IMG/VR virus record: IMGVR_UViG_3300029319_000005
Coordinates: 68,402 to 132,401 of that record
DNA: 64,000 bases
Reading direction: 5' to 3' (one strand)
Origin: a virus
Below are positions 1 through 64,000 of the stretch, one piece after another. The translations under genes and the position numbers were made by a program. Positions within the stretch are counted from its first letter, which is position 1. Each line of letters begins with the position of its first letter. A model generated the notes under the pieces. It saw nothing but the letters and a program-made list of their open reading frames with translations, was not told the origin of the DNA and did not search any database.

Positions 1-975
1 GGCCAAAGAAGCAAAGTCTTTAAGATCTAGCATGGAGTCGTCGAAATGATTTGAAAAAGATATGTAACTTTTTAATAAATTATTAGTATTCATAGAAAAG
101 TAACCAGTCGTAGAATCGTAGTATGTTCTCGAAAAGTAACCTCTAGAGAATATAGATTTTTTAAAAGTGTCTCCAGCAAAATTAATTTTATTATACGAAA
201 CAGAATTTATTTCATTTAAAAGTCTAAAATCTTTTATTTTTGTATTTGGAATCCCAGTAGCACTCAAATATTGACTATTGCTAGAGTGCGATATGCCAGT
301 CATCGGTCTATTCATATTTGCGCCCATAAAGTGGACTGCTCCCGACCAAACAACCCCGGATGCCTTTCCGGGTTGGTTCAAAATATACGCCGTAGCAGTT
401 CTGCTGACTTGTCCTCCGTTGATCACAACTTCTCTTTTTATCAAAGAATTTCGCTTATCAAGTTTTGAAAACAATGTATTTGTAGAAGAAGCTTGATAAA
501 GTTTACCAGTAATTTTTGGAATAAAGAAATATTCAAGAGTTTCAGGCTCTGCGCTATCAACGATAAACTCAAATTCCATCGGTATCTCGTATAAATTAGC
601 TCCATTGTCTTTTCTTACAAAAAACTTCTGTAGCTGGGTCATATTAAACTTAAGCCCCATTGCGGCTAGGGACGTTTTAATATTTATAAGATGTTCTTTT
701 TTATTTTTTTGATTAAATGTTTTTAATTCTTGGGAAGATACAATGGTTTTTTCAGTTAAGACCTCTGGAATTAACTCACTGTCTGTAATTTGCACTACTT
801 TTAAATATAAATTTTGAGTTGTAGATTTCGTAAACCATTTAGCAAACTTATTTCCTCTATCTTTCAACACTACTTTAATATTTACTTTTGTTTGCTGTCC
901 AAGATTAAATAAGCTAATCTCCTTGACGCCAAACTCCGGGAACGGTCCATTTCCTGCCGATGTCATTATAGCCAT
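1..975 (-). CDS. putative virion structural protein, C-terminus off the left edge
   Basis: Open reading frame of 325 visible codons running off the window. It starts MAIMTSAGNGPFPEFGVKEI at the ATG at 975, whose first base is also the last base of the upstream gene's TAA (TAATG overlap), so the two are translationally coupled. I recognise no enzyme motif. The visible part is rich in polar and aromatic residues with repeated beta-type patches, as expected of a tail or baseplate component, and it follows the giant baseplate genes in the same operon. The assignment as virion structural rests on position and composition only. Confidence 0.6.
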   Translation of the reverse strand, partial: MAIMTSAGNGPFPEFGVKEISLFNLGQQTKVNIKVVLKDRGNKFAKWFTKSTTQNLYLKVVQITDSELIPEVLTEKTIVSSQELKTFNQKNKKEHLINIKTSLAAMGLKFNMTQLQKFFVRKDNGANLYEIPMEFEFIVDSAEPETLEYFFIPKITGKLYQASSTNTLFSKLDKRNSLIKREVVINGGQVSRTATAYILNQPGKASGVVWSGAVHFMGANMNRPMTGISHSSNSQYLSATGIPNTKIKDFRLLNEINSVSYNKINFAGDTFKKSIFSRGYFSRTYYDSTTGYFSMNTNNLLKSYISFSNHFDDSMLDLKDFASLA

Positions 976-2822
976 TAACAAATACTCCCTGGATCTTCCG
1001 TGTCATTTCCATATATATTTATTCTGTTAGGTGCAGGTGTAGCATCAGGCTTCAAAAGCTTATCGACACGAATATTTTTAAGCCTATCTTTATACTTTGC
1101 AAACAATCGACTGTCTATTTCTTCATCAACAAAAATATTCATAAAATATTCTACGTTATTTTCGCCTACCGGTTTAGAAGATATTTCTTCTTCTTCGGGC
1201 ACATATAAGAATCCTGATTCTTTTTCGGCATCGCTTTGAGAAAAATATAGTCTCCTAAGCGTTTTTGACGCTGGGTCCTCGTCCCAATTAACAAGCGATG
1301 TTAATACACCAGCAGTAAATAATGTTCCTTGTACAGCGTGATCTTTTGTATAGACTTCAGTAAACCCAGTTTGATCTAATATGAACTGGTAATTGCTTGT
1401 AGCACCTATCTGTTTAAATGTGGCTACAATACCGCCCGAAACTGTATATTGCGTCTGGTTAAAGGATTGGATGCTTTTAGCAATTGATTCAGCCAAATCC
1501 GCGTTTGTAGTAACATCGCTAGTGCCTATTATGTTTGCAGTTGAATCAGCCTTCGCTACCGAAGTATCTATAGTGGCGCTGTATAGAACGCCATCGTATG
1601 TGGTAAATTTAAGGGTTTGTCCATTAGAAAGACTACCAACTCCACTAACTATGAACGTTGCGCTCGCTGGCTTTTCATTATTCTCCATTTCAAAAACTTC
1701 AATATCAAAATTTTCATTTTCGAAATAAGTATTTTTTTCATCTATTATTAAAAGTAAATAATCGTTTTTGATTCTCAACTTAAGACCATCTATCAATTGT
1801 TGCGTCTGTACAATATCTTCTTCAAGTAAATTTATAGTCTTTTTATCATCTAGGATTGCTCTAACATTAATATCTGCTGTAATTTGTGGTATCGACAAGT
1901 CTCCGTATGTGTAATATTTTGTATTGAAAGAGTCTAGCTCTTTGTTGCCTGGTGTAAAAGCAACTAAATTCATCGTTAGCGACCTAGTGTTTATTTCTTT
2001 TTGGTTTAAAGATAAAATATCCCATGCAGGCATTTTTTGATTTTTTAGTTCCATCGATCCTAAAGGCAGACCTTCATAATAAATATCGTGGTCAAAGACT
2101 CTCCTCGTTCCTCCCATTTCTATTGATTCAAATTGAGTTTCGAATATGGGATAATATTTTTTTTGAGATAGCGGCCATTGGTAATATTTTGTGATTATAT
2201 ACTTTGGGTCTTTGACTTCTGGCGGGGTCCCTGTGAGAGCCTTTTTATGGTATTCTTTAAGAGCTTTTTCAACATCAAAATTAGTTTCTACGGTAGTCTG
2301 AGACTCATAGCCGGACAGCGTATATGTCTTTTTAAATAGCCCTAGCCCCTCCTCCTTTTGTTTGGTAACAATATAATTCACTTTTGAAACCCAATCGCCA
2401 AATCCGTTTGGATAAAAAGGCCAATCAGTAAATTTAAATTCCTTCACGGCTGCAATTTTTGTTTCCATACCGATAGATTCAATTTTTTCTTCAAATCCAA
2501 CATGATTTTGAACTGCCGCGCTCATCAAAAAGCTCTCTTCTCCTTCCTCTATCTCTCCTAAATTATAGGCACTGCCATAATTATATTGGGCTTTTCCTCT
2601 AACGGATTCCTTAATTCTAGTAGAGATGCCATTCTGCCTCTCAGCTACGGCCCCAGCAACACTAGTAGGATCTGTCGGTGTTGAGTATTGTGTATCATAA
2701 ACGATGTCATCATCAAAAAAAGCGTACTTCTTCGGCTTGAACTTTCCTTTAGACAATAGCAGTTTGCCATATTGAGTTAGTTCAATATCTATAACTTCTT
2801 CTTTTCTATTGAAGAATGTCAT
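975..2822 (-). CDS. virion structural protein (tail/baseplate region), 615 aa
   Basis: Starts MTFFNRKEEVIDIELTQYGK at an ATG that overlaps the upstream stop as ATGA. The opening (a motif of the type FFN-K-E-VIDI-LT--GK-LLSKGKFKP-YAFFDDDI, residues 3 to about 42) is one I recall from structural proteins of large marine phages. A middle part (about 360-500) is rich in Ser, Thr and Ala with short beta repeats, like fibre or tail domains. There are no membrane segments and no catalytic motif. It lies between a 2,898-aa baseplate-region protein and another putative structural gene, all in one operon. The function within the particle is not known. Confidence 0.7.
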   Translation of the reverse strand: MTFFNRKEEVIDIELTQYGKLLLSKGKFKPKKYAFFDDDIVYDTQYSTPTDPTSVAGAVAERQNGISTRIKESVRGKAQYNYGSAYNLGEIEEGEESFLMSAAVQNHVGFEEKIESIGMETKIAAVKEFKFTDWPFYPNGFGDWVSKVNYIVTKQKEEGLGLFKKTYTLSGYESQTTVETNFDVEKALKEYHKKALTGTPPEVKDPKYIITKYYQWPLSQKKYYPIFETQFESIEMGGTRRVFDHDIYYEGLPLGSMELKNQKMPAWDILSLNQKEINTRSLTMNLVAFTPGNKELDSFNTKYYTYGDLSIPQITADINVRAILDDKKTINLLEEDIVQTQQLIDGLKLRIKNDYLLLIIDEKNTYFENENFDIEVFEMENNEKPASATFIVSGVGSLSNGQTLKFTTYDGVLYSATIDTSVAKADSTANIIGTSDVTTNADLAESIAKSIQSFNQTQYTVSGGIVATFKQIGATSNYQFILDQTGFTEVYTKDHAVQGTLFTAGVLTSLVNWDEDPASKTLRRLYFSQSDAEKESGFLYVPEEEEISSKPVGENNVEYFMNIFVDEEIDSRLFAKYKDRLKNIRVDKLLKPDATPAPNRINIYGNDTEDPGSIC

Positions 2823-5800
2823 TCTTTTTTGTCTCCCTCAATCTCAACAGCGGCCTCTATCTGTCCTAGCTCAACCAATGAGAAGAAATCGTATGGCCAG
2901 TTATAACTATGTTTGTAATCTTTTTCTGATGATTTGAACAAGAACTTAAATCTATCGTCGTCTTTAGAATCGGCAGTGATCTTGAAATAATTGTTTTCAG
3001 CCCTTCTCTTTACTTTAAACACCATCCATCTAGTTTCAGGCGGTAGCGGCATACCGCCAAAAAATTCATGCTTATTCATGGCATGTTCAATAGTAACGTC
3101 TTGCTTTTCTGCTGTTATTGAAATTTTAGGCATAACGCCTTGCCAAATGTCCGCCAAATCTCTTTGGTCCAATACATGATTAAATTCAAAGATATACATT
3201 GCAAATGGGTCTTTATCTAAATCTTTATCTGTAAAGTCTAGCTGCGGCGGTATTACATATTTTTGCATCTTTTCATACATGTCAGTAATACTAGTTTGTT
3301 GAATATTGTCTGCGCCATCTTCTGTGCTGCCTTTTTCTACTGCGATACCTTTAGATATTTTAAGCTCTGTTTGGTACCTATATTCATCTGTGTCTATCTT
3401 AAAGAACGACTTGCCAAGATACTCAACTGTATCTAGACCAGTAAGTTCCGGACTATCTACAAAGGGAATTGCCACGATCGCTTCCGATATTTTTTTGCTC
3501 TCCGCTATTTTTCCGACTCTCTCTTTACTAGTTTGAAAGCCAACCACTTCCAGTAGAGATTCTTGATCGCTGACATTCGAAAGCCCAGTAAATATTCCCG
3601 TTGTATCATCCGGTATTTTACCATAGCCAGCCCAGACGCCAACGCCTTCATCAACGCTGTAAGAGGCGGAAAAATTCAAGGCCGGACATTCCCACTTAGT
3701 TCCAATTGACCAAACATCAAAGGAGGAATCGCTAGGCGTTTCAAAAGTGTTGGGGAGATAGTTGCCATCTGGCCCCAAGCCTGTAGAATAATTTACTTTT
3801 TGAACCCTCGTTGTACCAAAAAGATTCATTGAGGCACTAATTTCCATTTTATTTCTTGTAACATTATCATTATATTGACCAGTGAGTGCGGGATTGGCAT
3901 TTGTATACGATGCAGTCACGCCTGCTATAATCTCTTCTAAAGTATATTTTTTAGTTTCAAAACACTGAAATGTAAGCGTTGCCTGTGATAGTCCATAAAA
4001 ATATGGTGGCGTGTGCGGCGCATACGCTGGATCATCGAATCCAGATAATACAGAGTTACTCTCCGAATGATAACTGCTCGACATTGGAGGTCCGTATAGT
4101 GCGCCCCTAGCGCGGCCCCTAATAGCAGACGCATCAGTGTTTTCACTTAGCTTCATGTCGTTTGTTTTATACATGTTGACTTTCATACCGTAGGTAGATC
4201 CGGACTTCATTGTTTTAAATTGGCTCTCTTGAGCAGAATAAAAATTTGTTAGCTGCTGGTCTTTTAAGAAGAACTTTACTGTTTCTCCTAAAAAGTTATG
4301 CATGGCTAATTCGAAGTTAGGCTTCTTTTCAAACATCCAGTTGGCATAAGGATAGGAACCTGTTGCACTAGGCTCTCCCAAAAAAATATTAGTTTGTGTT
4401 GCCGAAGAAGTTCCAAACGCTGTGACGTCTTTAATTGTCGGCGGGAGGTGCCTAACAATGTCTACTAGGCCTTCAAACGGGAATCTCATATCATAGTCAT
4501 CACTATAGCCAATAAGCTGTTGTTGGATTGACGATGCTCCATTAGGATATGCGGTGCTACCAGTTTTAGCCTCAGTATAAAACGGAAAGTCGACAGCCAC
4601 TGCCGACTTAATGCTATTAAACAATATTCCTGGTGCCACAAAAAGTCGGTTAATTGAATTTAAACGCTCCGTGTCTGGGTTATTTGAATTTTCATTTGAT
4701 CCACTCAAATAAGGACCAAGGGATTGCGAAAGCAAGGAGGCTAACTGAAGAGTTCTGGTTGAAGGGTAAAATCCATTGTAGGGAAGAAGCTTTTTAACTC
4801 CTCTACAAGTCATTTTAATTCTACTTGGCTTGCCTATTTCTTCATTTATATGGTCTTCTTGAACAACATCAAAATATTTCATAAAATCAGAATTAGAATA
4901 GATATCAAAGAAATTGTCATTAAAGTCAGCAAATTCGCCATTCGCACTAGAGGTGTGTGCCGCTCCATCTAGACTAAGAAATTTATTGTTTGTTCCAATA
5001 AAAGAAGAGCTTTGATTGTTTAGATAAAAGTCCATATGATCTGATATTCTAAATTCCGGCAGTACCGCATAATCTTTCGCTATCCTTCTTATATCTTCCG
5101 AATAATCCTCATAGCTGTTAAACCAAGGATTTTTTCCTGCAAGGACATTTGTACGATAGCCCGGTGGTCTGATATAAGCATCAGCATAAACCTTGTGATT
5201 TATTGCTCTTCTATACATGGCAGCAGAAGCAGAGACGTGATAACCATACATAGGAGCGTTAAATCCGGACGGGAAGATACCGTCATCCACCGAGCCCGTG
5301 GGGTTAACAAATGGATAGTGTACAAGTTCTCCTACTGCTCCGTTTATATCGGACAGGTCTATTGGGAATCCGTTCAGACCGTCTATTTCAGAAACATCAC
5401 CACAGTCTACGGGCCAAACACTAAGTATCCTACTCTGATTATTATATACTGTATATCCTTGGGAATTTAAAGCGGTGCCCGCTGTTCTTTCTCTTTGAAA
5501 TAATGAATCTCGCCAAAAAGTCCTACGATTTATACGATCAAACCCATTCTCTCCTGTTCCAGGAAGTTCCGTATAGTTTTGTCGGCCTCTAATTTTTCCT
5601 AGATAGGCGTTGACGGAGCGTGGGTAAATTGTCTCTTTATATTCTAGAGATAATAATTCAGAGATAGGATTGTCGTCTCCCAAGTCTTTATTAGTATATA
5701 TCTTGTACAGCTTATCATAAGGCTGTGTTGGCTTATTATTTTCTGCCCCCAATGCGTTGTTTAAGTCAACCGAAGCAAACTTGGATATATTGTTAGCATA

Positions 5801-8800
5801 ACTGTGTTTAATATCAAAATTAGCCTCATTGCCATCGTAATCTTTTGTAGCAACCTTGTGTGTAATTGGTTTAAAACTAGTAATAACAGGCGGCTCTGTA
5901 AAAGAGGTCAGTTGCCGCACATTGGTCGCGCTATTGTGAGATACTTTTTCTTTTCCAGAAGCGCCCGACCACTTATATTTCGATTTAGCGAAGAAGTCAT
6001 TCATTGCTGCAAAGGTGGAGATTCTATTATTTTTTACCATGTTCCTCACCAGCGGATTAGTTGAATTATTGATTTGCTTCCAGCTAACAAATCCATACGG
6101 ACCATTTTGATGAAGTAGCAAGGCATTTAAAAGATCTGACGAGTTTAATGAAGCGATAGAAGTATTTAATGACGCCGTGCTCACAGCATTTGTCCCAGTT
6201 AATAATGGTGCGTTTATAAGAGTATTTAATCCAACAAAATCAACAACATGGCTGTCTACCGACGTCTGGCTTGCGCTCAAGAACTTAAACTGTGATATTT
6301 CGCCGCTAGAGCTTGATACGAAGCCTATTGGATTCGCAAATCCATAGGGCGCGCTGTTTATATCAAACATGGATGAAGTAATCCAATTATAGTTTCTATC
6401 GCTTTGAGGTATTTGATGTGTTACATTATCGTTATCAAATATAGCACCAGAAAGCACCGTTGGATTGACTGGCGGCATATAGCTTGTTTCTATAACAGTA
6501 ACATTCTTTCTAGCGTTTCTATTAACTTTATGATAAGACGCTGTAACTAGTGGCGAATATGCATCTCCCGAAACAAAGCTGCCTGTTTGAATTCCATACA
6601 ATAAAGAGTGCAAAGCTCCGCTAACGTTCAAAGCTGTTCTGACAGTCGAATTCCTATAATTTAGCTGGTTATATACCGAGTAAGTTTCAGACGCAGGGTC
6701 TAGATAACCTTTAGTGAGAACCTCTTTTCCGCCAGGCGACGAGAATCTCTCAGCTATAACTGTCTTATTGGAGCCGGTAGCTCTATCCGGCAATGCGAAA
6801 TTTAAATTACCAGTAAGAGTAAACACTTCGGGGTATTGATTGCTTACACCCCCTAGTCCTGTAGATCCGGACTTAAACCACAGGTTATTGATATCTCGAC
6901 CCGTAGTCATAACTAATTCGTAATTTCTTTCAAAATTACCCATAGTCCTAGTTGGTGTTGTAAAGTTTAAGTTACCAGTTATAGCAGAGCCGCTAGTTGC
7001 ATAAAATGGCCTATTTGTAATATTGACAGGCCTTTTAACACCAGGCAGCCTTATTCTAGTGCCCCTAGCAAAGTTTGTGTTGATACTGTCGACAGGCACA
7101 ACGGTAATTTGATTTGAAGCAAGAACGATATTGTAGCCTTCTGGCCTATTGTACGCCGTGTTAAAATTCCCAGCTTCGTCTAGTTTATTAGGAGCGACAT
7201 TTCTATATTGGTACCCTCCTACAAATCTTTCTGTAAACGGCCCTTGCAGCGGAGTTTCGAATTCATTATTTGAAAAATCATTACCAAAGTTTATTTGTGT
7301 ACTGCTTAAAGACACACCCAGCGAAGCCAGATACCCACCTAAAGAGGCCCCACTATCATATTCATAGCTCGCACTATAAAAAGCAAATGGTAAAACAGAG
7401 TCACTGCCGCTAGCAAGGTAAGCGTCTGGTTCGTTGTCGATATTGACTTCGACTATCTTTCTCTTGGTCAACAACTCTGTGGGAATAATTTCTTCTATAT
7501 AAGTTTTTGTTGAATCCGATACATTAGAATTATTAATAACAAACTGTTTATTCGACGCAAAAGATAAAACCTTTGAAGCTATAGACATTCCTTTTTTATT
7601 CGTTGGCATTCTAACGCCACCGGCTATTTCTTTTGATTTTATGCTTGTGTTAAAAACAAACGGCTTGTTTTGCAAATCCTGGTTGCCGCTCTGATAAACA
7701 GTAAATAATTTTTGTCTAACAACATCTAATACAGCGTCACCAGTTTTCGCATACTTTGTTTTATCGACTTTATTCTTCCACCACAAAATATGAAAATCTT
7801 GGTCAGTACTTGGTGGGGAATTAAGCTTGGGTCCAGCCAAGAATGCATTCGGTTTTGCCGAAAAGCCTTCGTACTGTTCAACCAATAGTGGTGGGATGGC
7901 TATATTTCCGTCATTGCTAGTCGTGTCGAGATTAGGCTGCAACTGTCCCGATGATGCCGGTTCAGCAAATTTAGAATCAATTGTTGGAAATTTATTTCTG
8001 TACTTATTTCTTTCAAGAGCGTGGCTTTCAATAACTGTTTTGATCCCTCTGCTAACCCCAGAAGAGGCGGGAACTAGATTAAGAATCATGTCACCAAGTG
8101 CCTTATCTATCCATTTAAAATAATCAATAAACTTTTCTACGTCAGGAGTGTTCCCCAGTCTTTCAAAGAAAATTTGTTTTAAAAATGCTAGCCTTTTATA
8201 GTTCTGTCTATACCTCTCTTCTGTTCTTCCTATCAAAGCGCCATAGTCTCTAACAGAGGCAAAAAAGTTCATAATTTCTTCGGATAAATTATGATACATA
8301 TTTTTTTCAATAGAAGTTATAAATTTTATTGGCTTCTGGTCTCTGTAAAGATTATCATCATCAAAAGATAAAATTGATACCATGTCTTCGGAATAAAGCA
8401 ACTCAGGCAATTGTTTTTTAGAATCTTCTAGATATTCTACAGAAACAAATGAAGAAGTCGATGCGAGAAAGCCTCTACCAATTCCAGAGTTTGGCAAATT
8501 TACAACATTCCCAAGCCAACCATATTCTTCTTTAAGATCACTAGACCCAGAGGTTATATCATAAACAGCGAAGCCTCCGGCAGCGTCTGATCCGGTAACA
8601 AGCTCGAAATTCCAATCAAGAGCAAGAGTTTTTATTTTTGGAATAAAAACATTTGTTGATCCACTATTAGAGGTCGATCCTGTTTGAAAAACAAATGCAT
8701 TATTTGCTGGCTGTCTAGTTCCGTAGTTGCTTGCATCTATTGCATGTGATTTAATCTCCTCATTGCTAAGATGAGACATCCATGCCTTTACTGAAGAAAT

Positions 8801-11515
8801 CTTAGCGTCTGAATAAATACTGACAGAGCCGGTAAAATTAGTTACGCTAGCGCCTGCAAAAAGTCGTTTAGCTTGAGACATGAACCCTGTCCCATAAGCA
8901 TTGCTGATTGACTCTGTAACATGAAATTCATTTTTTACGATGTCTTGTACTGTATTGACGCCATAAAATTCAACAACGTATGTGTCTGAAACGCCTATCG
9001 TTCTATTATCTAGTGTTGACTGTGGATACTTTGAAGGCGCGACCTTGACCGCAAAAGTCCAGCTTGAGTTGTCATACACATCATAAAAGACATCGGTTTC
9101 CAGCTTTCCACTAGACAACAACGAACTAGATAATTGAAAAAATGCGTGTCTCGTATCTTTTACGCTCTTAACAGAGCGGACTTCAAAAGCCCAATCGTCT
9201 CCAGCAGCATTGTGTGCCCAAGTTGTATCAGCAGGCGTGTCCTGGCGCGCGGAGTGTGCGCCAAAAATAGAGGATGTTAAGGGGTAATTACCCTCAAACT
9301 CAACCATGTCCGGATCCGGTATATACGGAAATAGTACTTCACTCTCAAATGTTGATCCAAATCCATTAGCTTCTTGCTGTAGCGTAGGATATCCAGAAGC
9401 CGACAAATACGCAGTGGAATCCGTAATTAAGGAAGATGTTTGTTGATAGACGACCGCGCTGTTTGCATCTAACGAACTAAAATCTATGAAAGTCTTTTTA
9501 ATTGTTGAATCATAATATTCATCTTTAACATCAAAAGTTAGATTGTCGGCAAAAGTGTTAATTTTTATTAAATCTTCATTAATCCCAAAACAGTGCATCA
9601 AATTCCTAAGAGACTTTATGGTCCCCTTAGATTTCATTATTTGAGTCAAATTGTTGTAAATGTTCTTATATATTAAATTTTTAATATCATCCAGTGGCTG
9701 GGAATGGATCTTGTCTTCTCCCATTTGCAAGAACTTTTCTACTATTTCTGCATCTGCAAATAGGTTTTCAGTATTGAACCCGACTCCATCCAAAAGATTT
9801 CTACTAATAGATGATTCTTTATTTATCTCGCTTAAAGATCCGGATACATATCTAATATCTTTTATCTTATTTAATTCATCAATCATAATATGCAACTCAT
9901 CAAAATAGCTGCCTATTATTTGTGTTAGCTGTTCAAGAGTTGGGTTTGTCTCCGACTCTTCTCTTATCCAAGATGGTAATGAATTAAATATGGAAGCATT
10001 GTTAGTAAGATCGTGTAGTTTACCTTCTTTTATTTTTGTTTCTATAAGAGATTGGACTTGTGGATGTTTTTCATAAATTATTGGGTCTTTAAATTCTGCT
10101 GCCGAGGCGCTTGCCTCTACAATTGCAGAATTTGTTGATCTCATATCCGTCAATAGCGCGCTGCTGTTGCTATACCCTGTCCAAGTGCCGTTTGTTACTC
10201 TTCCGGAATAATCCAAAACAACAGCATCTACGCTTGCTGTCTGGGTTATCCCCTCGTTAAACTTATAATAAACTCCAAGATCTACGGCGTTCCCATCTTC
10301 CGCAGAGCCGCTATAATAATATTTTATGTCGTCGGTATTTGTGCCGCCACCAATCTGTCTTTTCCAATATCTCCCAATTTGTTCAGGAGTTCTCTCTTTT
10401 CTCCAGAATCGGAACTCATCTAGAGATCCGCTTAAGGCTCCGTAGCCTTGCGTCGCAGCGTGGGATCCAGAAGGAGAAGCAACTAGGGCACCAATTTGTG
10501 CTACCATAGTTCCCGTTATTGAAGAAATAGACGATCCTGTAATTATTTCTTGGTTTAAAGCTCCATCTACATACAGCGTGGCTCTCATGTTGCTTCCCGT
10601 ATTGGCGAAGCTAAGGGCATAATGGTGCCATGTTGAGCTTGTAACAGGAACATCCGTACCTATTGATATTAGTGTTTCTCCGCCAATCGTGGCAGGCTGT
10701 GGGTCAAAAACTCCTTGGGCATACTGTCCTGACCCGGACATCAAAGAAATGTACAATGAAGAACCAGATGGAACAGGATCGACACAAGTAACGACTTTTA
10801 GACGCCCATACCCAGGCTGCCCCGCGACATCAGCACCCCAAGAGCCACTACTCCAAAGATCAAAAATTACCTGTGTTGGTGATTCAACGCTCGAAGTGTA
10901 TGGCACTTTTCTAAGCCAGAATTCTACTGTGAGTCCGTCAGTTCCATTAAACTCAAGATTAGATATTCTATTAATGTTAGAGTCATAATAGTTTGGCAAA
11001 GAATTAATAGAAGAGCTTGGCACAACTTCGCCACTCAGAGTCTCTGTTCCTCTAAGCTTACTAGGATGTGGACCACCTTTTAGAAAAATATACTGAGGAT
11101 AGTCATTGTAGGCATACGGATGTGAGACACTAGTAAAATTGCCCGCTACAGTGCTCATCTCTCTAGACCCTAGAAAATTAATGTATCCATTTGTTCTAGG
11201 ATATTGTTCTTCAAAAATATATTTGTCGATCAAAAGAGAGTTTTGATCCCATTCCATCTTTTCTCTTAAAGAACCATCATAGGGATATTCTTTGTAAATA
11301 CGCTCTATTGAATCTTGGTAATATCTAGCAGCCAGGCCGTATCTAGCAAAGTTTTTAGGGTCAGAATAATCTACTTGAGGCAAGACTCTATTAGATTTTT
11401 TTAAATAAGTTGGCACAAAAGCGGAAGACTCCACTTCTTGCTCTAGGTCTTTTTTACTTTTTTTAGTCAATAGCTGACTAAACTTTTCTTTTTTAAAGAG
11501 ATCTTTTAAACTCAT
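2819..11515 (-). CDS. giant baseplate/tail structural protein with LamG domain, 2,898 aa
   Basis: One of two giant proteins in the window. A concanavalin-like LamG domain is visible at about residues 186-385: it opens LEFNGTDGLTVEFWLRK, has the WHHYALSF strand near 296 and the GSLDEFRFW strand near 363, the usual signs of this carbohydrate-binding jelly roll. A helical region at roughly 500-650 with YFDELHIMIDELNKIKDIRY resembles baseplate proteins that sit at the wedge periphery. The remaining part is long, Ser/Thr/Asn/Gly-rich and probably beta-structured. The ATG overlaps the stop of the DNRLRE-type gene (ATGA). It is likely a peripheral baseplate or adhesin component. The LamG domain suggests glycan binding, which is inference. 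Confidence 0.75.
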   Translation of the reverse strand: MSLKDLFKKEKFSQLLTKKSKKDLEQEVESSAFVPTYLKKSNRVLPQVDYSDPKNFARYGLAARYYQDSIERIYKEYPYDGSLREKMEWDQNSLLIDKYIFEEQYPRTNGYINFLGSREMSTVAGNFTSVSHPYAYNDYPQYIFLKGGPHPSKLRGTETLSGEVVPSSSINSLPNYYDSNINRISNLEFNGTDGLTVEFWLRKVPYTSSVESPTQVIFDLWSSGSWGADVAGQPGYGRLKVVTCVDPVPSGSSLYISLMSGSGQYAQGVFDPQPATIGGETLISIGTDVPVTSSTWHHYALSFANTGSNMRATLYVDGALNQEIITGSSISSITGTMVAQIGALVASPSGSHAATQGYGALSGSLDEFRFWRKERTPEQIGRYWKRQIGGGTNTDDIKYYYSGSAEDGNAVDLGVYYKFNEGITQTASVDAVVLDYSGRVTNGTWTGYSNSSALLTDMRSTNSAIVEASASAAEFKDPIIYEKHPQVQSLIETKIKEGKLHDLTNNASIFNSLPSWIREESETNPTLEQLTQIIGSYFDELHIMIDELNKIKDIRYVSGSLSEINKESSISRNLLDGVGFNTENLFADAEIVEKFLQMGEDKIHSQPLDDIKNLIYKNIYNNLTQIMKSKGTIKSLRNLMHCFGINEDLIKINTFADNLTFDVKDEYYDSTIKKTFIDFSSLDANSAVVYQQTSSLITDSTAYLSASGYPTLQQEANGFGSTFESEVLFPYIPDPDMVEFEGNYPLTSSIFGAHSARQDTPADTTWAHNAAGDDWAFEVRSVKSVKDTRHAFFQLSSSLLSSGKLETDVFYDVYDNSSWTFAVKVAPSKYPQSTLDNRTIGVSDTYVVEFYGVNTVQDIVKNEFHVTESISNAYGTGFMSQAKRLFAGASVTNFTGSVSIYSDAKISSVKAWMSHLSNEEIKSHAIDASNYGTRQPANNAFVFQTGSTSNSGSTNVFIPKIKTLALDWNFELVTGSDAAGGFAVYDITSGSSDLKEEYGWLGNVVNLPNSGIGRGFLASTSSFVSVEYLEDSKKQLPELLYSEDMVSILSFDDDNLYRDQKPIKFITSIEKNMYHNLSEEIMNFFASVRDYGALIGRTEERYRQNYKRLAFLKQIFFERLGNTPDVEKFIDYFKWIDKALGDMILNLVPASSGVSRGIKTVIESHALERNKYRNKFPTIDSKFAEPASSGQLQPNLDTTSNDGNIAIPPLLVEQYEGFSAKPNAFLAGPKLNSPPSTDQDFHILWWKNKVDKTKYAKTGDAVLDVVRQKLFTVYQSGNQDLQNKPFVFNTSIKSKEIAGGVRMPTNKKGMSIASKVLSFASNKQFVINNSNVSDSTKTYIEEIIPTELLTKRKIVEVNIDNEPDAYLASGSDSVLPFAFYSASYEYDSGASLGGYLASLGVSLSSTQINFGNDFSNNEFETPLQGPFTERFVGGYQYRNVAPNKLDEAGNFNTAYNRPEGYNIVLASNQITVVPVDSINTNFARGTRIRLPGVKRPVNITNRPFYATSGSAITGNLNFTTPTRTMGNFERNYELVMTTGRDINNLWFKSGSTGLGGVSNQYPEVFTLTGNLNFALPDRATGSNKTVIAERFSSPGGKEVLTKGYLDPASETYSVYNQLNYRNSTVRTALNVSGALHSLLYGIQTGSFVSGDAYSPLVTASYHKVNRNARKNVTVIETSYMPPVNPTVLSGAIFDNDNVTHQIPQSDRNYNWITSSMFDINSAPYGFANPIGFVSSSSGEISQFKFLSASQTSVDSHVVDFVGLNTLINAPLLTGTNAVSTASLNTSIASLNSSDLLNALLLHQNGPYGFVSWKQINNSTNPLVRNMVKNNRISTFAAMNDFFAKSKYKWSGASGKEKVSHNSATNVRQLTSFTEPPVITSFKPITHKVATKDYDGNEANFDIKHSYANNISKFASVDLNNALGAENNKPTQPYDKLYKIYTNKDLGDDNPISELLSLEYKETIYPRSVNAYLGKIRGRQNYTELPGTGENGFDRINRRTFWRDSLFQRERTAGTALNSQGYTVYNNQSRILSVWPVDCGDVSEIDGLNGFPIDLSDINGAVGELVHYPFVNPTGSVDDGIFPSGFNAPMYGYHVSASAAMYRRAINHKVYADAYIRPPGYRTNVLAGKNPWFNSYEDYSEDIRRIAKDYAVLPEFRISDHMDFYLNNQSSSFIGTNNKFLSLDGAAHTSSANGEFADFNDNFFDIYSNSDFMKYFDVVQEDHINEEIGKPSRIKMTCRGVKKLLPYNGFYPSTRTLQLASLLSQSLGPYLSGSNENSNNPDTERLNSINRLFVAPGILFNSIKSAVAVDFPFYTEAKTGSTAYPNGASSIQQQLIGYSDDYDMRFPFEGLVDIVRHLPPTIKDVTAFGTSSATQTNIFLGEPSATGSYPYANWMFEKKPNFELAMHNFLGETVKFFLKDQQLTNFYSAQESQFKTMKSGSTYGMKVNMYKTNDMKLSENTDASAIRGRARGALYGPPMSSSYHSESNSVLSGFDDPAYAPHTPPYFYGLSQATLTFQCFETKKYTLEEIIAGVTASYTNANPALTGQYNDNVTRNKMEISASMNLFGTTRVQKVNYSTGLGPDGNYLPNTFETPSDSSFDVWSIGTKWECPALNFSASYSVDEGVGVWAGYGKIPDDTTGIFTGLSNVSDQESLLEVVGFQTSKERVGKIAESKKISEAIVAIPFVDSPELTGLDTVEYLGKSFFKIDTDEYRYQTELKISKGIAVEKGSTEDGADNIQQTSITDMYEKMQKYVIPPQLDFTDKDLDKDPFAMYIFEFNHVLDQRDLADIWQGVMPKISITAEKQDVTIEHAMNKHEFFGGMPLPPETRWMVFKVKRRAENNYFKITADSKDDDRFKFLFKSSEKDYKHSYNWPYDFFSLVELGQIEAAVEIEGDKKE

Positions 11516-13140
11516 TTTTCTTCGACTCTAAATTTAAAAACTTCTGCCTGTTCTTGGTAATCGCCATTAATATTATATGCAAAATGTATTTTATACATAT
11601 AATCAGTATCTAACATGCTCATGTCTAAATCGAAGTAGTTGCCATCAGAATCGTAGGACAATTTTGTTGCCTTGGTACTGCCAGTATTATAAGCGACGAC
11701 TTCCAGACCATCTACTGCTCTAATAATTTTATAATGTGCTTCTTCAATCACTTCTGTATTTGGCGTTGTAGAAGACAAAGTATATATATTTGGATTCCAA
11801 TTCTTATCCCTGACAAAGAGCCTAAGTCTTGGCTTTTCTTTGTTCGTATATGCTGCTTTTAAGTTTACTATGTTAGTTACGTATTCTCTAATTGGATAAT
11901 TTGTTGATCCTGTTATTCCTGTCGGGCTTATCGTGCCTGTGAAAAACTGTGTCAGATCGTAGTTTGCAAAAGTTCCAGTACTCCAAACGTCATAAATTGT
12001 TTCTAACGATGGAGATCCCGTAAATGCCAGCGAGGCTGTATAAATACCAGTATCATAATAGCCACCTGTAGCATATAAGAGACTCTCTCCTACATTACCA
12101 CCAGCACTTAAAATCATTTTAGAGCCGGACGGCTCTGTATCGCTAGCCGATCCAGAATACAATGCGACCATAATTGATCCTGTTGTGCCAATTTCAGGAA
12201 TATTTTTTAATTGTCCTTTAATATAATTGTATAAAAATAGCGTATTTAAGTTGTCTTCCGCAGGAGCCAAGGAACTGCTCATAAAGAATTGCCCTCGATC
12301 ATCTTGTACAGAGGAGTCCCATCTAGCTTCTAGCACTGGCCTCTTAAAAAAGAAGTCGCTGGTTCTGGAAAAGAACTTTTTAGTATAATACGACTCCGTC
12401 GAGCCTTCTAGATTTCTAGGGACGTTAGTGCCATCTCCTACTGAGTACGCTTCTTGAGATGCTGTCAAATATACACCAAATCCATAGTTTAAGTACGTGC
12501 CCGCAATCCACTCTTCTACCGCCGCAGTCACGTCCACTTCCATGTCTTCATCGCCGTTGGTGAAGGTTGTAGTATACATTGGCATTCCATCAGTCCCAGC
12601 AGAGTAGGCCGCTGTATGGAATGTTCCTCCAGGGACAAAGCCAGTCGTTTGATCCATACTAGAAGTTCCCCACGCTCCGTCCCATCCTCCTTTACCAGAA
12701 GCAGGAGCATCAACGCTTCCGGATATATTGCCAGAAACCCAATTAGATATACCAGTATCGGTATAATTCTCCATGTCTAGCCCGGTACCTTCATTCCAGG
12801 ACTGGGAAACAGCTTGTACATTAAGAATCATATTTCTAGGAAGGGTTAGGCCATGTTTGGCGTTAAACATTCTAAGATAAAATCTAACGCTCCCGCTAGC
12901 AGGTATAGTTCCTGCTGTCCTATCTCCTTTTATTTCCCCCGCCGTTGTGCCGGATACCGGAAATTGTATCAAAACCCTGGAAAGCTCCGTTGAGCCAGAA
13001 CTCGCTTGGCCAACAATAGAAAAAACTTCAAGGATATCAGAAGCGCCCATGTTTGATCCAGTGCCTCTTGTGCTAAGGTTAGTTTTAAAAGCATTCGTTA
13101 TCGTGTTATCCGCTGTGGCAAAATATCTTTTAATTGACAT
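11512..13140 (-). CDS. DNRLRE/TT7-type beta-domain virion protein, 542 aa
   Basis: The N-terminal half (about residues 10-280) has the layout of DNRLRE-type domains: an early N-x-F run (YFATADNTITNAF), a segment with LNVQAVSQSWNEGTG, and DMEVDVTAAVEEWIAGTYLNYGFGVYL, which matches the conserved V-x-W--G---NYG-x-L pattern of these carbohydrate-binding or cell-surface beta domains. The C-terminal half repeats strands rich in Thr and Ser. There is no signal peptide. It lies between the gp6-type gene (TAATG overlap) and the giant LamG protein (ATGA overlap), so it is most likely a peripheral baseplate or tail-fibre-attachment component. Confidence 0.65.
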   Translation of the reverse strand: MSIKRYFATADNTITNAFKTNLSTRGTGSNMGASDILEVFSIVGQASSGSTELSRVLIQFPVSGTTAGEIKGDRTAGTIPASGSVRFYLRMFNAKHGLTLPRNMILNVQAVSQSWNEGTGLDMENYTDTGISNWVSGNISGSVDAPASGKGGWDGAWGTSSMDQTTGFVPGGTFHTAAYSAGTDGMPMYTTTFTNGDEDMEVDVTAAVEEWIAGTYLNYGFGVYLTASQEAYSVGDGTNVPRNLEGSTESYYTKKFFSRTSDFFFKRPVLEARWDSSVQDDRGQFFMSSSLAPAEDNLNTLFLYNYIKGQLKNIPEIGTTGSIMVALYSGSASDTEPSGSKMILSAGGNVGESLLYATGGYYDTGIYTASLAFTGSPSLETIYDVWSTGTFANYDLTQFFTGTISPTGITGSTNYPIREYVTNIVNLKAAYTNKEKPRLRLFVRDKNWNPNIYTLSSTTPNTEVIEEAHYKIIRAVDGLEVVAYNTGSTKATKLSYDSDGNYFDLDMSMLDTDYMYKIHFAYNINGDYQEQAEVFKFRVEEK

Positions 13141-14933
13141 TATCTAACCTCACCTTTAATATTCGTGCTTGGGAACTTGATTTCATATATCATATTCGCA
13201 GGAATAAGCAATTGCGCGCCATCGCTAGTCGTATTGAGAGCGACGTTATACTGATTGTTAGAATACGCTCCGCCTAGTTTTTGATCCACTTGTACATCCA
13301 CAACGTCTAAGACGCTATCAAGCTTATTTAATGTTTTATAAATATCCCTAATCTTAAATGGTTCGCCAATTTCCGGCAGTGTAGAAAACTTTTCTTGCAG
13401 CGCTTGAAGGCAGTCCGTTAGTGTCTGCTCCGGAGTGTATTGTTGGTCCCCTGTCACTATAAAGTCAATTTCTAAATTAATTATATAGGCGTCTAATATA
13501 TCAATACTATCATTAAGCATTTTATAATTTTGAATCCAAGTCTTTAAATTTTCTTTTATAGAAGAATTACTATTTGAAAGATTCCCATCTGAATCTTCGC
13601 TTATGACAAATAAATTAATATTTCTTTTTGATGAATCCTGATCTTGGTAAACTGCTGCTCTTCTGACTGCTCCAAACTTTGTTGGCATTCTATAGCACAA
13701 ATTAATATAATCTTGCTTTGTCACTGCTCTGTTTTGAGATGAATATGTACCCATTGCTCTCATTCTTATTTCGTCAATGGACACGTCTTGTATGTCTCCA
13801 TTGATTGGGCTTTCATTATAAACTTCAATACTATTCCTAACATCTAGTAGCTTTGTAGAATCTAGCGATTCTTCGGCTAAGAAAAAGTAATTTATGTTTC
13901 CAGGTCCAGATATACCTCCAACAGTTATATTAGAGTCTGTTGTACTATTTCTTCGGTATTGTACTGTAAGAGTTGTGTTGCTTGGAGCAATCCCTAATTT
14001 GCTATTCGACAATAATTTTGTTGGATCAAAGCTTGTGTCAGCAATATATTTTTTACCGTATAAATTAAAATTAACTTTTGAAGGATCTACCACATCGTCT
14101 GAGTCTACCTCTGCTTCTGAACCGAAACCAAACTGCAAGAAAGTGTTATTGTCATCTTTCTCTACTACAAACCTTCTTGGCACTATAACTGGCTTTAATA
14201 ATTCTTTTACAAGCTGTCTATCATCCCCAGGATTTGGCACGCCTCTAAACACAGAATCTTGTGTTAAATTCTCTACTTCGTAATACTCTCTGCCCTGCTC
14301 ATCAAAAACGGAAATAATCTCCGTTGTATTTTCATCGTCAATTGGCACTTTTAAGAATCTAATAAAGTCTCCAATCGGGATTCTCTTCACACTCAATTCG
14401 CCAGAGATAATACTGCCAACTGCTTTTACCGCATATTTTAATGGCTTGCCAGTCGCGGAATCAATTGTAGCAGGGTACACAAGGTTGTCATTGTCAGCGA
14501 AGTCTACATCATCAACAAGTGTAAAAGTTGTTCCATTATCACTTCTTACGGTGCTCCCTTTTAATATTTTTGGCATATAATTGGTGTCAGGGCCACTTCC
14601 TACAGTATTCGCCGGTACTAGTAAAAATAATGAAACCAGCCCGGAAGAAGTATAGGCTTTATCTAGCTTGTAGCCTAGTTGTCTAGCTAGTCTAACTACA
14701 TTATCATAATCTACAGCGCTATCTATAAAAGACTCGTTGACCTGATAATCGAGATAAAACGAGAGCATATCTCCAACATAAGCAACCGTATCAAACATCA
14801 AAGAGCCAAAGGATGATTCGTTGAAATCTTTATAGTTAGATGGATAGTATCTTTTTGCGTATTCTACGAGTGACCGCTTTATTGATTCAAAATCTCTATT
14901 TGTGTAATTTATAGGATTATTTTTTTTTGCCAT
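13140..14933 (-). CDS. baseplate wedge protein, T4 gp6-like
   Basis: About 597 aa. The N-terminus (INYTNRDFESIKRSLVEYAK, then YYPSNYKDFNESSFGSLMFD and VAYVGDMLSFYLDYQVNESF) is the hallmark of the T4 gp6 / gpJ-like baseplate wedge family. A further region near SQNRAVTKQDYINLCYRMP also fits this family. gp6 homologues form the inner ring that links wedges in contractile tails. I place the start at the ATG at 14933, preceded by GGGGA at good spacing, rather than the TTG at 14948. It lies directly downstream of the gp25 homologue, a pairing typical of contractile-tail gene clusters. Confidence 0.88.
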   Translation of the reverse strand: MAKKNNPINYTNRDFESIKRSLVEYAKRYYPSNYKDFNESSFGSLMFDTVAYVGDMLSFYLDYQVNESFIDSAVDYDNVVRLARQLGYKLDKAYTSSGLVSLFLLVPANTVGSGPDTNYMPKILKGSTVRSDNGTTFTLVDDVDFADNDNLVYPATIDSATGKPLKYAVKAVGSIISGELSVKRIPIGDFIRFLKVPIDDENTTEIISVFDEQGREYYEVENLTQDSVFRGVPNPGDDRQLVKELLKPVIVPRRFVVEKDDNNTFLQFGFGSEAEVDSDDVVDPSKVNFNLYGKKYIADTSFDPTKLLSNSKLGIAPSNTTLTVQYRRNSTTDSNITVGGISGPGNINYFFLAEESLDSTKLLDVRNSIEVYNESPINGDIQDVSIDEIRMRAMGTYSSQNRAVTKQDYINLCYRMPTKFGAVRRAAVYQDQDSSKRNINLFVISEDSDGNLSNSNSSIKENLKTWIQNYKMLNDSIDILDAYIINLEIDFIVTGDQQYTPEQTLTDCLQALQEKFSTLPEIGEPFKIRDIYKTLNKLDSVLDVVDVQVDQKLGGAYSNNQYNVALNTTSDGAQLLIPANMIYEIKFPSTNIKGEVR

Positions 14934-14958
14934 TACAATGTTCCCCAAGCAAAAATAA

Positions 14959-15333
14959 TTAGTTCAAATCAACATTTATTGTTATAAGGTCTCTTAAAGT
15001 TAAGGATTCAACAAAATAAGAAATTTGTAGTGACAGGGTATTTTCCTCGCTATCAAAAAATTTGATATTTAAAATCTTTATAAAAGGCAAATAAATTTTA
15101 ACCTGCTCTTTAATTTTTGCTTTGATGTCGTTTTGTACATTTTGTCCTTTATTTTCAAACAAAAAGTTTCTCAAGCCCACTCCATAGCCTGGTATCATCA
15201 TTCGCTCTCCCGGCGCTGTCAACACTAACATTTTTAAGTTTTGTCTCATTAGAGTTGCATAATCTTTAATTAAAGAATACGGCCCGTCTTCTATATCGAT
15301 AGTTAAGGGTAATTTTGCGGCTATTCCAGGCAT
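14959..15333 (-). CDS. baseplate wedge subunit, T4 gp25-like
   Basis: 124 aa, the usual length for the gp25 / IraD-type (formerly lysozyme-like) family. The conserved block is visible: an N-terminal SLIKDYATLMRQNLKMLVLT, then PGERMMIPGYGVGLRNFLFE, matching the family's R-x-PxxGxGLxxFLFE pattern. gp25 homologues form part of the wedge core contacting gp6 and the sheath, and are the best-conserved marker of contractile injection systems. The ATG is preceded by AAAGGA. It sits between the giant 2,956-aa protein and gp6. This gene is the strongest evidence for a contractile tail. Confidence 0.92.
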   Translation of the reverse strand: MPGIAAKLPLTIDIEDGPYSLIKDYATLMRQNLKMLVLTAPGERMMIPGYGVGLRNFLFENKGQNVQNDIKAKIKEQVKIYLPFIKILNIKFFDSEENTLSLQISYFVESLTLRDLITINVDLN

Positions 15334-15374
15334 TTTAAGATTCCTTTAAATTAAATAGTTTGATGAAACTATTA

Positions 15375-18300
15375 TTAACATGGTTCATTAGAGTGATACC
15401 CTGCGGTAAGAGTTCCATCAAGAGGATCAAGTTTTCCGGTAACCGAAAGTCCCCAATAAGTCATTCCTAAAGGAGTGATGTGGAAAGGATTAGTAATTCC
15501 AGCAGCAAACAGCACTTCTTGTGGAATTAAAGGATAGGGGAGAAGCGATAAAACAATTGGGAACATCGCTTGTGAGCTTCTCCAGTATCTCATTGTTTTA
15601 TTATCGTAAAGAGATGATGCATCTCCACCAAAAGCAGCCTCTCCTGCTTTAATAGTTGTTTTTACGCCTTGATAGACAGTATCCTTAATTGCCTTCGCTG
15701 TTGCGATCGTTGGGTCTGAAATTTCAGCTAGGCCTTTTAGTATCATTAAACTAGCTTGTAAAATTACCTGTTGATCAATACCTGTAGCATCGACCGGGTC
15801 TGCGGTAGAAAAGGCGTATTGTTCTTCATAAGATCTAAATTCTGCCGCAGAATCATATGATAGTGGCAAGCTAAATGCTGTCATTGTATTTAATAAATCA
15901 CTTTTTGTTTGGCTAAACATCTGACTAAGCCCTGGTTTCGCCGTATCAACTATAGTGTTATAAGTGCCTAATGCACTCAGAGTAGCTAGGTCTTCAACAG
16001 GTAGAGAATAGCCAAAAAGCACTTGAAATTTTTGTTTTTTTAATAATTCTTCTTTGAGTTTAAAAACTTCTTCATAAACTTTATTGTAATCATACAAAAT
16101 ATTCCCATCTGGGCCTAGTTGCAATGCAAAGGAAAGAGGAATATCTTTATCTTCAACTCCATAAATGTCACTAATCTTAATCTTGCTTTCCGCTATCGGT
16201 ATTTTATATATTTCTTTATTTATAGTTTGTACTTCTTGTTCATCATCAACAGTCACTTGCTTTGTTTCTCTTTCAATTATTTCATATGATTTTTTATATA
16301 AAGGAGGATAGTTCCTACCGGGAGAGCCAGCAAATGCTCGGCGGGCCTGAATCATATCTGATAGGCTATTTTTTAAAAAGACACCGTCTGATGGAATCGA
16401 CTCTTCAGATTCTTTCGACACTGGTAAAACATAGCTGAGCCTGACACCAGCCTTCAAGGGCTCGTAATAGGTCGTATGGGGTTCATCAGCAAAAAATTCG
16501 CTACCCTTTACTGCTGGCATGAATTTAATTACTTTGTCGCGCAAATTGTTAATAATTTTAGCTCTTTTATCTCTCAATTCTTCAATCTTATCATACCAAT
16601 TCTTTAATAGCTTATAAGCAATTGTTTCTTCGCCTGAGATTCTTTCGTATTCATTCGTTTCAGGATTCAAATAATAAAGAGTTCTCGAATTGTACATATT
16701 ATTATGGTTAGTTTTAGACATGCCTGTCGCGAAAAGAGCCGCATCGTTCATGTGAACCGCAAACTTGTCTATAGACATGGGCATATTAAGATACTCACCT
16801 TCGACTCCAGGGGCACCCGCTCTTACTAATGGAATATCAACAACTGGCGTGTAAACAGCTTCTTCCCCTGCTTCAAAATCTTGTCCGTATAAAGTGTCAT
16901 AATTAATTATAGACATAAATTTATTGAGCGTCGCTCCAATTTCCTGGTCATAGTCGAGGCCGCGAGAGCCAATGTCTATATTATTTGTCATGGAATTTAT
17001 TTCATAAAATTTGCCACTTGGCGTAGGTCTTCCAATCCTAATTGATTTTAATTGTAGCGATTCATCAGAGTTCATAAAGTTATCTACAGCATCGCTAATG
17101 TATAAAATACTCCAATCATTCATATGGCTTTTAGGAAGCGTGTCATAATTTTGGATTTGATTCAGATAGAATTTCATGTTTAACAAAAGAGTGTCTAATG
17201 TGGCTCGTCTTCTACCATGATCTTCTGTCCAAATTTCTTTAAACTGGTTTAAAAAATATAAAACGCTTTTCGGCCCAGGATTATTTTCATCACTTAATCC
17301 ACTAAATCCGAATAAATTGTGAACACCCTCCATGATAGCGAGACCTGCGTCTTTTGCTCCAACCCAGAACCCACTATCCCAATCAGGATCCCAATCTTTA
17401 TGACTACCAAGTGATTCATTTAACAGTGGTGCGTAATTTTTTGATTTAATACCCCAAATTCTAGAATATTGTTGCGGCTTATAGGAAGCAGCAAGTATGT
17501 TCCTCTCAGGAAGCGCATTTTGTGTCACATCATCAGTAAGCACCTTAAACCCTACCCTAGAGGTCTCTTCGTGTAAATAATCTGGGTGATATCGTTTGCT
17601 CATATGTTCACTCACGCTATCTTGGATTATATCGTCTGGGTCCATGTTAACATTTTCACCCATCCAATCGAGTGATTTAAAATTAGTTACACTAGAGTTT
17701 GGTTGATGAATCGTTGTCTTGCCGAACAATAAAGATGGCTTTACAAACAGCGGCGCTTCGTTAATATCTGTGCCAAATAAACCGCTGAAGACGGCTATCT
17801 GTGAACTGAATTCATAATTTACATCTTCATAATCTAACAAAGGAAGAGAAGTCAAATCTTTTATATTCTTTTTTAAATTTTTCGTTGTTATTTGTTTTGG
17901 GAATATTATTTCCACGTCTGGATTAGAGAACTGTCTCCAAGTTAACCGTGAAACTGCTGAATTACCTTTTTTTAGGGTAGCGTCTATTTCTCGCTCAACA
18001 AGCTCATAGGGGTAATAGTTGAATCCTTGTATACAACTCGACCATTTTACTAGGTTGGCACCAATGCTTTTATCAGCGAAAAGGCCATAAAAAGTAAGAC
18101 CTTTTAGCACATGGTCAAAGTGCCAATAGAGTTCTTCAGCGTTAAGATTAAAAACAATCTCATTAACATCTACATATGATGTAGCTAGATTAGAAGAAAT
18201 TTGTAATTGCTCGCCATTAGTGGCGGTTAAAATATTTAAATCATAAACAGCAGTACCATCTGCAATACCTTTTAACTCGGCTATTTGGCTAATTCCTTTT

Positions 18301-21300
18301 GACTCTCCAAAAGGTAGTTCAATCGTAGGATAGATAGTATCAAAAATTTTATCCCACTCTTCTCTTTCTGGCGTTCCCTCCTCCGCTTTTGGTATAGCAT
18401 ATTGTAAATTTAAGAAATTTAAAAGAGATTCTGATGCGTCTTGCACATTTGAAAAATCTGCGTTTCTAATAAATTCTTTTAAATCTTTTTCAATAGGAAA
18501 TAATGCTAGATCTTCACTATGTTTATTTTCCATATATAAAATCAATCTAGGAAACAAAGATGACTTTAGTGACAAGCGCCACTTTCCTTGTTCCGAATCG
18601 TAAATCAATTGTCTTATATGAAATCTTTTATCCCAATCAGACCACCCAGGAGACGACATACCTTCGTAAATCTTAGCAAAAACAGCATAGCAATCTTCCG
18701 ACGTTATTGGGTTATCGATATCACCTTTACCTAAAACAATTTTGTCTTGATTTTCATAAGCAGTATTATCCCAGACATTCCAAGTAAATTTTGATTCATA
18801 TTCAACGTAGTATTTCATTGAATTTAAATATTTTTGTATATACAGAACGTTAAGCCATGATTTTTGTAAATAAGTGTCAACCACTGAAAAAGACGCCGGG
18901 GCGTGGATTAAATTGGTTCCTTGATTAGGAGAGTAGGGAGCAGCGCCATCAGTCCAATCTAATGATTCTCCAGTATAAGGAACAAAATTTGTAAGCAATA
19001 AATCTGTTTTAAACTGCTCAAAATCAGTTCCTTGTTTTTTAAGCATTACTTGATATATCGAGATGATAGAATCGAATAAGGCACTTTCTTTATCTTTTAA
19101 AGAAACAATATCAAGCGCACTCCATTTGCTCCAATCGGTAGCACTCAAATCCGCTTCAAATTTAACAAAGCTGTTAGGAGTGTACCTTACGACAGATCTT
19201 TTTGAATTATTGATACTATCTCCTCCAATATAAAAAGAGAAATTAGCACCTTTCTTTGCCTTAGATGTGTTTGGATCAACAAGCCTATGAGCACCAAGGG
19301 GAACGTGTGGAAGTCCATCAGTCTTCGCTAGATCCCCTATTGTGGCAATTGATTTAAACACTCGAACATTCCCATCCGAATCTATATTATTTATATTTTT
19401 AAAGTTAGAGTCTTGGCCTGTAAGATTCAACAATTTTTTGGGAATCGCTGTTGGCCTATATCTAAACTGTTTCCAGTCTTCAAAAATTTCAAACAATTCT
19501 TTATCAATTGCAGACAATTCAGAAAAACCTTCATTAAGATTATTGGTTACTGTAGCCAGTGAATAAAAATCATCTAGCCCTACATAGCCATTAAATAAAG
19601 GTGCTGCTCCATCAATCTCTAAAAAGTCTTTCACATAGTCAAAAGATTGATCGCTTATTTGTCCATATATTCCTTGGGAAACTGCCTCTTCCGCCGATAG
19701 GTTTGAAAACATAGGATTTGAATTAAAATTAACCTTTTTAGCACTTGTTTTAATGGGAGGTATATTTTTCAACTTCGGCTGATTATTGCCGATATTAAGC
19801 TTGGCCTTAACCTCTATGAACTGTTCTAAAACAAATCCTCCATCTTTAAAATATCTTTGATCAATATTATTTTTTAATATTTGCTTTTCTATAGAAACAA
19901 TCCTTCCAAGCTCATTGTTATAAAAATTTGGTGGTACATCAAACTTTTCAAAATCAACTTCAAGAGTAGCGAGCATATCATTTAAATCAATAGTCCCCTT
20001 TTGCGAAGCCTGCGACAGCACTTCTAATAATTCATCATTTTTTGGACCATTATAGGCATAGCTTAGATATCTTGCGATATCCAAAGCTTGATTAGCAGGG
20101 TCCTCAAACATACTAACAAACGTAGGAACGTTTAAGACCTCTGGATAAACCGTTCTTCCCGCAATCTTAAGGTTATCATCAGTCAAAGCCTTGTTTTTTA
20201 AATCCGGCTGTACAACTCCGTATGTTTGTACGACTGGCGTGTCTAATATTCTACGGAAAAGGCTGTCAGATACTTCTCCAAACTTTTCAACATCAATATC
20301 TAACTCAGAGACTGTCTGGATGTTCTCTTTAACCTTATCTGAGACTTCGTACAGTGTCTTTTCTAAAAGCAATTTTAAAGCATCAGTGTTTGTCATTTCA
20401 ATGGCTTCTTCTTGAGTTAAAATGTCATATGAAGCTTGTGCCATTAGACTTAAAATATCGTCCGCGCCGTCTTCGACTTCTGCACAAAATAAACTAAATA
20501 TAAAGCCCATATAGATTTCTTTGTTCACACTGTTTAGGCCAATCTCAGAAAAATAAAATATAGACGGAAGAAATTTTTCATATATTAGGACTCTCATAAA
20601 AGTTTTAGTCAGTCCTGCCATGATCGCTCTTTGCAATGCTGCTTGCTCATCAAGTCCTTGACAAATAAAGTTCTTTCTGATCGTTTCCATAGATGCCGTT
20701 AAAGAGGCCAGGTCCATAAGATCAACTTGCTTTGTAGGACAAAGCGGATCATCAAACAGAGTCATAGTTAAAATTCTGTTCGAGTCTAAGAATGGTGAAT
20801 ATAAAGATTTTTTAGAAAACCTTCCAGCGAGTGTGTCTAAAGCAGTCGAATAGTGGGCTCGCATGGACGCTCTGAACTGTGCCTCAAATTGCTCATTAAT
20901 TTGACCTAAAATAGGTTTCCAACTGTCTGTCATGACCTGAGAAAACCTTTCTGCTTGGGACGACGGCTGAAACTGTCCCTCTATCCCCACCGCATAGGGG
21001 TCCGGATAAGCGTGAGTTTTTGAAAGAGCCTTCATGGCTTGTTCAAGTTGTGCGCTTGGATTAGGGCTTTTTATTCTCAAAGACAAGGTTTCATTTTGAT
21101 TATCTATTTCTATAGAATGCAAGCCTGTAATGTCTATTAGATACTGCGAGGCTCCGTCAGGCGACAATCCAGAATAAATTTTATTTTTAAGAATTATTTC
21201 TTTATCATATTCCAGATTATTAACAAAATCATTATTTTTTATGTTTTGAGCATTCGTCTTCTTTGTTAAAGATAAAGCAGCTACTGCTCTGTTTTCTTTT

Positions 21301-24245
21301 AATTCACTAAAACGATCAATGCCGTCCAATGATTCTATAAATTCTAATCCCGCAGCAAATCCAGAGGTGTTAAATAATCTTCTTAATTTTGCCATGGGAT
21401 CGATAGTATTAAATCTAACTTCTTGTTTAAAATCGTTAGAAATGACCTCTACTAAGGTGTTATCTTCATCTTTTAAAAGATTTCTAAAATCTACTAAAAG
21501 CTCAACATTTTTCTGTGAAGCTCCTCCTTTGTTTGCGCTCATAGAAGGCACTAGCACTTTGTCATCAAGCTCTATAAAGTTGGTAGTAATGTTTAATTTA
21601 GAAATTGCATCGCTATCAAACAAAAATACAGGAAAAGCATTCAATTCAACCGTAAACTTTGTCTTAATTGAATCAAAGGCACTCTGATAGGCGCTTTTAT
21701 TCATAAAATCGCCAGCCGGATCAGGAATTTTTAACAACTCACACGGCTGTAAAACAAACTCTGGGTCGAATGCCAGAGCGCTTTCAGGATTTTTATCTGG
21801 CAGTCCGCCAATAATTTCATCTAAAAGACCGTCATCATAATTTGAATATTTGTCTTTCATTTGCTGTTTAAAGTCAGCACAAATTTCGGCGCTTGACATC
21901 CTAGCCATTTCATCTATTTTTTCATCTAATAGTGATAAGTTACAATCTTCTCGACCCATAGACGCTAATCCAGATTCGACAGCAGCCTTTTCGGACCTGA
22001 TCCCTAGTTGTTGGTTAAGTCCTCTTGCTATCGCTTCAATTACAGAGTTATTAGCGTTCCCTTGCAAGCAATCTCTCATTTCCAAAGGAGTAGTAGTGTT
22101 GGTAACAATTTTCGCTAATTTTTCGATTTCTTTTTTAGTGCGTAGTAAGTTTGCAGACTTCGGAGATCTTTCCATTGATTTTGTAATAACATGGTCTGCA
22201 AACTTTAGAAGCGCATCATCTTTATTTGTTAAAAAGTCTCCAAGGTCTGCGGCCCCCTTCTTAAACTGATCGCCTACACCTTCAACATTACAAGAAGCGA
22301 TCATTATCAGCATTTGTTTAAAAAAATCAACAATTGCTCGTTCTACGGTCTCTTTTATAACTCCTTCAATATTGTTAGTAAAATCACCCCAAAAATCACC
22401 AATTGGAGTGGTTTTTTTGAAAGCAGGCATTATCCTAGTATTTCCTAGAGTTACCAAAAATTTGTCAATCCTGTCAAGAACATCAACATTTGGAGTGCCA
22501 TATCTATCAGCACAAGTTAATCCTAGTATTAAAAGGTCTCTAACTGTCAACCTTTTCACAATCAAGTTTTCTATATCTTTAATTGTTTTAATTCTAGAAA
22601 GAAGCCTGCCGGAACTGATCTGCGCTACGGTTGAATCTCTAATAACGTGGCTGGGCCTTATTTTAGCATTGCCAGGATAACTTAACCAGGGCGCATCATA
22701 TTGTTCATTTAAAGATGAAAAGTTAAAGCCATCCGATAAAAGAGACCCATATGCCTCATGTAGGCCAGAGGCAGCGATAGACGCAACCACTCCTCCGGCA
22801 ACATCGCCAGTCACAAACAAGCCTTTTATATTGGCATCTGCTCCCGCCTCGGCAATACCAGCTAATGAGTTTATTGCGTCCTCTCTGTCAAAAGGAGCAT
22901 TTGTCACTTGATCATAAAGTTTTGAAATATCGTGTTTTACTTGTGATAAAATAGCCTTTTCTTTTTCAACATCCTCAGAACCTTTGTATAGCGCATCTGC
23001 TTCATCAAATACTTTCTCTATTTTTTGTAGATTTTCTATACTAATGTCTTTTGGATAGTGATAGGCCTCCAAAAATGGCATTAAATCAGTATAATCAGCA
23101 CCCCCTCCATCTAGAAAACCAGAAGTAACGTCGCTAATAGGATTAGAAGAATCAATTATTTCATTAATATTTCTAATGTAGTTAACGAAAGTTGGGTAAT
23201 ATTCTGCTTCAATTGTGCTTTTAGTTCTACCTATGGATGTATCTAAAAACTGGTTGTTACCTAGTGACTCCTCGCTGCCCTCTAAATTTAGCTCTGCTGT
23301 TATTTGTGCTTCAAACTCTGACTCGCCAACCCTAATAGCAGCCGCTGGTAAATTTTTGATAAAACTAAATCCAAAGTACTGTTTTTCAAACCCTAATCTA
23401 GAAAGTGCTTCGTCGCTGTTTAAAGAAGACTCTCTAGGATTTTGCTCTACTAGTCCATAAACCTCTTCCATTAAGTTAACAGCCTGCTTTTCGCTAGAGT
23501 CTGGAATTTCCACTAAGTTTCTAGCTTCAGCCCTAAAAGATTCAAGCCCTCTAGAATCCGGAAAAGTTATACATAGAATAGGAACCAACCCTTCCAGCCA
23601 CGACACCGGCCCTTTAGTACTTCCGGCTATTTCATATAAACCCTGTTGGTTCACTTCGCTCGCTTGTTTTTGGGAAGATTTTTTCTCTTCATAAAATTCT
23701 TTCATGTCTGCTACTAACGCATCTTTCCATGCGTCAATATTTTCTATGATATATTTTTCTTTATAAAGATCGACTTTAATTTTATCTGCCGCTTCAACTA
23801 TTGCTGTTAAAACAGCCTTTAACTTTCTTAGCTTAGCCACGAAAATAGAATTGTCGCTATAAGTTTCGTCAAATTCTAGTATCACAAAATCAGTAGCCCC
23901 ATTAAGAAGGGCGCTGCTAGGAGCATCTCTTCTAACTGCCCCTAAAGAACTTAATACAACATCAGATATCAAAACACTAACAGAAATCGTTGCTGCTGCC
24001 GGATCATACTTAAAGTAATCTCCCTTAATAGCTCTAGGTAACGAAATTAAATTAGCATCATTTGTGAGTTCCGAATATGCAGAGGGCGATAGCAGATACT
24101 CAGTGTCTAGCAATTCAACCGCTCTAGTACGAATTAATTTTTGTACTTCGTTTGTAAACAGTTTTTCATTTTTATCAGCAACAAAGTCCTTGCCGCTAGA
24201 CCAGTCTATTACTATTGGAATTTGTAAATATTTTTTTGTAGCCAC
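15375..24245 (-). CDS. giant virion-associated protein, 2,956 aa, unknown function
   Basis: The longest gene of the window. It uses a GTG start preceded by AAGGA. I recognise no named domain. The sequence mixes helical acidic stretches and shorter beta regions, with no transmembrane run, no long coiled coil and no Gly/Ala-rich repeats. That argues against it being the tape-measure protein even though its length would allow it. It lies immediately upstream of gp25 and gp6 and downstream of the spike/hub-like genes, so it is probably a baseplate component or an internal tail protein. Short Cys-containing segments are scattered through it (for example near residue 790). Function unassigned. Confidence 0.7.
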   Translation of the reverse strand: MATKKYLQIPIVIDWSSGKDFVADKNEKLFTNEVQKLIRTRAVELLDTEYLLSPSAYSELTNDANLISLPRAIKGDYFKYDPAAATISVSVLISDVVLSSLGAVRRDAPSSALLNGATDFVILEFDETYSDNSIFVAKLRKLKAVLTAIVEAADKIKVDLYKEKYIIENIDAWKDALVADMKEFYEEKKSSQKQASEVNQQGLYEIAGSTKGPVSWLEGLVPILCITFPDSRGLESFRAEARNLVEIPDSSEKQAVNLMEEVYGLVEQNPRESSLNSDEALSRLGFEKQYFGFSFIKNLPAAAIRVGESEFEAQITAELNLEGSEESLGNNQFLDTSIGRTKSTIEAEYYPTFVNYIRNINEIIDSSNPISDVTSGFLDGGGADYTDLMPFLEAYHYPKDISIENLQKIEKVFDEADALYKGSEDVEKEKAILSQVKHDISKLYDQVTNAPFDREDAINSLAGIAEAGADANIKGLFVTGDVAGGVVASIAASGLHEAYGSLLSDGFNFSSLNEQYDAPWLSYPGNAKIRPSHVIRDSTVAQISSGRLLSRIKTIKDIENLIVKRLTVRDLLILGLTCADRYGTPNVDVLDRIDKFLVTLGNTRIMPAFKKTTPIGDFWGDFTNNIEGVIKETVERAIVDFFKQMLIMIASCNVEGVGDQFKKGAADLGDFLTNKDDALLKFADHVITKSMERSPKSANLLRTKKEIEKLAKIVTNTTTPLEMRDCLQGNANNSVIEAIARGLNQQLGIRSEKAAVESGLASMGREDCNLSLLDEKIDEMARMSSAEICADFKQQMKDKYSNYDDGLLDEIIGGLPDKNPESALAFDPEFVLQPCELLKIPDPAGDFMNKSAYQSAFDSIKTKFTVELNAFPVFLFDSDAISKLNITTNFIELDDKVLVPSMSANKGGASQKNVELLVDFRNLLKDEDNTLVEVISNDFKQEVRFNTIDPMAKLRRLFNTSGFAAGLEFIESLDGIDRFSELKENRAVAALSLTKKTNAQNIKNNDFVNNLEYDKEIILKNKIYSGLSPDGASQYLIDITGLHSIEIDNQNETLSLRIKSPNPSAQLEQAMKALSKTHAYPDPYAVGIEGQFQPSSQAERFSQVMTDSWKPILGQINEQFEAQFRASMRAHYSTALDTLAGRFSKKSLYSPFLDSNRILTMTLFDDPLCPTKQVDLMDLASLTASMETIRKNFICQGLDEQAALQRAIMAGLTKTFMRVLIYEKFLPSIFYFSEIGLNSVNKEIYMGFIFSLFCAEVEDGADDILSLMAQASYDILTQEEAIEMTNTDALKLLLEKTLYEVSDKVKENIQTVSELDIDVEKFGEVSDSLFRRILDTPVVQTYGVVQPDLKNKALTDDNLKIAGRTVYPEVLNVPTFVSMFEDPANQALDIARYLSYAYNGPKNDELLEVLSQASQKGTIDLNDMLATLEVDFEKFDVPPNFYNNELGRIVSIEKQILKNNIDQRYFKDGGFVLEQFIEVKAKLNIGNNQPKLKNIPPIKTSAKKVNFNSNPMFSNLSAEEAVSQGIYGQISDQSFDYVKDFLEIDGAAPLFNGYVGLDDFYSLATVTNNLNEGFSELSAIDKELFEIFEDWKQFRYRPTAIPKKLLNLTGQDSNFKNINNIDSDGNVRVFKSIATIGDLAKTDGLPHVPLGAHRLVDPNTSKAKKGANFSFYIGGDSINNSKRSVVRYTPNSFVKFEADLSATDWSKWSALDIVSLKDKESALFDSIISIYQVMLKKQGTDFEQFKTDLLLTNFVPYTGESLDWTDGAAPYSPNQGTNLIHAPASFSVVDTYLQKSWLNVLYIQKYLNSMKYYVEYESKFTWNVWDNTAYENQDKIVLGKGDIDNPITSEDCYAVFAKIYEGMSSPGWSDWDKRFHIRQLIYDSEQGKWRLSLKSSLFPRLILYMENKHSEDLALFPIEKDLKEFIRNADFSNVQDASESLLNFLNLQYAIPKAEEGTPEREEWDKIFDTIYPTIELPFGESKGISQIAELKGIADGTAVYDLNILTATNGEQLQISSNLATSYVDVNEIVFNLNAEELYWHFDHVLKGLTFYGLFADKSIGANLVKWSSCIQGFNYYPYELVEREIDATLKKGNSAVSRLTWRQFSNPDVEIIFPKQITTKNLKKNIKDLTSLPLLDYEDVNYEFSSQIAVFSGLFGTDINEAPLFVKPSLLFGKTTIHQPNSSVTNFKSLDWMGENVNMDPDDIIQDSVSEHMSKRYHPDYLHEETSRVGFKVLTDDVTQNALPERNILAASYKPQQYSRIWGIKSKNYAPLLNESLGSHKDWDPDWDSGFWVGAKDAGLAIMEGVHNLFGFSGLSDENNPGPKSVLYFLNQFKEIWTEDHGRRRATLDTLLLNMKFYLNQIQNYDTLPKSHMNDWSILYISDAVDNFMNSDESLQLKSIRIGRPTPSGKFYEINSMTNNIDIGSRGLDYDQEIGATLNKFMSIINYDTLYGQDFEAGEEAVYTPVVDIPLVRAGAPGVEGEYLNMPMSIDKFAVHMNDAALFATGMSKTNHNNMYNSRTLYYLNPETNEYERISGEETIAYKLLKNWYDKIEELRDKRAKIINNLRDKVIKFMPAVKGSEFFADEPHTTYYEPLKAGVRLSYVLPVSKESEESIPSDGVFLKNSLSDMIQARRAFAGSPGRNYPPLYKKSYEIIERETKQVTVDDEQEVQTINKEIYKIPIAESKIKISDIYGVEDKDIPLSFALQLGPDGNILYDYNKVYEEVFKLKEELLKKQKFQVLFGYSLPVEDLATLSALGTYNTIVDTAKPGLSQMFSQTKSDLLNTMTAFSLPLSYDSAAEFRSYEEQYAFSTADPVDATGIDQQVILQASLMILKGLAEISDPTIATAKAIKDTVYQGVKTTIKAGEAAFGGDASSLYDNKTMRYWRSSQAMFPIVLSLLPYPLIPQEVLFAAGITNPFHITPLGMTYWGLSVTGKLDPLDGTLTAGYHSNEPC

Positions 24246-24256
24246 AGGCTAATTCC

Positions 24257-25207
24257 TTAAGTTATTATTTTCATGTTTTTAAAAGCACTTCCGACTTTAT
24301 TCTCTTTTTGTTCTAAATACTCAAAATAATTATCTAAAGTTGTTATTTTAGATCGATTTATTTCAGACCATTCACCATATAAATCTATTATTTTTTGTAT
24401 GTTTTTATTTTTTGGTCTTTTATTTTTAATCCACTCTAAGTTAGCTAAAATTGTTGGAGAGTAGTAAAAGTTTTCCTTTTCTTTAGGCCCCCCTTTTGGC
24501 GAAGGCCACCAAAACCATCCAGAAGCTTTTGCACTAAAATTCTCACTATGGATATCCTTATTTTTAAATAAGTCTTTGTTCTGATTTCTCCAGTGAATAG
24601 CATCATAATGCATATTATCAATTATATTCCTATTTTCATACATGCCAAGTCTACCGGAAGGTAACAGGCCAGCATCTAATAAAACACTAACTGCTGCAAT
24701 CACTTCAGTAGTGTCAAGTGCTGTATTGTCATCTGCGAAAAAAAATACGGGTTTTGCCGAAGAGCCATAATTTCCGTGATCCCAAGCAATTCCAGCCGGA
24801 TGAGCACCGCCTAGCCCGCTGCCTTTGTGTTGAACCAAAGTTCCTATTTGTGGTACATAGTTCACTCTTCTGCCCGTTGCAATACTAAGGAATTGCTTAG
24901 TAATTTCACCGCTTGCTGCATTTAATCTTAATCTAAGATTATCTTGGATTAGTTCATCTTTGAAAGGGGGAAAAGTTTTTTTACTCTGTGACCTGATGTA
25001 TTTTGTTCTAATTCCGTTTTTATTTATTTTTTTTACACCATTTTGACAAATTAGGATAAGAAGTTCATAAATATCAAGAGGAGTCTTGCCTATGGAGACA
25101 TCAGATGGACTTTTCCCTTGCAATGAATAAAGACTTCCAAGTCCTAAATAAAATTCTTCAAAGGTCTCATCATCTATATTAACTTCTTTTGTAATAAATT
25201 TGGTCAT
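24257..25207 (-). CDS. unknown protein in baseplate cluster, possible peptidase-like
   Basis: 316 aa, ATG start. The central part (about residues 110-235) carries conserved-looking His, Asp and Trp residues: GTLVQHKGSGLGGAHPAGIAW then DHGNYG, and later RLGMYENRNIIDNMHYDAIH. The latter is reminiscent of D-Ala-D-Ala peptidase-type (M15/VanY) sequences, in which a Gly-Arg-Leu-Gly and a downstream His participate in the zinc site. I cannot align the full zinc-ligand set, so this is only a hint of a peptidoglycan-cleaving tail enzyme. The C-terminus is basic and helical. It lies in the late tail operon. Confidence 0.45.
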   Translation of the reverse strand: MTKFITKEVNIDDETFEEFYLGLGSLYSLQGKSPSDVSIGKTPLDIYELLILICQNGVKKINKNGIRTKYIRSQSKKTFPPFKDELIQDNLRLRLNAASGEITKQFLSIATGRRVNYVPQIGTLVQHKGSGLGGAHPAGIAWDHGNYGSSAKPVFFFADDNTALDTTEVIAAVSVLLDAGLLPSGRLGMYENRNIIDNMHYDAIHWRNQNKDLFKNKDIHSENFSAKASGWFWWPSPKGGPKEKENFYYSPTILANLEWIKNKRPKNKNIQKIIDLYGEWSEINRSKITTLDNYFEYLEQKENKVGSAFKNMKIIT

Positions 25208-25215
25208 CGTTTCTT

Positions 25216-26259
25216 TTAGTTAGTATGGTTTTTATAGCTACATATATATTTTTCGCCTAGCAGAGCATCTGTATAGGTTTTTTTATTAATAATTAACGTT
25301 GCTTGATGCGCTTTCAGATTCTGCTGGAAAAAAGACGCCATGACGGCATTTATTCCTTTTCCTACGTTTTCTAGCCTTTCGGCTGGTCTGGTGGGTCCAT
25401 TAAAAAACGGCGAACTATGTGTGTGTTTTATAACGTGGGTATTAAAATTCGTCTGGTCGAGCACGAACTTTGATAAGTGCCCACTTAAACTAGCCACCTG
25501 TTGGTAAAGGTCATCAATACATTCTCTTAAATTATTTCCCTTGACCAGCGGCTGAACGTCAGTTGACATATCAACTCCTCTTGGATTAGTATTGTTGTTT
25601 GCAATCAAGTCGATACCGCCCGAATCGAAAACACGCCCTCCAAGAGAATTCTTTTTACCATTTACCATGTCCGACTCTGGGCCGACCCCGAATCCGGAAA
25701 CAATACGGATGTTTTCTCTACCAATTATCCTAATAACATCCGCCTTCATGCCGATTGCGGCTCTAGGCATTTCTTGACCATCATCTTTTGCAGTCGGTGC
25801 TCCCGGAGAAGACTGAAGTCCAAAATTCGTATCAATATTTGTTTTTTGGCTAATATAGATTCTAGCAGCATCATAAATAAAATTATTGTCAACATAAGCA
25901 TCTTTGCCATCAGACCGCTTGCTTTTAGCCAAAAATCCCATTCTTCCAACAACCACATCAATAGTATTAGATCGCGTGTTGCCAAGCCCCCCATATCCAG
26001 AAAAAATATTTCCAGGCCTATCCTTTCCCATGACTATATAAGAATTATTTTTACCTTTTATAACGTGTTCAGATTCAGTTTCAATAAACTTTGGTTCTGG
26101 CTCTGGTTGGAAACTACCGCCGACGCCCGGATAGTTTTTTTTCAAATCTCTAATTAACTCTTGCGCGCCATCAGAAAATTCATCAGATTCATAGCCGTCA
26201 TAATCAACTGCTTTTGAAACAGTCTTGTTAGAAGATATCTTATCTTGCGTGTCTTTCAA
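25216..26259 (-). CDS. baseplate-associated structural protein with His motif
   Basis: 347 aa. The start is a TTG preceded by GAGGA at fitting spacing; the next in-frame Met lies far inside. The protein has an acidic N-terminus, then a Gly/Asp-rich beta region (about 70-230), then a helical segment and the motif HVIKHTHSSPFFNG near residue 275. The HxxxHTH pattern is often seen in phage central-spike or baseplate proteins as a metal-binding or trimer-stabilising site, which is inference here. The neighbours are an OB-fold spike-like protein upstream and the peptidase-like gene downstream. Most likely a component of the central baseplate hub or spike. Confidence 0.55.
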   Translation of the reverse strand: MKDTQDKISSNKTVSKAVDYDGYESDEFSDGAQELIRDLKKNYPGVGGSFQPEPEPKFIETESEHVIKGKNNSYIVMGKDRPGNIFSGYGGLGNTRSNTIDVVVGRMGFLAKSKRSDGKDAYVDNNFIYDAARIYISQKTNIDTNFGLQSSPGAPTAKDDGQEMPRAAIGMKADVIRIIGRENIRIVSGFGVGPESDMVNGKKNSLGGRVFDSGGIDLIANNNTNPRGVDMSTDVQPLVKGNNLRECIDDLYQQVASLSGHLSKFVLDQTNFNTHVIKHTHSSPFFNGPTRPAERLENVGKGINAVMASFFQQNLKAHQATLIINKKTYTDALLGEKYICSYKNHTN

Positions 26260-26262
26260 TTT

Positions 26263-26907
26263 TTAATCCTCTTCTACAGCTTCAATGGTCGCACCTATAC
26301 TAACTTTTGAATCATAATCAGATACATTTACGTTAGAAAACCTATCATTAAAAGTTGTTAACGCTTTCTCTTCTTGCGTCGAGTTTAAATTTGTTTTTTC
26401 AGCACTCTGGCCCTTTACTGGACCTAAGTATCTAGGCCCTATCATATTAACCGGATCTTCATAAATAATATCAACAAGCGCTCCTACTTTAGGGATTCTA
26501 ACACTATCATTCATAGGGAGGGCCACAGGATGTGCCTCTACCAAAAGAGAATCAAAGCCCTCAGAACTGTCTAAAGTATCAGGTGCCGGTATGCAGGCGT
26601 GCATCTCCGGTATTCTAAAAATAATCGGAGGTGGGGCTTGATCCATGAAAACATCTTTCTCAATATTCCCTTGATATGCCGCGCTCGAATTTTTTGATAA
26701 AACGGCTAAAACAAATCCTTTAAATACACCTCTCTCTCTAAATGGTATTGCAACCTGCTCGCTAACCCTTTCTTTAGCAACTTGCGTTAATTGTTCTAAT
26801 TTATCAGAAACGGTTGCAGCGAGGGGAGACAATTTTCTTTTGTCAACCCTTCTCCTGTGAACATTATTAGTAGGCGCAGTAAGTCTTTTTTTTAGTTTGT
26901 TTCTCAT
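26263..26907 (-). CDS. baseplate hub/spike protein with OB-fold-like region (gp5-N-like)
   Basis: 214 aa. After a basic N-terminus (about 1-50), the segment at about 65-165 has the features of the gp5/VgrG-type OB fold of tail spikes: GVFKGFVLAVL, then RIPEMHACIPAPDTL, then a VRIPKVGALVDIIYEDP strand typical of the 'p-V-GD-V-v-f' element. The C-terminal tail is acidic. The ATG overlaps the upstream stop (ATGA). It is followed by the His-motif protein and is likely the membrane-puncturing spike adaptor or hub, in the particle's tail tip. The assignment depends on motif resemblance, not full-domain alignment. Confidence 0.55.
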   Translation of the reverse strand: MRNKLKKRLTAPTNNVHRRRVDKRKLSPLAATVSDKLEQLTQVAKERVSEQVAIPFRERGVFKGFVLAVLSKNSSAAYQGNIEKDVFMDQAPPPIIFRIPEMHACIPAPDTLDSSEGFDSLLVEAHPVALPMNDSVRIPKVGALVDIIYEDPVNMIGPRYLGPVKGQSAEKTNLNSTQEEKALTTFNDRFSNVNVSDYDSKVSIGATIEAVEED

Positions 26908-27203
26908 CCTTCTAAATTTCCATCCGGCTCGGCCTGTATTAGTTTGAATATTTCGTCTTTGTCAAAAGACGACAAGTCTTTGCCGCTGGATATCTTTTTC
27001 TGGAGTAGCGCTGATACTTTTACCAACTGTTCATTAGAGCGCTGCAATGTCTCTAGATACTTCGCAGCAACAGGTCCCAAGTCCTTGTGCATCTCTGCTA
27101 GCTGTATCTTTTCTAGTATGTCGGTTAGCAAGGTTAGGGCTAATGCCCTATCACTTCTTATGTTTGTAACCGATTCAGCTAGATATTCTTCTATTTTTTC
27201 CAT
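26904..27203 (-). CDS. small helical protein, unknown
   Basis: 99 aa, mostly helical and acidic, starting MEKIEEYLAESVTNIRSDRA at an ATG with no clear Shine-Dalgarno. The segment AAKYLETLQRSNEQLVKVSAL (about 44-65) resembles short conserved proteins I recall from marine myoviruses, where the function is not known. It begins the late tail block: it overlaps the spike-like gene by ATGA and follows the late sigma gene after about 20 bases. It could be a DNA-binding or assembly helper, but nothing in the sequence decides this. Confidence 0.6.
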   Translation of the reverse strand: MEKIEEYLAESVTNIRSDRALALTLLTDILEKIQLAEMHKDLGPVAAKYLETLQRSNEQLVKVSALLQKKISSGKDLSSFDKDEIFKLIQAEPDGNLEG

Positions 27204-27224
27204 AGTAAAATAAATAGGAAAAAA

Positions 27225-27917
27225 TTATTTTTTTCCTACAACCCAGTCCTTTTTGAAAGCCCTATACTTTATTCTTAATTTATTAAGATTATTAACAACT
27301 TGTTTAGTATTCAGACCTGTGATTTCCCTTATATACAAATAAATCGCTTTTTTGTTAAAAATTTCTATATCATCTGCTTTATCAAACAGGAATCTTATTG
27401 CCTCTAAAACCTTTTTCTCGTTTTCTTTTAATTTGGAAGTTTCCCAAGTATCGATCTCCACCCAAAGATGTTGCCAGAATTCATACTTTTCTCTTTCGTT
27501 CAAATATTCATTTTGAACAGAAAGGTAGCCCGTCTCTAATTCGCTAGATAAATCATCAAAATTTACTTCTCTTTTTAAGTTTTTAGAATTCTTTTTAACT
27601 TTATAGATGAACCAATTTTTTGTAATAACGCTAAAATAAGAAAAAGCTTTTGAACCTTTCTCTGGGTCGAATTTATCTAGAATAGTCGTTAGCCAAATTT
27701 TACAGTCTTCCTTTAAATACTCAATATTTGGGAGATTGTTAAATTTGTACGTGAATACTATCTTATCTACCAGTTCGCTAAAAGCGGGCTCTATTAGTTC
27801 TACATAGAGCTTAGTTCTTTCTTCTAAACTATCCGTAGTGGCGTAAGCCACTATTGCTTCCTGATGTATTTTAGTAAAGTATTTGTTGGTAGTCCTGGGT
27901 CTACGGCGTCTCTTCAT
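27225..27917 (-). CDS. late-transcription sigma factor, T4 gp55-like
   Basis: 230 aa from the ATG at 27917; the in-frame TTG at 27923 has no better support. The core block FDPEKGSKAFSYFSVITKNW (about residues 87-106) is the conserved region-2-type motif of gp55 late sigma factors, followed by a basic IYKVKKNSKNLKRE helix. gp55 replaces the host sigma factor on RNA polymerase and recognises late promoters in T4-type phages, working with the sliding clamp and gp33. The N-terminus is strongly basic (KRRRRPR). It overlaps the upstream membrane-protein gene. The tail genes downstream are its expected targets. Confidence 0.82.
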   Translation of the reverse strand: MKRRRRPRTTNKYFTKIHQEAIVAYATTDSLEERTKLYVELIEPAFSELVDKIVFTYKFNNLPNIEYLKEDCKIWLTTILDKFDPEKGSKAFSYFSVITKNWFIYKVKKNSKNLKREVNFDDLSSELETGYLSVQNEYLNEREKYEFWQHLWVEIDTWETSKLKENEKKVLEAIRFLFDKADDIEIFNKKAIYLYIREITGLNTKQVVNNLNKLRIKYRAFKKDWVVGKK

Positions 27918-28284
27918 TGTCAAAATCTATTTCCTCTATTTCTTGTTCAGCTTCTGTTTGGATAGAAATATATTTATCAATATCTTCGACAACATATTGA
28001 GAATGTTCTAAAAGTTCTTGTAATACAGTATCTCCATAAAAAGTTTCCATCTCATATATTTTTTCAACATGATTTGCAAACATGGTTAAAGAGGTTGATA
28101 TTTCTATTAAATTTTCTTCAGACGTTGATAAATCTTTTAATAAGCTTTTAATATAAAGAAAAGCTAACAAATTTAAAATCACAGAAAGAAAAAGCAAAAA
28201 TGGTACGATGCCCACGACTAGAGCAATTAATAGACCATTTAATAGTAATGAAATTACAATTGCTATTCTAGCTTCCTGGCTCAT
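27901..28284 (-). CDS. small membrane protein with two transmembrane segments
   Basis: 127 aa. A hydrophobic hairpin lies at about residues 7-50 (ARIAIVISLLLNGLLIALVV then VPFLLFLSVILNLLAFLYI), followed by an amphipathic, acidic cytoplasmic tail with LLEHSQYVVEDIDKYISI. The GAGGAG site before the ATG is strong. The C-terminus overlaps the start of the sigma gene by 17 bases, implying coupling. I recall similar small proteins next to gp55 in marine phages, without an assigned function. It may sit in the host inner membrane. Confidence 0.65.
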   Translation of the reverse strand: MSQEARIAIVISLLLNGLLIALVVGIVPFLLFLSVILNLLAFLYIKSLLKDLSTSEENLIEISTSLTMFANHVEKIYEMETFYGDTVLQELLEHSQYVVEDIDKYISIQTEAEQEIEEIDFDNEETP

Positions 28285-28537
28285 ATAACTCCTCTTTTAG
28301 CTTTTGCTTGTCTTTTTTCAAATCAGAGCGGAATTCTTCTATGCTTTGTTTTACCAAGCTTCCCACTTGATGAGGACTATCAACGCTATCTTTGCTCTTT
28401 ACTGTAAAATTTGATATAGCTCTAGTTACACAATTTTTTTCTTTACAGACCAAGCAGTCCTCCACTGTGTCACCTACAGAGTGCCTAACCATAAACGAGA
28501 CTTGGCACTCACTGCATTTATAGACATATCTAGGCAT
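28268..28537 (-). CDS. FmdB-type zinc-ribbon protein
   Basis: 89 aa starting MPRYVYKCSECQVSFMVRHS, with paired cysteines C8/C11 and a second Cys pair near CLVCKEKNC (about 33-40). This is the layout of the FmdB/CxxC-CxxC zinc-ribbon family, small putative regulators of about 80-110 aa. The C-terminal half is charged and helical. It overlaps genes on both sides (8 bases upstream, 17 downstream). Its place between a small conserved gene and the late sigma factor suggests a role in transcription control, but this is inference. Confidence 0.7.
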   Translation of the reverse strand: MPRYVYKCSECQVSFMVRHSVGDTVEDCLVCKEKNCVTRAISNFTVKSKDSVDSPHQVGSLVKQSIEEFRSDLKKDKQKLKEELYEPGS

Positions 28538-28748
28538 CGTCTGTTAAATCTTCTGTGTCTTGTATTTCTTCTACATCAAACTTTACGATTGGAGGATTTA
28601 GTACAAATAATTCATCGTTTACAGTTGTAAAGTCTAAATTTTTTAACATGGGCACGATGTCACTCTGGTCCATAATGCACTTCTGTAAGCACATCATAAC
28701 TGCTCCTAATGCCTCATCTGAAAGCTTTGTCTTTTCTTCAATAGCCAT
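28530..28748 (-). CDS. small conserved acidic protein, unknown
   Basis: 72 aa: LSDEALGAVMMCLQKCIMDQ, then SDIVPMLKNLDF and a C-terminal half ending in an acidic tail (EEIQDTEDLTDDA). I recall proteins of this pattern in marine phages near gp55, without a known function. A role as a small late-transcription co-factor (the place where T4 has gp33) is possible but not shown by sequence. The ATG is preceded by GGAGAACC. Confidence 0.6.
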   Translation of the reverse strand: MAIEEKTKLSDEALGAVMMCLQKCIMDQSDIVPMLKNLDFTTVNDELFVLNPPIVKFDVEEIQDTEDLTDDA

Positions 28749-28760
28749 TGTGGTTCTCCT

Positions 28761-29723
28761 TTACCATTTAAAATTATTTTTATAGTGCCAAACAATAGCA
28801 CTTATTTCTTCATCAAAATTCTTCTTTGGTTCCCATCCAAGATTTCTTAATTTAGTATCATCTAGTGAATACCTAACATCTTGTCCAGGTCTTGTATGCT
28901 CCAAATCGATATAATCGTTCCAATCTACATCATGAGAAAAATAACATTCTATTATCTTTTTAACAGTTTCTTTATTTTTTTGTTCAAACCCGCCAGCGAT
29001 ATTAAAAATTTCATTTATAGCACCAGATTCAATAATCGTCATAACTCCTTGTGCGGTGTCTTCTGCGTGTAGCCAGTTTCTATACGGCTCTCCTCTATCG
29101 TGTAATCTTATCTTTTTCCCTCTTTGTAAAAGCTTAACTGACAATGGTATTAGCTTTTCTGCATTTTGATGGGTACCATAATTATTAGTTGGACGCAAAA
29201 TAATGTAATTAATTCCATAAGTTCTGGCCCAAGCTTCAATTAGCATGTCTGACGACGCCTTAGAAGCAGAATATGGGTTGCTTGGCTTAAGAGGGTCCTT
29301 CTCGGTGTGAGCGCCTTCTATAATGTCTCCATATACTTCATCCGTGCTAAAATGAAACAATACCGGCCTTTGTCCAACATTTGTTGGCTTGTTCTTTATC
29401 AGATCAAGAATATTTTTAACTCCATTAATATTGCTCTTAATAAAGTCTTCACTGTCTATTATGCTATTGCCAACGTGAGTTTCTGCGGCTGTGTTAATAA
29501 CATAATCGCAATCAGGTATGGATTTTAAATCGCAAATGTCTGCTCTCTTAAAAACAAAATTATCGTCGTCTTTATTAAACGAATAAAATTCTTCTAACAG
29601 TTCCTTATTGGCTGCGTAAGTAAGATCGTCAATACCATACACTCTCCAGCCTTTTTTTAAGCAAAGACGAGTAACATGAGAACCAATAAATCCCAAACAT
29701 CCTGTTACAATTACTAATTTCAT
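28761..29723 (-). CDS. rfbB: dTDP-glucose 4,6-dehydratase-like (RmlB/RfbB)
   Basis: 320 aa extended short-chain dehydrogenase. The Rossmann motif GCLGFIGSH is at about 8-16, with an acidic residue (GIDDLTYA) after beta-2. The RmlB catalytic triad region HFSTDEVYGDI and the YSASKASSDMLIEAW helix (Tyr and Lys of YxxxK) are present, as are RPTNNYGTHQ and the C-terminal RPGQDVRYSLDDTKL typical of this family. It converts dTDP-glucose to dTDP-4-keto-6-deoxyglucose, the entry to 6-deoxysugars. A related NDP-sugar dehydratase cannot be excluded. Last gene of the glycan cluster in transcription order, one base overlapped with the cupin. Confidence 0.85.
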   Translation of the reverse strand: MKLVIVTGCLGFIGSHVTRLCLKKGWRVYGIDDLTYAANKELLEEFYSFNKDDDNFVFKRADICDLKSIPDCDYVINTAAETHVGNSIIDSEDFIKSNINGVKNILDLIKNKPTNVGQRPVLFHFSTDEVYGDIIEGAHTEKDPLKPSNPYSASKASSDMLIEAWARTYGINYIILRPTNNYGTHQNAEKLIPLSVKLLQRGKKIRLHDRGEPYRNWLHAEDTAQGVMTIIESGAINEIFNIAGGFEQKNKETVKKIIECYFSHDVDWNDYIDLEHTRPGQDVRYSLDDTKLRNLGWEPKKNFDEEISAIVWHYKNNFKW

Positions 29724-30094
29724 TAATCACCCTTTATAACTCTATAAGAATCACTATCAAAATGTTCCGTTGAAAATTCGTATAGTTCGCTATCTTCCAA
29801 TGCGACCATCTGATGTCTTAAGCCCGGATAAACGTAAAAATTATCGCCGGGGTTTAATATTAGTTGTTTAGCCTTTGTTATATCATCACTTTCAGAATAG
29901 TATAGCATCATCTTGCCAGATTGTAGGTAAAACACTTCGTCTTTCAATACATGGTAATGCCAAGAACACCTTTTGCCTTGTACAAAAAACAAAAGCTTCC
30001 CACAATATTCTTTTTTATTAACAATCCACTTTTCATATCCCCACCCTTTTTTAACAAACTTAATCGATGGAGTTTTGTTGGTTAAAGAATTCAC
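29723..30094 (-). CDS. cupin-domain protein
   Basis: 123 aa, using a GTG start preceded by AAAGGA. A single beta-barrel cupin: motif 1 as HYHVLKDEVFYLQSGKMMLY (about 55-75) and motif 2 as LNPGDNFYVYPGLRHQMVAL (about 88-107). The metal ligands H, H, E and the later H are in place. The form resembles mannose-6-phosphate isomerase type II and sugar-isomerase cupins. Beside RmlB and the epimerase it probably acts on a nucleotide sugar or sugar phosphate in the same pathway. Confidence 0.75.
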   Translation of the reverse strand: MNSLTNKTPSIKFVKKGWGYEKWIVNKKEYCGKLLFFVQGKRCSWHYHVLKDEVFYLQSGKMMLYYSESDDITKAKQLILNPGDNFYVYPGLRHQMVALEDSELYEFSTEHFDSDSYRVIKGD

Positions 30095-30099
30095 TTTAT

Positions 30100-31119
30100 T
30101 TATCCTTTAGAGCTTTTGCTAGTTGTATCTACCTGCTTTTTTACCCAAGCATATGTTTCTTTCATTCCATCTAAAAGAGGCTTTGAAACTCTCCATCCAA
30201 TCTTTTCTTCGTATAGATTGTTGTCTGAATTTCTGCCATTTACCCCGATAGGACATTTATGCCCGTATTTATTTTCAAATTCCTCGCCACTAATATTATG
30301 TACTGTCAAATTTTTGCCAGATATATCAATAGCCATTTGGGCAAAATCATTGATTGAAATCATCTCATCAGAGCCAATATTAACTGGTCCCGTAAAATCT
30401 GACTGCATAAATCGATAAGTAGCTTCCACGCACTCATCAACATATAAAAAAGATCTAGTTTGGTTTCCAGATCCCCATACTTCGATTGATTCCCCTTCTT
30501 TTGCTTCAGCCGCTTTTCTACACATAGCAGCAGGAGCCTTTTCTCTTCCCCCATCCCAAGTGCCACACGGCCCAAAAATATTATGATACCTAGCAACTCT
30601 AACTTGTAGGTTTTTATTTCTCATAAAAGCAAGATAAAGCCTCTCCGAAAAAAGCTTTTCCCAGCCGTACTCAGAGTCGGGGTTGGCTGGATACGCAGAA
30701 TCTTCGACGCAGTTTGGATTATCGGGATCAAGTTGGTTGTGCTCGGGATACATACACGCAGAAGACGAATAAAAGATCTTTTTAACGCCCTTGCTAGTTG
30801 CTTCATGTACCATATTTAAATTAATTAAAGCAGAATTGTGCATAATATCAGCGTCATTTTCACCAGTAAAAACAAACCCCGCGCCGCCCATATCTGCCGC
30901 AAGTTGATAAACCTCGTCCATATCCTTATCCACAACGCGGGCGACAACATGAGGGTCTCTCAAATCTCCAATAACAAAATCATCTGCTATTTCATCTACG
31001 GGCTGGTACTCGTTAAGCTTTAGGTCAACCCCTCTAACCCAATACCCTCTCTCTTTCAAATATTTTACAAGATGTCCGCCAATAAAGCCACCGGCTCCAC
31101 AAACTAAAGCTTTCTTCAT
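30100..31119 (-). CDS. GDP-mannose 3,5-epimerase-like NAD-dependent epimerase
   Basis: 339 aa. The Rossmann motif CGAGGFIGGH is at about 7-16. The rest matches GDP-mannose 3,5-epimerase (GME) closely: AADMGGAGFV, the SSSACMYPE loop with the catalytic Cys, YGWEK with Tyr and Lys, RYHNIFGPCGTWDGGREKAP with the catalytic Lys of REKAP, and GSGNQTRSFLYVDECVE. GME makes GDP-L-galactose and GDP-L-gulose. It is best known from plant vitamin C synthesis and is also present in some bacteria. In this cluster the product may feed the GT11 enzyme. Confidence 0.85.
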   Translation of the reverse strand: MKKALVCGAGGFIGGHLVKYLKERGYWVRGVDLKLNEYQPVDEIADDFVIGDLRDPHVVARVVDKDMDEVYQLAADMGGAGFVFTGENDADIMHNSALINLNMVHEATSKGVKKIFYSSSACMYPEHNQLDPDNPNCVEDSAYPANPDSEYGWEKLFSERLYLAFMRNKNLQVRVARYHNIFGPCGTWDGGREKAPAAMCRKAAEAKEGESIEVWGSGNQTRSFLYVDECVEATYRFMQSDFTGPVNIGSDEMISINDFAQMAIDISGKNLTVHNISGEEFENKYGHKCPIGVNGRNSDNNLYEEKIGWRVSKPLLDGMKETYAWVKKQVDTTSKSSKG

Positions 31120-31123
31120 TATG

Positions 31124-31903
31124 TTATCCTTTTAAATTTTTAGGTATTTCACAAACAGGTGGCATTTGTAATTTGTGTTTAGTATTATAGTGCCTTTCTC
31201 TATATATTTTAAGAACTTTTTGTTGTCTTTCAGTAAGCTCTTCTTCAATGCCACGATCATTGTATTCAAGAGCCCACTCTAGTTCATCATAAGATGCGCC
31301 AATTTGATCCTCGTCCGATCTATTATCATTCCATAATCCATCAGTCGGTATAGCGTCCTGTATAGAGTTCGGGACTCCCATATAAGATGCTAACTCATAA
31401 ACTTCAGATTTTAAAAGATCCGCTATGGGGCTTATATCAACTCCGCCATCCCCATATTTAGTAAAAAATCCTATACCATAATCCTCAACTTTGTTGCCAG
31501 TTCCAACAACCATGTAATTTTTTGAATTGGCACAGGCATAAAGAGTCATCATCCTTAATCTAGAAGCAGAGTTCGCAACCGCAAGATTTGTTAGCTCGGA
31601 TACAGACATCGCACCTCTAAAAGCATTAAAAGATTCTGTTAAATCTATTTCATAAGAACTAACATTATTATATTTTTCTTTCAGCCATTTAATCTGCTCA
31701 TTAGATCTATTATATTGCCCCTCTTCTTGTGAAATAGGCATATTTAAAACTAAAACAGGTCTTCCTGTATTAGCAGCTAAGGTAGAAGTCAAGGCAGAAT
31801 CAATGCCTCCAGAGACACCTACAATAAAGCCATTACAATCCGCTTCTTCTATGATGTTGTCAAGCCATCCCGTTATAAAGTCTATTGTCTGTTTATTATT
31901 CAT
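31124..31903 (-). CDS. nadE: NH3-dependent NAD+ synthetase
   Basis: About 259 aa from the ATG MNNKQTIDFI at 31903, overlapping the upstream stop by eight bases; a longer reading to 31969 is less likely. The ATP pyrophosphatase P-loop SGGIDS is at 31-36. The family block TGNKVEDYGIGFFTKYGDGG, then VDISPIADLLKSEVYELA, and a C-terminal SYDELEWALE all match NadE, which amidates deamido-NAD. No glutaminase domain is present, so ammonia is the expected nitrogen source. It sits among NAD-dependent sugar enzymes. It may raise NAD supply, or counter NAD-depleting defences. Confidence 0.88.
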   Translation of the reverse strand: MNNKQTIDFITGWLDNIIEEADCNGFIVGVSGGIDSALTSTLAANTGRPVLVLNMPISQEEGQYNRSNEQIKWLKEKYNNVSSYEIDLTESFNAFRGAMSVSELTNLAVANSASRLRMMTLYACANSKNYMVVGTGNKVEDYGIGFFTKYGDGGVDISPIADLLKSEVYELASYMGVPNSIQDAIPTDGLWNDNRSDEDQIGASYDELEWALEYNDRGIEEELTERQQKVLKIYRERHYNTKHKLQMPPVCEIPKNLKG

Positions 31904-33011
31904 CGCTATTAAACTCTCTCTCTTGGTATACAAAAAGATTTCCAAATTTTTGTTTAAGTTTATTAACAACTTCTTTAGATTCTTTAATTACAACAGTAAA
32001 ACCCTTTTTTGCTATCTGAGCGGCATATTCTAGCTGTTGGGATTCTTCAATTATTGTTGTGTTCGGCTTATAGGTAACTGAATCGAAAGAAACCAAATCC
32101 GACTTTGCATTCTTACAAAAGTCTTCCACCTGAAACTTTAAATGCTCCTTATTGCTCTCGTCGGAAGCTAGGCTGATAAGGGCTTTAATATTCTTATCGC
32201 TTGCATAGATCGCTAAAGCCCTATTATCTCTTGGGAAACAAGGTCCACCATATCCGAATCCATAGCCAAGATACTTTAATCCAATTCTAGAATCTGCTCC
32301 AATTGCATTCAAAATCTTTTGTGGGCTGCATCCGGAAGCTATTGCAATATCCCCAACCATATTGGCAAATGCAATTTTAGTTGTCAAAAAACAATTAAGA
32401 GATATTTTAGTTAATTCTGCTTCAGTCCTATTCATTTTATGAATAAATGGATTATTGTTTGTCATATCTTTGTATGCCTTTTCAATAATCATTCCAGCAT
32501 CTTTATTGCCTTCTCCTATTAAAACCATATCGGGTTGTAGCTGGTCTCTTAGGATGCTGCCCTGCGCAATAAATTCAGGATTATAGCTAACAATATAATT
32601 AAAGTCCTTAAGTCTCTCCTGCACTGTATCGCAATATCCAGGCATAGTTGTGCAGCAAATAACCAAATGTTTCGTTTCTTTTGCAGGCCCAAGTTTAATT
32701 AAAGATTTTGCCAGTTCGTCTACTTGAGAATGATCATATCTGCCATTTTCTAAAGACGGAGTTGCTACAACAACAAACAAAAGATTTGAGAAATCTATCG
32801 CCTCTTGAAGATCTGTAGTGGCCTTAAATCTTTTAGACTCTTGAAGATATTCCTCCACATTTGGTTCAACACTAGAAAGCTGCTTCGAATTAATTAAATC
32901 AACATAATCCTGATTGACGTCTACTCCAACTACGTCGTATGATGCTCTCTCTAGCGTTAAGGAGAAGCAGAGACCCAGCCTCCCAATTCCTATTACTGAT
33001 GCCTTATTCAC
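31896..33011 (-). CDS. UDP-glucose/GDP-mannose dehydrogenase family protein
   Basis: 371 aa. NAD-binding GIGRLGLCFSL lies near residues 8-18 with the acidic GVDVNQDYV strand end. The SYNPEFIAQGS motif (about 142-152) and the catalytic-Cys motif GYGGPCFPRDN (Cys about 258) are intact. These enzymes oxidise the C6 hydroxyl of UDP-glucose, UDP-GlcNAc or GDP-mannose in two NAD-consuming steps to uronic acids. The length is somewhat short compared with the usual 420-450 aa; the C-terminal nucleotide-binding domain appears reduced. Substrate not decided from sequence. Confidence 0.82.
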   Translation of the reverse strand: MNKASVIGIGRLGLCFSLTLERASYDVVGVDVNQDYVDLINSKQLSSVEPNVEEYLQESKRFKATTDLQEAIDFSNLLFVVVATPSLENGRYDHSQVDELAKSLIKLGPAKETKHLVICCTTMPGYCDTVQERLKDFNYIVSYNPEFIAQGSILRDQLQPDMVLIGEGNKDAGMIIEKAYKDMTNNNPFIHKMNRTEAELTKISLNCFLTTKIAFANMVGDIAIASGCSPQKILNAIGADSRIGLKYLGYGFGYGGPCFPRDNRALAIYASDKNIKALISLASDESNKEHLKFQVEDFCKNAKSDLVSFDSVTYKPNTTIIEESQQLEYAAQIAKKGFTVVIKESKEVVNKLKQKFGNLFVYQEREFNSDE

Positions 33012-33022
33012 TATTACAACTC

Positions 33023-33895
33023 CTATATAAGATGCCAGTCTTCTGGTGTTTGCCCTTCCCTGTGCGCGTCGGGGTTGTCAACAAAATAATTTTTAGGGGC
33101 TACAACTATCTTTTCTTTATTATCATTTAAGTATGCAGCCCACCATCCAAATGATGTATTATGACAAGTGATATTGTGATCACAGGCCTTCATAATTGCA
33201 AAGTCCATTATATCATCTTTACCTTCGCAATATAAAATATTTTCACCATTTATATTATTCTTACACCATTCTATATCTTTTTCGTTTCCAACTTGTCCTC
33301 TACTGCCGCCAGTAAAGATAAGATATTTTACTTTCTTACTTTTAAATTTAGTTTTTGCCTCTTTAAAATATCTACCGAATATACTATCCCAAGTAAAAAT
33401 ATCATTTTCCCCATAATAATGGCCTAGCTCAGGATTTGTGCCATCCGTGTTGTCTCCACGACGAACATGCACACTGACTAATTCGCTGCCGTCTTCTTTC
33501 AATCGATTAACATATTCTTCGGCTTCTTGTTCTAAATGATCTAAAAGTCTAAATTCTTTTCTTATTTGTTCTTCTATATTTTGAAAATAGTAGATACTTT
33601 GAAAGAATCCATATAAATCAGTATTAGGAGGAACATTAAATATATCAGGATACCACTTCATGTGATCAGGCTCCACAAAGCGCGCCTGTATATCATTATA
33701 TTCACTTAATTCTAGATATTCACATTCAATTTTAAAATTTTTCAGCAAGCATTTTTGACCATGCCAGGACATATGATCGGGATCAGGAATTTTTAAAACA
33801 TTACCAGTCTTAATAGCTACAGATTTTGCCGTCGCATATTGATATAGTTGGTTGCCAAGTCTTCCCAACATGCCTAGTTGACTAAAAGTAATCAT
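33023..33895 (-). CDS. glycosyltransferase family 11 (alpha-1,2-fucosyltransferase-like)
   Basis: 290 aa, the usual GT11 length. Family motifs are the N-terminal GMLGRLGNQLYQYA (about 8-21), the donor-binding SVHVRRGDN (about 142-150) with the HxRRGD signature, and the C-terminal NTSFGWWAAYLN (about 247-258). GT11 enzymes transfer L-fucose from GDP-fucose to galactose. The nearby GDP-mannose 3,5-epimerase could instead supply GDP-L-galactose, which some fucosyltransferases use; this is inference. Overlaps the upstream aminotransferase-like gene by four bases. Confidence 0.87.
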   Translation of the reverse strand: MITFSQLGMLGRLGNQLYQYATAKSVAIKTGNVLKIPDPDHMSWHGQKCLLKNFKIECEYLELSEYNDIQARFVEPDHMKWYPDIFNVPPNTDLYGFFQSIYYFQNIEEQIRKEFRLLDHLEQEAEEYVNRLKEDGSELVSVHVRRGDNTDGTNPELGHYYGENDIFTWDSIFGRYFKEAKTKFKSKKVKYLIFTGGSRGQVGNEKDIEWCKNNINGENILYCEGKDDIMDFAIMKACDHNITCHNTSFGWWAAYLNDNKEKIVVAPKNYFVDNPDAHREGQTPEDWHLI

Positions 33896-34512
33896 CTTAC
33901 CTCTATATTCTCAAAAAGTTTAAATTCGGTTAAATCTCTATAAGGTGGATCTTCCGGTATGTCCGGCATATGTTCCGGATAGTTTTGCATCAAAGTTAGT
34001 CCTCTTGCTGCTTGTTCAGGTGTCATGTACATATTCCACCCTTCTTCGTCAATCATGTCTTCGTGATATTTCATCCCATCTGTCCTGCCTTCATATCTTC
34101 TAGCTTTTAGCCATTTGACAGCATCCATACTATCACAAAGAATCATGCCTCCCTTGCCTATTTTTAAATGTTTTTTAATGTGAAAAGATAGGCACATAAG
34201 AGTCCCAGGAATATACATATTAGAAGTCAGTCTTTTCGCTGCGTCGTAGATCGGAAACGGTTTAAATTGATAGATTCCTTCCCACTCAATATCTTCGAAT
34301 ACTAACTCCCCTCCTGCTTGCATAATAGATTGCGGAGGAGATAGATAGGTTCTCTTTGGTATAGTGACCTCTTTGCCTTCAACTCCTACCCATTTACATG
34401 CAAGAAATAGAGCGTTTGTGCAACTATTCACAGAAACGGCAAAAGGCGCTCCCGTATAGTGTGCAATCTCTTCTTCAAACATTTTTACTATTTTATATGG
34501 ATTATGTAACAT
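33892..34512 (-). CDS. compact DegT/DnrJ/EryC1/StrS-type PLP protein, shortened
   Basis: 206 aa, little over half the normal 360-400 aa of sugar aminotransferases. The opening (VKMFEEEIAHYTGAPFAVSV, then NSCTNALFLAC) matches the DegT N-terminus. A DAAKRL segment takes the place of the usual PLP-ring Asp motif (ED-AAQ), and SFHIKKHLKIGKGGMI carries the expected PLP-binding Lys. The part between these, and the whole C-terminal domain, are much reduced. It may be a minimal aminotransferase working as an oligomer, or a decayed one; the frame is open and the overlaps with neighbours are intact, which favours a real product. Confidence 0.65.
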   Translation of the reverse strand: MLHNPYKIVKMFEEEIAHYTGAPFAVSVNSCTNALFLACKWVGVEGKEVTIPKRTYLSPPQSIMQAGGELVFEDIEWEGIYQFKPFPIYDAAKRLTSNMYIPGTLMCLSFHIKKHLKIGKGGMILCDSMDAVKWLKARRYEGRTDGMKYHEDMIDEEGWNMYMTPEQAARGLTLMQNYPEHMPDIPEDPPYRDLTEFKLFENIEVR

Positions 34513-35410
34513 GATTGTCTCCTAAATTAAGATTTGCTTTAGCCAAGCCAAAACCCTCTCGTCCGTATTTGTCTCCATTGTAAAGCATGTATAAGTTTTC
34601 CTTGTGTTTAAAAACATGGGGATAACATACCATATTTTTATCCCACCCTTTAGCAGAAATATTTAAATTGCTTTGTTTCATGGACCAAGCTTCTCCATTT
34701 TTACTAAAAGCATATCCAATTCTATATGGTGTCCCGTCGCCTGATCTGTAGGAAAACCACATGTGATATCCATCTATATCTTTATGGACAGATGGTTTAG
34801 AGAAGGCTTGTGCTTTACCTATTTCATAAGGTATTGCTACACCTTTAAAGTCCCAAGTTTCACAATCTTTAGATGTGGCGTACTTTATGACGTGAACCAT
34901 TTCTCCATTGACAGACGTCCAGCTTATTGTAGAGCCATACCACATTTTATACAACCCATTTTCATGAATAATGTGAGGGTAAGATAGGCTAACTTTGTCT
35001 TCTTCGTTAGTACCCAGGAGCATTGATATTTCTTTTGTTCTTAAATTTACTTTTCCAATATCTCCTCTCCAATGATGACCTTCCCTTTGTTGCCAGCCCA
35101 TAAAACCAATATAGTCATCGCCATCCTGATTCCAGCAGTTGCCAATAGTTATTCCATGAGAATAGAAAGTATTCTCTTTTGGCTCAGCTATGGGATTTTT
35201 ATGATCATTAACAATCTTTCTCTGCTCGATATCAAAATCAACATAAGAAATAGAAGACCTATTTTGGCTATCCCTTCCGGAGTAAAATATTCTAAATATG
35301 TCGCCGCCTAAATGATAAGCTAAAGGATTAGAAGCATGAGTCACCAAAGACGGATGATCATTGTCCACCTCATATATCATTCCTAGTTTTTCCCAAGCAC
35401 ATTCTTTCAT
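34502..35410 (-). CDS. five-bladed beta-propeller glycosidase-like protein (GH43/GH32-like)
   Basis: 302 aa. Repeated blades with the signatures of glycoside-hydrolase-like propellers: an N-terminal HASNPLAYHLGGDIFRIFYS, GDDYIGFMGWQQ, YPHIIHENGLYKMWYGS and YPHVFKHKENLYMLYNG, each a beta-hairpin ending in a Tyr/Trp-rich strand. Proteins of this kind occur in bacterial and phage surface-glycan clusters. Whether it hydrolyses or only binds sugar is unclear. No signal peptide, so it should act in the cytoplasm. Overlaps the DegT-type gene by 11 bases. Confidence 0.68.
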   Translation of the reverse strand: MKECAWEKLGMIYEVDNDHPSLVTHASNPLAYHLGGDIFRIFYSGRDSQNRSSISYVDFDIEQRKIVNDHKNPIAEPKENTFYSHGITIGNCWNQDGDDYIGFMGWQQREGHHWRGDIGKVNLRTKEISMLLGTNEEDKVSLSYPHIIHENGLYKMWYGSTISWTSVNGEMVHVIKYATSKDCETWDFKGVAIPYEIGKAQAFSKPSVHKDIDGYHMWFSYRSGDGTPYRIGYAFSKNGEAWSMKQSNLNISAKGWDKNMVCYPHVFKHKENLYMLYNGDKYGREGFGLAKANLNLGDNHVT

Positions 35411-35411
35411 G

Positions 35412-36077
35412 TCAAAGCTTAAAACTACTACTTGGCTTATCTAATTTGGTGCTTCTAGCAGGCACGTACACTGAGCCTTTCTCTGTGTTTTTAGTTACTA
35501 CAGAACCGGCTCCTATTAGACTTTCTTCCCCAATTTCGACCATATGTCCTATAGTGCTGTTAACCCCAATAAAGCAATGAGAACCTACAGTACATTGTCC
35601 AGAAACAACAACATGAGAACTTATAAAGTTGTGACTCTTTATAGTGCTATGGTGCCCAATGTGATTGCCGCTCCAAAGAATAACGTTATCTTCAACTTTA
35701 ACAAACGGTTGAATAGTATTGTCTTCAAAAATAAAACAGTTCTCTCCAATCGCTTCTTTTGTCATGATACTACTTTTTGAACTAATATAAGACGGAAGAT
35801 TGTAGCCCATATCTTTTGCTTCATAAAATTTTCTCTTCCTCAAATGATTTAGTTCAGTGTAGCTTAAAGCTATATGCATATCGTGACTTTCGGGAGGGTA
35901 TAGATCGCGCACTTTAGAAAATGGAACCATGGGGAGCCCCAAGTATTCATTATTAGTTATGTAATCGTCATCTTTTGTAAAACAAACGACTTCATATTCA
36001 GTATCATCATTGAAATATTGGTGAGCTATTTCTGTATAAAGTCCTTCTCCAAAAAGTATCAGTTTTTTGTTTTTCAT
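35412..36077 (-). CDS. NeuD/PglD-type sugar O- or N-acyltransferase
   Basis: 221 aa. The N-terminal nucleotide-binding domain starts KLILFGEGLYTEIAHQYFND (about 5-24), and the C-terminal part is a left-handed beta helix of hexapeptide repeats (about 115-210, with IGENCFIFEDNTIQPFVKVE and IGAGSVVTKNTEKGSVYVPA). This is the arrangement of NeuD (sialic acid O-acetyltransferase) and PglD. It acetylates a sugar or sugar nucleotide from acetyl-CoA. A strong AGAGG-type ribosome site precedes the ATG. A sigma70-like promoter lies in the 57-base gap upstream. Confidence 0.83.
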   Translation of the reverse strand: MKNKKLILFGEGLYTEIAHQYFNDDTEYEVVCFTKDDDYITNNEYLGLPMVPFSKVRDLYPPESHDMHIALSYTELNHLRKRKFYEAKDMGYNLPSYISSKSSIMTKEAIGENCFIFEDNTIQPFVKVEDNVILWSGNHIGHHSTIKSHNFISSHVVVSGQCTVGSHCFIGVNSTIGHMVEIGEESLIGAGSVVTKNTEKGSVYVPARSTKLDKPSSSFKL

Positions 36078-36117
36078 TTTTTACCTCTTCTGTAGTTCTA
36101 ATAAAATAGATAAGTTC

Positions 36118-36144
36118 ATTATACACCATATTAATCACTTCCAA
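36118..36144 (-). promoter_or_regulatory. candidate sigma70-type promoter upstream of the NeuD-like gene
   Basis: On the minus strand a perfect TATAAT (36123 down to 36118) is preceded, after 15 bases, by TTGGAA. It lies in the largest gap of the glycan cluster, between the WbqC-like and NeuD-like genes. The short spacer weakens it. It could start an internal transcript for the downstream half of the cluster. Confidence 0.35.
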
Positions 36145-36833
36145 TTAAAATATTTTATAGTCTGGTCTCCTAAATTAAAGAACATATCGACGATACTAAC
36201 ATAGTGATCAAAGCCCTGCCACATTTGTGTATATTCAGGAAAATTATCTAAATCATAATAAGTTAATTTTATATTATTCTTTTCAAACAAGCCTTCATCC
36301 ATATACCCCTTTGCGGCAGGCCCAGTAAAATATTCATTCGCATCCATATCATTACACAAATTAATAAGTTTTTCAGTCTTCCCGCCCCTTATATCAAATT
36401 CTCTTGAATCTAAAATGCTTATATCTAGTTCTAAAAGACTAATACATCTTTGTAATAATACTCTATTAATATCCGACAAGTAATCATAATTTTTTAGTTC
36501 TTTGAGATAAAGTTCTTCAAAGTAAACGGAATATTCTTTAAAGTATGGTGCTTTCCGATAATTCTCAGTTATTTTGTTCCAATGATTCAAAGACCAGTTA
36601 TTATCTTTTACTTTCGCTTCGTTTATCTTTTGATGAAACTTGCCTTTAACATCAACTGGAATTGATAGCCAGGATGGTCCGTTTGGAGTTATTATTTTAT
36701 TTCTATTTCTCCAATCTCGCTTTGTATATTGGGCGTTATCATATAAGATAATATGAGTAGCCTTTTTCATGGTGGTAAAATAGCCTTTCCATGGTATATA
36801 ATTTGATTGTGTTATGATTATTTTATTCGGCAT
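36135..36833 (-). CDS. WbqC-like family protein
   Basis: 232 aa, the family's usual length. The opening ITQSNYIPWKGYFTTMKKAT and the following DNAQYTKRDWRNRNKI plus PSWLSIPVDVKGKF match the WbqC family, found in LPS O-antigen clusters. The biochemical role of the family is not settled (possibly glycine or amino-acid transfer to sugars). A second conserved block is TGPAAKGYMDEGLF (about 175-188). Overlaps the PhyH-type gene by 11 bases, so they are probably coupled. Confidence 0.85.
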   Translation of the reverse strand: MPNKIIITQSNYIPWKGYFTTMKKATHIILYDNAQYTKRDWRNRNKIITPNGPSWLSIPVDVKGKFHQKINEAKVKDNNWSLNHWNKITENYRKAPYFKEYSVYFEELYLKELKNYDYLSDINRVLLQRCISLLELDISILDSREFDIRGGKTEKLINLCNDMDANEYFTGPAAKGYMDEGLFEKNNIKLTYYDLDNFPEYTQMWQGFDHYVSIVDMFFNLGDQTIKYFNWK

Positions 36834-37566
36834 TGTTATTTCTATTAAGTCGGTATGTTCTAAAATCCATCACACTTAGAAATTCATTACTCTCAAATCC
36901 TAAAAGTCTATTTAATCTATCATCTTGTGTTTTTTTTCTTAAACAGTGTGGATATTTTATTTGTTGTTTTATAAATGGCAATGTAAACATATTATTTACA
37001 CCGCATCTTGATTGATTTGTTTTATTGTCTCCGGCACTATGATAAACCATAGAATCAAACAAAATGACAGAGCCTGCCTCCACGCCGGGTGTTTCTTCAT
37101 TATTATAAGAAGTTAATTTTTCAACCATATGGCTCCCTGGTATAAAAGAAGTCCCTCCATTGCTTTCATTATAGTCATCTAGGCAATAATACAAATTTAT
37201 AGATAAAGGTCTAGACGATGTAAACTCTTGATATATGAGATCTCTGTGAAAAAAGCTTTGGTGGTGTTTTTTCATGGGAGGTATGAAAATACCATTTTGC
37301 AAGCTTAATATCGCATGGTCTCCTAGAATATCTTCAACAATCTTCCGTGAAAAATCATTATAAAAAAGATATTGAAATTTTTGATCTTGCAAAAAAGGGG
37401 ACCGAACTGTGTTGTCTTCTCCAATCTTTTTAAGGTTGTCTTCTCCAAAATCATCCTTTTGTTGTTCATATAAATCAAGAATTCTATTTTTGTAGAAATC
37501 AACTTGAGACTTCTCCAAGACATCATGGAATACTTGAAATCCTTTTTCTTTAAAATCTTTATATTC
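36823..37566 (-). CDS. phytanoyl-CoA dioxygenase (PhyH) family protein
   Basis: 247 aa from the ATG MEYKDFKEKGF at 37566, overlapping the upstream stop by eight bases; the longer reading to 37602 overlaps more without better signals. Fe(II)/2-oxoglutarate dioxygenase motifs are HHQSFFHRDLIYQEF (HxD iron ligands), GGTSFIPGSHMVE, and VYHSAGDNKTNQSRCGVNNM (distal His, and Arg for 2-oxoglutarate). Such enzymes hydroxylate lipids, sugars or small molecules. In glycan clusters they are commonly tailoring enzymes. Confidence 0.82.
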   Translation of the reverse strand, partial: EYKDFKEKGFQVFHDVLEKSQVDFYKNRILDLYEQQKDDFGEDNLKKIGEDNTVRSPFLQDQKFQYLFYNDFSRKIVEDILGDHAILSLQNGIFIPPMKKHHQSFFHRDLIYQEFTSSRPLSINLYYCLDDYNESNGGTSFIPGSHMVEKLTSYNNEETPGVEAGSVILFDSMVYHSAGDNKTNQSRCGVNNMFTLPFIKQQIKYPHCLRKKTQDDRLNRLLGFESNEFLSVMDFRTYRLNRNNNAE

Positions 37567-38929
37567 CATGATTATTAAAAAACTCTTCCCATTTGCCAAC
37601 AAGCCTATCAGTATCCATTAGGCTCTTATAAGTCTCATACATATTAAAAGAAATTTGTCTTTTCTGTTTTTCACTATAATTGGCAAACCTATACATCTCC
37701 TCTGCAAACCTTTTTGTATCATAAGCCGGTACAAGTGCACCGTTACTCTCATTAACAAAATCAGAGGCATTGCAGCTATCAAAAGAGATCACTGGCGTTG
37801 CCAAGGCAGCAGACTCATATGTTGTTCTTGGACCAGCATCTCCAATAGTAGTAGAACAACTTATGTCACTAGCCGATAGGATAGTGTTATAGGTATCTTT
37901 ATCTACATGGCCGGTGAAAACTACCGGTATGTTTAAGTCTTGTATCTGTGTCGCAACGTTTTTATCGCCCACTTGTGCACATACAAGCAATAGCATCTCA
38001 TTGTACCTGTCTATCTTCATTAAGTGTTTTAATATTTTTAAAGAAGTTATAAAATATTCCATACCCTTTCTTTTTATTGCTATGTCATGTGCTGCCCAGG
38101 TCATAATAAATTTTATATTTTCAACATTAATAGAGCTTTGATTTTCGATAGATTGTAAAATATTTTTTCTTTGCTCTACTTTAGTTTGCCACAAAATATC
38201 AAAATCATAGTCATAAAAAGAATTTTTTAAAGGTATAAGCACTTTTTCAACATCTTTAAAAATAAAACTTTGATTTGCCTCTTGATAAGAAAAATTATTT
38301 CCCACGTTCAATATAACCGCGTCTTGATTTCTTTTTACGAAATTTTTTGTACTGTTAAAGTTTGATATTAATAATTCCTCACTACCGCTCGCTTTCCCAA
38401 ATAAGTCAGGACAAGGCGAGCGACATCCCTCTTTAGTTTTGAATTTATCACAATTATGCTCACTCGGATATGAGCAGCCGCCTGTCCATGTATTATTAAC
38501 AGCAGATAAAATAATAACTTTAGATTTAAAGTGCTTTAAAACTAGTTCTAAAATCGGCAAATTAATATCTGCTTTATCGGCAAGAGCAATAAATTTGTGA
38601 TCCGGCAAATTTTTTATCAAAATATCAGCAGCGCGTTTTATATATTGTTCATGATCATCTTTTACATTTAAATAAATAAAATCATGATTAATTTGTTGCG
38701 CTAAGCGCATATTATCACCTAAAAGACTAACATCAAAAACATCAATATTGTTTTTATATAGACTTTCTAATGTATTTACAAAAATAGATTTTATTTTTAA
38801 ATTATTTCTAAAAAAATCAAACATTTGAAAAAGTCCATGATTAGGCTTGCCTTCATTGTGATCAAATGCACTAAAAAATATAACATCGATATTTTTTAAA
38901 TTTTTAAGTTCCTTGTTATCCAGATTCAT
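37559..38929 (-). CDS. GT4-type (GT-B) glycosyltransferase
   Basis: 456 aa. The N-terminal domain includes a TGGCSYPSEHNCDKF segment with a Cys-rich loop (GCRSPCPDL, about 165-185), seen in WcaC/PslH-like enzymes. The C-terminal GT-B domain has VVFTGHVDKDTYNTILSASD (about 345-365), then DAGPRTTYESAALATPVISF, the E-x7-E-like retaining GT4 donor motif. It probably transfers a hexose from a nucleotide sugar to a growing glycan. Overlaps the GNAT gene by 14 bases. Confidence 0.8.
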   Translation of the reverse strand: MNLDNKELKNLKNIDVIFFSAFDHNEGKPNHGLFQMFDFFRNNLKIKSIFVNTLESLYKNNIDVFDVSLLGDNMRLAQQINHDFIYLNVKDDHEQYIKRAADILIKNLPDHKFIALADKADINLPILELVLKHFKSKVIILSAVNNTWTGGCSYPSEHNCDKFKTKEGCRSPCPDLFGKASGSEELLISNFNSTKNFVKRNQDAVILNVGNNFSYQEANQSFIFKDVEKVLIPLKNSFYDYDFDILWQTKVEQRKNILQSIENQSSINVENIKFIMTWAAHDIAIKRKGMEYFITSLKILKHLMKIDRYNEMLLLVCAQVGDKNVATQIQDLNIPVVFTGHVDKDTYNTILSASDISCSTTIGDAGPRTTYESAALATPVISFDSCNASDFVNESNGALVPAYDTKRFAEEMYRFANYSEKQKRQISFNMYETYKSLMDTDRLVGKWEEFFNNHGI

Positions 38930-39314
38930 GTTCTTTTTCCAAGATGTAGTATTTTTTCTTAAAACCGGCTTTTTCGAACAACCTCACGCTAGCCTCGTTA
39001 TCCAACTTGACTTTTGCCAAGGCGTTTGGATGTCTTTTCATAAGTTCATTGATCATAAAGATGGCCACCCCTCTTTTCTGGTAGTCGGGATGTGTGGCTA
39101 CTCTTATATCATTGTCAATTACTCCGGCATACCCAGCAGGCTTATTGCTTATCAAGCAAATATAAAACTTATCCCCATGCAACTTCATATATTTTTCATG
39201 ATCTTTCTTAGTTATCTCTTCCTGTTGAATAAACCCTTTTTTAACCTCTTCATGGTTTCTTAAGTTTCTAATAAATTCCCAAAATGTTTTATTGTTTAAA
39301 ACAAACTCTTTCAT
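38916..39314 (-). CDS. GNAT-family N-acetyltransferase
   Basis: 132 aa, a single GNAT domain. The A-motif for acetyl-CoA is seen as DIRVATHPDYQKRGVAIFMI (about 70-89, with the Q-x-x-G-V-A turn), and the B region as KVKLDNEASVRLFEKAGFKK (about 101-120). Short for a sugar N-acetyltransferase but complete in core strands. In this cluster it may acetylate an aminosugar made by the DegT-type enzyme; this is inference. Confidence 0.75.
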   Translation of the reverse strand: MKEFVLNNKTFWEFIRNLRNHEEVKKGFIQQEEITKKDHEKYMKLHGDKFYICLISNKPAGYAGVIDNDIRVATHPDYQKRGVAIFMINELMKRHPNALAKVKLDNEASVRLFEKAGFKKKYYILEKEHESG

Positions 39315-39321
39315 ACTTTTC

Positions 39322-40098
39322 CTAAGAACAACTTTTAATTAAGTCCGGATGAAAAACACTATGGTGATATGCTCTTAGATAATCCCTTGAAAGTTCCATG
39401 CCCATATAGGGGTGTAAAGTAGTACCAACATCAATATAGGTGTTATTATGATTATACTTAAAAAGTTCGTAAATTAAAACCTCACTTAAGCTACTTGCAG
39501 AAAATAGAAAAATGTGATTTTCTATTTTATTATCGTTTATATAACTCTTTATCTCATCGAGCACATCATGATCATTTACAATACAATTTTTACCAACTCT
39601 AAAGTCTTTTTGCACTTGAAATGGCAACTTGCTTAAATCAGCGTTCTCGTTACATATCATTACCACTTTATGATTAGAAAACTCCGGGATGAAATGATTT
39701 ACAAACATGGGGTAATTAGAGTTGACCAGCAGATTAGCTGACATAGCGTGCTCGTCGTCAGAGCCGTACAAGTCTCTCATCCAAGGCTTAAATTCTCTAG
39801 AGGCACAAGTGCAATTTCTACAAATACCGCCAACAAAGTAATTATCTTTCTTATATTTGTATGCCTCTATTAATTTATCAGTTAAAAACTTATCTCTTTT
39901 AGGATCAAACTCCTTATGATCATTTTCAGAATATCCAAAATTATAAACCGTTTCTCCCAATATAACTTTATCACTACCGAGAACCAAAAGTTTTCCTTGC
40001 ATGATAGCTATTTCCCCATCTGAAAATCTGCTAAAAGCAAAGCTTTCCCCGTTTTGCAGTTTATGCAAAAGCTTGTAAAAATCTTTTTTAAAATCCAT
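39322..40098 (-). CDS. GT-D-fold glycosyltransferase-like protein (DUF1792-like)
   Basis: 258 aa. The N-terminus GESFAFSRFSDGEIAIMQG carries the R-F-x-DGE motif of the GT-D (DUF1792) domain, in which Asp and Glu bind metal and nucleotide sugar. Later segments (VVMICNENADL, HIFLFSASSLSEVLIYELF, YIDVGTTLHPYMG) agree with the C-terminal Rossmann-like part. A Cys-containing loop, GGICRNCTCAS, is at about 98-108. Acceptor unknown. Overlaps the epimerase gene by 11 bases. Confidence 0.68.
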   Translation of the reverse strand: MDFKKDFYKLLHKLQNGESFAFSRFSDGEIAIMQGKLLVLGSDKVILGETVYNFGYSENDHKEFDPKRDKFLTDKLIEAYKYKKDNYFVGGICRNCTCASREFKPWMRDLYGSDDEHAMSANLLVNSNYPMFVNHFIPEFSNHKVVMICNENADLSKLPFQVQKDFRVGKNCIVNDHDVLDEIKSYINDNKIENHIFLFSASSLSEVLIYELFKYNHNNTYIDVGTTLHPYMGMELSRDYLRAYHHSVFHPDLIKSCS

Positions 40099-41092
40099 GT
40101 TTTTCCTTCAATATTTTACATATTTTTTCAGCAGACTTGCCGTCTCCATACGGACACTCTTCTTTTTCATCCGGAATATGATCTTCATCCACCCACTCTA
40201 CAAGGCCAGGTAAATCGTCCACCCCCATACACAAAAAAGCAAAAGTCCCCATACCTTCGATTCTTTCTGTCGTTTCTCTACAAACGATACACTTTTTTCT
40301 AAAGAAGGACGATTCTTCCTGTAGCCCTCCGCTGTCGGTGATTACAAACTTACAAGAAGCTAAAAGTTCAATAAATTCGCCATACTCCATTGGCCTCACA
40401 ACATTTACATGATGCAATAAATCTTTATGTTTATAAACATTAGGATTTGGATGGATCGGCAATATAAACTCTAGATGCTTATTCTTTTTTGCGATTTCAT
40501 CAAGCTTGCGAAACCACTGCGGGATTAAATTGTGATTTTCTCGACGATGCATTGTTATAACAACTTTATTTGTATATTCGGCTTTTATATCTACAATATT
40601 ATCCAAAACAGTGTTACCAACAACATATGAACTGCCTCGTACTCTTTCTGCTTTTAGGTTTCTTTCTGCTCCCTCCGTTGGGCACAGGTTTATGTCTGAC
40701 ATCCTTGATATTGCCTGTCTATTAAACTCTTCCGGATAAGGGTTTAGCATATCATAAGTTCTAAGCCCTGCTTCAAGATGAATTATTTTTATTTTTCTAT
40801 GAAACGCCGCCAAAGCAACAGAAAAAGCAGAGGTTGTGTCTCCTTGAATTAACACCGCGCTAACTCCATCAAAGATGTGGTCGTTGTTCATTACAGATGA
40901 TACAATTGAGTCTAGGCGACTATCTCCATCTATAATTTCAAGCCTGCTGACGTCTTCTTCTATTGAAGATAAGAGATCTGTATGTTGTCCCGTCAAAAGC
41001 AACTTATAATCGATATCTTGTTTAGAAAAGGCGTTTAATAATGGTTTTATTTTTATATATTCAGGTCTTGTGCCAAAGCTTATAAGTATCAT
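40088..41092 (-). CDS. wecB: non-hydrolysing UDP-N-acetylglucosamine 2-epimerase
   Basis: About 334 aa from the ATG MILISFGTRPEYIKIKPL at 41092, a four-base overlap with the upstream stop. Family motifs are GTRPEYIK, VLIQGDTTSAFSVALAAF, HLEAGLRTYDMLNPYPEEFN, VITMHRREN, and TDSGGLQEESSF. It interconverts UDP-GlcNAc and UDP-ManNAc. It may supply ManNAc for the UDP-sugar dehydrogenase nearby, giving UDP-ManNAcA. The length is slightly short of the typical 370 but all motifs are present. Confidence 0.87.
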   Translation of the reverse strand: MILISFGTRPEYIKIKPLLNAFSKQDIDYKLLLTGQHTDLLSSIEEDVSRLEIIDGDSRLDSIVSSVMNNDHIFDGVSAVLIQGDTTSAFSVALAAFHRKIKIIHLEAGLRTYDMLNPYPEEFNRQAISRMSDINLCPTEGAERNLKAERVRGSSYVVGNTVLDNIVDIKAEYTNKVVITMHRRENHNLIPQWFRKLDEIAKKNKHLEFILPIHPNPNVYKHKDLLHHVNVVRPMEYGEFIELLASCKFVITDSGGLQEESSFFRKKCIVCRETTERIEGMGTFAFLCMGVDDLPGLVEWVDEDHIPDEKEECPYGDGKSAEKICKILKEKHGF

Positions 41093-42714
41093 ATTTTTAC
41101 TCCTCGAACTGTTTCCCAACCATTCTTTATACCATGTATAACACACATATCTCTTTCACTAAAGAATTGTTGATGAGTTGTCTCATTATTATTTGATGTT
41201 GCCTTAGAATCAATACCTAACTCGTTACCAAGCGTAGACCCATGCATCTCTTTATTATCAGGAGGGTGTGGAGGACAGAAAGTTTTTATACCTCCATATG
41301 TTTTAGCAGAGTAGGCAAACTGTATATCTTCTCCGTTGTCCCAGGTCGGGGGCTTCTCTTTCCAAAGATATTGAAGCCATTCTCTTTTAAAAAACCAAGC
41401 ATGCCCTACCAAATCAACCTCTTCCGTCTCCGGGTTTTGCGTCGGCCAGCCACATCGATCATGTTTGACGTAATGATAATCATTCAAAATTATACCAGCG
41501 CTACCTAGAATACCCTCGTGTGTTTCCATGGTGTCTAAGCAATTTTTAAACCACAGGTTCCCTGGTATGGTGTCGTCATCAAAAATTGCAATATATTCCG
41601 TATCAGCCAACAAAGCTCCAGCAAAACGTCCATAAAACTTCCAATTATGATTATTGTGAAATATTTTGTCTAGCCCAAGCTCAGAATAATCAAAATCATG
41701 ATTATCTTCATGATCATTTACCCAAAGCCATATTTCTTTACATCCTACGATTTGACTTCTTATAGCCTCTATTTGTCTCTTTAAATTATATGGTCTTCTA
41801 TATGAGTTCAATATAACTGTTATATCCGCAATATTCGAAGACCTTTCTTTTTTGAAAAAATTAATCCCCTCTGTACCCGCCACAACAGACGCTACCGTAT
41901 CAATGATCTCTTCCCTTTTAGATTCAACAAAATTTAGAAGCTCCTCTCCTTCTAGCTTCCCAAACCACTCCTCCGAAGTACATCCGTTATTCCCGTTTGT
42001 TACAAGCTTGCATCCAAGAATCCTGGCCTCTACAGCTAACCTACAAAAGGTTTCCAGAACCTGCGAAAAAAAGACTAGGCTTTTAAATTCAGCCAGTTGT
42101 GGGATCAAATCTTCAAAAGAGCACGGCTGGATTAACTCATAGGGGTTGTTTAATTTTCTACAGAACGCCTCTGCCTGTCGCGTCCCTTTAACGGCATTTG
42201 TAGAAGCAATAATTGCTTTGTTTCTTTTCTTATCTTTGTTTAAGTTTTCTCTAAGTACACGAATATGGTTGTCAGACCACATGCTACAACCCAAATTAAC
42301 AACATTGTTTATAAGTAAGTTTTTATTAACAACTTCGGAATGTATCTTAGATTGACAAAAGACAGCCTTTGCTCTTTTATAAAATTCCTTGTTTATAATT
42401 TGATCTTCAGTAGCCAAATAGTTAGGAAATAGAGAAGGGTCTCTAGTCTTTAGATATTTGTGATCATGTTCAAATATCACATATTCTTTCTGATGAAGCG
42501 CAGATAGAGAGGCGGAGTCTAAAGCTACGAAATTAGCAACAATAAAAAAATCATTACTTTGTTTAATAAAATCCTCTGTGACTTCTTGGCTTTTTAGCTT
42601 ACGAACACTAAAACCTCTATTCTTGAGACCATCGATTAAAACTTCATTAACGAGTTCTCCGCCACCAGGAACTTCATTAGCATAAAAGTCCGCTATAAAG
42701 ATTATAGTTCTCAT
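41089..42714 (-). CDS. bimodular glycosyltransferase (GT-B-like N-term, GT2 C-term)
   Basis: 541 aa. The N-terminal module (about 1-285) begins IIFIADFYANEVPGGGELVN as GT4 proteins do, and has a LAVEARILGCKLVTNG segment in the position of the GT4 donor motif. The C-terminal module (about 295-541) is GT2-like: ITVILNSYRRPYNLKRQIEA, a DXD-type FDDDTIPGNLW, and GHAWFFKREWL. Two fused transferases could add consecutive sugars. Four-base overlaps on both sides show tight coupling. I see no membrane segment. Confidence 0.75.
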   Translation of the reverse strand: MRTIIFIADFYANEVPGGGELVNEVLIDGLKNRGFSVRKLKSQEVTEDFIKQSNDFFIVANFVALDSASLSALHQKEYVIFEHDHKYLKTRDPSLFPNYLATEDQIINKEFYKRAKAVFCQSKIHSEVVNKNLLINNVVNLGCSMWSDNHIRVLRENLNKDKKRNKAIIASTNAVKGTRQAEAFCRKLNNPYELIQPCSFEDLIPQLAEFKSLVFFSQVLETFCRLAVEARILGCKLVTNGNNGCTSEEWFGKLEGEELLNFVESKREEIIDTVASVVAGTEGINFFKKERSSNIADITVILNSYRRPYNLKRQIEAIRSQIVGCKEIWLWVNDHEDNHDFDYSELGLDKIFHNNHNWKFYGRFAGALLADTEYIAIFDDDTIPGNLWFKNCLDTMETHEGILGSAGIILNDYHYVKHDRCGWPTQNPETEEVDLVGHAWFFKREWLQYLWKEKPPTWDNGEDIQFAYSAKTYGGIKTFCPPHPPDNKEMHGSTLGNELGIDSKATSNNNETTHQQFFSERDMCVIHGIKNGWETVRGVKI

Positions 42715-43967
42715 CCAAATACCTGCACATCTTCTTCCTTCTCTTGTGGTATTGCATCAAGAATTGCATCAGACATCTTTTTGTACATTTTCTCCTCTTC
42801 AAATTCTTCAGCAATCCAGCTTTGTAGATTCTTTGCTTGTTTTTTAAATCTAGAGTGATCTTTGAAAATGTCTCTTAGTTTGTTTTTATACGACTTCGGG
42901 TCTGGGTAGCACCAGGCAGTTTGTTCTTCTATAACCCCTTCCCATCTAGCCTCTGGCTGGACTTGTCCTAGTTCATAGTCAACTTTAGCAAACATGGCTT
43001 TTTTCTTAACTTTGCCTTTTTTGTTTTCAACAGGCATGTATAAGAAATCAAGATGCCCGCTCCAGTCTGGTGCCAAAACCGGGAGTCCTGCCTGTGCAGC
43101 TTCGAACAGCGGCAAACCAAATCCTTCTCCGTGTGCAAGATTGATTATAGCTTTTATTTTGTTATTCCTGTATAAGCCATGTATCTCCTCATCGTGCAGA
43201 CCTCCGTGCAATAGATATACGCTGCATTTTCTATCCGGGTATCCTTGTAATATTGTTCTTATCTTTTGTTCGCAATTGTACCTATCGTATACACAATTTT
43301 TTGCAAGATTCGCCTTAACAACAAGACCTACTTCATCATTAGCAAATTCTTCCACAAACCACTTGATTGTGTTGTCTAAATTTTTTCTGGGCGACCATTG
43401 GGCCACACAAAGAAAATTAAAATCATTTGCAAGCTCTAGATTTAGATCGACTGGCTGCAACTCTTTGGCGGGGTAGTTTACAACCTCTATTGGTTTTGTA
43501 CACTTAAAGTCGTTTCGAATCACTTCTCCGCCAGGACCATGAACAGTGCAAACTGTTCTAAGAAAGCCTTCTTTTGCGTGCTCAGAAGTTACAATGATTT
43601 TATCAATAACCTCTTCTGTCTTTTGAATCCACGAAGGTGACACCATGTTTGTTTCTATACCGGCTGTTATTCCAATATTTGTCTTTGCTATTCTTTCCCA
43701 TTCATTAGGAATTGTTACTTGTAAAGAAATATCAAATTGCGCATTGTCTTGCTGTACAGCATGTATAGTCTTATGAATTAAAAAATCTATCCACTTTCTT
43801 TCTTCTGTATCTTCCGGTGTGACACCGGTTGCTCCCCAGTTAATGTTTATTACATGAATATCAAAAATATCCTCTCGTCTTTTCAAAGATCTTAAAACAA
43901 ACCTAGCATGCTCCCCATAGCCAGACCTAGAAAGCACAGGAGCTTTTAGTACAATTTTATATCTCAT
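42711..43967 (-). CDS. GT4 family glycosyltransferase
   Basis: About 418 aa from the ATG MRYKIVLKAPVLSRSGYGEH at 43967, which overlaps the upstream stop by four bases. The C-terminal GT-B donor motif is HGEGFGLPLFEAAQAGLPVL (E-x7-E), preceded by FLCVAQWSPRKNLDN, a hallmark of GT4 enzymes. The N-terminal SRSGYGEHARFVL is the acceptor-domain glycine-rich loop. Pairs with the next upstream GT4, suggesting successive transfers. Confidence 0.83.
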   Translation of the reverse strand: MRYKIVLKAPVLSRSGYGEHARFVLRSLKRREDIFDIHVININWGATGVTPEDTEERKWIDFLIHKTIHAVQQDNAQFDISLQVTIPNEWERIAKTNIGITAGIETNMVSPSWIQKTEEVIDKIIVTSEHAKEGFLRTVCTVHGPGGEVIRNDFKCTKPIEVVNYPAKELQPVDLNLELANDFNFLCVAQWSPRKNLDNTIKWFVEEFANDEVGLVVKANLAKNCVYDRYNCEQKIRTILQGYPDRKCSVYLLHGGLHDEEIHGLYRNNKIKAIINLAHGEGFGLPLFEAAQAGLPVLAPDWSGHLDFLYMPVENKKGKVKKKAMFAKVDYELGQVQPEARWEGVIEEQTAWCYPDPKSYKNKLRDIFKDHSRFKKQAKNLQSWIAEEFEEEKMYKKMSDAILDAIPQEKEEDVQVFG

Positions 43968-45211
43968 CTCATCTCCTTTAGAGACCAACGGTTATGCTTC
44001 TTTCTGCTTTCCCAAGACCCATGTTCATTATGAATTTTATCCATAAGGTCCACCCATTGCTTGCCATAGTTTTCAAAATTATAATTATTCAAAATATATT
44101 CGCGACCAGCTTTCCCCATCTTCTTTCTTTCTTCATCAGTTTTGTTATACATATCAAGCAGTGCTTGTACTACGTCTTCTTGAGAAACTCTATCCTCACG
44201 TATATAAGGTACCTGCAAAGAGCCAATAACTGAGGATGCCGCCGGATTAAGACCAATTCCAAACCAATTCTCTCCGTCCGTCACTTGCTCTTGAAGACCG
44301 CCCGTCATCGTAACAATAATCGGTGTCTCACAGGATAAAGATTCCATCGTACCAAGGCCAAACCCCTCAGCGTCAGCTATATTTATTGTACAATCGGCGG
44401 CATTATATAATAATGATAAGATTTCTGGGGGGTGTTTTTGTGTTGAGAAAACCACTTCACGATTTGTCAACCCAAGCTCTTCAACAATCGCTCCTAAATC
44501 TTGGCCGTGGGGGTCTCTAATATCGGTGTGCATTATAAGCCTAGCGTTCTCCTTACCAACAACTTTTAAAAATTCATTAAACCACCATATAAGAGTGCCG
44601 CTTTGTTTTCTTCTCGCATTTCTATTGTTCCAAAAAACTGTGAACTTTCCATCATCTAAAGAATGCTGCTTTTTAAACTCGGCTAAAGCTTGATCATCTG
44701 CTTTAGAAAAAATGTCATTATTGACCGCATGAGGTATGTAGTAGCTCTCTACGCTAGGCGCAACCGTTTTAACAATGTCGTCAGTGACTTTAGAAATGCT
44801 AACAACAACATCACAGGATTCATAGTGACGCTTATTGAATTTGGGATAAGGGTAATTGTCCCAAACATGATAATATACCATTGGTATTAAAGGCCGAATC
44901 TCATTTTCTATATCCCATAACCACTCATAAAACCTCGGATCAGTCATAAACCACAATATATCTGGCTTATGAGTCCTTATAATTGATCTAACGCTATCAT
45001 GATTTCCATACCCGTCGACTGGGAAAATCAGAACGTCGTCTCCGTATTTGATCGGTTCATAACTGTGATGCTTTACTGCCCCTCCAAAGCAAACAAACTC
45101 ATATCTGCCCGTCTTTAGCAGAGCATCAACCATGTATTTTGTCTGAGTGCCTACTCCAGACGGCGACAAAATCATATCGCTAAGTATAAAGACTTTCGTT
45201 TTCTTATTCAC
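43964..45211 (-). CDS. GT4 family glycosyltransferase
   Basis: 415 aa, GTG start preceded by GAGGAAA. N-terminal LSDMILSPSGVGTQTKYMVD and C-terminal NIADAEGFGLGTMESLSCET with the E-x7-E motif identify a retaining GT4 enzyme. TVFWNNRNARRKQSGTLIWW occupies the place of the R/K-containing donor loop. It is the first gene of the glycan cluster in transcription order, ten bases downstream of the nuclease gene, so the cluster may be read from a promoter further upstream. Confidence 0.83.
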   Translation of the reverse strand: MNKKTKVFILSDMILSPSGVGTQTKYMVDALLKTGRYEFVCFGGAVKHHSYEPIKYGDDVLIFPVDGYGNHDSVRSIIRTHKPDILWFMTDPRFYEWLWDIENEIRPLIPMVYYHVWDNYPYPKFNKRHYESCDVVVSISKVTDDIVKTVAPSVESYYIPHAVNNDIFSKADDQALAEFKKQHSLDDGKFTVFWNNRNARRKQSGTLIWWFNEFLKVVGKENARLIMHTDIRDPHGQDLGAIVEELGLTNREVVFSTQKHPPEILSLLYNAADCTINIADAEGFGLGTMESLSCETPIIVTMTGGLQEQVTDGENWFGIGLNPAASSVIGSLQVPYIREDRVSQEDVVQALLDMYNKTDEERKKMGKAGREYILNNYNFENYGKQWVDLMDKIHNEHGSWESRKKHNRWSLKEMR

Positions 45212-45220
45212 ACTTTCCTC

Positions 45221-46000
45221 TTATGTGCAGTGTTCTGTCTTATAAAACTCACAGACAAATCCACTTGTACAAGCAAGCCTATTTTTGACGTGGTTTTCTT
45301 TAAGTATATTATGCACTGTATTATTCAACATTTTAAGAGCATTCTCTGTTTTTTTATTTCCGCTAGTTACACGAAAAATTTCAACTTTATTATCTTTTGC
45401 CGTTCTTTTTAACAGACCAAAGTAAGTCTCAATCATAGATGGATCTATATTATGCTTCTGTGCATAATATTTTTTGTATAAAGTCAGTTGGTAAGTAGTC
45501 ATTTTGTCCGACTTCTTTTTAGCATCCCAACCCCAACTACAAGTTTTCCAATCTAAAATATGATGTTTTCCATCTTCAGTTTTTATAACTAAATCAATGT
45601 AGCCTTTAAATATTTGACTATCAAAGTTTTCCATACTTTCATAAAGACCCTCTTCGGTAGAAACAACTTCAAAGTTGCCAAAATAGCTCTCTAGAGCAGG
45701 AACCGCCCCTTCGGCTAAATCAGGCCCTTCTCGATACATACTATCAATTAAATCTTGATTTAGGTTTTCTTTTGTAGCTTCTGGTAGTTTGGCTAGTTCG
45801 TTTGCGAAAGCTTCACGAAAATGTTTTGCTTTGTCAAAAGTGTCAGAAACAACAGAATTTTCACAAACAGAATGAATAGCGGTTCCAAATGCAGTATGTT
45901 CGCTTCCTTGAAAGTCATAAACTTTATCTAAATACTTAAGCTTATGTTTATAAGGGCACTCGTTCCAAATTCGAAACTCAGAATATGATATGTGAGACAT
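45221..46000 (-). CDS. PD-(D/E)XK nuclease, RecB/Cas4-like
   Basis: 259 aa. The opening SYSEFRIWNECPYKHKLKYL and FGTAIHSVCEN match the PDDEXK_1 (RecB C-terminal/Cas4-like) family. The nuclease core is GYIDLVIKTEDGKHHILDWK (Asp, then D-x-K). A Cys near residue 15 and three Cys in the last ten to fifteen residues (spaced C-x5-C-x7-C) have the arrangement of the iron-sulfur cluster of Cas4/AddB-type nucleases. It likely acts in phage recombination or DNA-end processing. Confidence 0.8.
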   Translation of the reverse strand: MSHISYSEFRIWNECPYKHKLKYLDKVYDFQGSEHTAFGTAIHSVCENSVVSDTFDKAKHFREAFANELAKLPEATKENLNQDLIDSMYREGPDLAEGAVPALESYFGNFEVVSTEEGLYESMENFDSQIFKGYIDLVIKTEDGKHHILDWKTCSWGWDAKKKSDKMTTYQLTLYKKYYAQKHNIDPSMIETYFGLLKRTAKDNKVEIFRVTSGNKKTENALKMLNNTVHNILKENHVKNRLACTSGFVCEFYKTEHCT

Positions 46001-46010
46001 TTTACCTCTT

Positions 46011-46328
46011 TTAAGATTTTTTAGTATTATCTAAACGCTTTACTTTAACACTATTATTACTCTTTTTCAAGGATTTGTTTTTGGTAGAAAATACCCAAGT
46101 CACATCTTGATCCGAGTACTTGTTTCTTACATGTCCCTCTTGTACAACTGCTTTAATCTTATGTCCGCTCTCTGCTAGCCAACTAATCACATCTTGAGTT
46201 GAGATCCAAACCAAGGCATCTGTGTTTCTATTTTTATATACAGGGGCGATGACTCTAACCTCTATTGTTCCATTGCTTTTATTTAATTGAGCGTTGTTTT
46301 TTAAATACTCAGAACTTTCCTGTTTCAT
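46011..46328 (-). CDS. small basic protein, unknown
   Basis: 105 aa. A central beta-type part (GTIEVRVIAPVYKN, then DALVWISTQDVISWLAESGH) is followed by a Lys/Asn/Ser-rich tail. No domain recognised. The basic tail suggests nucleic-acid contact. It overlaps the metallopeptidase-like gene by 20 bases, so translation is probably coupled. Confidence 0.5.
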   Translation of the reverse strand: MKQESSEYLKNNAQLNKSNGTIEVRVIAPVYKNRNTDALVWISTQDVISWLAESGHKIKAVVQEGHVRNKYSDQDVTWVFSTKNKSLKKSNNSVKVKRLDNTKKS

Positions 46329-47007
46329 TATTTTCCTCCATGTTATTTAAGTTATTAACTTTATTATATAATTTTGGACTTATTTCTGCCAAGGCTCTTC
46401 TATCTCCTAAATAGTATTCCTCGAACCCACTAGCAAAATATTCTCTTAAAGATGTGACAGGATAGGGTGATATAAATAAACCTAATACAAAGTTGTTTAA
46501 TTTAGCATAGCCCACTTCTTCATAAAAGAACTCGTCTAGATCCCTGACATACTCTGTATTTAAAAAATTATGGGGGGATATATTATAACCATGAGATCCA
46601 AGAATTCTACGCAAAGTGTTTCTCTTAGCTAAAAATTCTCCACGAATTTGATCGTCTCCGTAAACATCTTGGTTATAGTTTTCCTCCACCAAATGAGCTA
46701 TTTCATGAACAAGGTCATCCAGCATGTCCAAATTGTCATCCTGCTCATTCGTTAAATATATAGCACCAGAATCATACATCGCATTGACATCTCTATCTCT
46801 AAGATGATCAAAATCACCAATATATACAACATCCAAATTTCTAGTAAAGTTTGCTGGAATGATTGTCTCTAATTCTTTTAAGACTTGTCTTAAATCAATA
46901 TCCTCTGGGAGGGGGTCCTTCACGAAGACGTCCACATCTCCAAAAATTACAAGATGCTCCTGCCTCTTCCTGGCTCTTTTGCTACTCTCCAGAATGTAGT
47001 GTTTCAT
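46309..47007 (-). CDS. zincin-like metallopeptidase protein (HEIAH)
   Basis: 232 aa. LDDLVHEIAHLVEENYN places an HExxH motif at about residues 101-105; the following conserved Glu or His third ligand cannot be fixed. A GAIYLTNEQDD strand just before is typical of the edge strand of zincins. The N-terminal part (FGDVDVFVKDPLPEDIDLRQ) is of unknown fold. Likely a small cytoplasmic metalloprotease of the phage. Overlaps genes on both sides by 20 and 26 bases. Confidence 0.65.
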   Translation of the reverse strand: MKHYILESSKRARKRQEHLVIFGDVDVFVKDPLPEDIDLRQVLKELETIIPANFTRNLDVVYIGDFDHLRDRDVNAMYDSGAIYLTNEQDDNLDMLDDLVHEIAHLVEENYNQDVYGDDQIRGEFLAKRNTLRRILGSHGYNISPHNFLNTEYVRDLDEFFYEEVGYAKLNNFVLGLFISPYPVTSLREYFASGFEEYYLGDRRALAEISPKLYNKVNNLNNMEENNETGKF

Positions 47008-47263
47008 TTTGTTCTTCCTGGGCTAATCTTTGACCCTCTTCGACGTCTTCCAGCGCCTGTTGGTACCCTCTAACCCAGTTTTCTTCAGCTACCGCCATTA
47101 AGAATTCGGGAAATTCTTTTGCTAAGACATCAATAATGTTTTCAACAGTGACATTTTCATCGTTAGGATTAGTTTTGTTTCCAACATAATCAACAAGCAA
47201 TGATTTTAATTCATTTTCCGGCTCTACTGTTTCAATTAAAGTAGTATTTTGTAATTCCATCAT
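46982..47263 (-). CDS. small acidic protein, unknown
   Basis: 93 aa, strongly acidic with Asn and Glu runs (NVTVENIIDVLAKEFPEFLM, then EENWVRGYQQALEDVEEGQR). The helical tail is one I recall from small phage proteins, with no known function. The ATG has an excellent AGGAGGAAAT site. It heads the nuclease/glycan operon after a 51-base gap with an extended -10 element. Confidence 0.5.
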   Translation of the reverse strand: MMELQNTTLIETVEPENELKSLLVDYVGNKTNPNDENVTVENIIDVLAKEFPEFLMAVAEENWVRGYQQALEDVEEGQRLAQEEQNETLHSGE

Positions 47264-47280
47264 TTCCTCCTGACTTCAAC

Positions 47281-47289
47281 AGGATAGCA
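47281..47289 (-). promoter_or_regulatory. candidate extended -10 element
   Basis: On the minus strand TGCTATCCT (47289 down to 47281) lies about 18 bases before the ATG at 47263, in the gap after the PhoH gene. It shares TGTGCTAT with the stronger element at 53434-53442. The -35 region (TTAATT) is poor. Weak evidence. Confidence 0.28.
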
Positions 47290-47314
47290 CACGAATATTC
47301 ATAAATTAAAAATT

Positions 47315-48628
47315 TTAAAGAATCTTTGCCGCCAAAGTCGCTGTTTTGGATCTTTCGCCTTTTTTAAGGGTAATGTGTCCTGCCAAAGATTGTGATTTGA
47401 ATTTTTCAATCGCATGCGATAAGCCGTTGGAAGTGGCGTCCAAATAAACGTTATCAATTTGTTCGATATCCCCCGTTAAAATTATTTTTGTATTTTCACC
47501 CACACGGGTAATAATAGTCTTAAGCTCGTGAACAGATAGATTCTGAGCTTCATCTATTATTATATAGGCATTAGATATTGAACGTCCCCTGATATATGAA
47601 AGAGCTTCAATTTCTATTGTTCCATTTTCAAACATTAATTCCATGGTGGATTTGTTGCCTGACATTAAGTATTCCAAGTTATCCTGTACAGGCATTAGCC
47701 ACGGGCTCATCTTTTCTTCTAAAGTACCGGGCAGAAATCCAATATCTTTCCCCACTGGCTGTATGGGTCTCGACACGACAAGTTTCTTATATTTTTTGCT
47801 TCTTTCTTCTAACACCTGCTCTAAGCCCGCTGCTAAAGCAAGAAGTGTTTTTCCCGAACCAGCCCTTCCTATTATACTTACTATTGGTATATCTGGGTCC
47901 ATAAGAAGGTCAAGAGCAAACATTTGTTCTTTGTTTCTTGGACTAACATTCCAAACCCCATCCGAATAACCATGAACTTTTTTTATCGGACTGTTGTAGT
48001 CTCTGAACTTAGTAAGACATGTCTTCTTTTCGTTTGCATTTGAAACGAGCATTATATATTGGTTTGGTTGTATGATTACGTCTTCTTTGTCAAAATATAT
48101 TTCTTCCCCTTCGTAGATCCTATCGACCAATTGGTCGTCTACAAGATGAGAGAGCACCCCAGTATAGAGTTCATCTGTATTTTCGATCGCGTCTTCTGTA
48201 ATAAAATCTTCAGACTGTATTTCAAGAGAATCACACTTTACGCGCATGTTTATGTCTCTAGATATAACAATAACTTTTCTTCTAGACGAGTTTTGTATTT
48301 CTGTTAACGCAGTACAAATTATTTGGTTGTCTGCACTGGCCATATCAAATCCAAATGGAACATCATCTAGTGCGTAATCTTTAACAAAAAGCTTTCCTAG
48401 TCCTGTTGCCAGTCTAACGCCTTTATGCAGATTTCCCTTTGCTCTCAAAGAGTCAAGAATTCTAATCGTATTTCTAGCATTTACTCCAACACCGTCTTGT
48501 CTTTTTTTATGTTTATCTATCTCATCTAGAACCTTTAGGGGAACTACTATGTCATTGTTTTTATAAAGAAAGATAGAATTTGCATTAGTTAAAAAAACAT
48601 TAGTATCAAGAATATAAGTTTTTTTCAT
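47315..48628 (-). CDS. phoH: PhoH-like protein with PIN domain (PhoH2 type)
   Basis: 437 aa. An N-terminal PIN nuclease domain (about 1-150) has acidic residues in YILDTNVFLTN, DEID and the MASADNQIICTA and VISRDINMRV strands. A C-terminal PhoH ATPase (about 230-437) has Walker A GRAGSGKTLLAL (about 254-265) and a Walker B region AYIIIDEAQNL. PIN-PhoH proteins are RNA helicase/RNases in bacteria. PhoH homologues are a common marine phage gene. The ATG has an AGGAAG site. It is divergent from the plus-strand protease. Confidence 0.88.
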   Translation of the reverse strand: MKKTYILDTNVFLTNANSIFLYKNNDIVVPLKVLDEIDKHKKRQDGVGVNARNTIRILDSLRAKGNLHKGVRLATGLGKLFVKDYALDDVPFGFDMASADNQIICTALTEIQNSSRRKVIVISRDINMRVKCDSLEIQSEDFITEDAIENTDELYTGVLSHLVDDQLVDRIYEGEEIYFDKEDVIIQPNQYIMLVSNANEKKTCLTKFRDYNSPIKKVHGYSDGVWNVSPRNKEQMFALDLLMDPDIPIVSIIGRAGSGKTLLALAAGLEQVLEERSKKYKKLVVSRPIQPVGKDIGFLPGTLEEKMSPWLMPVQDNLEYLMSGNKSTMELMFENGTIEIEALSYIRGRSISNAYIIIDEAQNLSVHELKTIITRVGENTKIILTGDIEQIDNVYLDATSNGLSHAIEKFKSQSLAGHITLKKGERSKTATLAAKIL

Positions 48629-48711
48629 GTTACTTCCTGCGTATAAGTAAATAGTGGTAATTGAATCTTTACACTAGTTATTATGCAGGAGTTGGGCCTA
48701 AAACGATACTT

Positions 48712-49452
48712 ATGAAACTTAAAAAAATACTTTCTTGTTTATTTTTAATAGTGTTAACGTCTTCATGTGTTAGGCCAGATATGACTTCGGATATAAGTGT
48801 TGGAAAGATACTTCCGAGAAAGTCTTTTGTAAAGGTAATAACTACATACAGGGCAACATCTTGTGTTGAGCCTAAAAGCGAGAAAGACGCCGGTAATCAA
48901 TGTGATTATCACTTTTTAAACACAACCTCCTCTGGTGCTGTGGTGAAGGCCAGGAAGGATGGGTCTTTTATCTTAACGACAGGTCACTCTTGTTCTAGCA
49001 AGAATATACAGTACGCGCCAAATCCAGAAGCCATTATAGATGTTGAACTTTTTGTTTTTGACATAAGAGGCGGTAAACACATAGCAAAAATAATTAAGAT
49101 TGATGAAGTAAAAGACATGTGTATGCTACATGTTCCAAGTTTAGTTTGGACTCCGGTAAAAATAAGCTATGTAGAGCCTAAAAAAGGAGACAAAATTTAC
49201 AATCTTTCTGCTCCACAGGGTGTTTTTCAAAAAGACACCGTAGTCATATTAGAAGGTAGATATACAGGATATTTTTGGGGATATTCAATGTATACAGTTC
49301 CAGCAATTGGCGGATCTTCCGGCTCACCTTTGTTTAATAAATCAGGTAAGTTAATCGGAATGATACATTCAGTTCACAGAAGATTTCATCATCTATCGTT
49401 TTCTCCAAAGCACAAAGAGTTGATAGATTTTATTAAAAGTAATACAAAATAA
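48712..49452 (+). CDS. trypsin-like serine protease lipoprotein
   Basis: 246 aa from the ATG at 48712. The lipoprotein signal peptide (MKLKKILSCLFLIVLTSSC) has a lipobox LTSSC with Cys at about 19. The protease part has the His in TTGHSC (about 92), the Asp in VKDMCMLHV (about 135) and the Ser in GGSSGSPLF (about 205), the chymotrypsin-fold order. Cys51 to Cys64 and Cys94 may form disulfides. Expected in the periplasm, anchored in a membrane. It is one of only two plus-strand genes, so it is separately controlled. A lipoprotein protease in a phage suggests cell-surface immunity or entry control, which is inference. Confidence 0.78.
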   Translation: MKLKKILSCLFLIVLTSSCVRPDMTSDISVGKILPRKSFVKVITTYRATSCVEPKSEKDAGNQCDYHFLNTTSSGAVVKARKDGSFILTTGHSCSSKNIQYAPNPEAIIDVELFVFDIRGGKHIAKIIKIDEVKDMCMLHVPSLVWTPVKISYVEPKKGDKIYNLSAPQGVFQKDTVVILEGRYTGYFWGYSMYTVPAIGGSSGSPLFNKSGKLIGMIHSVHRRFHHLSFSPKHKELIDFIKSNTK

Positions 49453-49456
49453 TCTA

Positions 49457-50245
49457 TTACGGATGATCTTCTACAATATCTGATGCTTCCATGTTTGTCG
49501 CAGTTCCATTCCCCCCACCTCTTCCAAGATCAGTTAGCTCAGGAAAATTATTGAAATCAGGCCCGTTGCCAAAGATATAGTAGTGTTCTGGGAATAGCTC
49601 CCTTTCGTTAAAGCACTTGCCATTATTATAAACAATCCCGGCTTTAGTAGAGCTAAGCTCATAATCATAGATTGCTAATTGAGCTATTTTTCCTGTAACC
49701 GGAAAAGATAGGCTAGAGCCGCCAACAAGTCGTGCTCCTATAGTAAAAACATCAGGAAGCAAAACTCCAGCACCTACAGAAATAGTAGTTGGGTTGCCGC
49801 CATCAAAATATCCTTTCAGGGTGTCTGACCCATTGTATGTAACGAGTAGATGATGCCATGCATCATCGTCTTGACCGGCATCGGACAAGGGCAACCCTGA
49901 CCCGCTTCCCCAAAGCCTTCCAGATCCAGCTTTCCATCCAAAGATACGAACAGTGCCATTTGCGGCAAGGGAACACCAATATCTAACATTATTATCAGAA
50001 GTCTTGGTAAATGACCATAAAGCGTGATAAGCAGGAGTAGTAAATGCAGGCGTTCTAAACCATACAGACACACTATGAGGTTTGCTGTTAAATTCTATCG
50101 GTTTAACAGCGCCGTCGCCTCTTACGTATTCATTTGTGCCACCGAAATTATAACATCTATCGCCTGTCGGCAAGGTTAAATTAGAGGATCTCGATGATGA
50201 TATTTTTATTTTATTTGTAGAAGAAACAAAGTTTACTTTAGACAT
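49457..50245 (-). CDS. LamG-domain protein
   Basis: 262 aa from the ATG MSKVNFVSSTNKIKISSSR at 50245; a longer frame extends over the upstream gene and is unlikely. The single concanavalin-like LamG domain (about 25-210) has CYNFGGTNEYVRGDG, SVSVWFRTPAF, DDAWHHLLVTYNGS and GKIAQLAIYDYELS, the family's strand order. The tail is loop-rich. No signal peptide. Such domains in phages are often fibre or decoration proteins binding host glycan. It lies away from the structural genes and converges with the protease at four bases. Confidence 0.75.
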   Translation of the reverse strand: MSKVNFVSSTNKIKISSSRSSNLTLPTGDRCYNFGGTNEYVRGDGAVKPIEFNSKPHSVSVWFRTPAFTTPAYHALWSFTKTSDNNVRYWCSLAANGTVRIFGWKAGSGRLWGSGSGLPLSDAGQDDDAWHHLLVTYNGSDTLKGYFDGGNPTTISVGAGVLLPDVFTIGARLVGGSSLSFPVTGKIAQLAIYDYELSSTKAGIVYNNGKCFNERELFPEHYYIFGNGPDFNNFPELTDLGRGGGNGTATNMEASDIVEDHP

Positions 50246-50270
50246 TTTTGTTACCCTTTCAAATAAGTAG

Positions 50271-50750
50271 TCATTTAGAGTGTTTATCAGCAATAGAAGC
50301 TGCCGCAAATGCATGTGGTTTGATCTTGCAGTTAAAGCCTGCCCCCTTTGCGTATCCTACCAACATATCAGAAAATCTACTAGTGGCCTGCTGTCTATCT
50401 GTTGCCGAAACGTCTAAATGAATATCAATATCTATAACAGGATTGTGTTCAAGAAGAACCATACCTATTTCAACAGAATCTTGAACCTCTTTCATTATTC
50501 TTTGTAAAAGAGTTGAAAATCTTTTCTTTTTAAAAGTGACTCTTCTTATAAAATATCTTCCACCGGATTGTCCATCAGCGCCATATAAACATATAGCTGT
50601 CGAGAATATACACTCTTGCTTTCTTATAAAGCTATCACTCCCAACAGAAACTTGCCCATCTTTTTCAGTGTGGTCTTTTATTATATCAACAATTTCGGAA
50701 AATGATAGTGCTTCTCCGGCTCCTGTATTCCATGTATGATCATCTTTCAT
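50271..50750 (-). CDS. RNase H-like YkuK-family protein
   Basis: 159 aa. VSVGSDSFIRKQECIFSTAI (about 35-54) opens the RNase H fold with the first Asp, and DIDIHLDVSATDRQQATSRF (about 107-126) supplies later acidic residues, as in the YkuK (DUF458) family. Function in bacteria is not established; possibly a ribonuclease. It overlaps the methyltransferase gene by 11 bases. Confidence 0.72.
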   Translation of the reverse strand: MKDDHTWNTGAGEALSFSEIVDIIKDHTEKDGQVSVGSDSFIRKQECIFSTAICLYGADGQSGGRYFIRRVTFKKKRFSTLLQRIMKEVQDSVEIGMVLLEHNPVIDIDIHLDVSATDRQQATSRFSDMLVGYAKGAGFNCKIKPHAFAAASIADKHSK

Positions 50751-51300
50751 TATATTTCCTTACATAATCATACATCGCAATTCCAGAGGTTGTCCCAACG
50801 TTCATACTTCTAACAGATCCATACTGCCTTATTGATATAACATGGTCCGCAAGTTCTAACATTTCAGGAGTCACCCCTTCCCCCTCCTCTCCAAAAATCA
50901 TCAAAGCGTTTTCAGGCCATTCAAAATCTTCCATGGGAACAACGCCTTCAATGTTATTGTCAAGACAAACAAAAGTATAGCTTTCCTTCAACTTCCACAA
51001 GTCATCAAAAGTATCGATATGTTTTAAATCAATATAATGATGGGTGCCAACAGCGCCTCGACGGTCATACTTTTTTTGACCAACATAGAAGACTTCCCTG
51101 GCGTTAAAGGCATTTGAATTCCTGATCAACGTACCGATATTAAAATCCCCTTTCCAGTGTTCCATTAGAACAGCAAAAGGATGTTTAGTAAGATCTAGAG
51201 ATTCTTTTATCTCTTCTTTAGTCTTGCCTTTGAATTCGTCAACTACGTTGTATTGCCAACTGTTCCACTGAATATTTTGTCTTTGAGTTTTTCCTGACAC
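50740..51300 (-). CDS. SpoU/TrmH-family RNA 2'-O-methyltransferase
   Basis: 186 aa. The GTG start at 51300 is supported by a strong GGAGG site and the lack of an ATG nearby. SPOUT motifs are motif 1 FNIGTLIRNSNAFNAREVFY, motif 2 LMIFGEEGEGVTPEMLELAD, and motif 3 SIRQYGSVRSMNVGTTSGIA, where the trefoil knot binds S-adenosylmethionine. Targets are tRNA or rRNA ribose 2'-OH groups. It could modify the phage or host tRNAs. It overlaps the preceding gene by 58 bases. Confidence 0.8.
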   Translation of the reverse strand: MSGKTQRQNIQWNSWQYNVVDEFKGKTKEEIKESLDLTKHPFAVLMEHWKGDFNIGTLIRNSNAFNAREVFYVGQKKYDRRGAVGTHHYIDLKHIDTFDDLWKLKESYTFVCLDNNIEGVVPMEDFEWPENALMIFGEEGEGVTPEMLELADHVISIRQYGSVRSMNVGTTSGIAMYDYVRKYNER

Positions 51301-51539
51301 GGGTCCTCCACTGTAAGTCTCTGATTGAATATTTTCCTATGCTCATCTAGAATAGCTTTAGCGGCAGATTCTAGATCTTCAAAAGATCCTATACAAGAGA
51401 GCCTTTCATTGCAGTATGCCATGTAAGTGCATATATGCTTGTCTTCAATTTTACAAGCTAGTTCACCAATTAGTATTGATTTATACCAAACATCTACCAT
51501 AGTAGTGTGAGGTTTTTTTGTAAAAGCGAAGTTGGACAT
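51243..51539 (-). CDS. small protein, unknown
   Basis: 98 aa, with several Cys (CKIEDKHICTYMAYCNE, about 30-46) and a helical C-terminal half. No recognised domain. The beta-rich N-terminus (TTMVDVWYKSILIGELACKI) could be a small barrel. It overlaps the SpoU gene by 58 bases and follows the lipoprotein stop region within two bases, all on one transcript. Confidence 0.5.
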   Translation of the reverse strand: MSNFAFTKKPHTTMVDVWYKSILIGELACKIEDKHICTYMAYCNERLSCIGSFEDLESAAKAILDEHRKIFNQRLTVEDPCQEKLKDKIFSGTVGNTT

Positions 51540-51540
51540 A

Positions 51541-51741
51541 TTACTCCTCTGGACCTATTTCTCTTAGCATATAGTCCATACTAGTTGTGGCTGGCCAAGC
51601 ATCTCCGATACGCCAAACAGAGTCAGCGTCAGTACAGCAAACAGGCACAAGCCTTTCGGGATTGGTGTCTTTTTCTGTTTTCACTTCTTCGCACCCGAAT
51701 AGCGCGAAAGACAATAATATAATAAGTAATAAATTCTTCAT
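51541..51741 (-). CDS. small lipoprotein
   Basis: 66 aa. A signal peptide MKNLLLIILLSFALFGCEE with lipobox LFGC (Cys at about 17), then an acidic region with two adjacent Cys (PVCCTDADSVWRIG). The short mature part implies a small outer- or inner-membrane anchored peptide. Such phage lipoproteins are sometimes superinfection-immunity factors; here no direct evidence. Overlaps the next upstream gene by four bases. Confidence 0.65.
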   Translation of the reverse strand: MKNLLLIILLSFALFGCEEVKTEKDTNPERLVPVCCTDADSVWRIGDAWPATTSMDYMLREIGPEE

Positions 51742-52025
51742 TCTATCTTCTCCAGATGTTTAAAATCATCAGTTTGGAAGTATAAGTATTCCCCATTAGA
51801 AGAAAAGAACTTATGCAATGTAATTTTCATCCAGTTATCAAAAACTTTTTCGGTTCCAACATAAACCATGGGCTTAAATAAATGGCTCGGAGTTCGCTTC
51901 TTCTGGCTCTCGGATATGTTCCCCCAAACAACCTTATTGATCTCGCCGTTAAAAGAAATAATAGGCCAAATTCTTTTAGGACTCTCTATTATAGCCATAT
52001 CGCCTTTTTTTATATCTTCTATCAA
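51738..52025 (-). CDS. small beta-rich protein, unknown
   Basis: 95 aa with a TTG start in a TTGA overlap with the upstream stop. The N-terminal IKKGDMAIIESPKRIWPIIS resembles the start of small beta-barrel proteins. The alternative ATG (MAIIESP) would remove this part, so the TTG is preferred. Otherwise no recognised family. It lies between the esterase-like and lipoprotein genes. Confidence 0.5.
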   Translation of the reverse strand: MIEDIKKGDMAIIESPKRIWPIISFNGEINKVVWGNISESQKKRTPSHLFKPMVYVGTEKVFDNWMKITLHKFFSSNGEYLYFQTDDFKHLEKIE

Positions 52026-52477
52026 TTTAGAAACTCGCTAAGGCAATCCGACAAAGCCGATAAGGCCGATATGTCGCTCATTCTATGATCTTCACCGATT
52101 TCTATTAGCTTGACTCCATCATTGTTTATCATAATCTTGGAGCTATCAAGATACGGCACAACATCATCTTTAAAAGAATGTAAGACTTTTGTACCATAAG
52201 GGACGGTCGGATGAACTCCATATTTCTCCCAAGCAGGAGCTATCAAAATAAGATTAGTAGTAAAATGAGCTACCTGCATCGCCAACGCTCCGCCTCTCGA
52301 TGATCCTATCACCACGTCAGGTTTGCTTAACATCATTTCCGATGCGATCTTAACGCTATCAGACCAACTATCCTTTGGTAAGGATGGGTTCAGCACCTCG
52401 TGTCCTAGACTTTCAAGGTGCCTTACCTTACTTCCTCCAGGTCTTGACTCCAAGCCGTGCAAAAAAAGTATCTTCAA
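52022..52477 (-). CDS. small alpha/beta hydrolase (YqiA/UPF0227-like esterase)
   Basis: About 151 aa starting at the TTG at 52477, which has a GGAG site eight bases upstream and a TTGA overlap with the previous stop; the longer reading from 52516 lacks support. LKILFLHGLESRPGGSKVRH is the N-terminal strand-loop with the oxyanion glycine. VVIGSSRGGALAMQVAH holds the nucleophile Ser in G-S-S-R-G. GEDHRM near the end provides the His, with Asp in SFKDDVVP. It is a compact esterase or thioesterase; substrate unknown. Confidence 0.72.
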   Translation of the reverse strand: MKILFLHGLESRPGGSKVRHLESLGHEVLNPSLPKDSWSDSVKIASEMMLSKPDVVIGSSRGGALAMQVAHFTTNLILIAPAWEKYGVHPTVPYGTKVLHSFKDDVVPYLDSSKIMINNDGVKLIEIGEDHRMSDISALSALSDCLSEFLN

Positions 52478-52677
52478 TTTTCTTTCTCCATTTGGCTTTG
52501 TCGATAGCAGGCGCATCCCCTCTCCAGAACTGTTATTTTTCGCAGTAAAGTGTCTCTCTCAGATTGCAGTGACACGAACTGTTGAGTCATTTCCCAACAC
52601 CACTTTATAAGATCACCATCTGTAATCTCATTAGAGCTTAAAACTCTCTCTCTAAATTCATCAAGCGTTTCTTTCAT
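52474..52677 (-). CDS. small helical protein, unknown
   Basis: 67 aa: MKETLDEFRERVLSSNEITD, then WCWEMTQQFVSLQSERDTLL, ending with a Cys pair (GCACYRQ). A short coiled-coil-like helix in the centre. No family recognised. It lies directly downstream of a strong sigma70-like promoter whose predicted start is within one or two bases of the ATG, implying a leaderless or near-leaderless message. Confidence 0.5.
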   Translation of the reverse strand: MKETLDEFRERVLSSNEITDGDLIKWCWEMTQQFVSLQSERDTLLRKITVLERGCACYRQSQMEKEN

Positions 52678-52684
52678 GATTTAT

Positions 52685-52711
52685 ATTATACACAAAAAAA
52701 AGAATAAGTCA

Positions 52712-52712
<1 letters not shown>
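52685..52712 (-). promoter_or_regulatory. sigma70-type promoter next to tRNA-Thr
   Basis: On the minus strand TTGACT (52712 down to 52707), 16 bases, then a perfect TATAAT (52690 down to 52685). The first base of the -35 is the discriminator base of the tRNA gene. Transcription would begin near 52678 and read the helical-protein/esterase/lipoprotein/SpoU operon. The best promoter match I found in the window. Confidence 0.6.
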
Positions 52713-52785
<73 letters not shown>

Positions 52786-52790
52786 ATCTA

Positions 52791-53408
52791 CTAGATTATT
52801 TCGTCTATGAGTCCATACTTAAGACAGGTTTTTGCATCCCACCAGAGATCATGTTTTAGGATCTCGCCAAGCTGCTTTTTAGGAATTTTGGTATTTTCCT
52901 CGTATATTTTTTTAATTGTTTTCATCAAAAGATCACAATTTTGTAAGTCATCTTTCATGTCTTCATACTTGCCCCACATCCCGGAAGACAATTGGTGTAT
53001 TAGCATAAAAGAATGTTCACGCATGTATCTCTTGTCGCCAACAACACTCATAAGAGTCGCTGCCGAGGCTGCACATCCATCGATAATAGTATTTACAGGA
53101 ACCTTGCAATTCTTGATATAGTCCACGCTGGAAAAGCCCGCAAAAACACTGCCACCGTAAGAATTAATGTGCAAGTTTATATGGATGTCCGGAACGTCCA
53201 ATATATTAGCACTGTTGCTGTATCTGTTGGATAAGGTGACTATGTACTTATTTAAGTACAGATTGTTCGGTCGAGTTACTTCAGAATAGAAGTAAATATT
53301 GTTATTCTCCCACTCAATCTTGTTGTTTGGTCCAAACCCTGTTCCTTTACTTGTAGTAGTTGTGGTTTGGGGTTTATTTGCTTTTGAAAACCAATAGTCT
53401 TCGTTCAA
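52791..53408 (-). CDS. clpP: ClpP-like serine protease
   Basis: 205 aa, TTG start with AGGAGAA upstream. The ClpP fold is seen in DIHINLHINSYGGSVFAGFS (about 74-93), the nucleophile Ser in IIDGCAASAATLMS (Ser about 115), His in FMLIHQLSSG (about 138), and Asp in LWWDAKTCLKYGLID (about 191). The N-terminal 45 residues are extra. In phages ClpP-type proteases may act in head maturation or with host Clp ATPases. It is the last gene before the tRNA and has its own promoter. Confidence 0.85.
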   Translation of the reverse strand: MNEDYWFSKANKPQTTTTTSKGTGFGPNNKIEWENNNIYFYSEVTRPNNLYLNKYIVTLSNRYSNSANILDVPDIHINLHINSYGGSVFAGFSSVDYIKNCKVPVNTIIDGCAASAATLMSVVGDKRYMREHSFMLIHQLSSGMWGKYEDMKDDLQNCDLLMKTIKKIYEENTKIPKKQLGEILKHDLWWDAKTCLKYGLIDEII

Positions 53409-53422
53409 AACTATTCTCCTAA

Positions 53423-53452
53423 ATAACTTACAAATTATAGCACATAACTTAC
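53423..53452 (-). promoter_or_regulatory. extended -10 promoter flanked by direct repeats
   Basis: On the minus strand TGCTATAAT (53442 down to 53434), an extended -10 with perfect hexamer, lies about 26 bases before the ClpP start. The 9-base word GTAAGTTAT occurs on each side, at 53423-53431 and 53444-53452, 21 bases apart (two helical turns), overlapping the promoter core. The arrangement fits an operator for a dimeric regulator. No convincing -35. Confidence 0.5.
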
Positions 53453-53474
53453 TTTTTTTAAATCAAATTTGGAA

Positions 53475-54365
53475 TTATCTAAAGTTGGCATAACCTATGT
53501 CAATAATAGCTATCTGTCCATTTTTTTCCATAATGTTTGAAGTTTTCAAATCATTAAAGATAATGCCATTGTCGTATAAAAAAGTTAGTCCGGATGCAAG
53601 TTGGTTAAGATATAAACTTCTCGGGTCACTTAAAACTTTATTTGCGTGTTCTGTTGCCGACAGAGAGTCAGATAAAGTAGAATTATACATACCGACACTT
53701 AAGGTCCAAAATTCAGTAAAAAGTCTTTTTTGTAGTTCATCCCATCCTAAAGTATTAGAAATAGAATCAATTTTTGGTTCTATCGAGTCCCACTTATTGG
53801 AAGAAGGAGTTAAAACGATGGAATCCTTAGACAGGGCATTCAAAAATTGTTTTATAAGATTCTCTGCTTCAGATAAGTAAGATTCTTTCCACTGGTAGTA
53901 AAACTTATCTTTTTTTATTTTATGGAACATAAGCTCTGCTACATCAACCATTAATCTATTTGGATATTCTAAGTAAGAATATACAATGGCGTATCTCTGA
54001 TTTTCCAAAGGTCTAAATTCTACGGGCAACTCTTGTGCTTTATAAATTGTGTAAACATTCGGGTGTTCTTTACCAGCTATCATTTTAGCGGCGCGATACT
54101 CTGTGTCATCCGACGTTATCTTCAACACTTTTTTATCAAACAAATAGGCAGAACCTTTTGATCCAGAACCAAGAAAATCAGGGTCTCCCTTTAGATCTCC
54201 CCATTTTTTAAATGATTCTATAGCCCTAGAAGTAAGAGGTATTCTTTTTTGTTCATCAGTTACTTTAGCTAAAGAATCATTAATAAATCTTCTTCCGCTG
54301 TCTAATGTATTGATACGCTCGTCTAGACTTTTATATGCTCTCCATCCTGCAAAAATATCTCGCAT
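53475..54365 (-). CDS. protein-kinase-like protein with N-terminal W-R motif
   Basis: 296 aa. After the N-terminal MRDIFAGWRAYKSLDE, a kinase-fold domain: glycine loop LGSGSKGSAY (about 65-74), the Lys in KVLKIT (about 82), catalytic loop GIIFNDLKTSNIM (Asp about 272, Asn about 277), and AIIDIGYANFR with the metal Asp (about 289) in a DIG in place of DFG. It lacks most of the C-lobe, ending just after DIG, so it may be a minimal kinase or pseudokinase. The N-terminal motif ends in LDE, as in the other putative capsid-targeted proteins. Confidence 0.7.
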   Translation of the reverse strand: MRDIFAGWRAYKSLDERINTLDSGRRFINDSLAKVTDEQKRIPLTSRAIESFKKWGDLKGDPDFLGSGSKGSAYLFDKKVLKITSDDTEYRAAKMIAGKEHPNVYTIYKAQELPVEFRPLENQRYAIVYSYLEYPNRLMVDVAELMFHKIKKDKFYYQWKESYLSEAENLIKQFLNALSKDSIVLTPSSNKWDSIEPKIDSISNTLGWDELQKRLFTEFWTLSVGMYNSTLSDSLSATEHANKVLSDPRSLYLNQLASGLTFLYDNGIIFNDLKTSNIMEKNGQIAIIDIGYANFR

Positions 54366-54366
54366 G

Positions 54367-54951
54367 TTATTTCTCTATGTCTTCTAATAGACGAGATATC
54401 GCCCAGCGTTTATTACGAGAAAAATTCTCGTAATACTCTATTTCGGCAGCTTCTTTGAAATGAAATGGACGCCCCTTAACCCGCGACATAAATTCTGATT
54501 CTTCGCCCATCTTAATCCCACCAACATCCATTGTCTCACCAAAAGGGGGGTATTCATTGTCAGGCCTAGTTCCTACAAGAAAAGCGTCGCTCGCGCCGCG
54601 AGGTATTAGAAGAACAGAGTCTTGCTCGTACTCAATGCCAAAATTTTCTATCGATTTAAAGAAATTAGGCTTATTATGTTTGTTTACAACAAGCAGGCTC
54701 TCTTCTGTAACTTCTACTGCCTCTGGAGTTTCAAAGTTTTCAATAAATGAGCCCACAAGTTTAGCGACACCATAGCCTCTTTTGAGTAGACGAGCTTTTA
54801 ATATTTGTCCTTTTTCTTTGTTCTCTTTTGCGGTATTTTCTGCACGATAAGCAGAAATGATAGCAGTGTCGTATTCTTTCATATGAGAGTAAAATCTAGA
54901 TAAAGATGATTCTGCTAAAAATATTCTCCATTCATGTAGTATATCTTGCAT
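54367..54951 (-). CDS. conserved phage protein with N-terminal W-R motif
   Basis: 194 aa. N-terminal MQDILHEWRIFLAESSLSRF carries the family motif with LAE at 12-14. The body has AIISAYRAENTAKENKEKGQ, a VGSFIENFETPEAVEVTEES segment, DSVLLIPRGASDAFLVGTRP and EFMSRVKGRPFHF. I recall this arrangement from conserved proteins of diverse phages, without a function. Two bases separate it from the kinase-like gene, so the two are on one transcript. No signal peptide. Confidence 0.6.
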   Translation of the reverse strand: MQDILHEWRIFLAESSLSRFYSHMKEYDTAIISAYRAENTAKENKEKGQILKARLLKRGYGVAKLVGSFIENFETPEAVEVTEESLLVVNKHNKPNFFKSIENFGIEYEQDSVLLIPRGASDAFLVGTRPDNEYPPFGETMDVGGIKMGEESEFMSRVKGRPFHFKEAAEIEYYENFSRNKRWAISRLLEDIEK

Positions 54952-54968
54952 AATTTTTAGTGCCTCGC

Positions 54969-55018
54969 TAGTAAGTAGGGTTCGTCAAATAAAAGATATC
55001 TAATATATCTACTTACTA
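54969..55018. promoter_or_regulatory. 10-bp inverted repeat in divergent intergenic region
   Basis: TAGTAAGTAG at 54969-54978 and its exact reverse complement CTACTTACTA at 55009-55018, separated by 30 bases, lie in the 71-base gap between the divergent minus-strand gene (start 54951) and the plus-strand J-domain gene (start 55023). The right arm is four bases from the ATG. The core GTAAGT is shared with the direct repeats at the ClpP promoter. Likely a regulatory site; a hairpin role is possible. Confidence 0.45.
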
Positions 55019-55022
55019 TACT

Positions 55023-55640
55023 ATGAGCAAAGTCTCAACAAATAAGTCTAACATAGAAAAAGAAAAATTCAAGAAAAGATTTCAGAAAAGAACAATGTTA
55101 GAAATCTCCGCCTTAGTTCTTGAACTTGAAGAGGCTGAAGAGTTGGACATAGAGTACAGCAAAAAGTTTTCTGCGGACTTTAAGGATGAGTTAAAGTATA
55201 AAGCTGCTCTCTTAGACGAGATTGAAAATGCTCCTACAGAGGAGGAAAACATCTCAAAGTCTAAAAAGTCAGAGCCACATGATTTTATAAAAACTCTATA
55301 CAGAGAAATAGCTAAAAAGACACATCCTGACAGATTTGGAGATGAGTACCAAGACCAATTTAAAACTGCCAGTGTTGCCTATGAAGAAGAGGAGTGGCTT
55401 ACACTGCTAATGATAGCTGCCGATTTAAGTATTAACATGCCCCTCTTTGATCAAGATGCTCAACAAATAATAAGTAAAGAGATAGAACACAAAAGACGAT
55501 TACTAGAAAAAAAGAAAGAGTCCCTAGTATGGGCCTGGGCTTCGTCGGATGACTGTCCAGAGACAAGGCGCAAAGCTAGGTCTTACATGGACATCGATGA
55601 AGATAAATTCCAAGAATTTTTAAAAAAAGACTCTATGTAG
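55023..55640 (+). CDS. J-domain-like protein
   Basis: 205 aa. The J-domain core is FIKTLYREIAKKTHPDRFGD with the HPD tripeptide at about 101-103, followed by a helix with FKTASVAYEEEEW. The N-terminal half is charged and helical. C-terminal half contains AWASSDDCPETRRKARSYMD. J-proteins stimulate the ATPase of DnaK. A phage J-protein may redirect the host chaperone. The ATG has no clear ribosome site, and it ends eight bases inside the convergent gene. Confidence 0.68.
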   Translation: MSKVSTNKSNIEKEKFKKRFQKRTMLEISALVLELEEAEELDIEYSKKFSADFKDELKYKAALLDEIENAPTEEENISKSKKSEPHDFIKTLYREIAKKTHPDRFGDEYQDQFKTASVAYEEEEWLTLLMIAADLSINMPLFDQDAQQIISKEIEHKRRLLEKKKESLVWAWASSDDCPETRRKARSYMDIDEDKFQEFLKKDSM

Positions 55641-55893
55641 CACCATCAGAGAGGTCCGCAATTTCTTCTTCAGAGTCCTCTAATCTAGTGAAATGAACTT
55701 CCATAAAGCTGTCGTCCGTGAGCCAAACAGGCCTAAACTTTAGGGAATTGTTGTCCTCGCTAATCTCTTGTAAGTCTGGGTTGTGGTTTACGAGATAGTT
55801 AACCACAATCTTTTGTACTTGATCTTTTTCTAGAGAAATGCTACCAAGGTAGGTAACTTCTCCTTCAGCATTTTGTTCAGTATCGGTACTCAT
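55633..55893 (-). CDS. small acidic protein, unknown
   Basis: 86 aa, acidic ends with a beta-rich centre (EVTYLGSISLEKDQVQKIVV, NNSLKFRPVWLTDDSFMEVH). No recognised family. The C-terminus (SEEEIADLSDGAT) overlaps the end of the convergent plus-strand gene by eight bases. It is separated by two bases from the next gene upstream in the same operon. Confidence 0.5.
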   Translation of the reverse strand: MSTDTEQNAEGEVTYLGSISLEKDQVQKIVVNYLVNHNPDLQEISEDNNSLKFRPVWLTDDSFMEVHFTRLEDSEEEIADLSDGAT

Positions 55894-55895
55894 TT

Positions 55896-56087
55896 TTAAT
55901 CCTTATTTTCGTATTGTTTGTCTACTGCTGAAACAATTGACCACGTTTCAGATCCTTCTCTACGGTTATTGCACGCTACATAAGCTTCAGTGGAAGCTTG
56001 GGGGAAGGTATGTGCCTCTACAAGTATACTCTCTCTCTTACCAGTTGAAGAGCTTTGTATAATAAATTCAAATTGTTTAATTGGCAT
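55896..56087 (-). CDS. small protein, unknown
   Basis: 63 aa. MPIKQFEFIIQSSSTGKRES, then ILVEAHTFPQASTEAYVACN and a C-terminal half with SETWSIVSAVDKQ. It is like short DNA-mimic or beta-strand phage proteins in shape only. No function. It lies between two other small genes in the same operon. Confidence 0.45.
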   Translation of the reverse strand: MPIKQFEFIIQSSSTGKRESILVEAHTFPQASTEAYVACNNRREGSETWSIVSAVDKQYENKD

Positions 56088-56091
56088 TTTA

Positions 56092-56256
56092 TTATCCTAA
56101 AATAAGCTTTTTATTTTCTTTAACAGAGGTTTCTTTTTCTTCCAGCACTTCTTCAAGTTGAAGAGAGGCTAGATGTGGGTATTTTTCAAATACTTCAGGA
56201 AGAGTTAATTTTTCTTCTATCTGAATTTTCTTTATCTGTTCTGCTACTTTACCCAT
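56092..56256 (-). CDS. short protein, unknown
   Basis: 54 aa from the ATG MGKVAEQIKKIQIEEK at 56256, which has a GAGGG site; a TTG at 56325 would give a longer reading overlapping most of the lipoprotein gene and is unlikely. Lys/Glu-rich helices (LTLPEVFEKYPHLASLQLEE) without family match. Overlaps the lipoprotein's stop. Confidence 0.45.
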   Translation of the reverse strand: MGKVAEQIKKIQIEEKLTLPEVFEKYPHLASLQLEEVLEEKETSVKENKKLILG

Positions 56257-56521
56257 CGTTCCCTCTATAAAATTCTTCTTGTACTCTCTTTTCCGTATCT
56301 TCAAACTTTTTTTCGAATTTGTCAATCTTTTTTTTTAAAAGATCGCAGTCTTCCTTATTTCTTATTTCAAGACACCTAGAATATACTTGCATTATAAACG
56401 CCTGATCTCTACCATCATTGAACCCATGTATATAACCAAGATCATGACTATAATATCTGTTATTTGTACAAGAAATAAAAAGTGGAAGTAATAAAAAGTT
56501 AAGAAATAAAGATCTTACCAT
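56249..56521 (-). CDS. small lipoprotein
   Basis: 90 aa. N-terminal MVRSLFLNFLLLPLFISCTN has a hydrophobic core followed by a lipobox (FISC, Cys about 18). The mature part is highly charged (NKEDCDLLKKKIDKFEKKF), probably a helical bundle or coiled coil facing the periplasm. It has two further Cys (CLEIRNKEDC). Start codon lies inside the end of the coiled-coil gene. Role unknown. Confidence 0.6.
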   Translation of the reverse strand: MVRSLFLNFLLLPLFISCTNNRYYSHDLGYIHGFNDGRDQAFIMQVYSRCLEIRNKEDCDLLKKKIDKFEKKFEDTEKRVQEEFYRGNDG

Positions 56522-56772
56522 TTGTGAGTTGGTTCAATCTTCTTTGCTAAGGTTCGAAGATGTTCTGAGAACGTGTTCTGAGTAGTGCTTAGCTGGTTCT
56601 TGAGGATTGCTACTTCGTCAACAAGATCGCTAATCCTGCTTCTCATAGCACCAAGCTTGTTGTTGGTTTCCAGTAGCTGCTCTTGTAAAGCTATAGTCTT
56701 TGTAGATAGCTCTTCATTTGTCTGTAGGTTTAGTAGTCCTTCGTCGACTACATTCTTCTTTCTTCCTGCCAT
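56515..56772 (-). CDS. coiled-coil protein
   Basis: 85 aa, MAGRKKNVVDEGLLNLQTNE then a heptad-rich helix (about 20-75: LSTKTIALQEQLLETNNKLG, MRSRISDLVDEVAILKNQLS). AAGGAG precedes the ATG. It is followed by the lipoprotein gene whose charged helical tail may pair with it. Function unknown. Confidence 0.55.
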   Translation of the reverse strand: MAGRKKNVVDEGLLNLQTNEELSTKTIALQEQLLETNNKLGAMRSRISDLVDEVAILKNQLSTTQNTFSEHLRTLAKKIEPTHKW

Positions 56773-56784
56773 TTTCTAACTCCT

Positions 56785-56880
56785 TTAGAATCCGGGGCAA
56801 TGTATAAAAATACTAGCGGTTGATACAATTCCAAAGCAAATTATAGCAACCATAAGAAACTTTTGAAAGTTTTCTTTCAT
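56785..56880 (-). CDS. short transmembrane peptide, 31 aa
   Basis: MKENFQKFLMVAIICFGIVS then TASIFIHCPGF. A charged N-terminus with one transmembrane helix (about 8-26) and two Cys. Its stop is followed in the same transcript by the AAGGAG and ATG of the coiled-coil gene. It is the same size and type as the next peptide upstream, which suggests they are real small membrane proteins rather than chance frames. Region upstream (56881-56931) is AT-only-like sequence without other features. Confidence 0.45.
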   Translation of the reverse strand: MKENFQKFLMVAIICFGIVSTASIFIHCPGF

Positions 56881-56931
56881 ATAAATACAATAACATATAT
56901 AATATATTATTTAAATAAATATAAATATTTA

Positions 56932-57024
56932 TTATTCTTTTTGATCAAACAGATATTTTAGTCCAATAATAAATAAAATTAAATATACTAGCCATTTTAT
57001 TTTAGTAAACAAAGGGTGCTCCAT
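56932..57024 (-). CDS. short transmembrane peptide, 30 aa
   Basis: MEHPLFTKIKWLVYLILFII then GLKYLFDQKE. A single transmembrane helix (about 10-25). The ATG follows directly on the TAA of the exported 135-aa protein gene (TAAATG), consistent with coupled translation. Too short for homology judgement. Confidence 0.45.
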   Translation of the reverse strand: MEHPLFTKIKWLVYLILFIIGLKYLFDQKE

Positions 57025-57432
57025 TTACTTTTCTTTAAGGTCTAGTACCCATTCGCCATTTACTTTCTTAGCACTTACTCTCATTCCAAGAAAATACCAA
57101 CGCTCGAACACGCTAGCGTCTAACTCCGGTACAAGGCCTTTCTCAATGTCTCTAAAAAATCCAACTGCTCCCTGGATAATCTGCGACTCAACCGAGTGGT
57201 CATCTCCAATCTCAAAAACTTTTTTACTCTTGTGCTTTATATCTAGCCATGCTACTGTGTCTGCCAATGTTTGTTTCATTCTTTTATTTTTGGCAATGTG
57301 GGCAGCATGATACAAATGCCCCTTTAGTGTATCAATATGGATTCCCATAAATGGGTGCCCACCGTAAGTTACCTTTGCGGAAGCGCTCACGGATATAAAA
57401 CACAAAATTATAGCTAATATTAATTTTTTCAT
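57025..57432 (-). CDS. exported protein, unknown
   Basis: 135 aa with a cleavable signal peptide (MKKLILAIILCFISVSASAK, cut after ASA). The mature part is helical with His and Lys (YGGHPFMGIHIDTLKGHLYH, then AAHIAKNKRMKQTLADTVAW) and a C-terminal strand VNGEWVLDLKEK. No known domain. Expected in the periplasm. Its start ATG shares a base with the stop of the ART-like gene upstream (TAATG). Confidence 0.6.
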   Translation of the reverse strand: MKKLILAIILCFISVSASAKVTYGGHPFMGIHIDTLKGHLYHAAHIAKNKRMKQTLADTVAWLDIKHKSKKVFEIGDDHSVESQIIQGAVGFFRDIEKGLVPELDASVFERWYFLGMRVSAKKVNGEWVLDLKEK

Positions 57433-58034
57433 TAGATTACTCCTCTATCCATCTTCTGGATTTGTAGCTTTATGTCTTCAGTATACACTAGTCTAGGATC
57501 TTTTTCCTCGTATAATGAAAATTTAGACTTATCAAAATCATCAATCGATAGGCTGACAACCATCATCTCTCCGCCGTGCCTATCGACGCTAGCTGCTGCA
57601 TTACTTTCGGCTAATTCATAATTTCCCCATTCGCTTGGAGCAGGAACTCCGTTTTCAACTAATGAGTCTTTTAGTGCGGTCGACGTACCATAGAAAAGTT
57701 CAGTTATGTTGTCTAAACGCTTAGATTTAGGAGGATCGATGCCTTTAAAATAACTGGGAAGGCCCATTTCGCCTGTAGCTCTCCAATCTCCGCTGTTGAC
57801 TGCTTCTAAGGCAGAATAGAGATCTATCTCTCCTCCCCCAAGACTATCAGTCCACGAGACGCCATTTTCATCTACTTTTTCAATTTTAATGATAAGAGGC
57901 TTTTCCTCTGAAAACTCATGGTCTCGTATCACGGCACCAGGGACAATGCCAGCGGCCTCTAACTTCTGCAAGTACTGTGTGCTAACTCTCGATTCTTTCA
58001 AAAACTTCCGCCACTCTGTTAGTAGTTTTTTCAT
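57432..58034 (-). CDS. ADP-ribosyltransferase-like protein with N-terminal W-R motif
   Basis: 200 aa. N-terminal MKKLLTEWRKFLKES, with LKE at 12-14, then a small beta domain (about 25-95), then LFYGTSTALKDSLVENGVPA (about 114-133), GNYELAESNAAASVDRHGGE and VVSLSIDDFD, which has the order of ART/Tpt1-like folds (Y-x-GTS near the NAD site, a helix, a Y/L-T-strand, the A-x-x-A helix, and a V-x-L-x-D strand). The usual His before GTS is a Tyr here, so activity is uncertain. T4 Alt is a capsid-packaged ADP-ribosyltransferase, which makes the pairing of this domain with this N-terminus suggestive. Confidence 0.5.
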   Translation of the reverse strand: MKKLLTEWRKFLKESRVSTQYLQKLEAAGIVPGAVIRDHEFSEEKPLIIKIEKVDENGVSWTDSLGGGEIDLYSALEAVNSGDWRATGEMGLPSYFKGIDPPKSKRLDNITELFYGTSTALKDSLVENGVPAPSEWGNYELAESNAAASVDRHGGEMMVVSLSIDDFDKSKFSLYEEKDPRLVYTEDIKLQIQKMDRGVI

Positions 58035-58036
58035 TC
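57997..58036. repeat. 40-bp direct repeat, copy 1
   Basis: A 40-base stretch identical to 61931-61970. It spans the start codon and the first 12 codons of the motif-bearing gene at 58034 and the few bases before it. The other copy spans the start of the tandem ParB-like gene. Exact identity at the third codon positions points to recent copying of the leader sequence at DNA level. Confidence 0.9.
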
Positions 58037-58651
58037 TTTTTTTACCAGTTCCTTATTTATGATATCATAGCCTTCCACAACTCCCACCTTTTCGTAATCA
58101 AAATCGGGGAGTAGAGCAATCTTTTGTTCTGGAAATTTACCATTTACAATAAATGAACAAGCTTGACCTACCACTTCTGTGAAAAGGGCTGGATGTGACT
58201 TAGGTGGCATTGTTTGTATGTGTGCATTATAAGAAGCAATTTCGCCTTTGGCATCGAACTTTGTACCTCGTTGGATGTGAGACATGAAGTCGTGGACTGC
58301 TCTAAATTTTGCGTTTGTCTTGGGATCAAAGATATCGTGTTCTGCATCAAGCGTAGAAATTTTTAAAACACCATTCTGTTTCACATCTTGCTTTAATTCT
58401 TCTGCTGTAGCATAAGGATGTTCCTCAACAAACTCTACATCGATAACACCTTCAATTCTTTTAAACATCTTATCAACAAAAGGCTTCATCGCTTCAAAAT
58501 AGGGAACAGCGGCTGAATCAAACCTGGGCGCTTTAGCATAAGCTTCTGCAACCAACTGGCAATACTTATCCCAACCATTTGGTCCGGGCTTAAGCATTAA
58601 TTTTTCATCTAATACGACGAATTTACGCCAATTTTCAAGTAAGAGTTTCAT
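58031..58651 (-). CDS. conserved phage protein with N-terminal W-R motif
   Basis: 206 aa. N-terminal MKLLLENWRKFVVLDEKLM has the motif with LDE at 14-16. The rest includes FRAVHDFMSHIQRGTKFDAK, GEIASYNAHIQTMPPKSHPA and LFTEVVGQACSFIVNGKFPE, a conserved set with several His that I recall from phages of marine and gut bacteria without a known function. The His/Asp positions could bind a metal. Four-base overlap with the ART-like gene. Confidence 0.6.
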   Translation of the reverse strand: MKLLLENWRKFVVLDEKLMLKPGPNGWDKYCQLVAEAYAKAPRFDSAAVPYFEAMKPFVDKMFKRIEGVIDVEFVEEHPYATAEELKQDVKQNGVLKISTLDAEHDIFDPKTNAKFRAVHDFMSHIQRGTKFDAKGEIASYNAHIQTMPPKSHPALFTEVVGQACSFIVNGKFPEQKIALLPDFDYEKVGVVEGYDIINKELVKKE

Positions 58652-58652
58652 A

Positions 58653-59192
58653 TTACCATGCCTTACAAGACCAATATCTTGCTTTCCATTTAGGCCCAGG
58701 GTTTTTGCAATTATGTCGAGCCCTGAAAGATTTTCTAGCCTTTGGATTAGATTTTCTAATTTTCATATTAGGATCACCGAAGTTTACTTTAACAACGTTG
58801 CCTTTTGCATTCTTAACATAGACCTTAGATTTTTTAACATCACCCTTCATAGGCTTATTTAATGTTACTTTGCGACCTTGGTATTCTGCTTCTTCTAAAA
58901 CCTCGCCTTCTGCGAGCATCTCATAGTAGGCTTGCTCGTCTACATCTTCGGTAGTAACTTTCTTTTGTTGCTTGGCTTTTTTAACTTTGCTTTTAAGACG
59001 ATTCATATTATATTTACCAATCTTAGACAGCTTCGACAAAGCCTGCACCGCTGATGGACTACTATGCCCAGCCATTATGGCATCGATTGCTTGTTTCTCT
59101 AGTTCAGCTATGTTTGGAGAATCGTCTTCACTTAACAAGGCATTAAGTTCTTCTTTTACAATTTTTCTAATCTGTTCTTTTGTGATATTCAT
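58653..59192 (-). CDS. modular protein with N-terminal NITKEQIRKIVKEE leader and C-terminal Arg/Cys-rich module
   Basis: 179 aa. Opening MNITKEQIRKIVKEELNALL is a second type of leader I recall from many marine phage proteins; it ends with LSE at 20-22. C-terminal modules are EYQGRKVTLNKPMKGDVKKS and a final SFRARHNCKNPGPKWKARYW module, known from marine phages with no assigned function. L-x-E sites (MLAE, VLEE) occur just before the EYQGRK module. AGGAG precedes the ATG. Likely basic, virion- or DNA-associated, by inference. Confidence 0.6.
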   Translation of the reverse strand: MNITKEQIRKIVKEELNALLSEDDSPNIAELEKQAIDAIMAGHSSPSAVQALSKLSKIGKYNMNRLKSKVKKAKQQKKVTTEDVDEQAYYEMLAEGEVLEEAEYQGRKVTLNKPMKGDVKKSKVYVKNAKGNVVKVNFGDPNMKIRKSNPKARKSFRARHNCKNPGPKWKARYWSCKAW

Positions 59193-59314
59193 CGGTCTGC
59201 TCCTATTGGCTTTTTCCTTATTTTTCCCTTTTCTAACATTTTCCGACCCACCTGGCCAGTCAAGTTCATCCGGTCATATGTGTGGCTCATACCAGCCTTG
59301 TTTACTATCTTTCA

Positions 59315-60343
59315 TTATCCTTTTTTTCCTGCTTTAGATTTTTTGCCAGATTTTTTTGAGGTCCCACAATCAGATGGTGTTGGGCGACAATGTGGATACT
59401 TTGCTCTTTTTTCGCCCTCTTTTCTTCCGCACGATTTGCAAGTTTTCCTACCAGTCTTCTCGTCTTTTCTACAGGTATTGCAGTCCACCCAGCCTTTTGA
59501 TTTGCCTTTACCACCTTGTCGGGAAAACCAACCGTGTAGACCGGATTCTTTTTCTTTAGAGTAGTCAGTTTTCTTTTTCTTTTCTTCTAGCTCGTTCTCT
59601 TGAACGGGCACACAATTGGGAACCATACGATCGCCCTTTTTCTTCATCCCAACTTGCTCATATCCCTGCCAGCACGCTTCACCTAATACGTTTTGTATTT
59701 CTTCTTCTACTATCTTTCTAATATCTTCTTTTACACCTTTCCAAATCTTTCCTTGTCGGCATTTGACCACTGCTCCGGATGCATATGCAGATGGCCAAAC
59801 ATCATACTTACGCTTTGCTATTCTAGTGCAGCGGTCCCCCTTCTTCTTTTTCTTCTTTTTCTTCTTCTTGCGTTTTTTTTCTTCTAGCGAATCTTGATTT
59901 TTTTCTTGCCATTCCGCAGACTTATCATCTTCTGTAATTGGGCCGCCTTTCGCCCATGTCCGGCAAGACCTGGCGGAGTGGCATTTAAAGTGGTGCATCC
60001 AACAGTACCCAAGCTCACCATCATCATCGGATGTTTCTCCAGGCATGCAGTCTTTCATTCTTGGTGAGATATCAAATGCTACACAATTGCCACATAATGA
60101 TGCCTTAGCGGCCTTTTCATCGGTATTCCAATACTCAGCTATGTCTTTCCAGTAATCCCCCGGTTCATCGACGTTTAAAGGGCCATATTGAATATGATCT
60201 TCGTGGATAGCTGCATCGCGGTTCTTTGTGTTTAATTTTAGATCTTGAGTTGCCGGTGGGCAAACAAGCTCCGTTGCTGCTTTAACAACAACATCAACAC
60301 TTTCTTTTAGATATCTTTGCCACTCTGTTAACAATTTTTTCAT
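59315..60343 (-). CDS. modular Cys-rich, Lys-rich protein with N-terminal W-R motif
   Basis: 342 aa built of modules: leader MKKLLTEWQRYLKES (LKE 12-14); a Cys/His-rich domain (about 84-130, several CxxC-like pairs, possibly zinc-binding); LEE at 153-155 followed by a run of about ten Lys; a module CTRIAKRKYDVWPSAYASGA (about 172-191); an internal leader-like EDIRKIVEEEIQNVLGE ending in LGE at 220-222; ACWQGYEQVGMKKKGDRMVP; LEE at about 252-254; then a GLHGWFS...GWVDC...CGRK module of DUF5872 type (about 268-325). Each module start follows an L-x-E. Confidence 0.6.
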   Translation of the reverse strand: MKKLLTEWQRYLKESVDVVVKAATELVCPPATQDLKLNTKNRDAAIHEDHIQYGPLNVDEPGDYWKDIAEYWNTDEKAAKASLCGNCVAFDISPRMKDCMPGETSDDDGELGYCWMHHFKCHSARSCRTWAKGGPITEDDKSAEWQEKNQDSLEEKKRKKKKKKKKKKGDRCTRIAKRKYDVWPSAYASGAVVKCRQGKIWKGVKEDIRKIVEEEIQNVLGEACWQGYEQVGMKKKGDRMVPNCVPVQENELEEKKKKTDYSKEKESGLHGWFSRQGGKGKSKGWVDCNTCRKDEKTGRKTCKSCGRKEGEKRAKYPHCRPTPSDCGTSKKSGKKSKAGKKG

Positions 60344-61968
60344 TATTCATTTACTCCCTTTGGTAATCCTAAAAGTATCTTCGTTTCTTTAGAACCGCCA
60401 ATATCCCTTATATACCAACCATTATAATTAGGATATTTACCTTCAGGATGACCACCTAGCCATGTTATTTCTTTACCTAACACTCTTTCGACATCTTCTT
60501 GACTATCCACAAACGGGACACCGTACTTGGTTATCATAATGTGAGCAATTGCTTTTGACATCTCAGAAAAATATCCAGGAGTATTCAATAATTGCGCTGA
60601 CTTATCTATATAAGCAGTTATAGCTTCTTTGCTTCCATCGTGGCCCGCAACAGTCATCTTTTTGCCTGCTGGCTTGTTAGAAGACACGCGCAAAGCGTCT
60701 GGCTCCGGATCAGAGTCTATATCAGTTGCAATGTATTCATCGTATTTGCCCGGTAAATCCGATGCAGATCTTATATTCGAATGTCCACCAATTTTCTTAT
60801 AGGCATTATTTATAAGATTATATAACTCATCGGCTAGGTTTATTTCGCCGCCACGATCTCTAGCAGCAGAAGCAATATCTTCGATAGGTATATCAAGCCA
60901 CTGGCCTTTGGGGGCGTCGTAGTCTGCCCATTTATTTTCATTCAAATTAACTTCTCTTTGAAATAGAAAGTATACAGGCACCTGTTCAAGACCAAGTTCC
61001 TGTGCAATTTGATGTCTATGGTTCCCCTCGCCAATTTTGGCTACACCATTCGATCCAAATTGAATAAGCAAGGGCTCACGTATACCGTTTTCTTTTATGT
61101 CCGCCCTTAACTCTTCGTATTTGCCAGTTTTTATTCTACGTAGCCGGTCCTTAACGTACTCTCTGTAAGGGGCGAGTTCTTCAGTTGGGTAATAAACGGG
61201 ATCACTGGAATCGACGTTACTTTCCATGATAGTACCTCGATTTTCAACCCAACATTTTAAAAGCTGTTCAATGGAAGGAGGATTATTTTTATTAATTGTA
61301 TAATACGCTTTGCCATAAGGGTCTATTTCGGGACAAACAAAGTTATCTCTTCCGACATCATCGTATGTAAACGATTCATTCAAAAACTTCCGCCAATCTA
61401 CTCTCCCTACTAGTTGTAAGATCTTGGCAACGTTTTTGTGACTGTTTGGCTGAGCAATAATTTTATAAGCCTTTAAGTCAGCATTTGCCTTTTGGGCCAA
61501 AAATGCCCTGTGGTTCCCATCAGTAACTTCACCATTTTCATCAATAGTAATGGGAGGAAATTTGGAAAAATCAACTTCGCGTGGGTCGGCTGGATTATTT
61601 CTAAAATAGAGCGCATCTTTCCCGGCGGCTTTATCTTTGATGTATTGTTGATATTTTCTCTCTCGTTCTTTTACCGCCTCATCTGATATTTTATAATCAC
61701 TTGGACTTACTAAAAACGGGCCTTCTAAAATATATTTGTCTATGCCATGTATAAATCGTTTCAATTCTGGGTATGAGTCACGACCTTCGTTGTAATGATA
61801 ATCTAATAATCGCTTTTGCTTTGGGAACATGCCTATTAATAGTTGGTGGATTTCGTTAGCTTTTTTGGGATCTCGCAAAGCATTACCTACATTTTCCCAA
61901 TCACTAGTTTTCATCGAATGGATCTCTTCATTCAAAAACTTCCGCCACTCTGTTAGTAGTTTTTTCAT
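60343..61968 (-). CDS. three-domain protein: tandem ParB-like domains plus C-terminal domain, with internal W-R motif
   Basis: 541 aa. The leader MKKLLTEWRKFLNEE (LNE 12-14) precedes a first ParB/Srx-like domain (about 60-180; ITIDENGEVTDGNHRAFLAQ). The motif DWRKFLNES recurs at 191-199 (LNE 196-198), followed by a second ParB-like domain (about 240-335; GVAKIGEGNHRHQIAQELGL). A third LNE (342-344) precedes the C-terminal domain (345-541; WADYDAPKGQWLDI, MTVAGHDGSKEAI, GKYPNYNGWYIRDIGG), which I recall from marine phage proteins; it might be acetyltransferase-like but this is not certain. Three domains, each preceded by LNE. Confidence 0.65.
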   Translation of the reverse strand: MKKLLTEWRKFLNEEIHSMKTSDWENVGNALRDPKKANEIHQLLIGMFPKQKRLLDYHYNEGRDSYPELKRFIHGIDKYILEGPFLVSPSDYKISDEAVKERERKYQQYIKDKAAGKDALYFRNNPADPREVDFSKFPPITIDENGEVTDGNHRAFLAQKANADLKAYKIIAQPNSHKNVAKILQLVGRVDWRKFLNESFTYDDVGRDNFVCPEIDPYGKAYYTINKNNPPSIEQLLKCWVENRGTIMESNVDSSDPVYYPTEELAPYREYVKDRLRRIKTGKYEELRADIKENGIREPLLIQFGSNGVAKIGEGNHRHQIAQELGLEQVPVYFLFQREVNLNENKWADYDAPKGQWLDIPIEDIASAARDRGGEINLADELYNLINNAYKKIGGHSNIRSASDLPGKYDEYIATDIDSDPEPDALRVSSNKPAGKKMTVAGHDGSKEAITAYIDKSAQLLNTPGYFSEMSKAIAHIMITKYGVPFVDSQEDVERVLGKEITWLGGHPEGKYPNYNGWYIRDIGGSKETKILLGLPKGVNE

Positions 61969-61970
61969 TC
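61931..61970. repeat. 40-bp direct repeat, copy 2
   Basis: Identical over 40 bases to 57997-58036; it covers the start of the tandem ParB-like gene. A partial third copy (21 identical bases: positions about 61375-61395 against 61927-61947) lies inside the same gene and encodes the internal RKFLNE, consistent with fusion or recombination between leader sequences. Confidence 0.9.
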
Positions 61971-62384
61971 GTATACCACGCTCATTCCCATAGAAGTCTC
62001 TGTTGACTTGCCAGAGTTTCTACCAAGCGCGTGCAAGACTTCAATTGGATCATATCCAACTATTATTCTATCGTTAACAACAAATAGTGGAATAGCGTTT
62101 AATGTGCCTTCGTATCCTATCTGTTTTGCGATCAACTTAAGTTGTTCTTTAACAGCCTTATTTTCAAAATCTTTTTCAATAAAAGTAACATCGTTATCAA
62201 TTAAAAATTTCTTTGCTGTTTTACACCATCCACACCAAGGAGCAGAATAAAGTATGACAGTATTTTTTGGGATATTTATCTTTTGAACTGTTACTATAAC
62301 GTTCTGTCTTAGAGGTATAGAACTTTCCGGAATACAGGAAGAGGTTAGAAATAAGGAGAGTATTGCTAAAATTATTTTTTTCAA
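61965..62384 (-). CDS. glutaredoxin/thioredoxin-like lipoprotein
   Basis: 139 aa; TTG start preceded by GAGGG. Lipoprotein signal MKKIILAILSLFLTSSCIPE with lipobox LTSSC (Cys about 17). Thioredoxin-fold domain: VILYSAPWCGWCKTAKKFL with the CGWC redox pair at 51-54, and a cis-Pro strand AIPLFVVNDRIIVGYDP (about 97-113), typical of glutaredoxins. A lipid-anchored glutaredoxin is unusual; it would act in the periplasm. Overlaps the ParB-like gene by four bases. Confidence 0.75.
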   Translation of the reverse strand: MKKIILAILSLFLTSSCIPESSIPLRQNVIVTVQKINIPKNTVILYSAPWCGWCKTAKKFLIDNDVTFIEKDFENKAVKEQLKLIAKQIGYEGTLNAIPLFVVNDRIIVGYDPIEVLHALGRNSGKSTETSMGMSVVYE

Positions 62385-62387
62385 TTA

Positions 62388-63587
62388 TTAACCCTCTTTA
62401 TGTTTAAAATAGTTAACTTGTTTTTCTCTCTTTTCCGCGCCCTTTTTTGAATCGTAGCAACCGAGATTACGACCTGTTTTTGCAATCAAACAATACTTTC
62501 CATCTTTCTTTCTAATGACTTCAAATAAGCCTCTTATTATAGCCTCTCTTAACACTTGACGTATTGTAATAGAGCTAGATTCTCTTAAGAGACTCTCAAA
62601 CATCTCAGAGGGATGGTGTTGTCGCGAAATATCTTTACCAGTGATTTTACCCATCCACTGATCCCTAAATTTTCCTGCCAAATCTGCGTCGCTTTTTGAT
62701 GCTCTTTTGGAGTAGTCATTTGGAATTTTAAACTTTTTACCTCCGGGCATTATCACTTCAAGGTCACCCTCCAGGTTAATTTTTTTAGCCACAATCTCGA
62801 CCCAAGTGTCCCAAAGAGACTTCGATACGCTAGCTTCAGTAGTTTTATTCATAGCAGCAATTTGCCTTAAGAACTCGACATACTTCTCAGCCATCTTAAC
62901 TCCGCCTTTTGTAAGCTGATATAAGTTAGAGCTTGTGTCCAGCTTCTTTCCAGCGGTTTTAAAGCCGACACGACCGTCTTTGTCTGTTTTTATTAATTTA
63001 CCTTCAGGATCAAGACCTTTATAAATATTAAGATTGATGCTGTCTATGCATCCTAGTCTACCTATTATTAGCTGTGAAGCAAAGGCTGCTTTTGGCAAGC
63101 CAAGACCCGGAACTCTTAAAAACTTAAGATAAGTATTGAACATTGCCTCTTCTTTTTCGATGCTTCCGGATTTAGCATTATTATATTTGTTTATGTCTGA
63201 CATTATAGAGGAATACATTTTTCCTCGATTGTTCCAAATATAATCGATTGCTCTCTTCCTGAATCCTAGTATTAACATTTTTATAGACTGCGGGAAGTCT
63301 TGGAATTCTTCTCCGGTTAATAGGCCATCATTTTGTTTGATGTATTTCATCAAGATAGGAAATCTTGGAACAACTTCATACCATCTCTGTTGCTGAGTTG
63401 CGATAACGAAAATTAACATTTCTGCTAAATTTTCTGGGCTCTCTTGTGCATAAGAGTTGATGGCGGGATTGTAAATACAAAAGCCACTGTCACCAATGTC
63501 TGCAACATTTAAGACTAGCGGATCCGGTTCGTCGAGTCTGTCTTCTTCTTTTAAGAACCGCTTCCAAGATTCAAGTAGTAATTTCAT
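62388..63587 (-). CDS. HhH-glycosylase-like protein with N-terminal W-R motif and C-terminal module
   Basis: 399 aa. Leader MKLLLESWKRFLKEED (LKE 12-14). A central helical region has FLRVPGLGLPKAAFASQLII then GRLGCIDSINLNIY (about 156-190), like the helix-hairpin-helix of HhH-GPD DNA glycosylases (L-P-G-(V/L)-G-x-K-T-A), with a possible catalytic Asp in CIDS. At the end, LRE (334-336) precedes ITIRQVLREAIIRGLFEVIR, a leader-like helix of the second type, and the module KYCLIAKTGRNLGCYDSKKG common in marine phages. It may act on DNA; no lysine proven. Confidence 0.6.
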   Translation of the reverse strand: MKLLLESWKRFLKEEDRLDEPDPLVLNVADIGDSGFCIYNPAINSYAQESPENLAEMLIFVIATQQQRWYEVVPRFPILMKYIKQNDGLLTGEEFQDFPQSIKMLILGFRKRAIDYIWNNRGKMYSSIMSDINKYNNAKSGSIEKEEAMFNTYLKFLRVPGLGLPKAAFASQLIIGRLGCIDSINLNIYKGLDPEGKLIKTDKDGRVGFKTAGKKLDTSSNLYQLTKGGVKMAEKYVEFLRQIAAMNKTTEASVSKSLWDTWVEIVAKKINLEGDLEVIMPGGKKFKIPNDYSKRASKSDADLAGKFRDQWMGKITGKDISRQHHPSEMFESLLRESSSITIRQVLREAIIRGLFEVIRKKDGKYCLIAKTGRNLGCYDSKKGAEKREKQVNYFKHKEG

Positions 63588-63600
63588 ACTATTAAATAGT
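63588..63600. promoter_or_regulatory. 13-bp palindrome upstream of the HhH gene
   Basis: ACTATTAAATAGT, a perfect palindrome around one central base, directly before the ATG at 63587 and 27 bases after the tmRNA 3' end. AT-rich, so chance cannot be excluded. It could be an operator or a processing hairpin. Confidence 0.25.
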
Positions 63601-63626
63601 ATTTAAATCAATAAGATGACGTAAAA

Positions 63627-63936
63627 TGGTGGAGGTGTCGGGAGTCGAACCCGAGTCCTAAATATATCGAATAAAACGTCGTTCACAAGGTTAGTTGGTT
63701 TTTGGCTCCAACAAGCACAAGACACAAATTCTTTACTATTGGGTAAGGCTAGTAAAGAAGCCTTTATTTGCAGCTTTGGTTAACAAGGTTGCTGCCACCC
63801 CGTGGTTATGCCGCTAGGGCGTAATCAAAAGCAACGTTATCGTTGGCAATTAAAGTTTTGAGTGTTTTTACTGTGCCGCACTCACACAGCCTTGCACATT
63901 CTATTTTCAATACCCAGTCGATACCAATTCACCCCC
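63627..63936 (-). ncRNA. ssrA: tmRNA (ssrA), one-piece
   Basis: 310 bases. The 5' end GGGGGTG pairs with CACCTCC before the encoded ACCA 3' end (one G-T wobble). T-arm TCGGGTTCGACTCCCGA and a D-like loop GAATTGGTATCGACTGGG are standard. Pseudoknot 1 is seen as CTGTG/CACAG interlocked with GAGTG/CACTC. The tag reading frame (63847 down to 63806) encodes ANDNVAFDYALAA then TAA, ending in the ALAA degron recognised by ClpXP. With SmpB, tmRNA rescues stalled ribosomes and tags their products. CCA is encoded. Phage tmRNAs are known but uncommon. Confidence 0.95.
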
Positions 63937-63941
63937 GTGTT

Positions 63942-64000
63942 TTAGCACTTGCCGGAACAATTTGCACACGAGCAGCAGCCGCAACAGCAGCAGCAATGGC
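63942..64000 (-). CDS. C-terminal fragment of a Cys-rich protein
   Basis: Frame entering from the right edge and ending in TAA at 63942: HCCCCCGCCSCANCSGKC, with 11 Cys in 18 residues. The stop lies five bases before the tmRNA 5' end. Such Cys-rich tails occur in small metal-binding peptides. The other two frames give Ala-rich or Leu-rich sequences, so the frame is not certain; the neat stop just before the RNA gene favours this one. Confidence 0.4.
   Translation of the reverse strand, partial: HCCCCCGCCSCANCSGKC

Follow-up and report, generated by a model that had tools for sequence, protein, structure and literature searches.

The prohead protease gp21 of phage T4 cuts after L/I-x-E, and the propeptides of the internal proteins (IPs) are capsid-targeting sequences (CTS) (PMC9026906). 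In IPIII, residues 4 and 7 act mainly in targeting and residues 8 and 10 in processing, which is blocked by Asp at position 10 (PMC9026906). The T4 CTS has already been used to load proteins into phage heads (PMC9026906), and non-homologous injected proteins with a common signal sequence are established in T4-like phages (PMC9026906, PMC12373910). Among the SPN3US/phiKZ head proteins, the paralogues gp53 and gp54 have an identical 15-residue N-terminus (PMC5694885). The Dar antirestriction proteins of phage P1 are described as head-associated and as countering restriction after injection (PMC12810830). Literature on capsid targeting yielded the T4, SPN3US/phiKZ, and P1 work as relevant, within a scope of mostly non-subscription papers; neither proteomics of virions nor N-terminal sequencing was found there for the lineage described here, and a search with the letters of the motif below retrieved no paper.

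We analyzed a 64,000-nt window (positions 68402-132401 of a 147,376-bp virus record) in which a set of genes shares the leader consensus MKxLLxxWRxFLxE. Like the T4 CTS of IPI, IPII, IPIII, and Alt, the leader appears to be a short N-terminal propeptide on unrelated proteins, with hypervariable cargo. It also shares with T4 a homologous protease, the L/I-x-E cut motif, and an aromatic-x-x-F-(L/I)-x-E core at matching positions. Unlike the T4 CTS, it has 14 residues, a K-x-L-L extension, and Trp replacing Tyr. Further differences from T4 are the roughly 10 class A leaders per genome, the at least 136 cargo clusters, many of them catalytic, a second (class B) signal, and multi-cargo fusions with internal L-x-E. 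In the T4 record, both IPII and IPIII start with MKTYQEFIAE; at an offset of four, and by alignment only, Y4, F7, I8, and E10 of IPIII correspond to W8, F/Y11, L12, and E14 of the leader. The original prediction had called the leader longer than the T4 signal with the same logic. This can now be put more sharply: its last seven residues match the T4 CTS core, and four extra residues stand in front. Because profile HMM A1 finds nothing in T4, and profile-level homology is thus undetected there, we claim that the leader works like the T4 CTS, not that it descends from it.

The resemblance to the head propeptides of SPN3US and phiKZ lies in ejection proteins that are cut after Glu by a gp21-related protease. 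Those propeptides differ in being mostly >100 residues long and cut at A-x-E or S/A-x-E, and in neither phage do dozens of unrelated proteins carry a short tag. The P1 Dar proteins can be likened to the leader cargo by description, not by sequence.

Leader genes and their distribution

All seven minus-strand ORFs of the original prediction are present in the 53475-63587 interval with the coordinates and starts it gave (Table 1). Trp8 is found in all seven, and L-x-E ends the leader at residue 14 in five (starts 54951, 58034, 60343, 61968, and 63587) and at residue 16 in two (54365 and 58651). Genome-wide, Trp8 is enriched (9 of 142 ORFs of ≥80 aa versus 1.7 expected; binomial P ~6e-5), and within the interval it occurs in 7 of 14 ORFs. 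A 16-column leader HMM scored six of the seven leaders at iE 7e-8 to 2e-5; at E <0.1 it has eight matches in the genome, seven at gene starts and one to an internal copy. The kinase leader MRDIFAGWRAYKSLDE (start 54365) is too diverged to be reached by this HMM, and kinase orthologues carry the canonical leaders MKLLLENWREYNRLNE-RINTL and MKLLFENWRKYMNE. At least three more leader genes, which the original prediction had suggested seeking in the rest of the genome, lie outside the window.

Table 1. Leaders, cargoes, and internal motifs (window coordinates unless marked as genome).
Feature	Position	Strand	Evidence or remark
Kinase-gene leader MRDIFAGWRAYKSLDE	54318..54365	-	predicted cut after E16 (L-D-E); orthologues L091, L048, L068 canonical
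Cargo, short protein-kinase-like protein	53475..54317	-	PF00069 E=2e-9
Leader MQDILHEWRIFLAE, predicted cut E14/SSLSR	54910..54951	-	HMM iE 5.8e-6
Cargo, S-adenosylmethionine lyase	54367..54909	-	PF23780 E=4.7e-14
Leader MKKLLTEWRKFLKE	57993..58034	-	HMM iE 9.5e-8
Cargo, ART-like by eye only	57432..57992	-	no Pfam match <0.02
Leader MKLLLENWRKFVVLDE, predicted cut E16/KLMLKPG	58604..58651	-	boundary kept in orthologues
Cargo, phrog_3170 family	58031..58603	-	phrog match
Class B leader MNITKEQIRKIVKE	59151..59192	-	HMM iE 3e-5
Class B cargo, basic Cys-containing C-terminal module	58653..59150	-	phrog_7595
Leader MKKLLTEWQRYLKE	60302..60343	-	HMM iE 1.7e-5
Cargo, fusion of CPPATQDL module and Cys-rich basic module	59315..60301	-	modules separate elsewhere
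Internal class-B-like motif VKEDIRKIVEEE, residues 204-215	59699..59734	-	
Leader MKKLLTEWRKFLNE	61927..61968	-	HMM iE 7.4e-8
Cargo, three-part fusion, ParB-like middle part	60343..61926	-	parts 2 and 3 separate elsewhere
Internal leader remnant WRKFLNE, residues 192-198, first fusion junction	61375..61395	-	HMM match
Internal L-N-E, residues 342-344, second fusion junction	60937..60945	-	alignments start here
Leader MKLLLESWKRFLKE	63546..63587	-	HMM iE 1.9e-7
Cargo, 399 aa including leader	62388..63545	-	no Pfam match
HAD-like protein gene with leader	genome 135327		HMM search
Nudix hydrolase gene with leader	genome 139474		HMM search
1102-aa protein gene with leader	genome 141491		HMM search

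The domain calls made earlier from the sequence fared unevenly. The kinase-like call was borne out by PF00069, and the ParB-like call found weak support in a PF02195 match that scored below the family cut-off. Pfam gave no confirmation of the ADP-ribosyltransferase-like (57432-58034) or HhH-like (62388-63587) calls, and the single-sequence AlphaFold2 model of the 57432-58034 product, with a mean pLDDT of 34, is not interpreted. The gene at 54367-54951, whose domain had gone unnamed, encodes an S-adenosylmethionine (SAM) lyase (PF23780), a candidate injected anti-restriction enzyme.

A degenerate DNA pattern of the leader was found in at least 118 stretches of the IMG/VR viral collection, and 151 of the 152 pattern matches listed start an ORF that is ≥60 aa long or runs off the end of its contig; a codon-shuffled control pattern had 1 viral match. 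Prokaryotes, searched in 85,000 genomes, effectively lack the leader: in 257 Gb there were 20 pattern matches, one of them starting a long ORF, and no genuine-looking leader gene was among the 20. For leader searches, profile HMMs replaced tblastn, which had found no match to the leader alone in cultured phages. No convincing HMM match turned up among 37 random viral contigs, and the class A profile likewise had no match in the cultured phages tested (T4, KVP40, P-SSM2, S-PM2, T7, phiKZ, SPO1, and lambda). The carriers are uncultured, T4-related, mostly marine phages, and 25 leader contigs of ≥100 kb have 2 to 13 leaders each, often clustered. A cultured relative, Flavobacterium phage immuto (host strain LMO8), encodes kinase-like, HAD nucleotidase, and Cys-rich homologues with starts that are leader-like by eye and end in L/I-x-E (103366 MISIYNILKE, 103806 MENTFDLKKFLVE, 109856, 111184, and 125241).

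Prohead protease and predicted cleavage site

The minus strand of the genome carries a head module of T4 type (genome 40.7-51.5 kb) that comprises portal (phrog_213), terminase, S77 protease (phrog_207), scaffold-like, and gp23-type MCP (phrog_138) genes. The gp21-type prohead protease that the original prediction called for is this S77 protease (PF03420, 111 bits, above the family cut-off). Over 145 aa it shares 37% identity with T4 gp21, and both ELxHP and SSRG are conserved. Its predicted co-occurrence with the leader also held. In 50 contigs picked solely for an A leader, S77 was found in 26 and a T4-type capsid gene in 23. S77 is present in 23 of 23 MCP-bearing A-leader contigs and in 14 of 14 A-leader contigs of ≥150 kb, and those without it also have no capsid gene, as expected for fragments. 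Among 23 contigs picked for a B leader, 18 have S77 and 16 a capsid gene, and S77 is present in all 16 that bear the MCP. For random viral contigs the figure is 5 of 37. The co-occurrence is due in part to common descent within one broad phage lineage, and the existence of S77-bearing phages without leader A counts against our preferred explanation.

The MCP of the lineage offers a further parallel. Its propeptide contains a near-invariant LLxKWxxTGLLEG, similar to LLNKWKPLLEG of T4 gp23, and the leader may mimic this core-binding segment of the capsid protein. Ahead of the mature region the lineage MCP has a conserved LL[KR]E/[AS], where T4 gp23 has FLTE. As a caution, L-x-E is a short motif that is frequent by chance.

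For the cleavage site we used 95 leaders chosen on residues 1-9 alone, outside the pattern-selected loci. [LI]xE occupies residues 12-14 in 65 of these; among the remaining 30, a shifted [LI]xE ends at residues 15-21 in 19 (control window, 1 of 30) and [VMFAT]xE ends at residue 14 in 9. About 4 of the 95 have no clear site, for example L406 (MKKIIVKWRKFVDTAKEY), which counts against the preferred explanation. At residue 14 the ratio of E to D is 76:1 in this set and 248:3 in all 292 leaders, and information content drops toward background beyond residues 14-15. In orthologues of the gene at 58031-58651 the leader measures 14, 15, 16, or 19 residues, and in every case K[LM][MV]LKPG follows [LI]xE immediately. 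The SAM lyase boundary E/SSLSR is retained in four relatives despite differing leader lengths, one SAM lyase pair being exceptional in having M-x-E there. Kinase orthologues L091 and L048 have E/RIN at the leader boundary; one kinase relative lacks this boundary. Conservation of the boundary across leader lengths points to a maintained cleavage site.

A permanent docking helix could also route proteins to the virion, with L-x-E left uncut as just part of an amphipathic helix. The leader pattern is indeed amphipathic and often followed by an E-rich stretch, but this alternative is very improbable: the strong preference for Glu over Asp at residue 14, the relocation of [LI]xE, and the retention of the boundary despite leader indels would all be unexpected, and these phages also conserve L-x-E in their MCP, at its expected cut.

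Class B leaders, cargo, and fusion proteins

A second leader class, B (MKITKxxLKxIIxEEL), has the same register as class A, with L/I12-x-E14. Its profile has 8 matches in the genome, one in the interval (59192) and one beside the protease gene. Class B, the three leaders outside the window, and the internal leader copies in fusions had all been missed earlier. Several cargo families follow a class A leader in one phage but a class B leader in a different one; a head-proximal protein shows such a swap between L141 and L183, and a small protein (L110 versus L298) is 66% identical right from the predicted cut. The occurrence of cargo families behind either class speaks for A and B being equivalent signals.

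The 365 leader ORFs from IMG/VR fall into at least 136 sequence-distinct cargo clusters. Recognized domains include ART-PolyVal (four clusters), kinase, GNAT, DUF192, CCA-type polymerase, C39/C70 protease, DnaJ, Zeta, Nudix, SleB-type hydrolase, HD, and SAM lyase. In the cases checked, the cargo domain starts at residue 19 or later, i.e., behind the leader, which is a short N-terminal segment common to otherwise unrelated proteins. Leader ORFs adjoin the protease gene in L141, L163, L166, L187, G008, and G011, and some adjoin scaffold genes as well, like T4 gp67 and gp68. This arrangement would suit head-core or scaffold components that are consumed in assembly and are not ejection cargo, but just a few leader ORFs are near head genes, and the cargo is mostly hypervariable and much of it enzymatic, so we hold this to be very improbable.

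Two proteins in the interval are fusions. The 541-residue protein (start 61968) has three parts, the second and third of which other phages encode as separate genes with leaders of their own. Alignments with L010/L043 begin exactly at the Trp of the internal WRKFLNE, and those with L065, L106, L030, and L079 begin at residue 12 of their own leaders, on the internal L-N-E. The 342-residue protein (start 60343) is a similar fusion, with its modules separate and leader-bearing in L122 and in L117 and L021. Cargo fused in the window is split elsewhere at L-x-E, and the fusion proteins may be polyproteins that are split within the prohead.

Leader DNA is copied at times, as in the 58034/61968 pair, which is a recent copy with 13 of 13 codons identical. 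That the leader is just a recombination or expression cassette, passed from gene to gene and without a role at the protein level, is nevertheless extremely improbable, given that in other pairs the amino acids agree although the codons differ (58034 and 58651 have 8 residues but only 3 codons in common), that conservation ends sharply after residues 14-15, and that fusions retain internal L-x-E where a start region is not needed. As a set, the leaders are more than copies of a single stretch of DNA.

Proposed packaging and ejection, and significance

We consider it highly likely that the leader acts as a capsid-targeting sequence in the manner of the T4 internal-protein CTS and is cut by S77, with its cargo probably ejected. 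The packaging reading is supported by the presence of S77, the additional leader genes, the co-occurrence, the boundary conservation, and the cargo diversity. Targeting and cleavage are well supported by these sequence comparisons; we infer packaging and cleavage from them, and ejection at one step further. During prohead assembly, the amphipathic N-terminal segment would bind the scaffold core and draw diverse enzymes inside, W8 and F/Y11 probably being the docking residues. The gp21/S77 protease would cut after (L/I)12-x-E14 or, where the site has shifted, after an L/I-x-E close by, releasing the mature protein. The freed proteins would remain in the head, be present in virions, and probably be ejected along with the DNA, acting on the host from time zero: the SAM lyase against restriction, and ADP-ribosyltransferases, kinases, proteases, and Nudix enzymes in takeover. 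Class B (MKITKxxLKxIIKE/EL) would be a second version of the same signal.

Other roles, namely a secretion signal, import into a phage nucleus, and tail-tube cargo, are not favored: the leader has no hydrophobic core, the head module is of T4 type, and the evidence on the protease site points to the head. The T4 late promoter TATAAATA occurs at 18 sites in the genome (23 expected), none of them just upstream of leader genes, so it provides no evidence on timing. The lack of such a signal before the leader genes counts against the preferred explanation.

A T4-like signal sequence on non-homologous injected proteins is a known kind of system. As far as the accessible literature allows, what is new lies in the motif itself, in class B, in how large and how often enzymatic the cargo set is, and in the multi-cargo fusions. 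On balance, we favor the view that this lineage uses interchangeable tags A and B as a loading dock for more than 100 kinds of injected proteins, including multi-effector polyproteins cleaved in the head. Injected phage proteins are normally learned singly, by mass spectrometry. A readable tag, in effect a new address label for protein loading into phage heads, would list the injected effectors of a widespread phage group straight from metagenomes. It would also give functional context to more than 100 mostly unannotated families and point to new anti-defense and host-takeover enzymes.

Head-module genes of related phages

Two major capsid protein genes are neighbours on a single 242-kb phage contig (L223). 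The two in-frame stop codons in the gp23-type capsid gene of another viral stretch, L282, possibly reflect stop-codon reassignment or sequence errors. The S21-annotated small ORF of phage Mel-JY01 is found in the interval that separates the protease gene from the capsid gene, and comparable short basic ORFs occupy the same position in head-module relatives such as L139 and L142.

Genes in and beside the leader cluster

In this phage genome, a tmRNA gene is located immediately upstream of the leader-gene cluster, and a tRNA-Thr gene adjoins the ClpP-like ORF immediately outside it. Within the cluster, two leader genes flank the glutaredoxin/thioredoxin-like gene.

Features in the window and in related phages
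Feature	Location	Strand	Remarks
ClpP-like ORF	window 52791-53408	-	assigned by eye
Small basic Cys-containing modules	window 58653-59192 and 59315-60343		FRARHNCKNPGPKWKARYWSCKAW; RCTRIAKRKYDVWPSAYASGAVVKC
Glutaredoxin/thioredoxin-like protein	window 61965-62384	-	lipoprotein-type signal sequence, no leader
tmRNA gene	window 63627-63936	-	tag ANDNVAFDYALAA
Small ORF, Mel-JY01	L333:4184-4411		annotated ribosomal protein S21
gp23-type capsid gene, L282	contig G117:22021-23613		two in-frame TAA codons
Two major capsid protein genes, L223	contig G101:139182-142911		side by side

Basic modules of leader proteins

Many leader proteins contain small basic Cys-containing modules, and one such module was identified in Flavobacterium phage immuto, at 111184. 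These modules are possibly DNA-binding internal proteins.

Follow-up and report, generated by a model that had tools for sequence, protein, structure and literature searches.

Close to one end of the window, by which we mean the whole stretch of 64,000 nucleotides that was analysed, lies a gene resembling bacterial ssrA. It raises the question of whether a phage carries a working tmRNA of its own, and what it would gain from ribosome rescue during infection.

The locus encodes a complete one-piece tmRNA

ARAGORN and the Rfam family RF00023 both identified a single complete one-piece (ssrA-like) tmRNA at positions 63627-63936, on the minus strand. In a search of the whole window, the RF00023 covariance model (Rfam 15) gave 125.9 bits with an E-value of 7.9e-49, over positions 1-374 of the 374 of the model. 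The cut-off of this family is 47 bits, and the doubt that a weak score would have cast on the first-pass annotation, which had proposed the gene, is thereby removed. No other tmRNA match was found in the 147,376-base record. The landmarks of the gene are the following.

63930-63936, minus strand: 5′ half of the acceptor stem, including G3 of the G3-U pair (9-sequence alignment)
63860-63889, minus strand: pseudoknot 1 (PK1), CTGTG/CACAG and GAGTG/CACTC (H-type search; compensatory changes)
63806-63847, minus strand: tag frame from the GCC resume codon to the TAA stop, encoding ANDNVAFDYALAA (ARAGORN)
63638-63654, minus strand: T-arm (helix 5, paired in 100% of cells)
63627-63637, minus strand: 3′ half of the acceptor stem, discriminator A and encoded CCA
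63627-63936, minus strand: the whole one-piece tmRNA (ARAGORN and RF00023; sole match in the record)

The sequence holds the acceptor, the T-arm, the G3-U identity pair, the GCC resume codon, the TAA stop and the encoded CCA. The acceptor, T-arm, PK1, tag frame with stop and CCA end had been read from the letters in the first-pass annotation, and ARAGORN, RF00023 and the alignment place each of them at exact coordinates. ARAGORN located the coding part of the tag at positions 90-131 of the gene. Its codons, GCC AAC GAT AAC GTT GCT TTT GAT TAC GCC CTA GCG GCA TAA, specify ANDNVAFDYALAA, and the ALAA ending that had been announced for the tag is correct. In the middle of the RNA (the PK2-PK4 region), the Rfam alignment is uncertain, with low posterior digits, and the sequence diverges. 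Promoter-like sites upstream of the gene were at chance level (3 found against 2.4 expected).

Two other forms of tmRNA were considered. The model of permuted tmRNA, RF04321, also matches the 5′ half of the gene (60.2 bits), because the one-piece and permuted forms share that half. Its positions 1-61, which represent the 3′ tRNA part, gave no match upstream of the tmRNA; a two-piece gene was rejected on this ground and because the one-piece order is complete. The tag-less form of the DS6A type, reduced to the tRNA-like domain, was set aside because a tag is present. Elsewhere, the 484 kb uncultured phage LR756508 has a 112-nt tmRNA-like RNA lacking a tag frame (L238:1501-1612; 58.2 bits with RF00023), which resembles the DS6A type, and a second, longer tmRNA match at L236:1501-1947.

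The tmRNA gene is resident in a phage genome

The 147 kb record is that of a myovirus, with terminase, portal, T4-type capsid protein, tail sheath and tail fibre proteins. It also encodes a DNA polymerase III-type polymerase, a primase, a helicase and a ribonucleotide reductase. From the tmRNA to the far end, the record holds a NUDIX-like protein and other ORFs, mostly without match. Two neighbours of the tmRNA within the window are listed here.

63942-64000, continuing past the window end to 64043, minus strand: 3′ part of a 33-aa Cys-rich ORF (record positions 132343-132444; L006:4967-5068)
62388-63587, minus strand: 399-aa ORF starting 39 nt after the CCA; a 95% identical protein neighbours the tmRNA of another viral contig, L186

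A 113-aa gene lies directly upstream of the tmRNA. Of eight related loci, four (L255, L256, L258 and L260) likewise have a relative of it upstream of their tmRNA, the proteins being as little as about 35% identical. The L257 contig ends at the position of this gene, while in L259, L261 and L262 the tmRNA is located elsewhere. Since phage genes run throughout the record and divergent viral contigs have the 113-aa gene and the tmRNA in common, the tmRNA is not a contamination. Judged by this gene content and context, it is a resident phage gene. The claim that it is phage-encoded therefore stands, and the bacterial contamination feared for the assembly does not materialise: terminase, portal, capsid and sheath genes share the record with the tmRNA, and its neighbourhood recurs in other viral contigs.

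No SmpB gene was detected in any of the 11 records searched (this one and 10 others), in a search that gave a match in 10 of 14 control genomes; the host must therefore supply SmpB. The phage is a large, apparently marine bacterial virus, its marine origin being what we take from the sample numbers of the contigs.

Several other features of the record deserve mention. A search with the 399-aa protein found 44 viral loci (L186-L229), and in 43 of them its last 40-60 residues recur while the remainder of the protein does not align. A glutaredoxin-like protein is encoded two genes downstream of the tmRNA (61965-62384, minus strand) and may be of interest beside the Cys-rich peptide. The minus strand also carries two very large ORFs of 2898 aa (2819-11515) and 2956 aa (15375-24245), and a 632-aa protein with MopE-type metal-binding repeats (PF11617) at L006:9539-11437.

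The fold is conserved across phage tmRNAs

Nine phage tmRNAs were aligned, L009 being omitted because its contig stops within the tmRNA and L167 because it is identical to L138. We counted 28 base pairs: seven in the acceptor, five in the T-stem, six at the end of helix 2, and five in each helix of PK1. Pairing was found in 95.2% of the 252 cells, and 13 pairs were changed on both sides. The covariation score over these pairs was 0.397, as compared with 0.151 in shuffles and at most 0.104 when the partners were slid. The third acceptor pair is G-U, and the CCA is encoded, in all nine sequences. Most of the unpaired cells of the PK1 helix come from an alignment offset in L011 and L138. An H-type pseudoknot of the PK1 type was found in all 11 phage tmRNAs examined, these two included, with stem sequences that differ. 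For the tmRNA studied here, only one of 200 dinucleotide shuffles gave as good a PK1; across the 11 tmRNAs, 0 to 4 of 200 did. The compensatory changes in PK1 and in the tRNA-like domain show that the predicted fold is maintained.

Most related phages appear to carry a tmRNA, probably mainly by descent

The set of related phages was gathered through the neighbouring Cys-rich gene, and not through the tmRNA. It comprises 27 long contigs, namely those with a length of at least about 88 kb among 83 loci with the Cys-block, except G008 and G010; the latter two had been searched earlier and both have a tmRNA. A one-piece tmRNA above the RF00023 cut-off was found in 21 of the 27. The six others, which may be fragments, gave none above the cut-off, which indicates that the tmRNA is not essential to every member. 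By comparison, tmRNA has been reported for 402 of 18,146 phages (PMC9004378).

The large terminase subunit (TerL) of the tmRNA phage matched 30 of 36 records, two of the 36 being cultured phages, with identities of 45-96%. For 23 phages, the distances between tmRNAs were correlated with those between TerL proteins (Spearman 0.545; none of 2000 permutations was as high). G018, whose TerL is in two pieces, and G037 and G015, which gave no TerL match, are omitted from this comparison. Over the 18 phages found only via the Cys-rich ORF, hence picked neither by tag nor by the 399-aa gene, the coefficient was 0.586. These correlations fit a mainly vertical descent of the tmRNA. The nearest neighbour by TerL is not the nearest by tmRNA for several phages, so that some transfer is possible.

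Among the 21 contigs, ARAGORN read 20 tags; all 20 start with AN and 18 end with LAA. Over 25 tags, 22 are distinct, with the AN start in 25 and the LAA end in 23, although the tag rules of ARAGORN may favour such ends. The middle of the tag varies while the divergence of the tmRNA tracks that of TerL. Most members of this related, uncultured phage group appear to carry a tmRNA, with varying tags.

The tag and the host

The exact tag ANDNVAFDYALAA was found in none of the contigs of the GTDB species genomes scanned, nor was the wider pattern ANDNVA[FY][DE]YA, in scans run without a positive control. This absence is compatible with a tag unlike that of the host. The exact tag was located in five other viral contigs. 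A plasmid search gave no match, the L007 tmRNA gave none against phages, and a full-text search for the tag retrieved no tmRNA or phage paper among the open-licence papers of PubMed Central. A comparison of eight tags, from which L160 was omitted for its shorter tag, counted 13 silent and four replacing changes; the count is biased, five of the eight having been chosen by identical tag and two by part of it. Many viral contigs (L012-L126) carry permuted, two-piece tmRNAs with the tags ANDNVAFALAA and ANDNVAFAGYALAA. These share the start of ANDNVAFDYALAA, a start that the search pattern had selected.

Judged by TerL and capsid protein, the closest cultured phages have Flavobacterium and Microcystis as hosts; Flavobacterium phage immuto is 45% identical in TerL and 48% in the major capsid protein. 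No tmRNA was found in immuto or RM378, and Mel-JY01 gave only a fragment of 17 nt. A Bacteroidota host, suggested by these relatives, was considered and is unlikely in view of the Shine-Dalgarno usage of the record: the motif precedes 55 of 107 ORFs, against 7 of 107 at the control position, whereas it precedes none of 16 ORFs in the immuto stretch (control, 5 of 16).

The first-pass annotation had also pointed to a ClpP-like protease in the same genome, and a protein of this family is indeed encoded.

52791-53408, minus strand: ClpP-like protein (Pfam PF00574, E-value 4.7e-29)

Its S, H and D triad positions, presumably the catalytic ones, align with those of bacterial ClpP. A separate T4-type prohead protease (phrog_207) is encoded beside the capsid gene (L004:5222-5863), so that the ClpP-like protein need not serve head maturation. 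The ClpP-like gene is adjoined by a tRNA-Thr gene (52712-52785).

A Cys-rich microprotein precedes the tmRNA

The 33-aa ORF upstream of the tmRNA, MKLLLHKLVNLFNNSHCCCCCGCCSCANCSGKC, has a strong Shine-Dalgarno sequence and stops 5 nt before the tmRNA. It belongs to a family of mostly 31-49 aa with the consensus MKxxLHRLxNLFNxxHCCCCCGCCxC. The DNA pattern of the Cys-block (HCCCCCGCC) was found at 83 viral loci, including L255, L256 and L266-L344; 81 hits in 80 loci were tabulated, L345-L347 being left out (L347 was part of the 27-contig search). Counting the tmRNA record, 66 distinct Cys-rich ORFs have a Shine-Dalgarno motif. Outside the pattern, the 65 anchored ORFs keep H in 62 cases, L in 60, F in 61 and N in 55, with varied codons, and this combination of conserved residues and varied codons argues for a real protein family.

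Nineteen members gave no match in Pfam or PHROG. A tblastn search of the phage collection returned nothing, although its low-complexity filter may mask such peptides, and a full-text search for the HCCCCCGCC peptide found no tmRNA or phage paper in open-licence PubMed Central. None of the sources searched appears to describe the family. A same-strand tmRNA was found no more than 1600 nt downstream in eight of the 53 loci having at least 1950 nt downstream, a set to which the tmRNA record and L256 had been added. It lies within 10 nt of the Cys-rich ORF in three of those eight and in the tmRNA record. The Cys-rich gene has other neighbours elsewhere, and its link with the tmRNA is not exclusive.

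Function of the phage tmRNA and alternative explanations

We consider it very probable that this is a working tmRNA gene belonging to the phage, likely keeping ribosomes recycling as mRNAs break. This reading is based on the completeness of the RNA, its conserved fold and PK1, the alanine identity pair, the open tag ending in LAA, and the long residence of the gene in the phage lineage. By established tmRNA biology, the transcript would be trimmed by RNase P and other nucleases of the host, charged by host alanyl-tRNA synthetase, and brought by host SmpB to ribosomes that have stalled on truncated mRNA. Alanine and ANDNVAFDYALAA would then be added to the stalled product, with termination at UAA, and the tagged product would be handed to ClpXP-type proteases of the host. 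What the phage most likely gains would be ribosome recycling during the mRNA breakage of infection, by means of tmRNA copies beyond host control.

The tag might instead be special, sending products to a fate other than that of the host tag, possibly via the ClpP-like protein. We regard this as unlikely: its absence from the scanned bacterial genomes, the strong differences between the tags of related phages (22 distinct among 25), and a ClpP-like protein with conserved triad positions in a genome that has a separate prohead protease would suit such a role, but the usual LAA end, which is read by host ClpXP, is kept, and the variable middle resembles drift as much as choice. Little credit can be given to a recent capture of a host ssrA gene, for instance by imprecise prophage excision, that would now be carried without selection. 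Divergent phages (L255, L256, L258 and L260) share the place after the 113-aa gene, the divergence of the tmRNA follows that of TerL, the compensatory changes speak for upkeep of the fold, and the tag is missing from the scanned GTDB species genomes; in favour of capture stand the facts that a tmRNA can be acquired whole, that phages integrate at ssrA, and that such an origin was proposed for the tmRNA of phage Melnitz (PMC9004378).

It is very improbable that the RNA acts as a decoy or inhibitor which titrates SmpB and blocks host trans-translation, as the tRNA-like domain without tag would do in phage DS6A. RNAs of this kind are on record for phages (PMC4131195 and PMC11915505), and a 112-nt tag-less form is present in LR756508; a decoy would, however, have no need of the full tag frame, PK1, stop and CCA that are kept here. 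As to contamination of the assembly by a bacterial ssrA, no supporting point was found, and the phage genes through the record and the neighbourhood common to other viral contigs make its likelihood negligible.

The working phage tmRNA that we favour resembles the standard bacterial one-piece ssrA (RF00023) in its full-length match, G3-U acceptor, T-arm, PK1, resume codon, LAA tag and CCA. It differs in being encoded by a phage without SmpB and in its tag, for which the scanned species genomes gave no match. At aligned positions, its 5′ half shares 64% identity with E. coli ssrA, as against 66-91% for other one-piece phage copies. Complete tmRNAs are described in mycobacteriophages Bxz1, Cali, Catera, Wildcat and others and in Bacillus phage G (PMC4131195). 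Like these, the present gene is a complete tmRNA carried by a large phage; unlike them, it belongs to another lineage, in which related long contigs carry it at the frequency given above against that among phages at large. Huge phages also carry tmRNA (PMC7162821), and a tmRNA database holds 79 phage sequences (PMC11915505). Marine phages such as Melnitz have a permuted two-piece tmRNA (PMC9004378); the record studied here shares with them an own ssrA and a similar 5′ domain, but its gene is in one piece. In Streptomyces phages of the Karimacvirus group (tag ANSNVASAYALAA, Enygma), 31 records match positions 64-144, that is PK1 and the tag start, with 77.8-82% identity; these matches cover only 20-26% of the query and concern a different phage family and host.

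Phage tmRNAs were already known, and the less expected part is the near-core status in an uncultivated group together with the linked microprotein. A wider picture, possible but doubtful as a whole, would be that of an uncultivated, apparently marine, Shine-Dalgarno-using myovirus lineage in which a one-piece tmRNA is near-core, long inherited vertically and independent of the host. The middle of its tag would drift while AN and LAA are kept, and in part of the lineage the tmRNA would be co-transcribed with the Cys-rich microprotein ending 5 to 15 nt upstream, the two acting jointly in the takeover of host translation. Taken alone, the gene is one further phage tmRNA; it gains weight from its presence in 21 of 27 contigs of a set gathered without a tmRNA search. 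This prevalence opens to comparative and laboratory tests the questions of why phages bring ribosome rescue with them and whether the tag matters.
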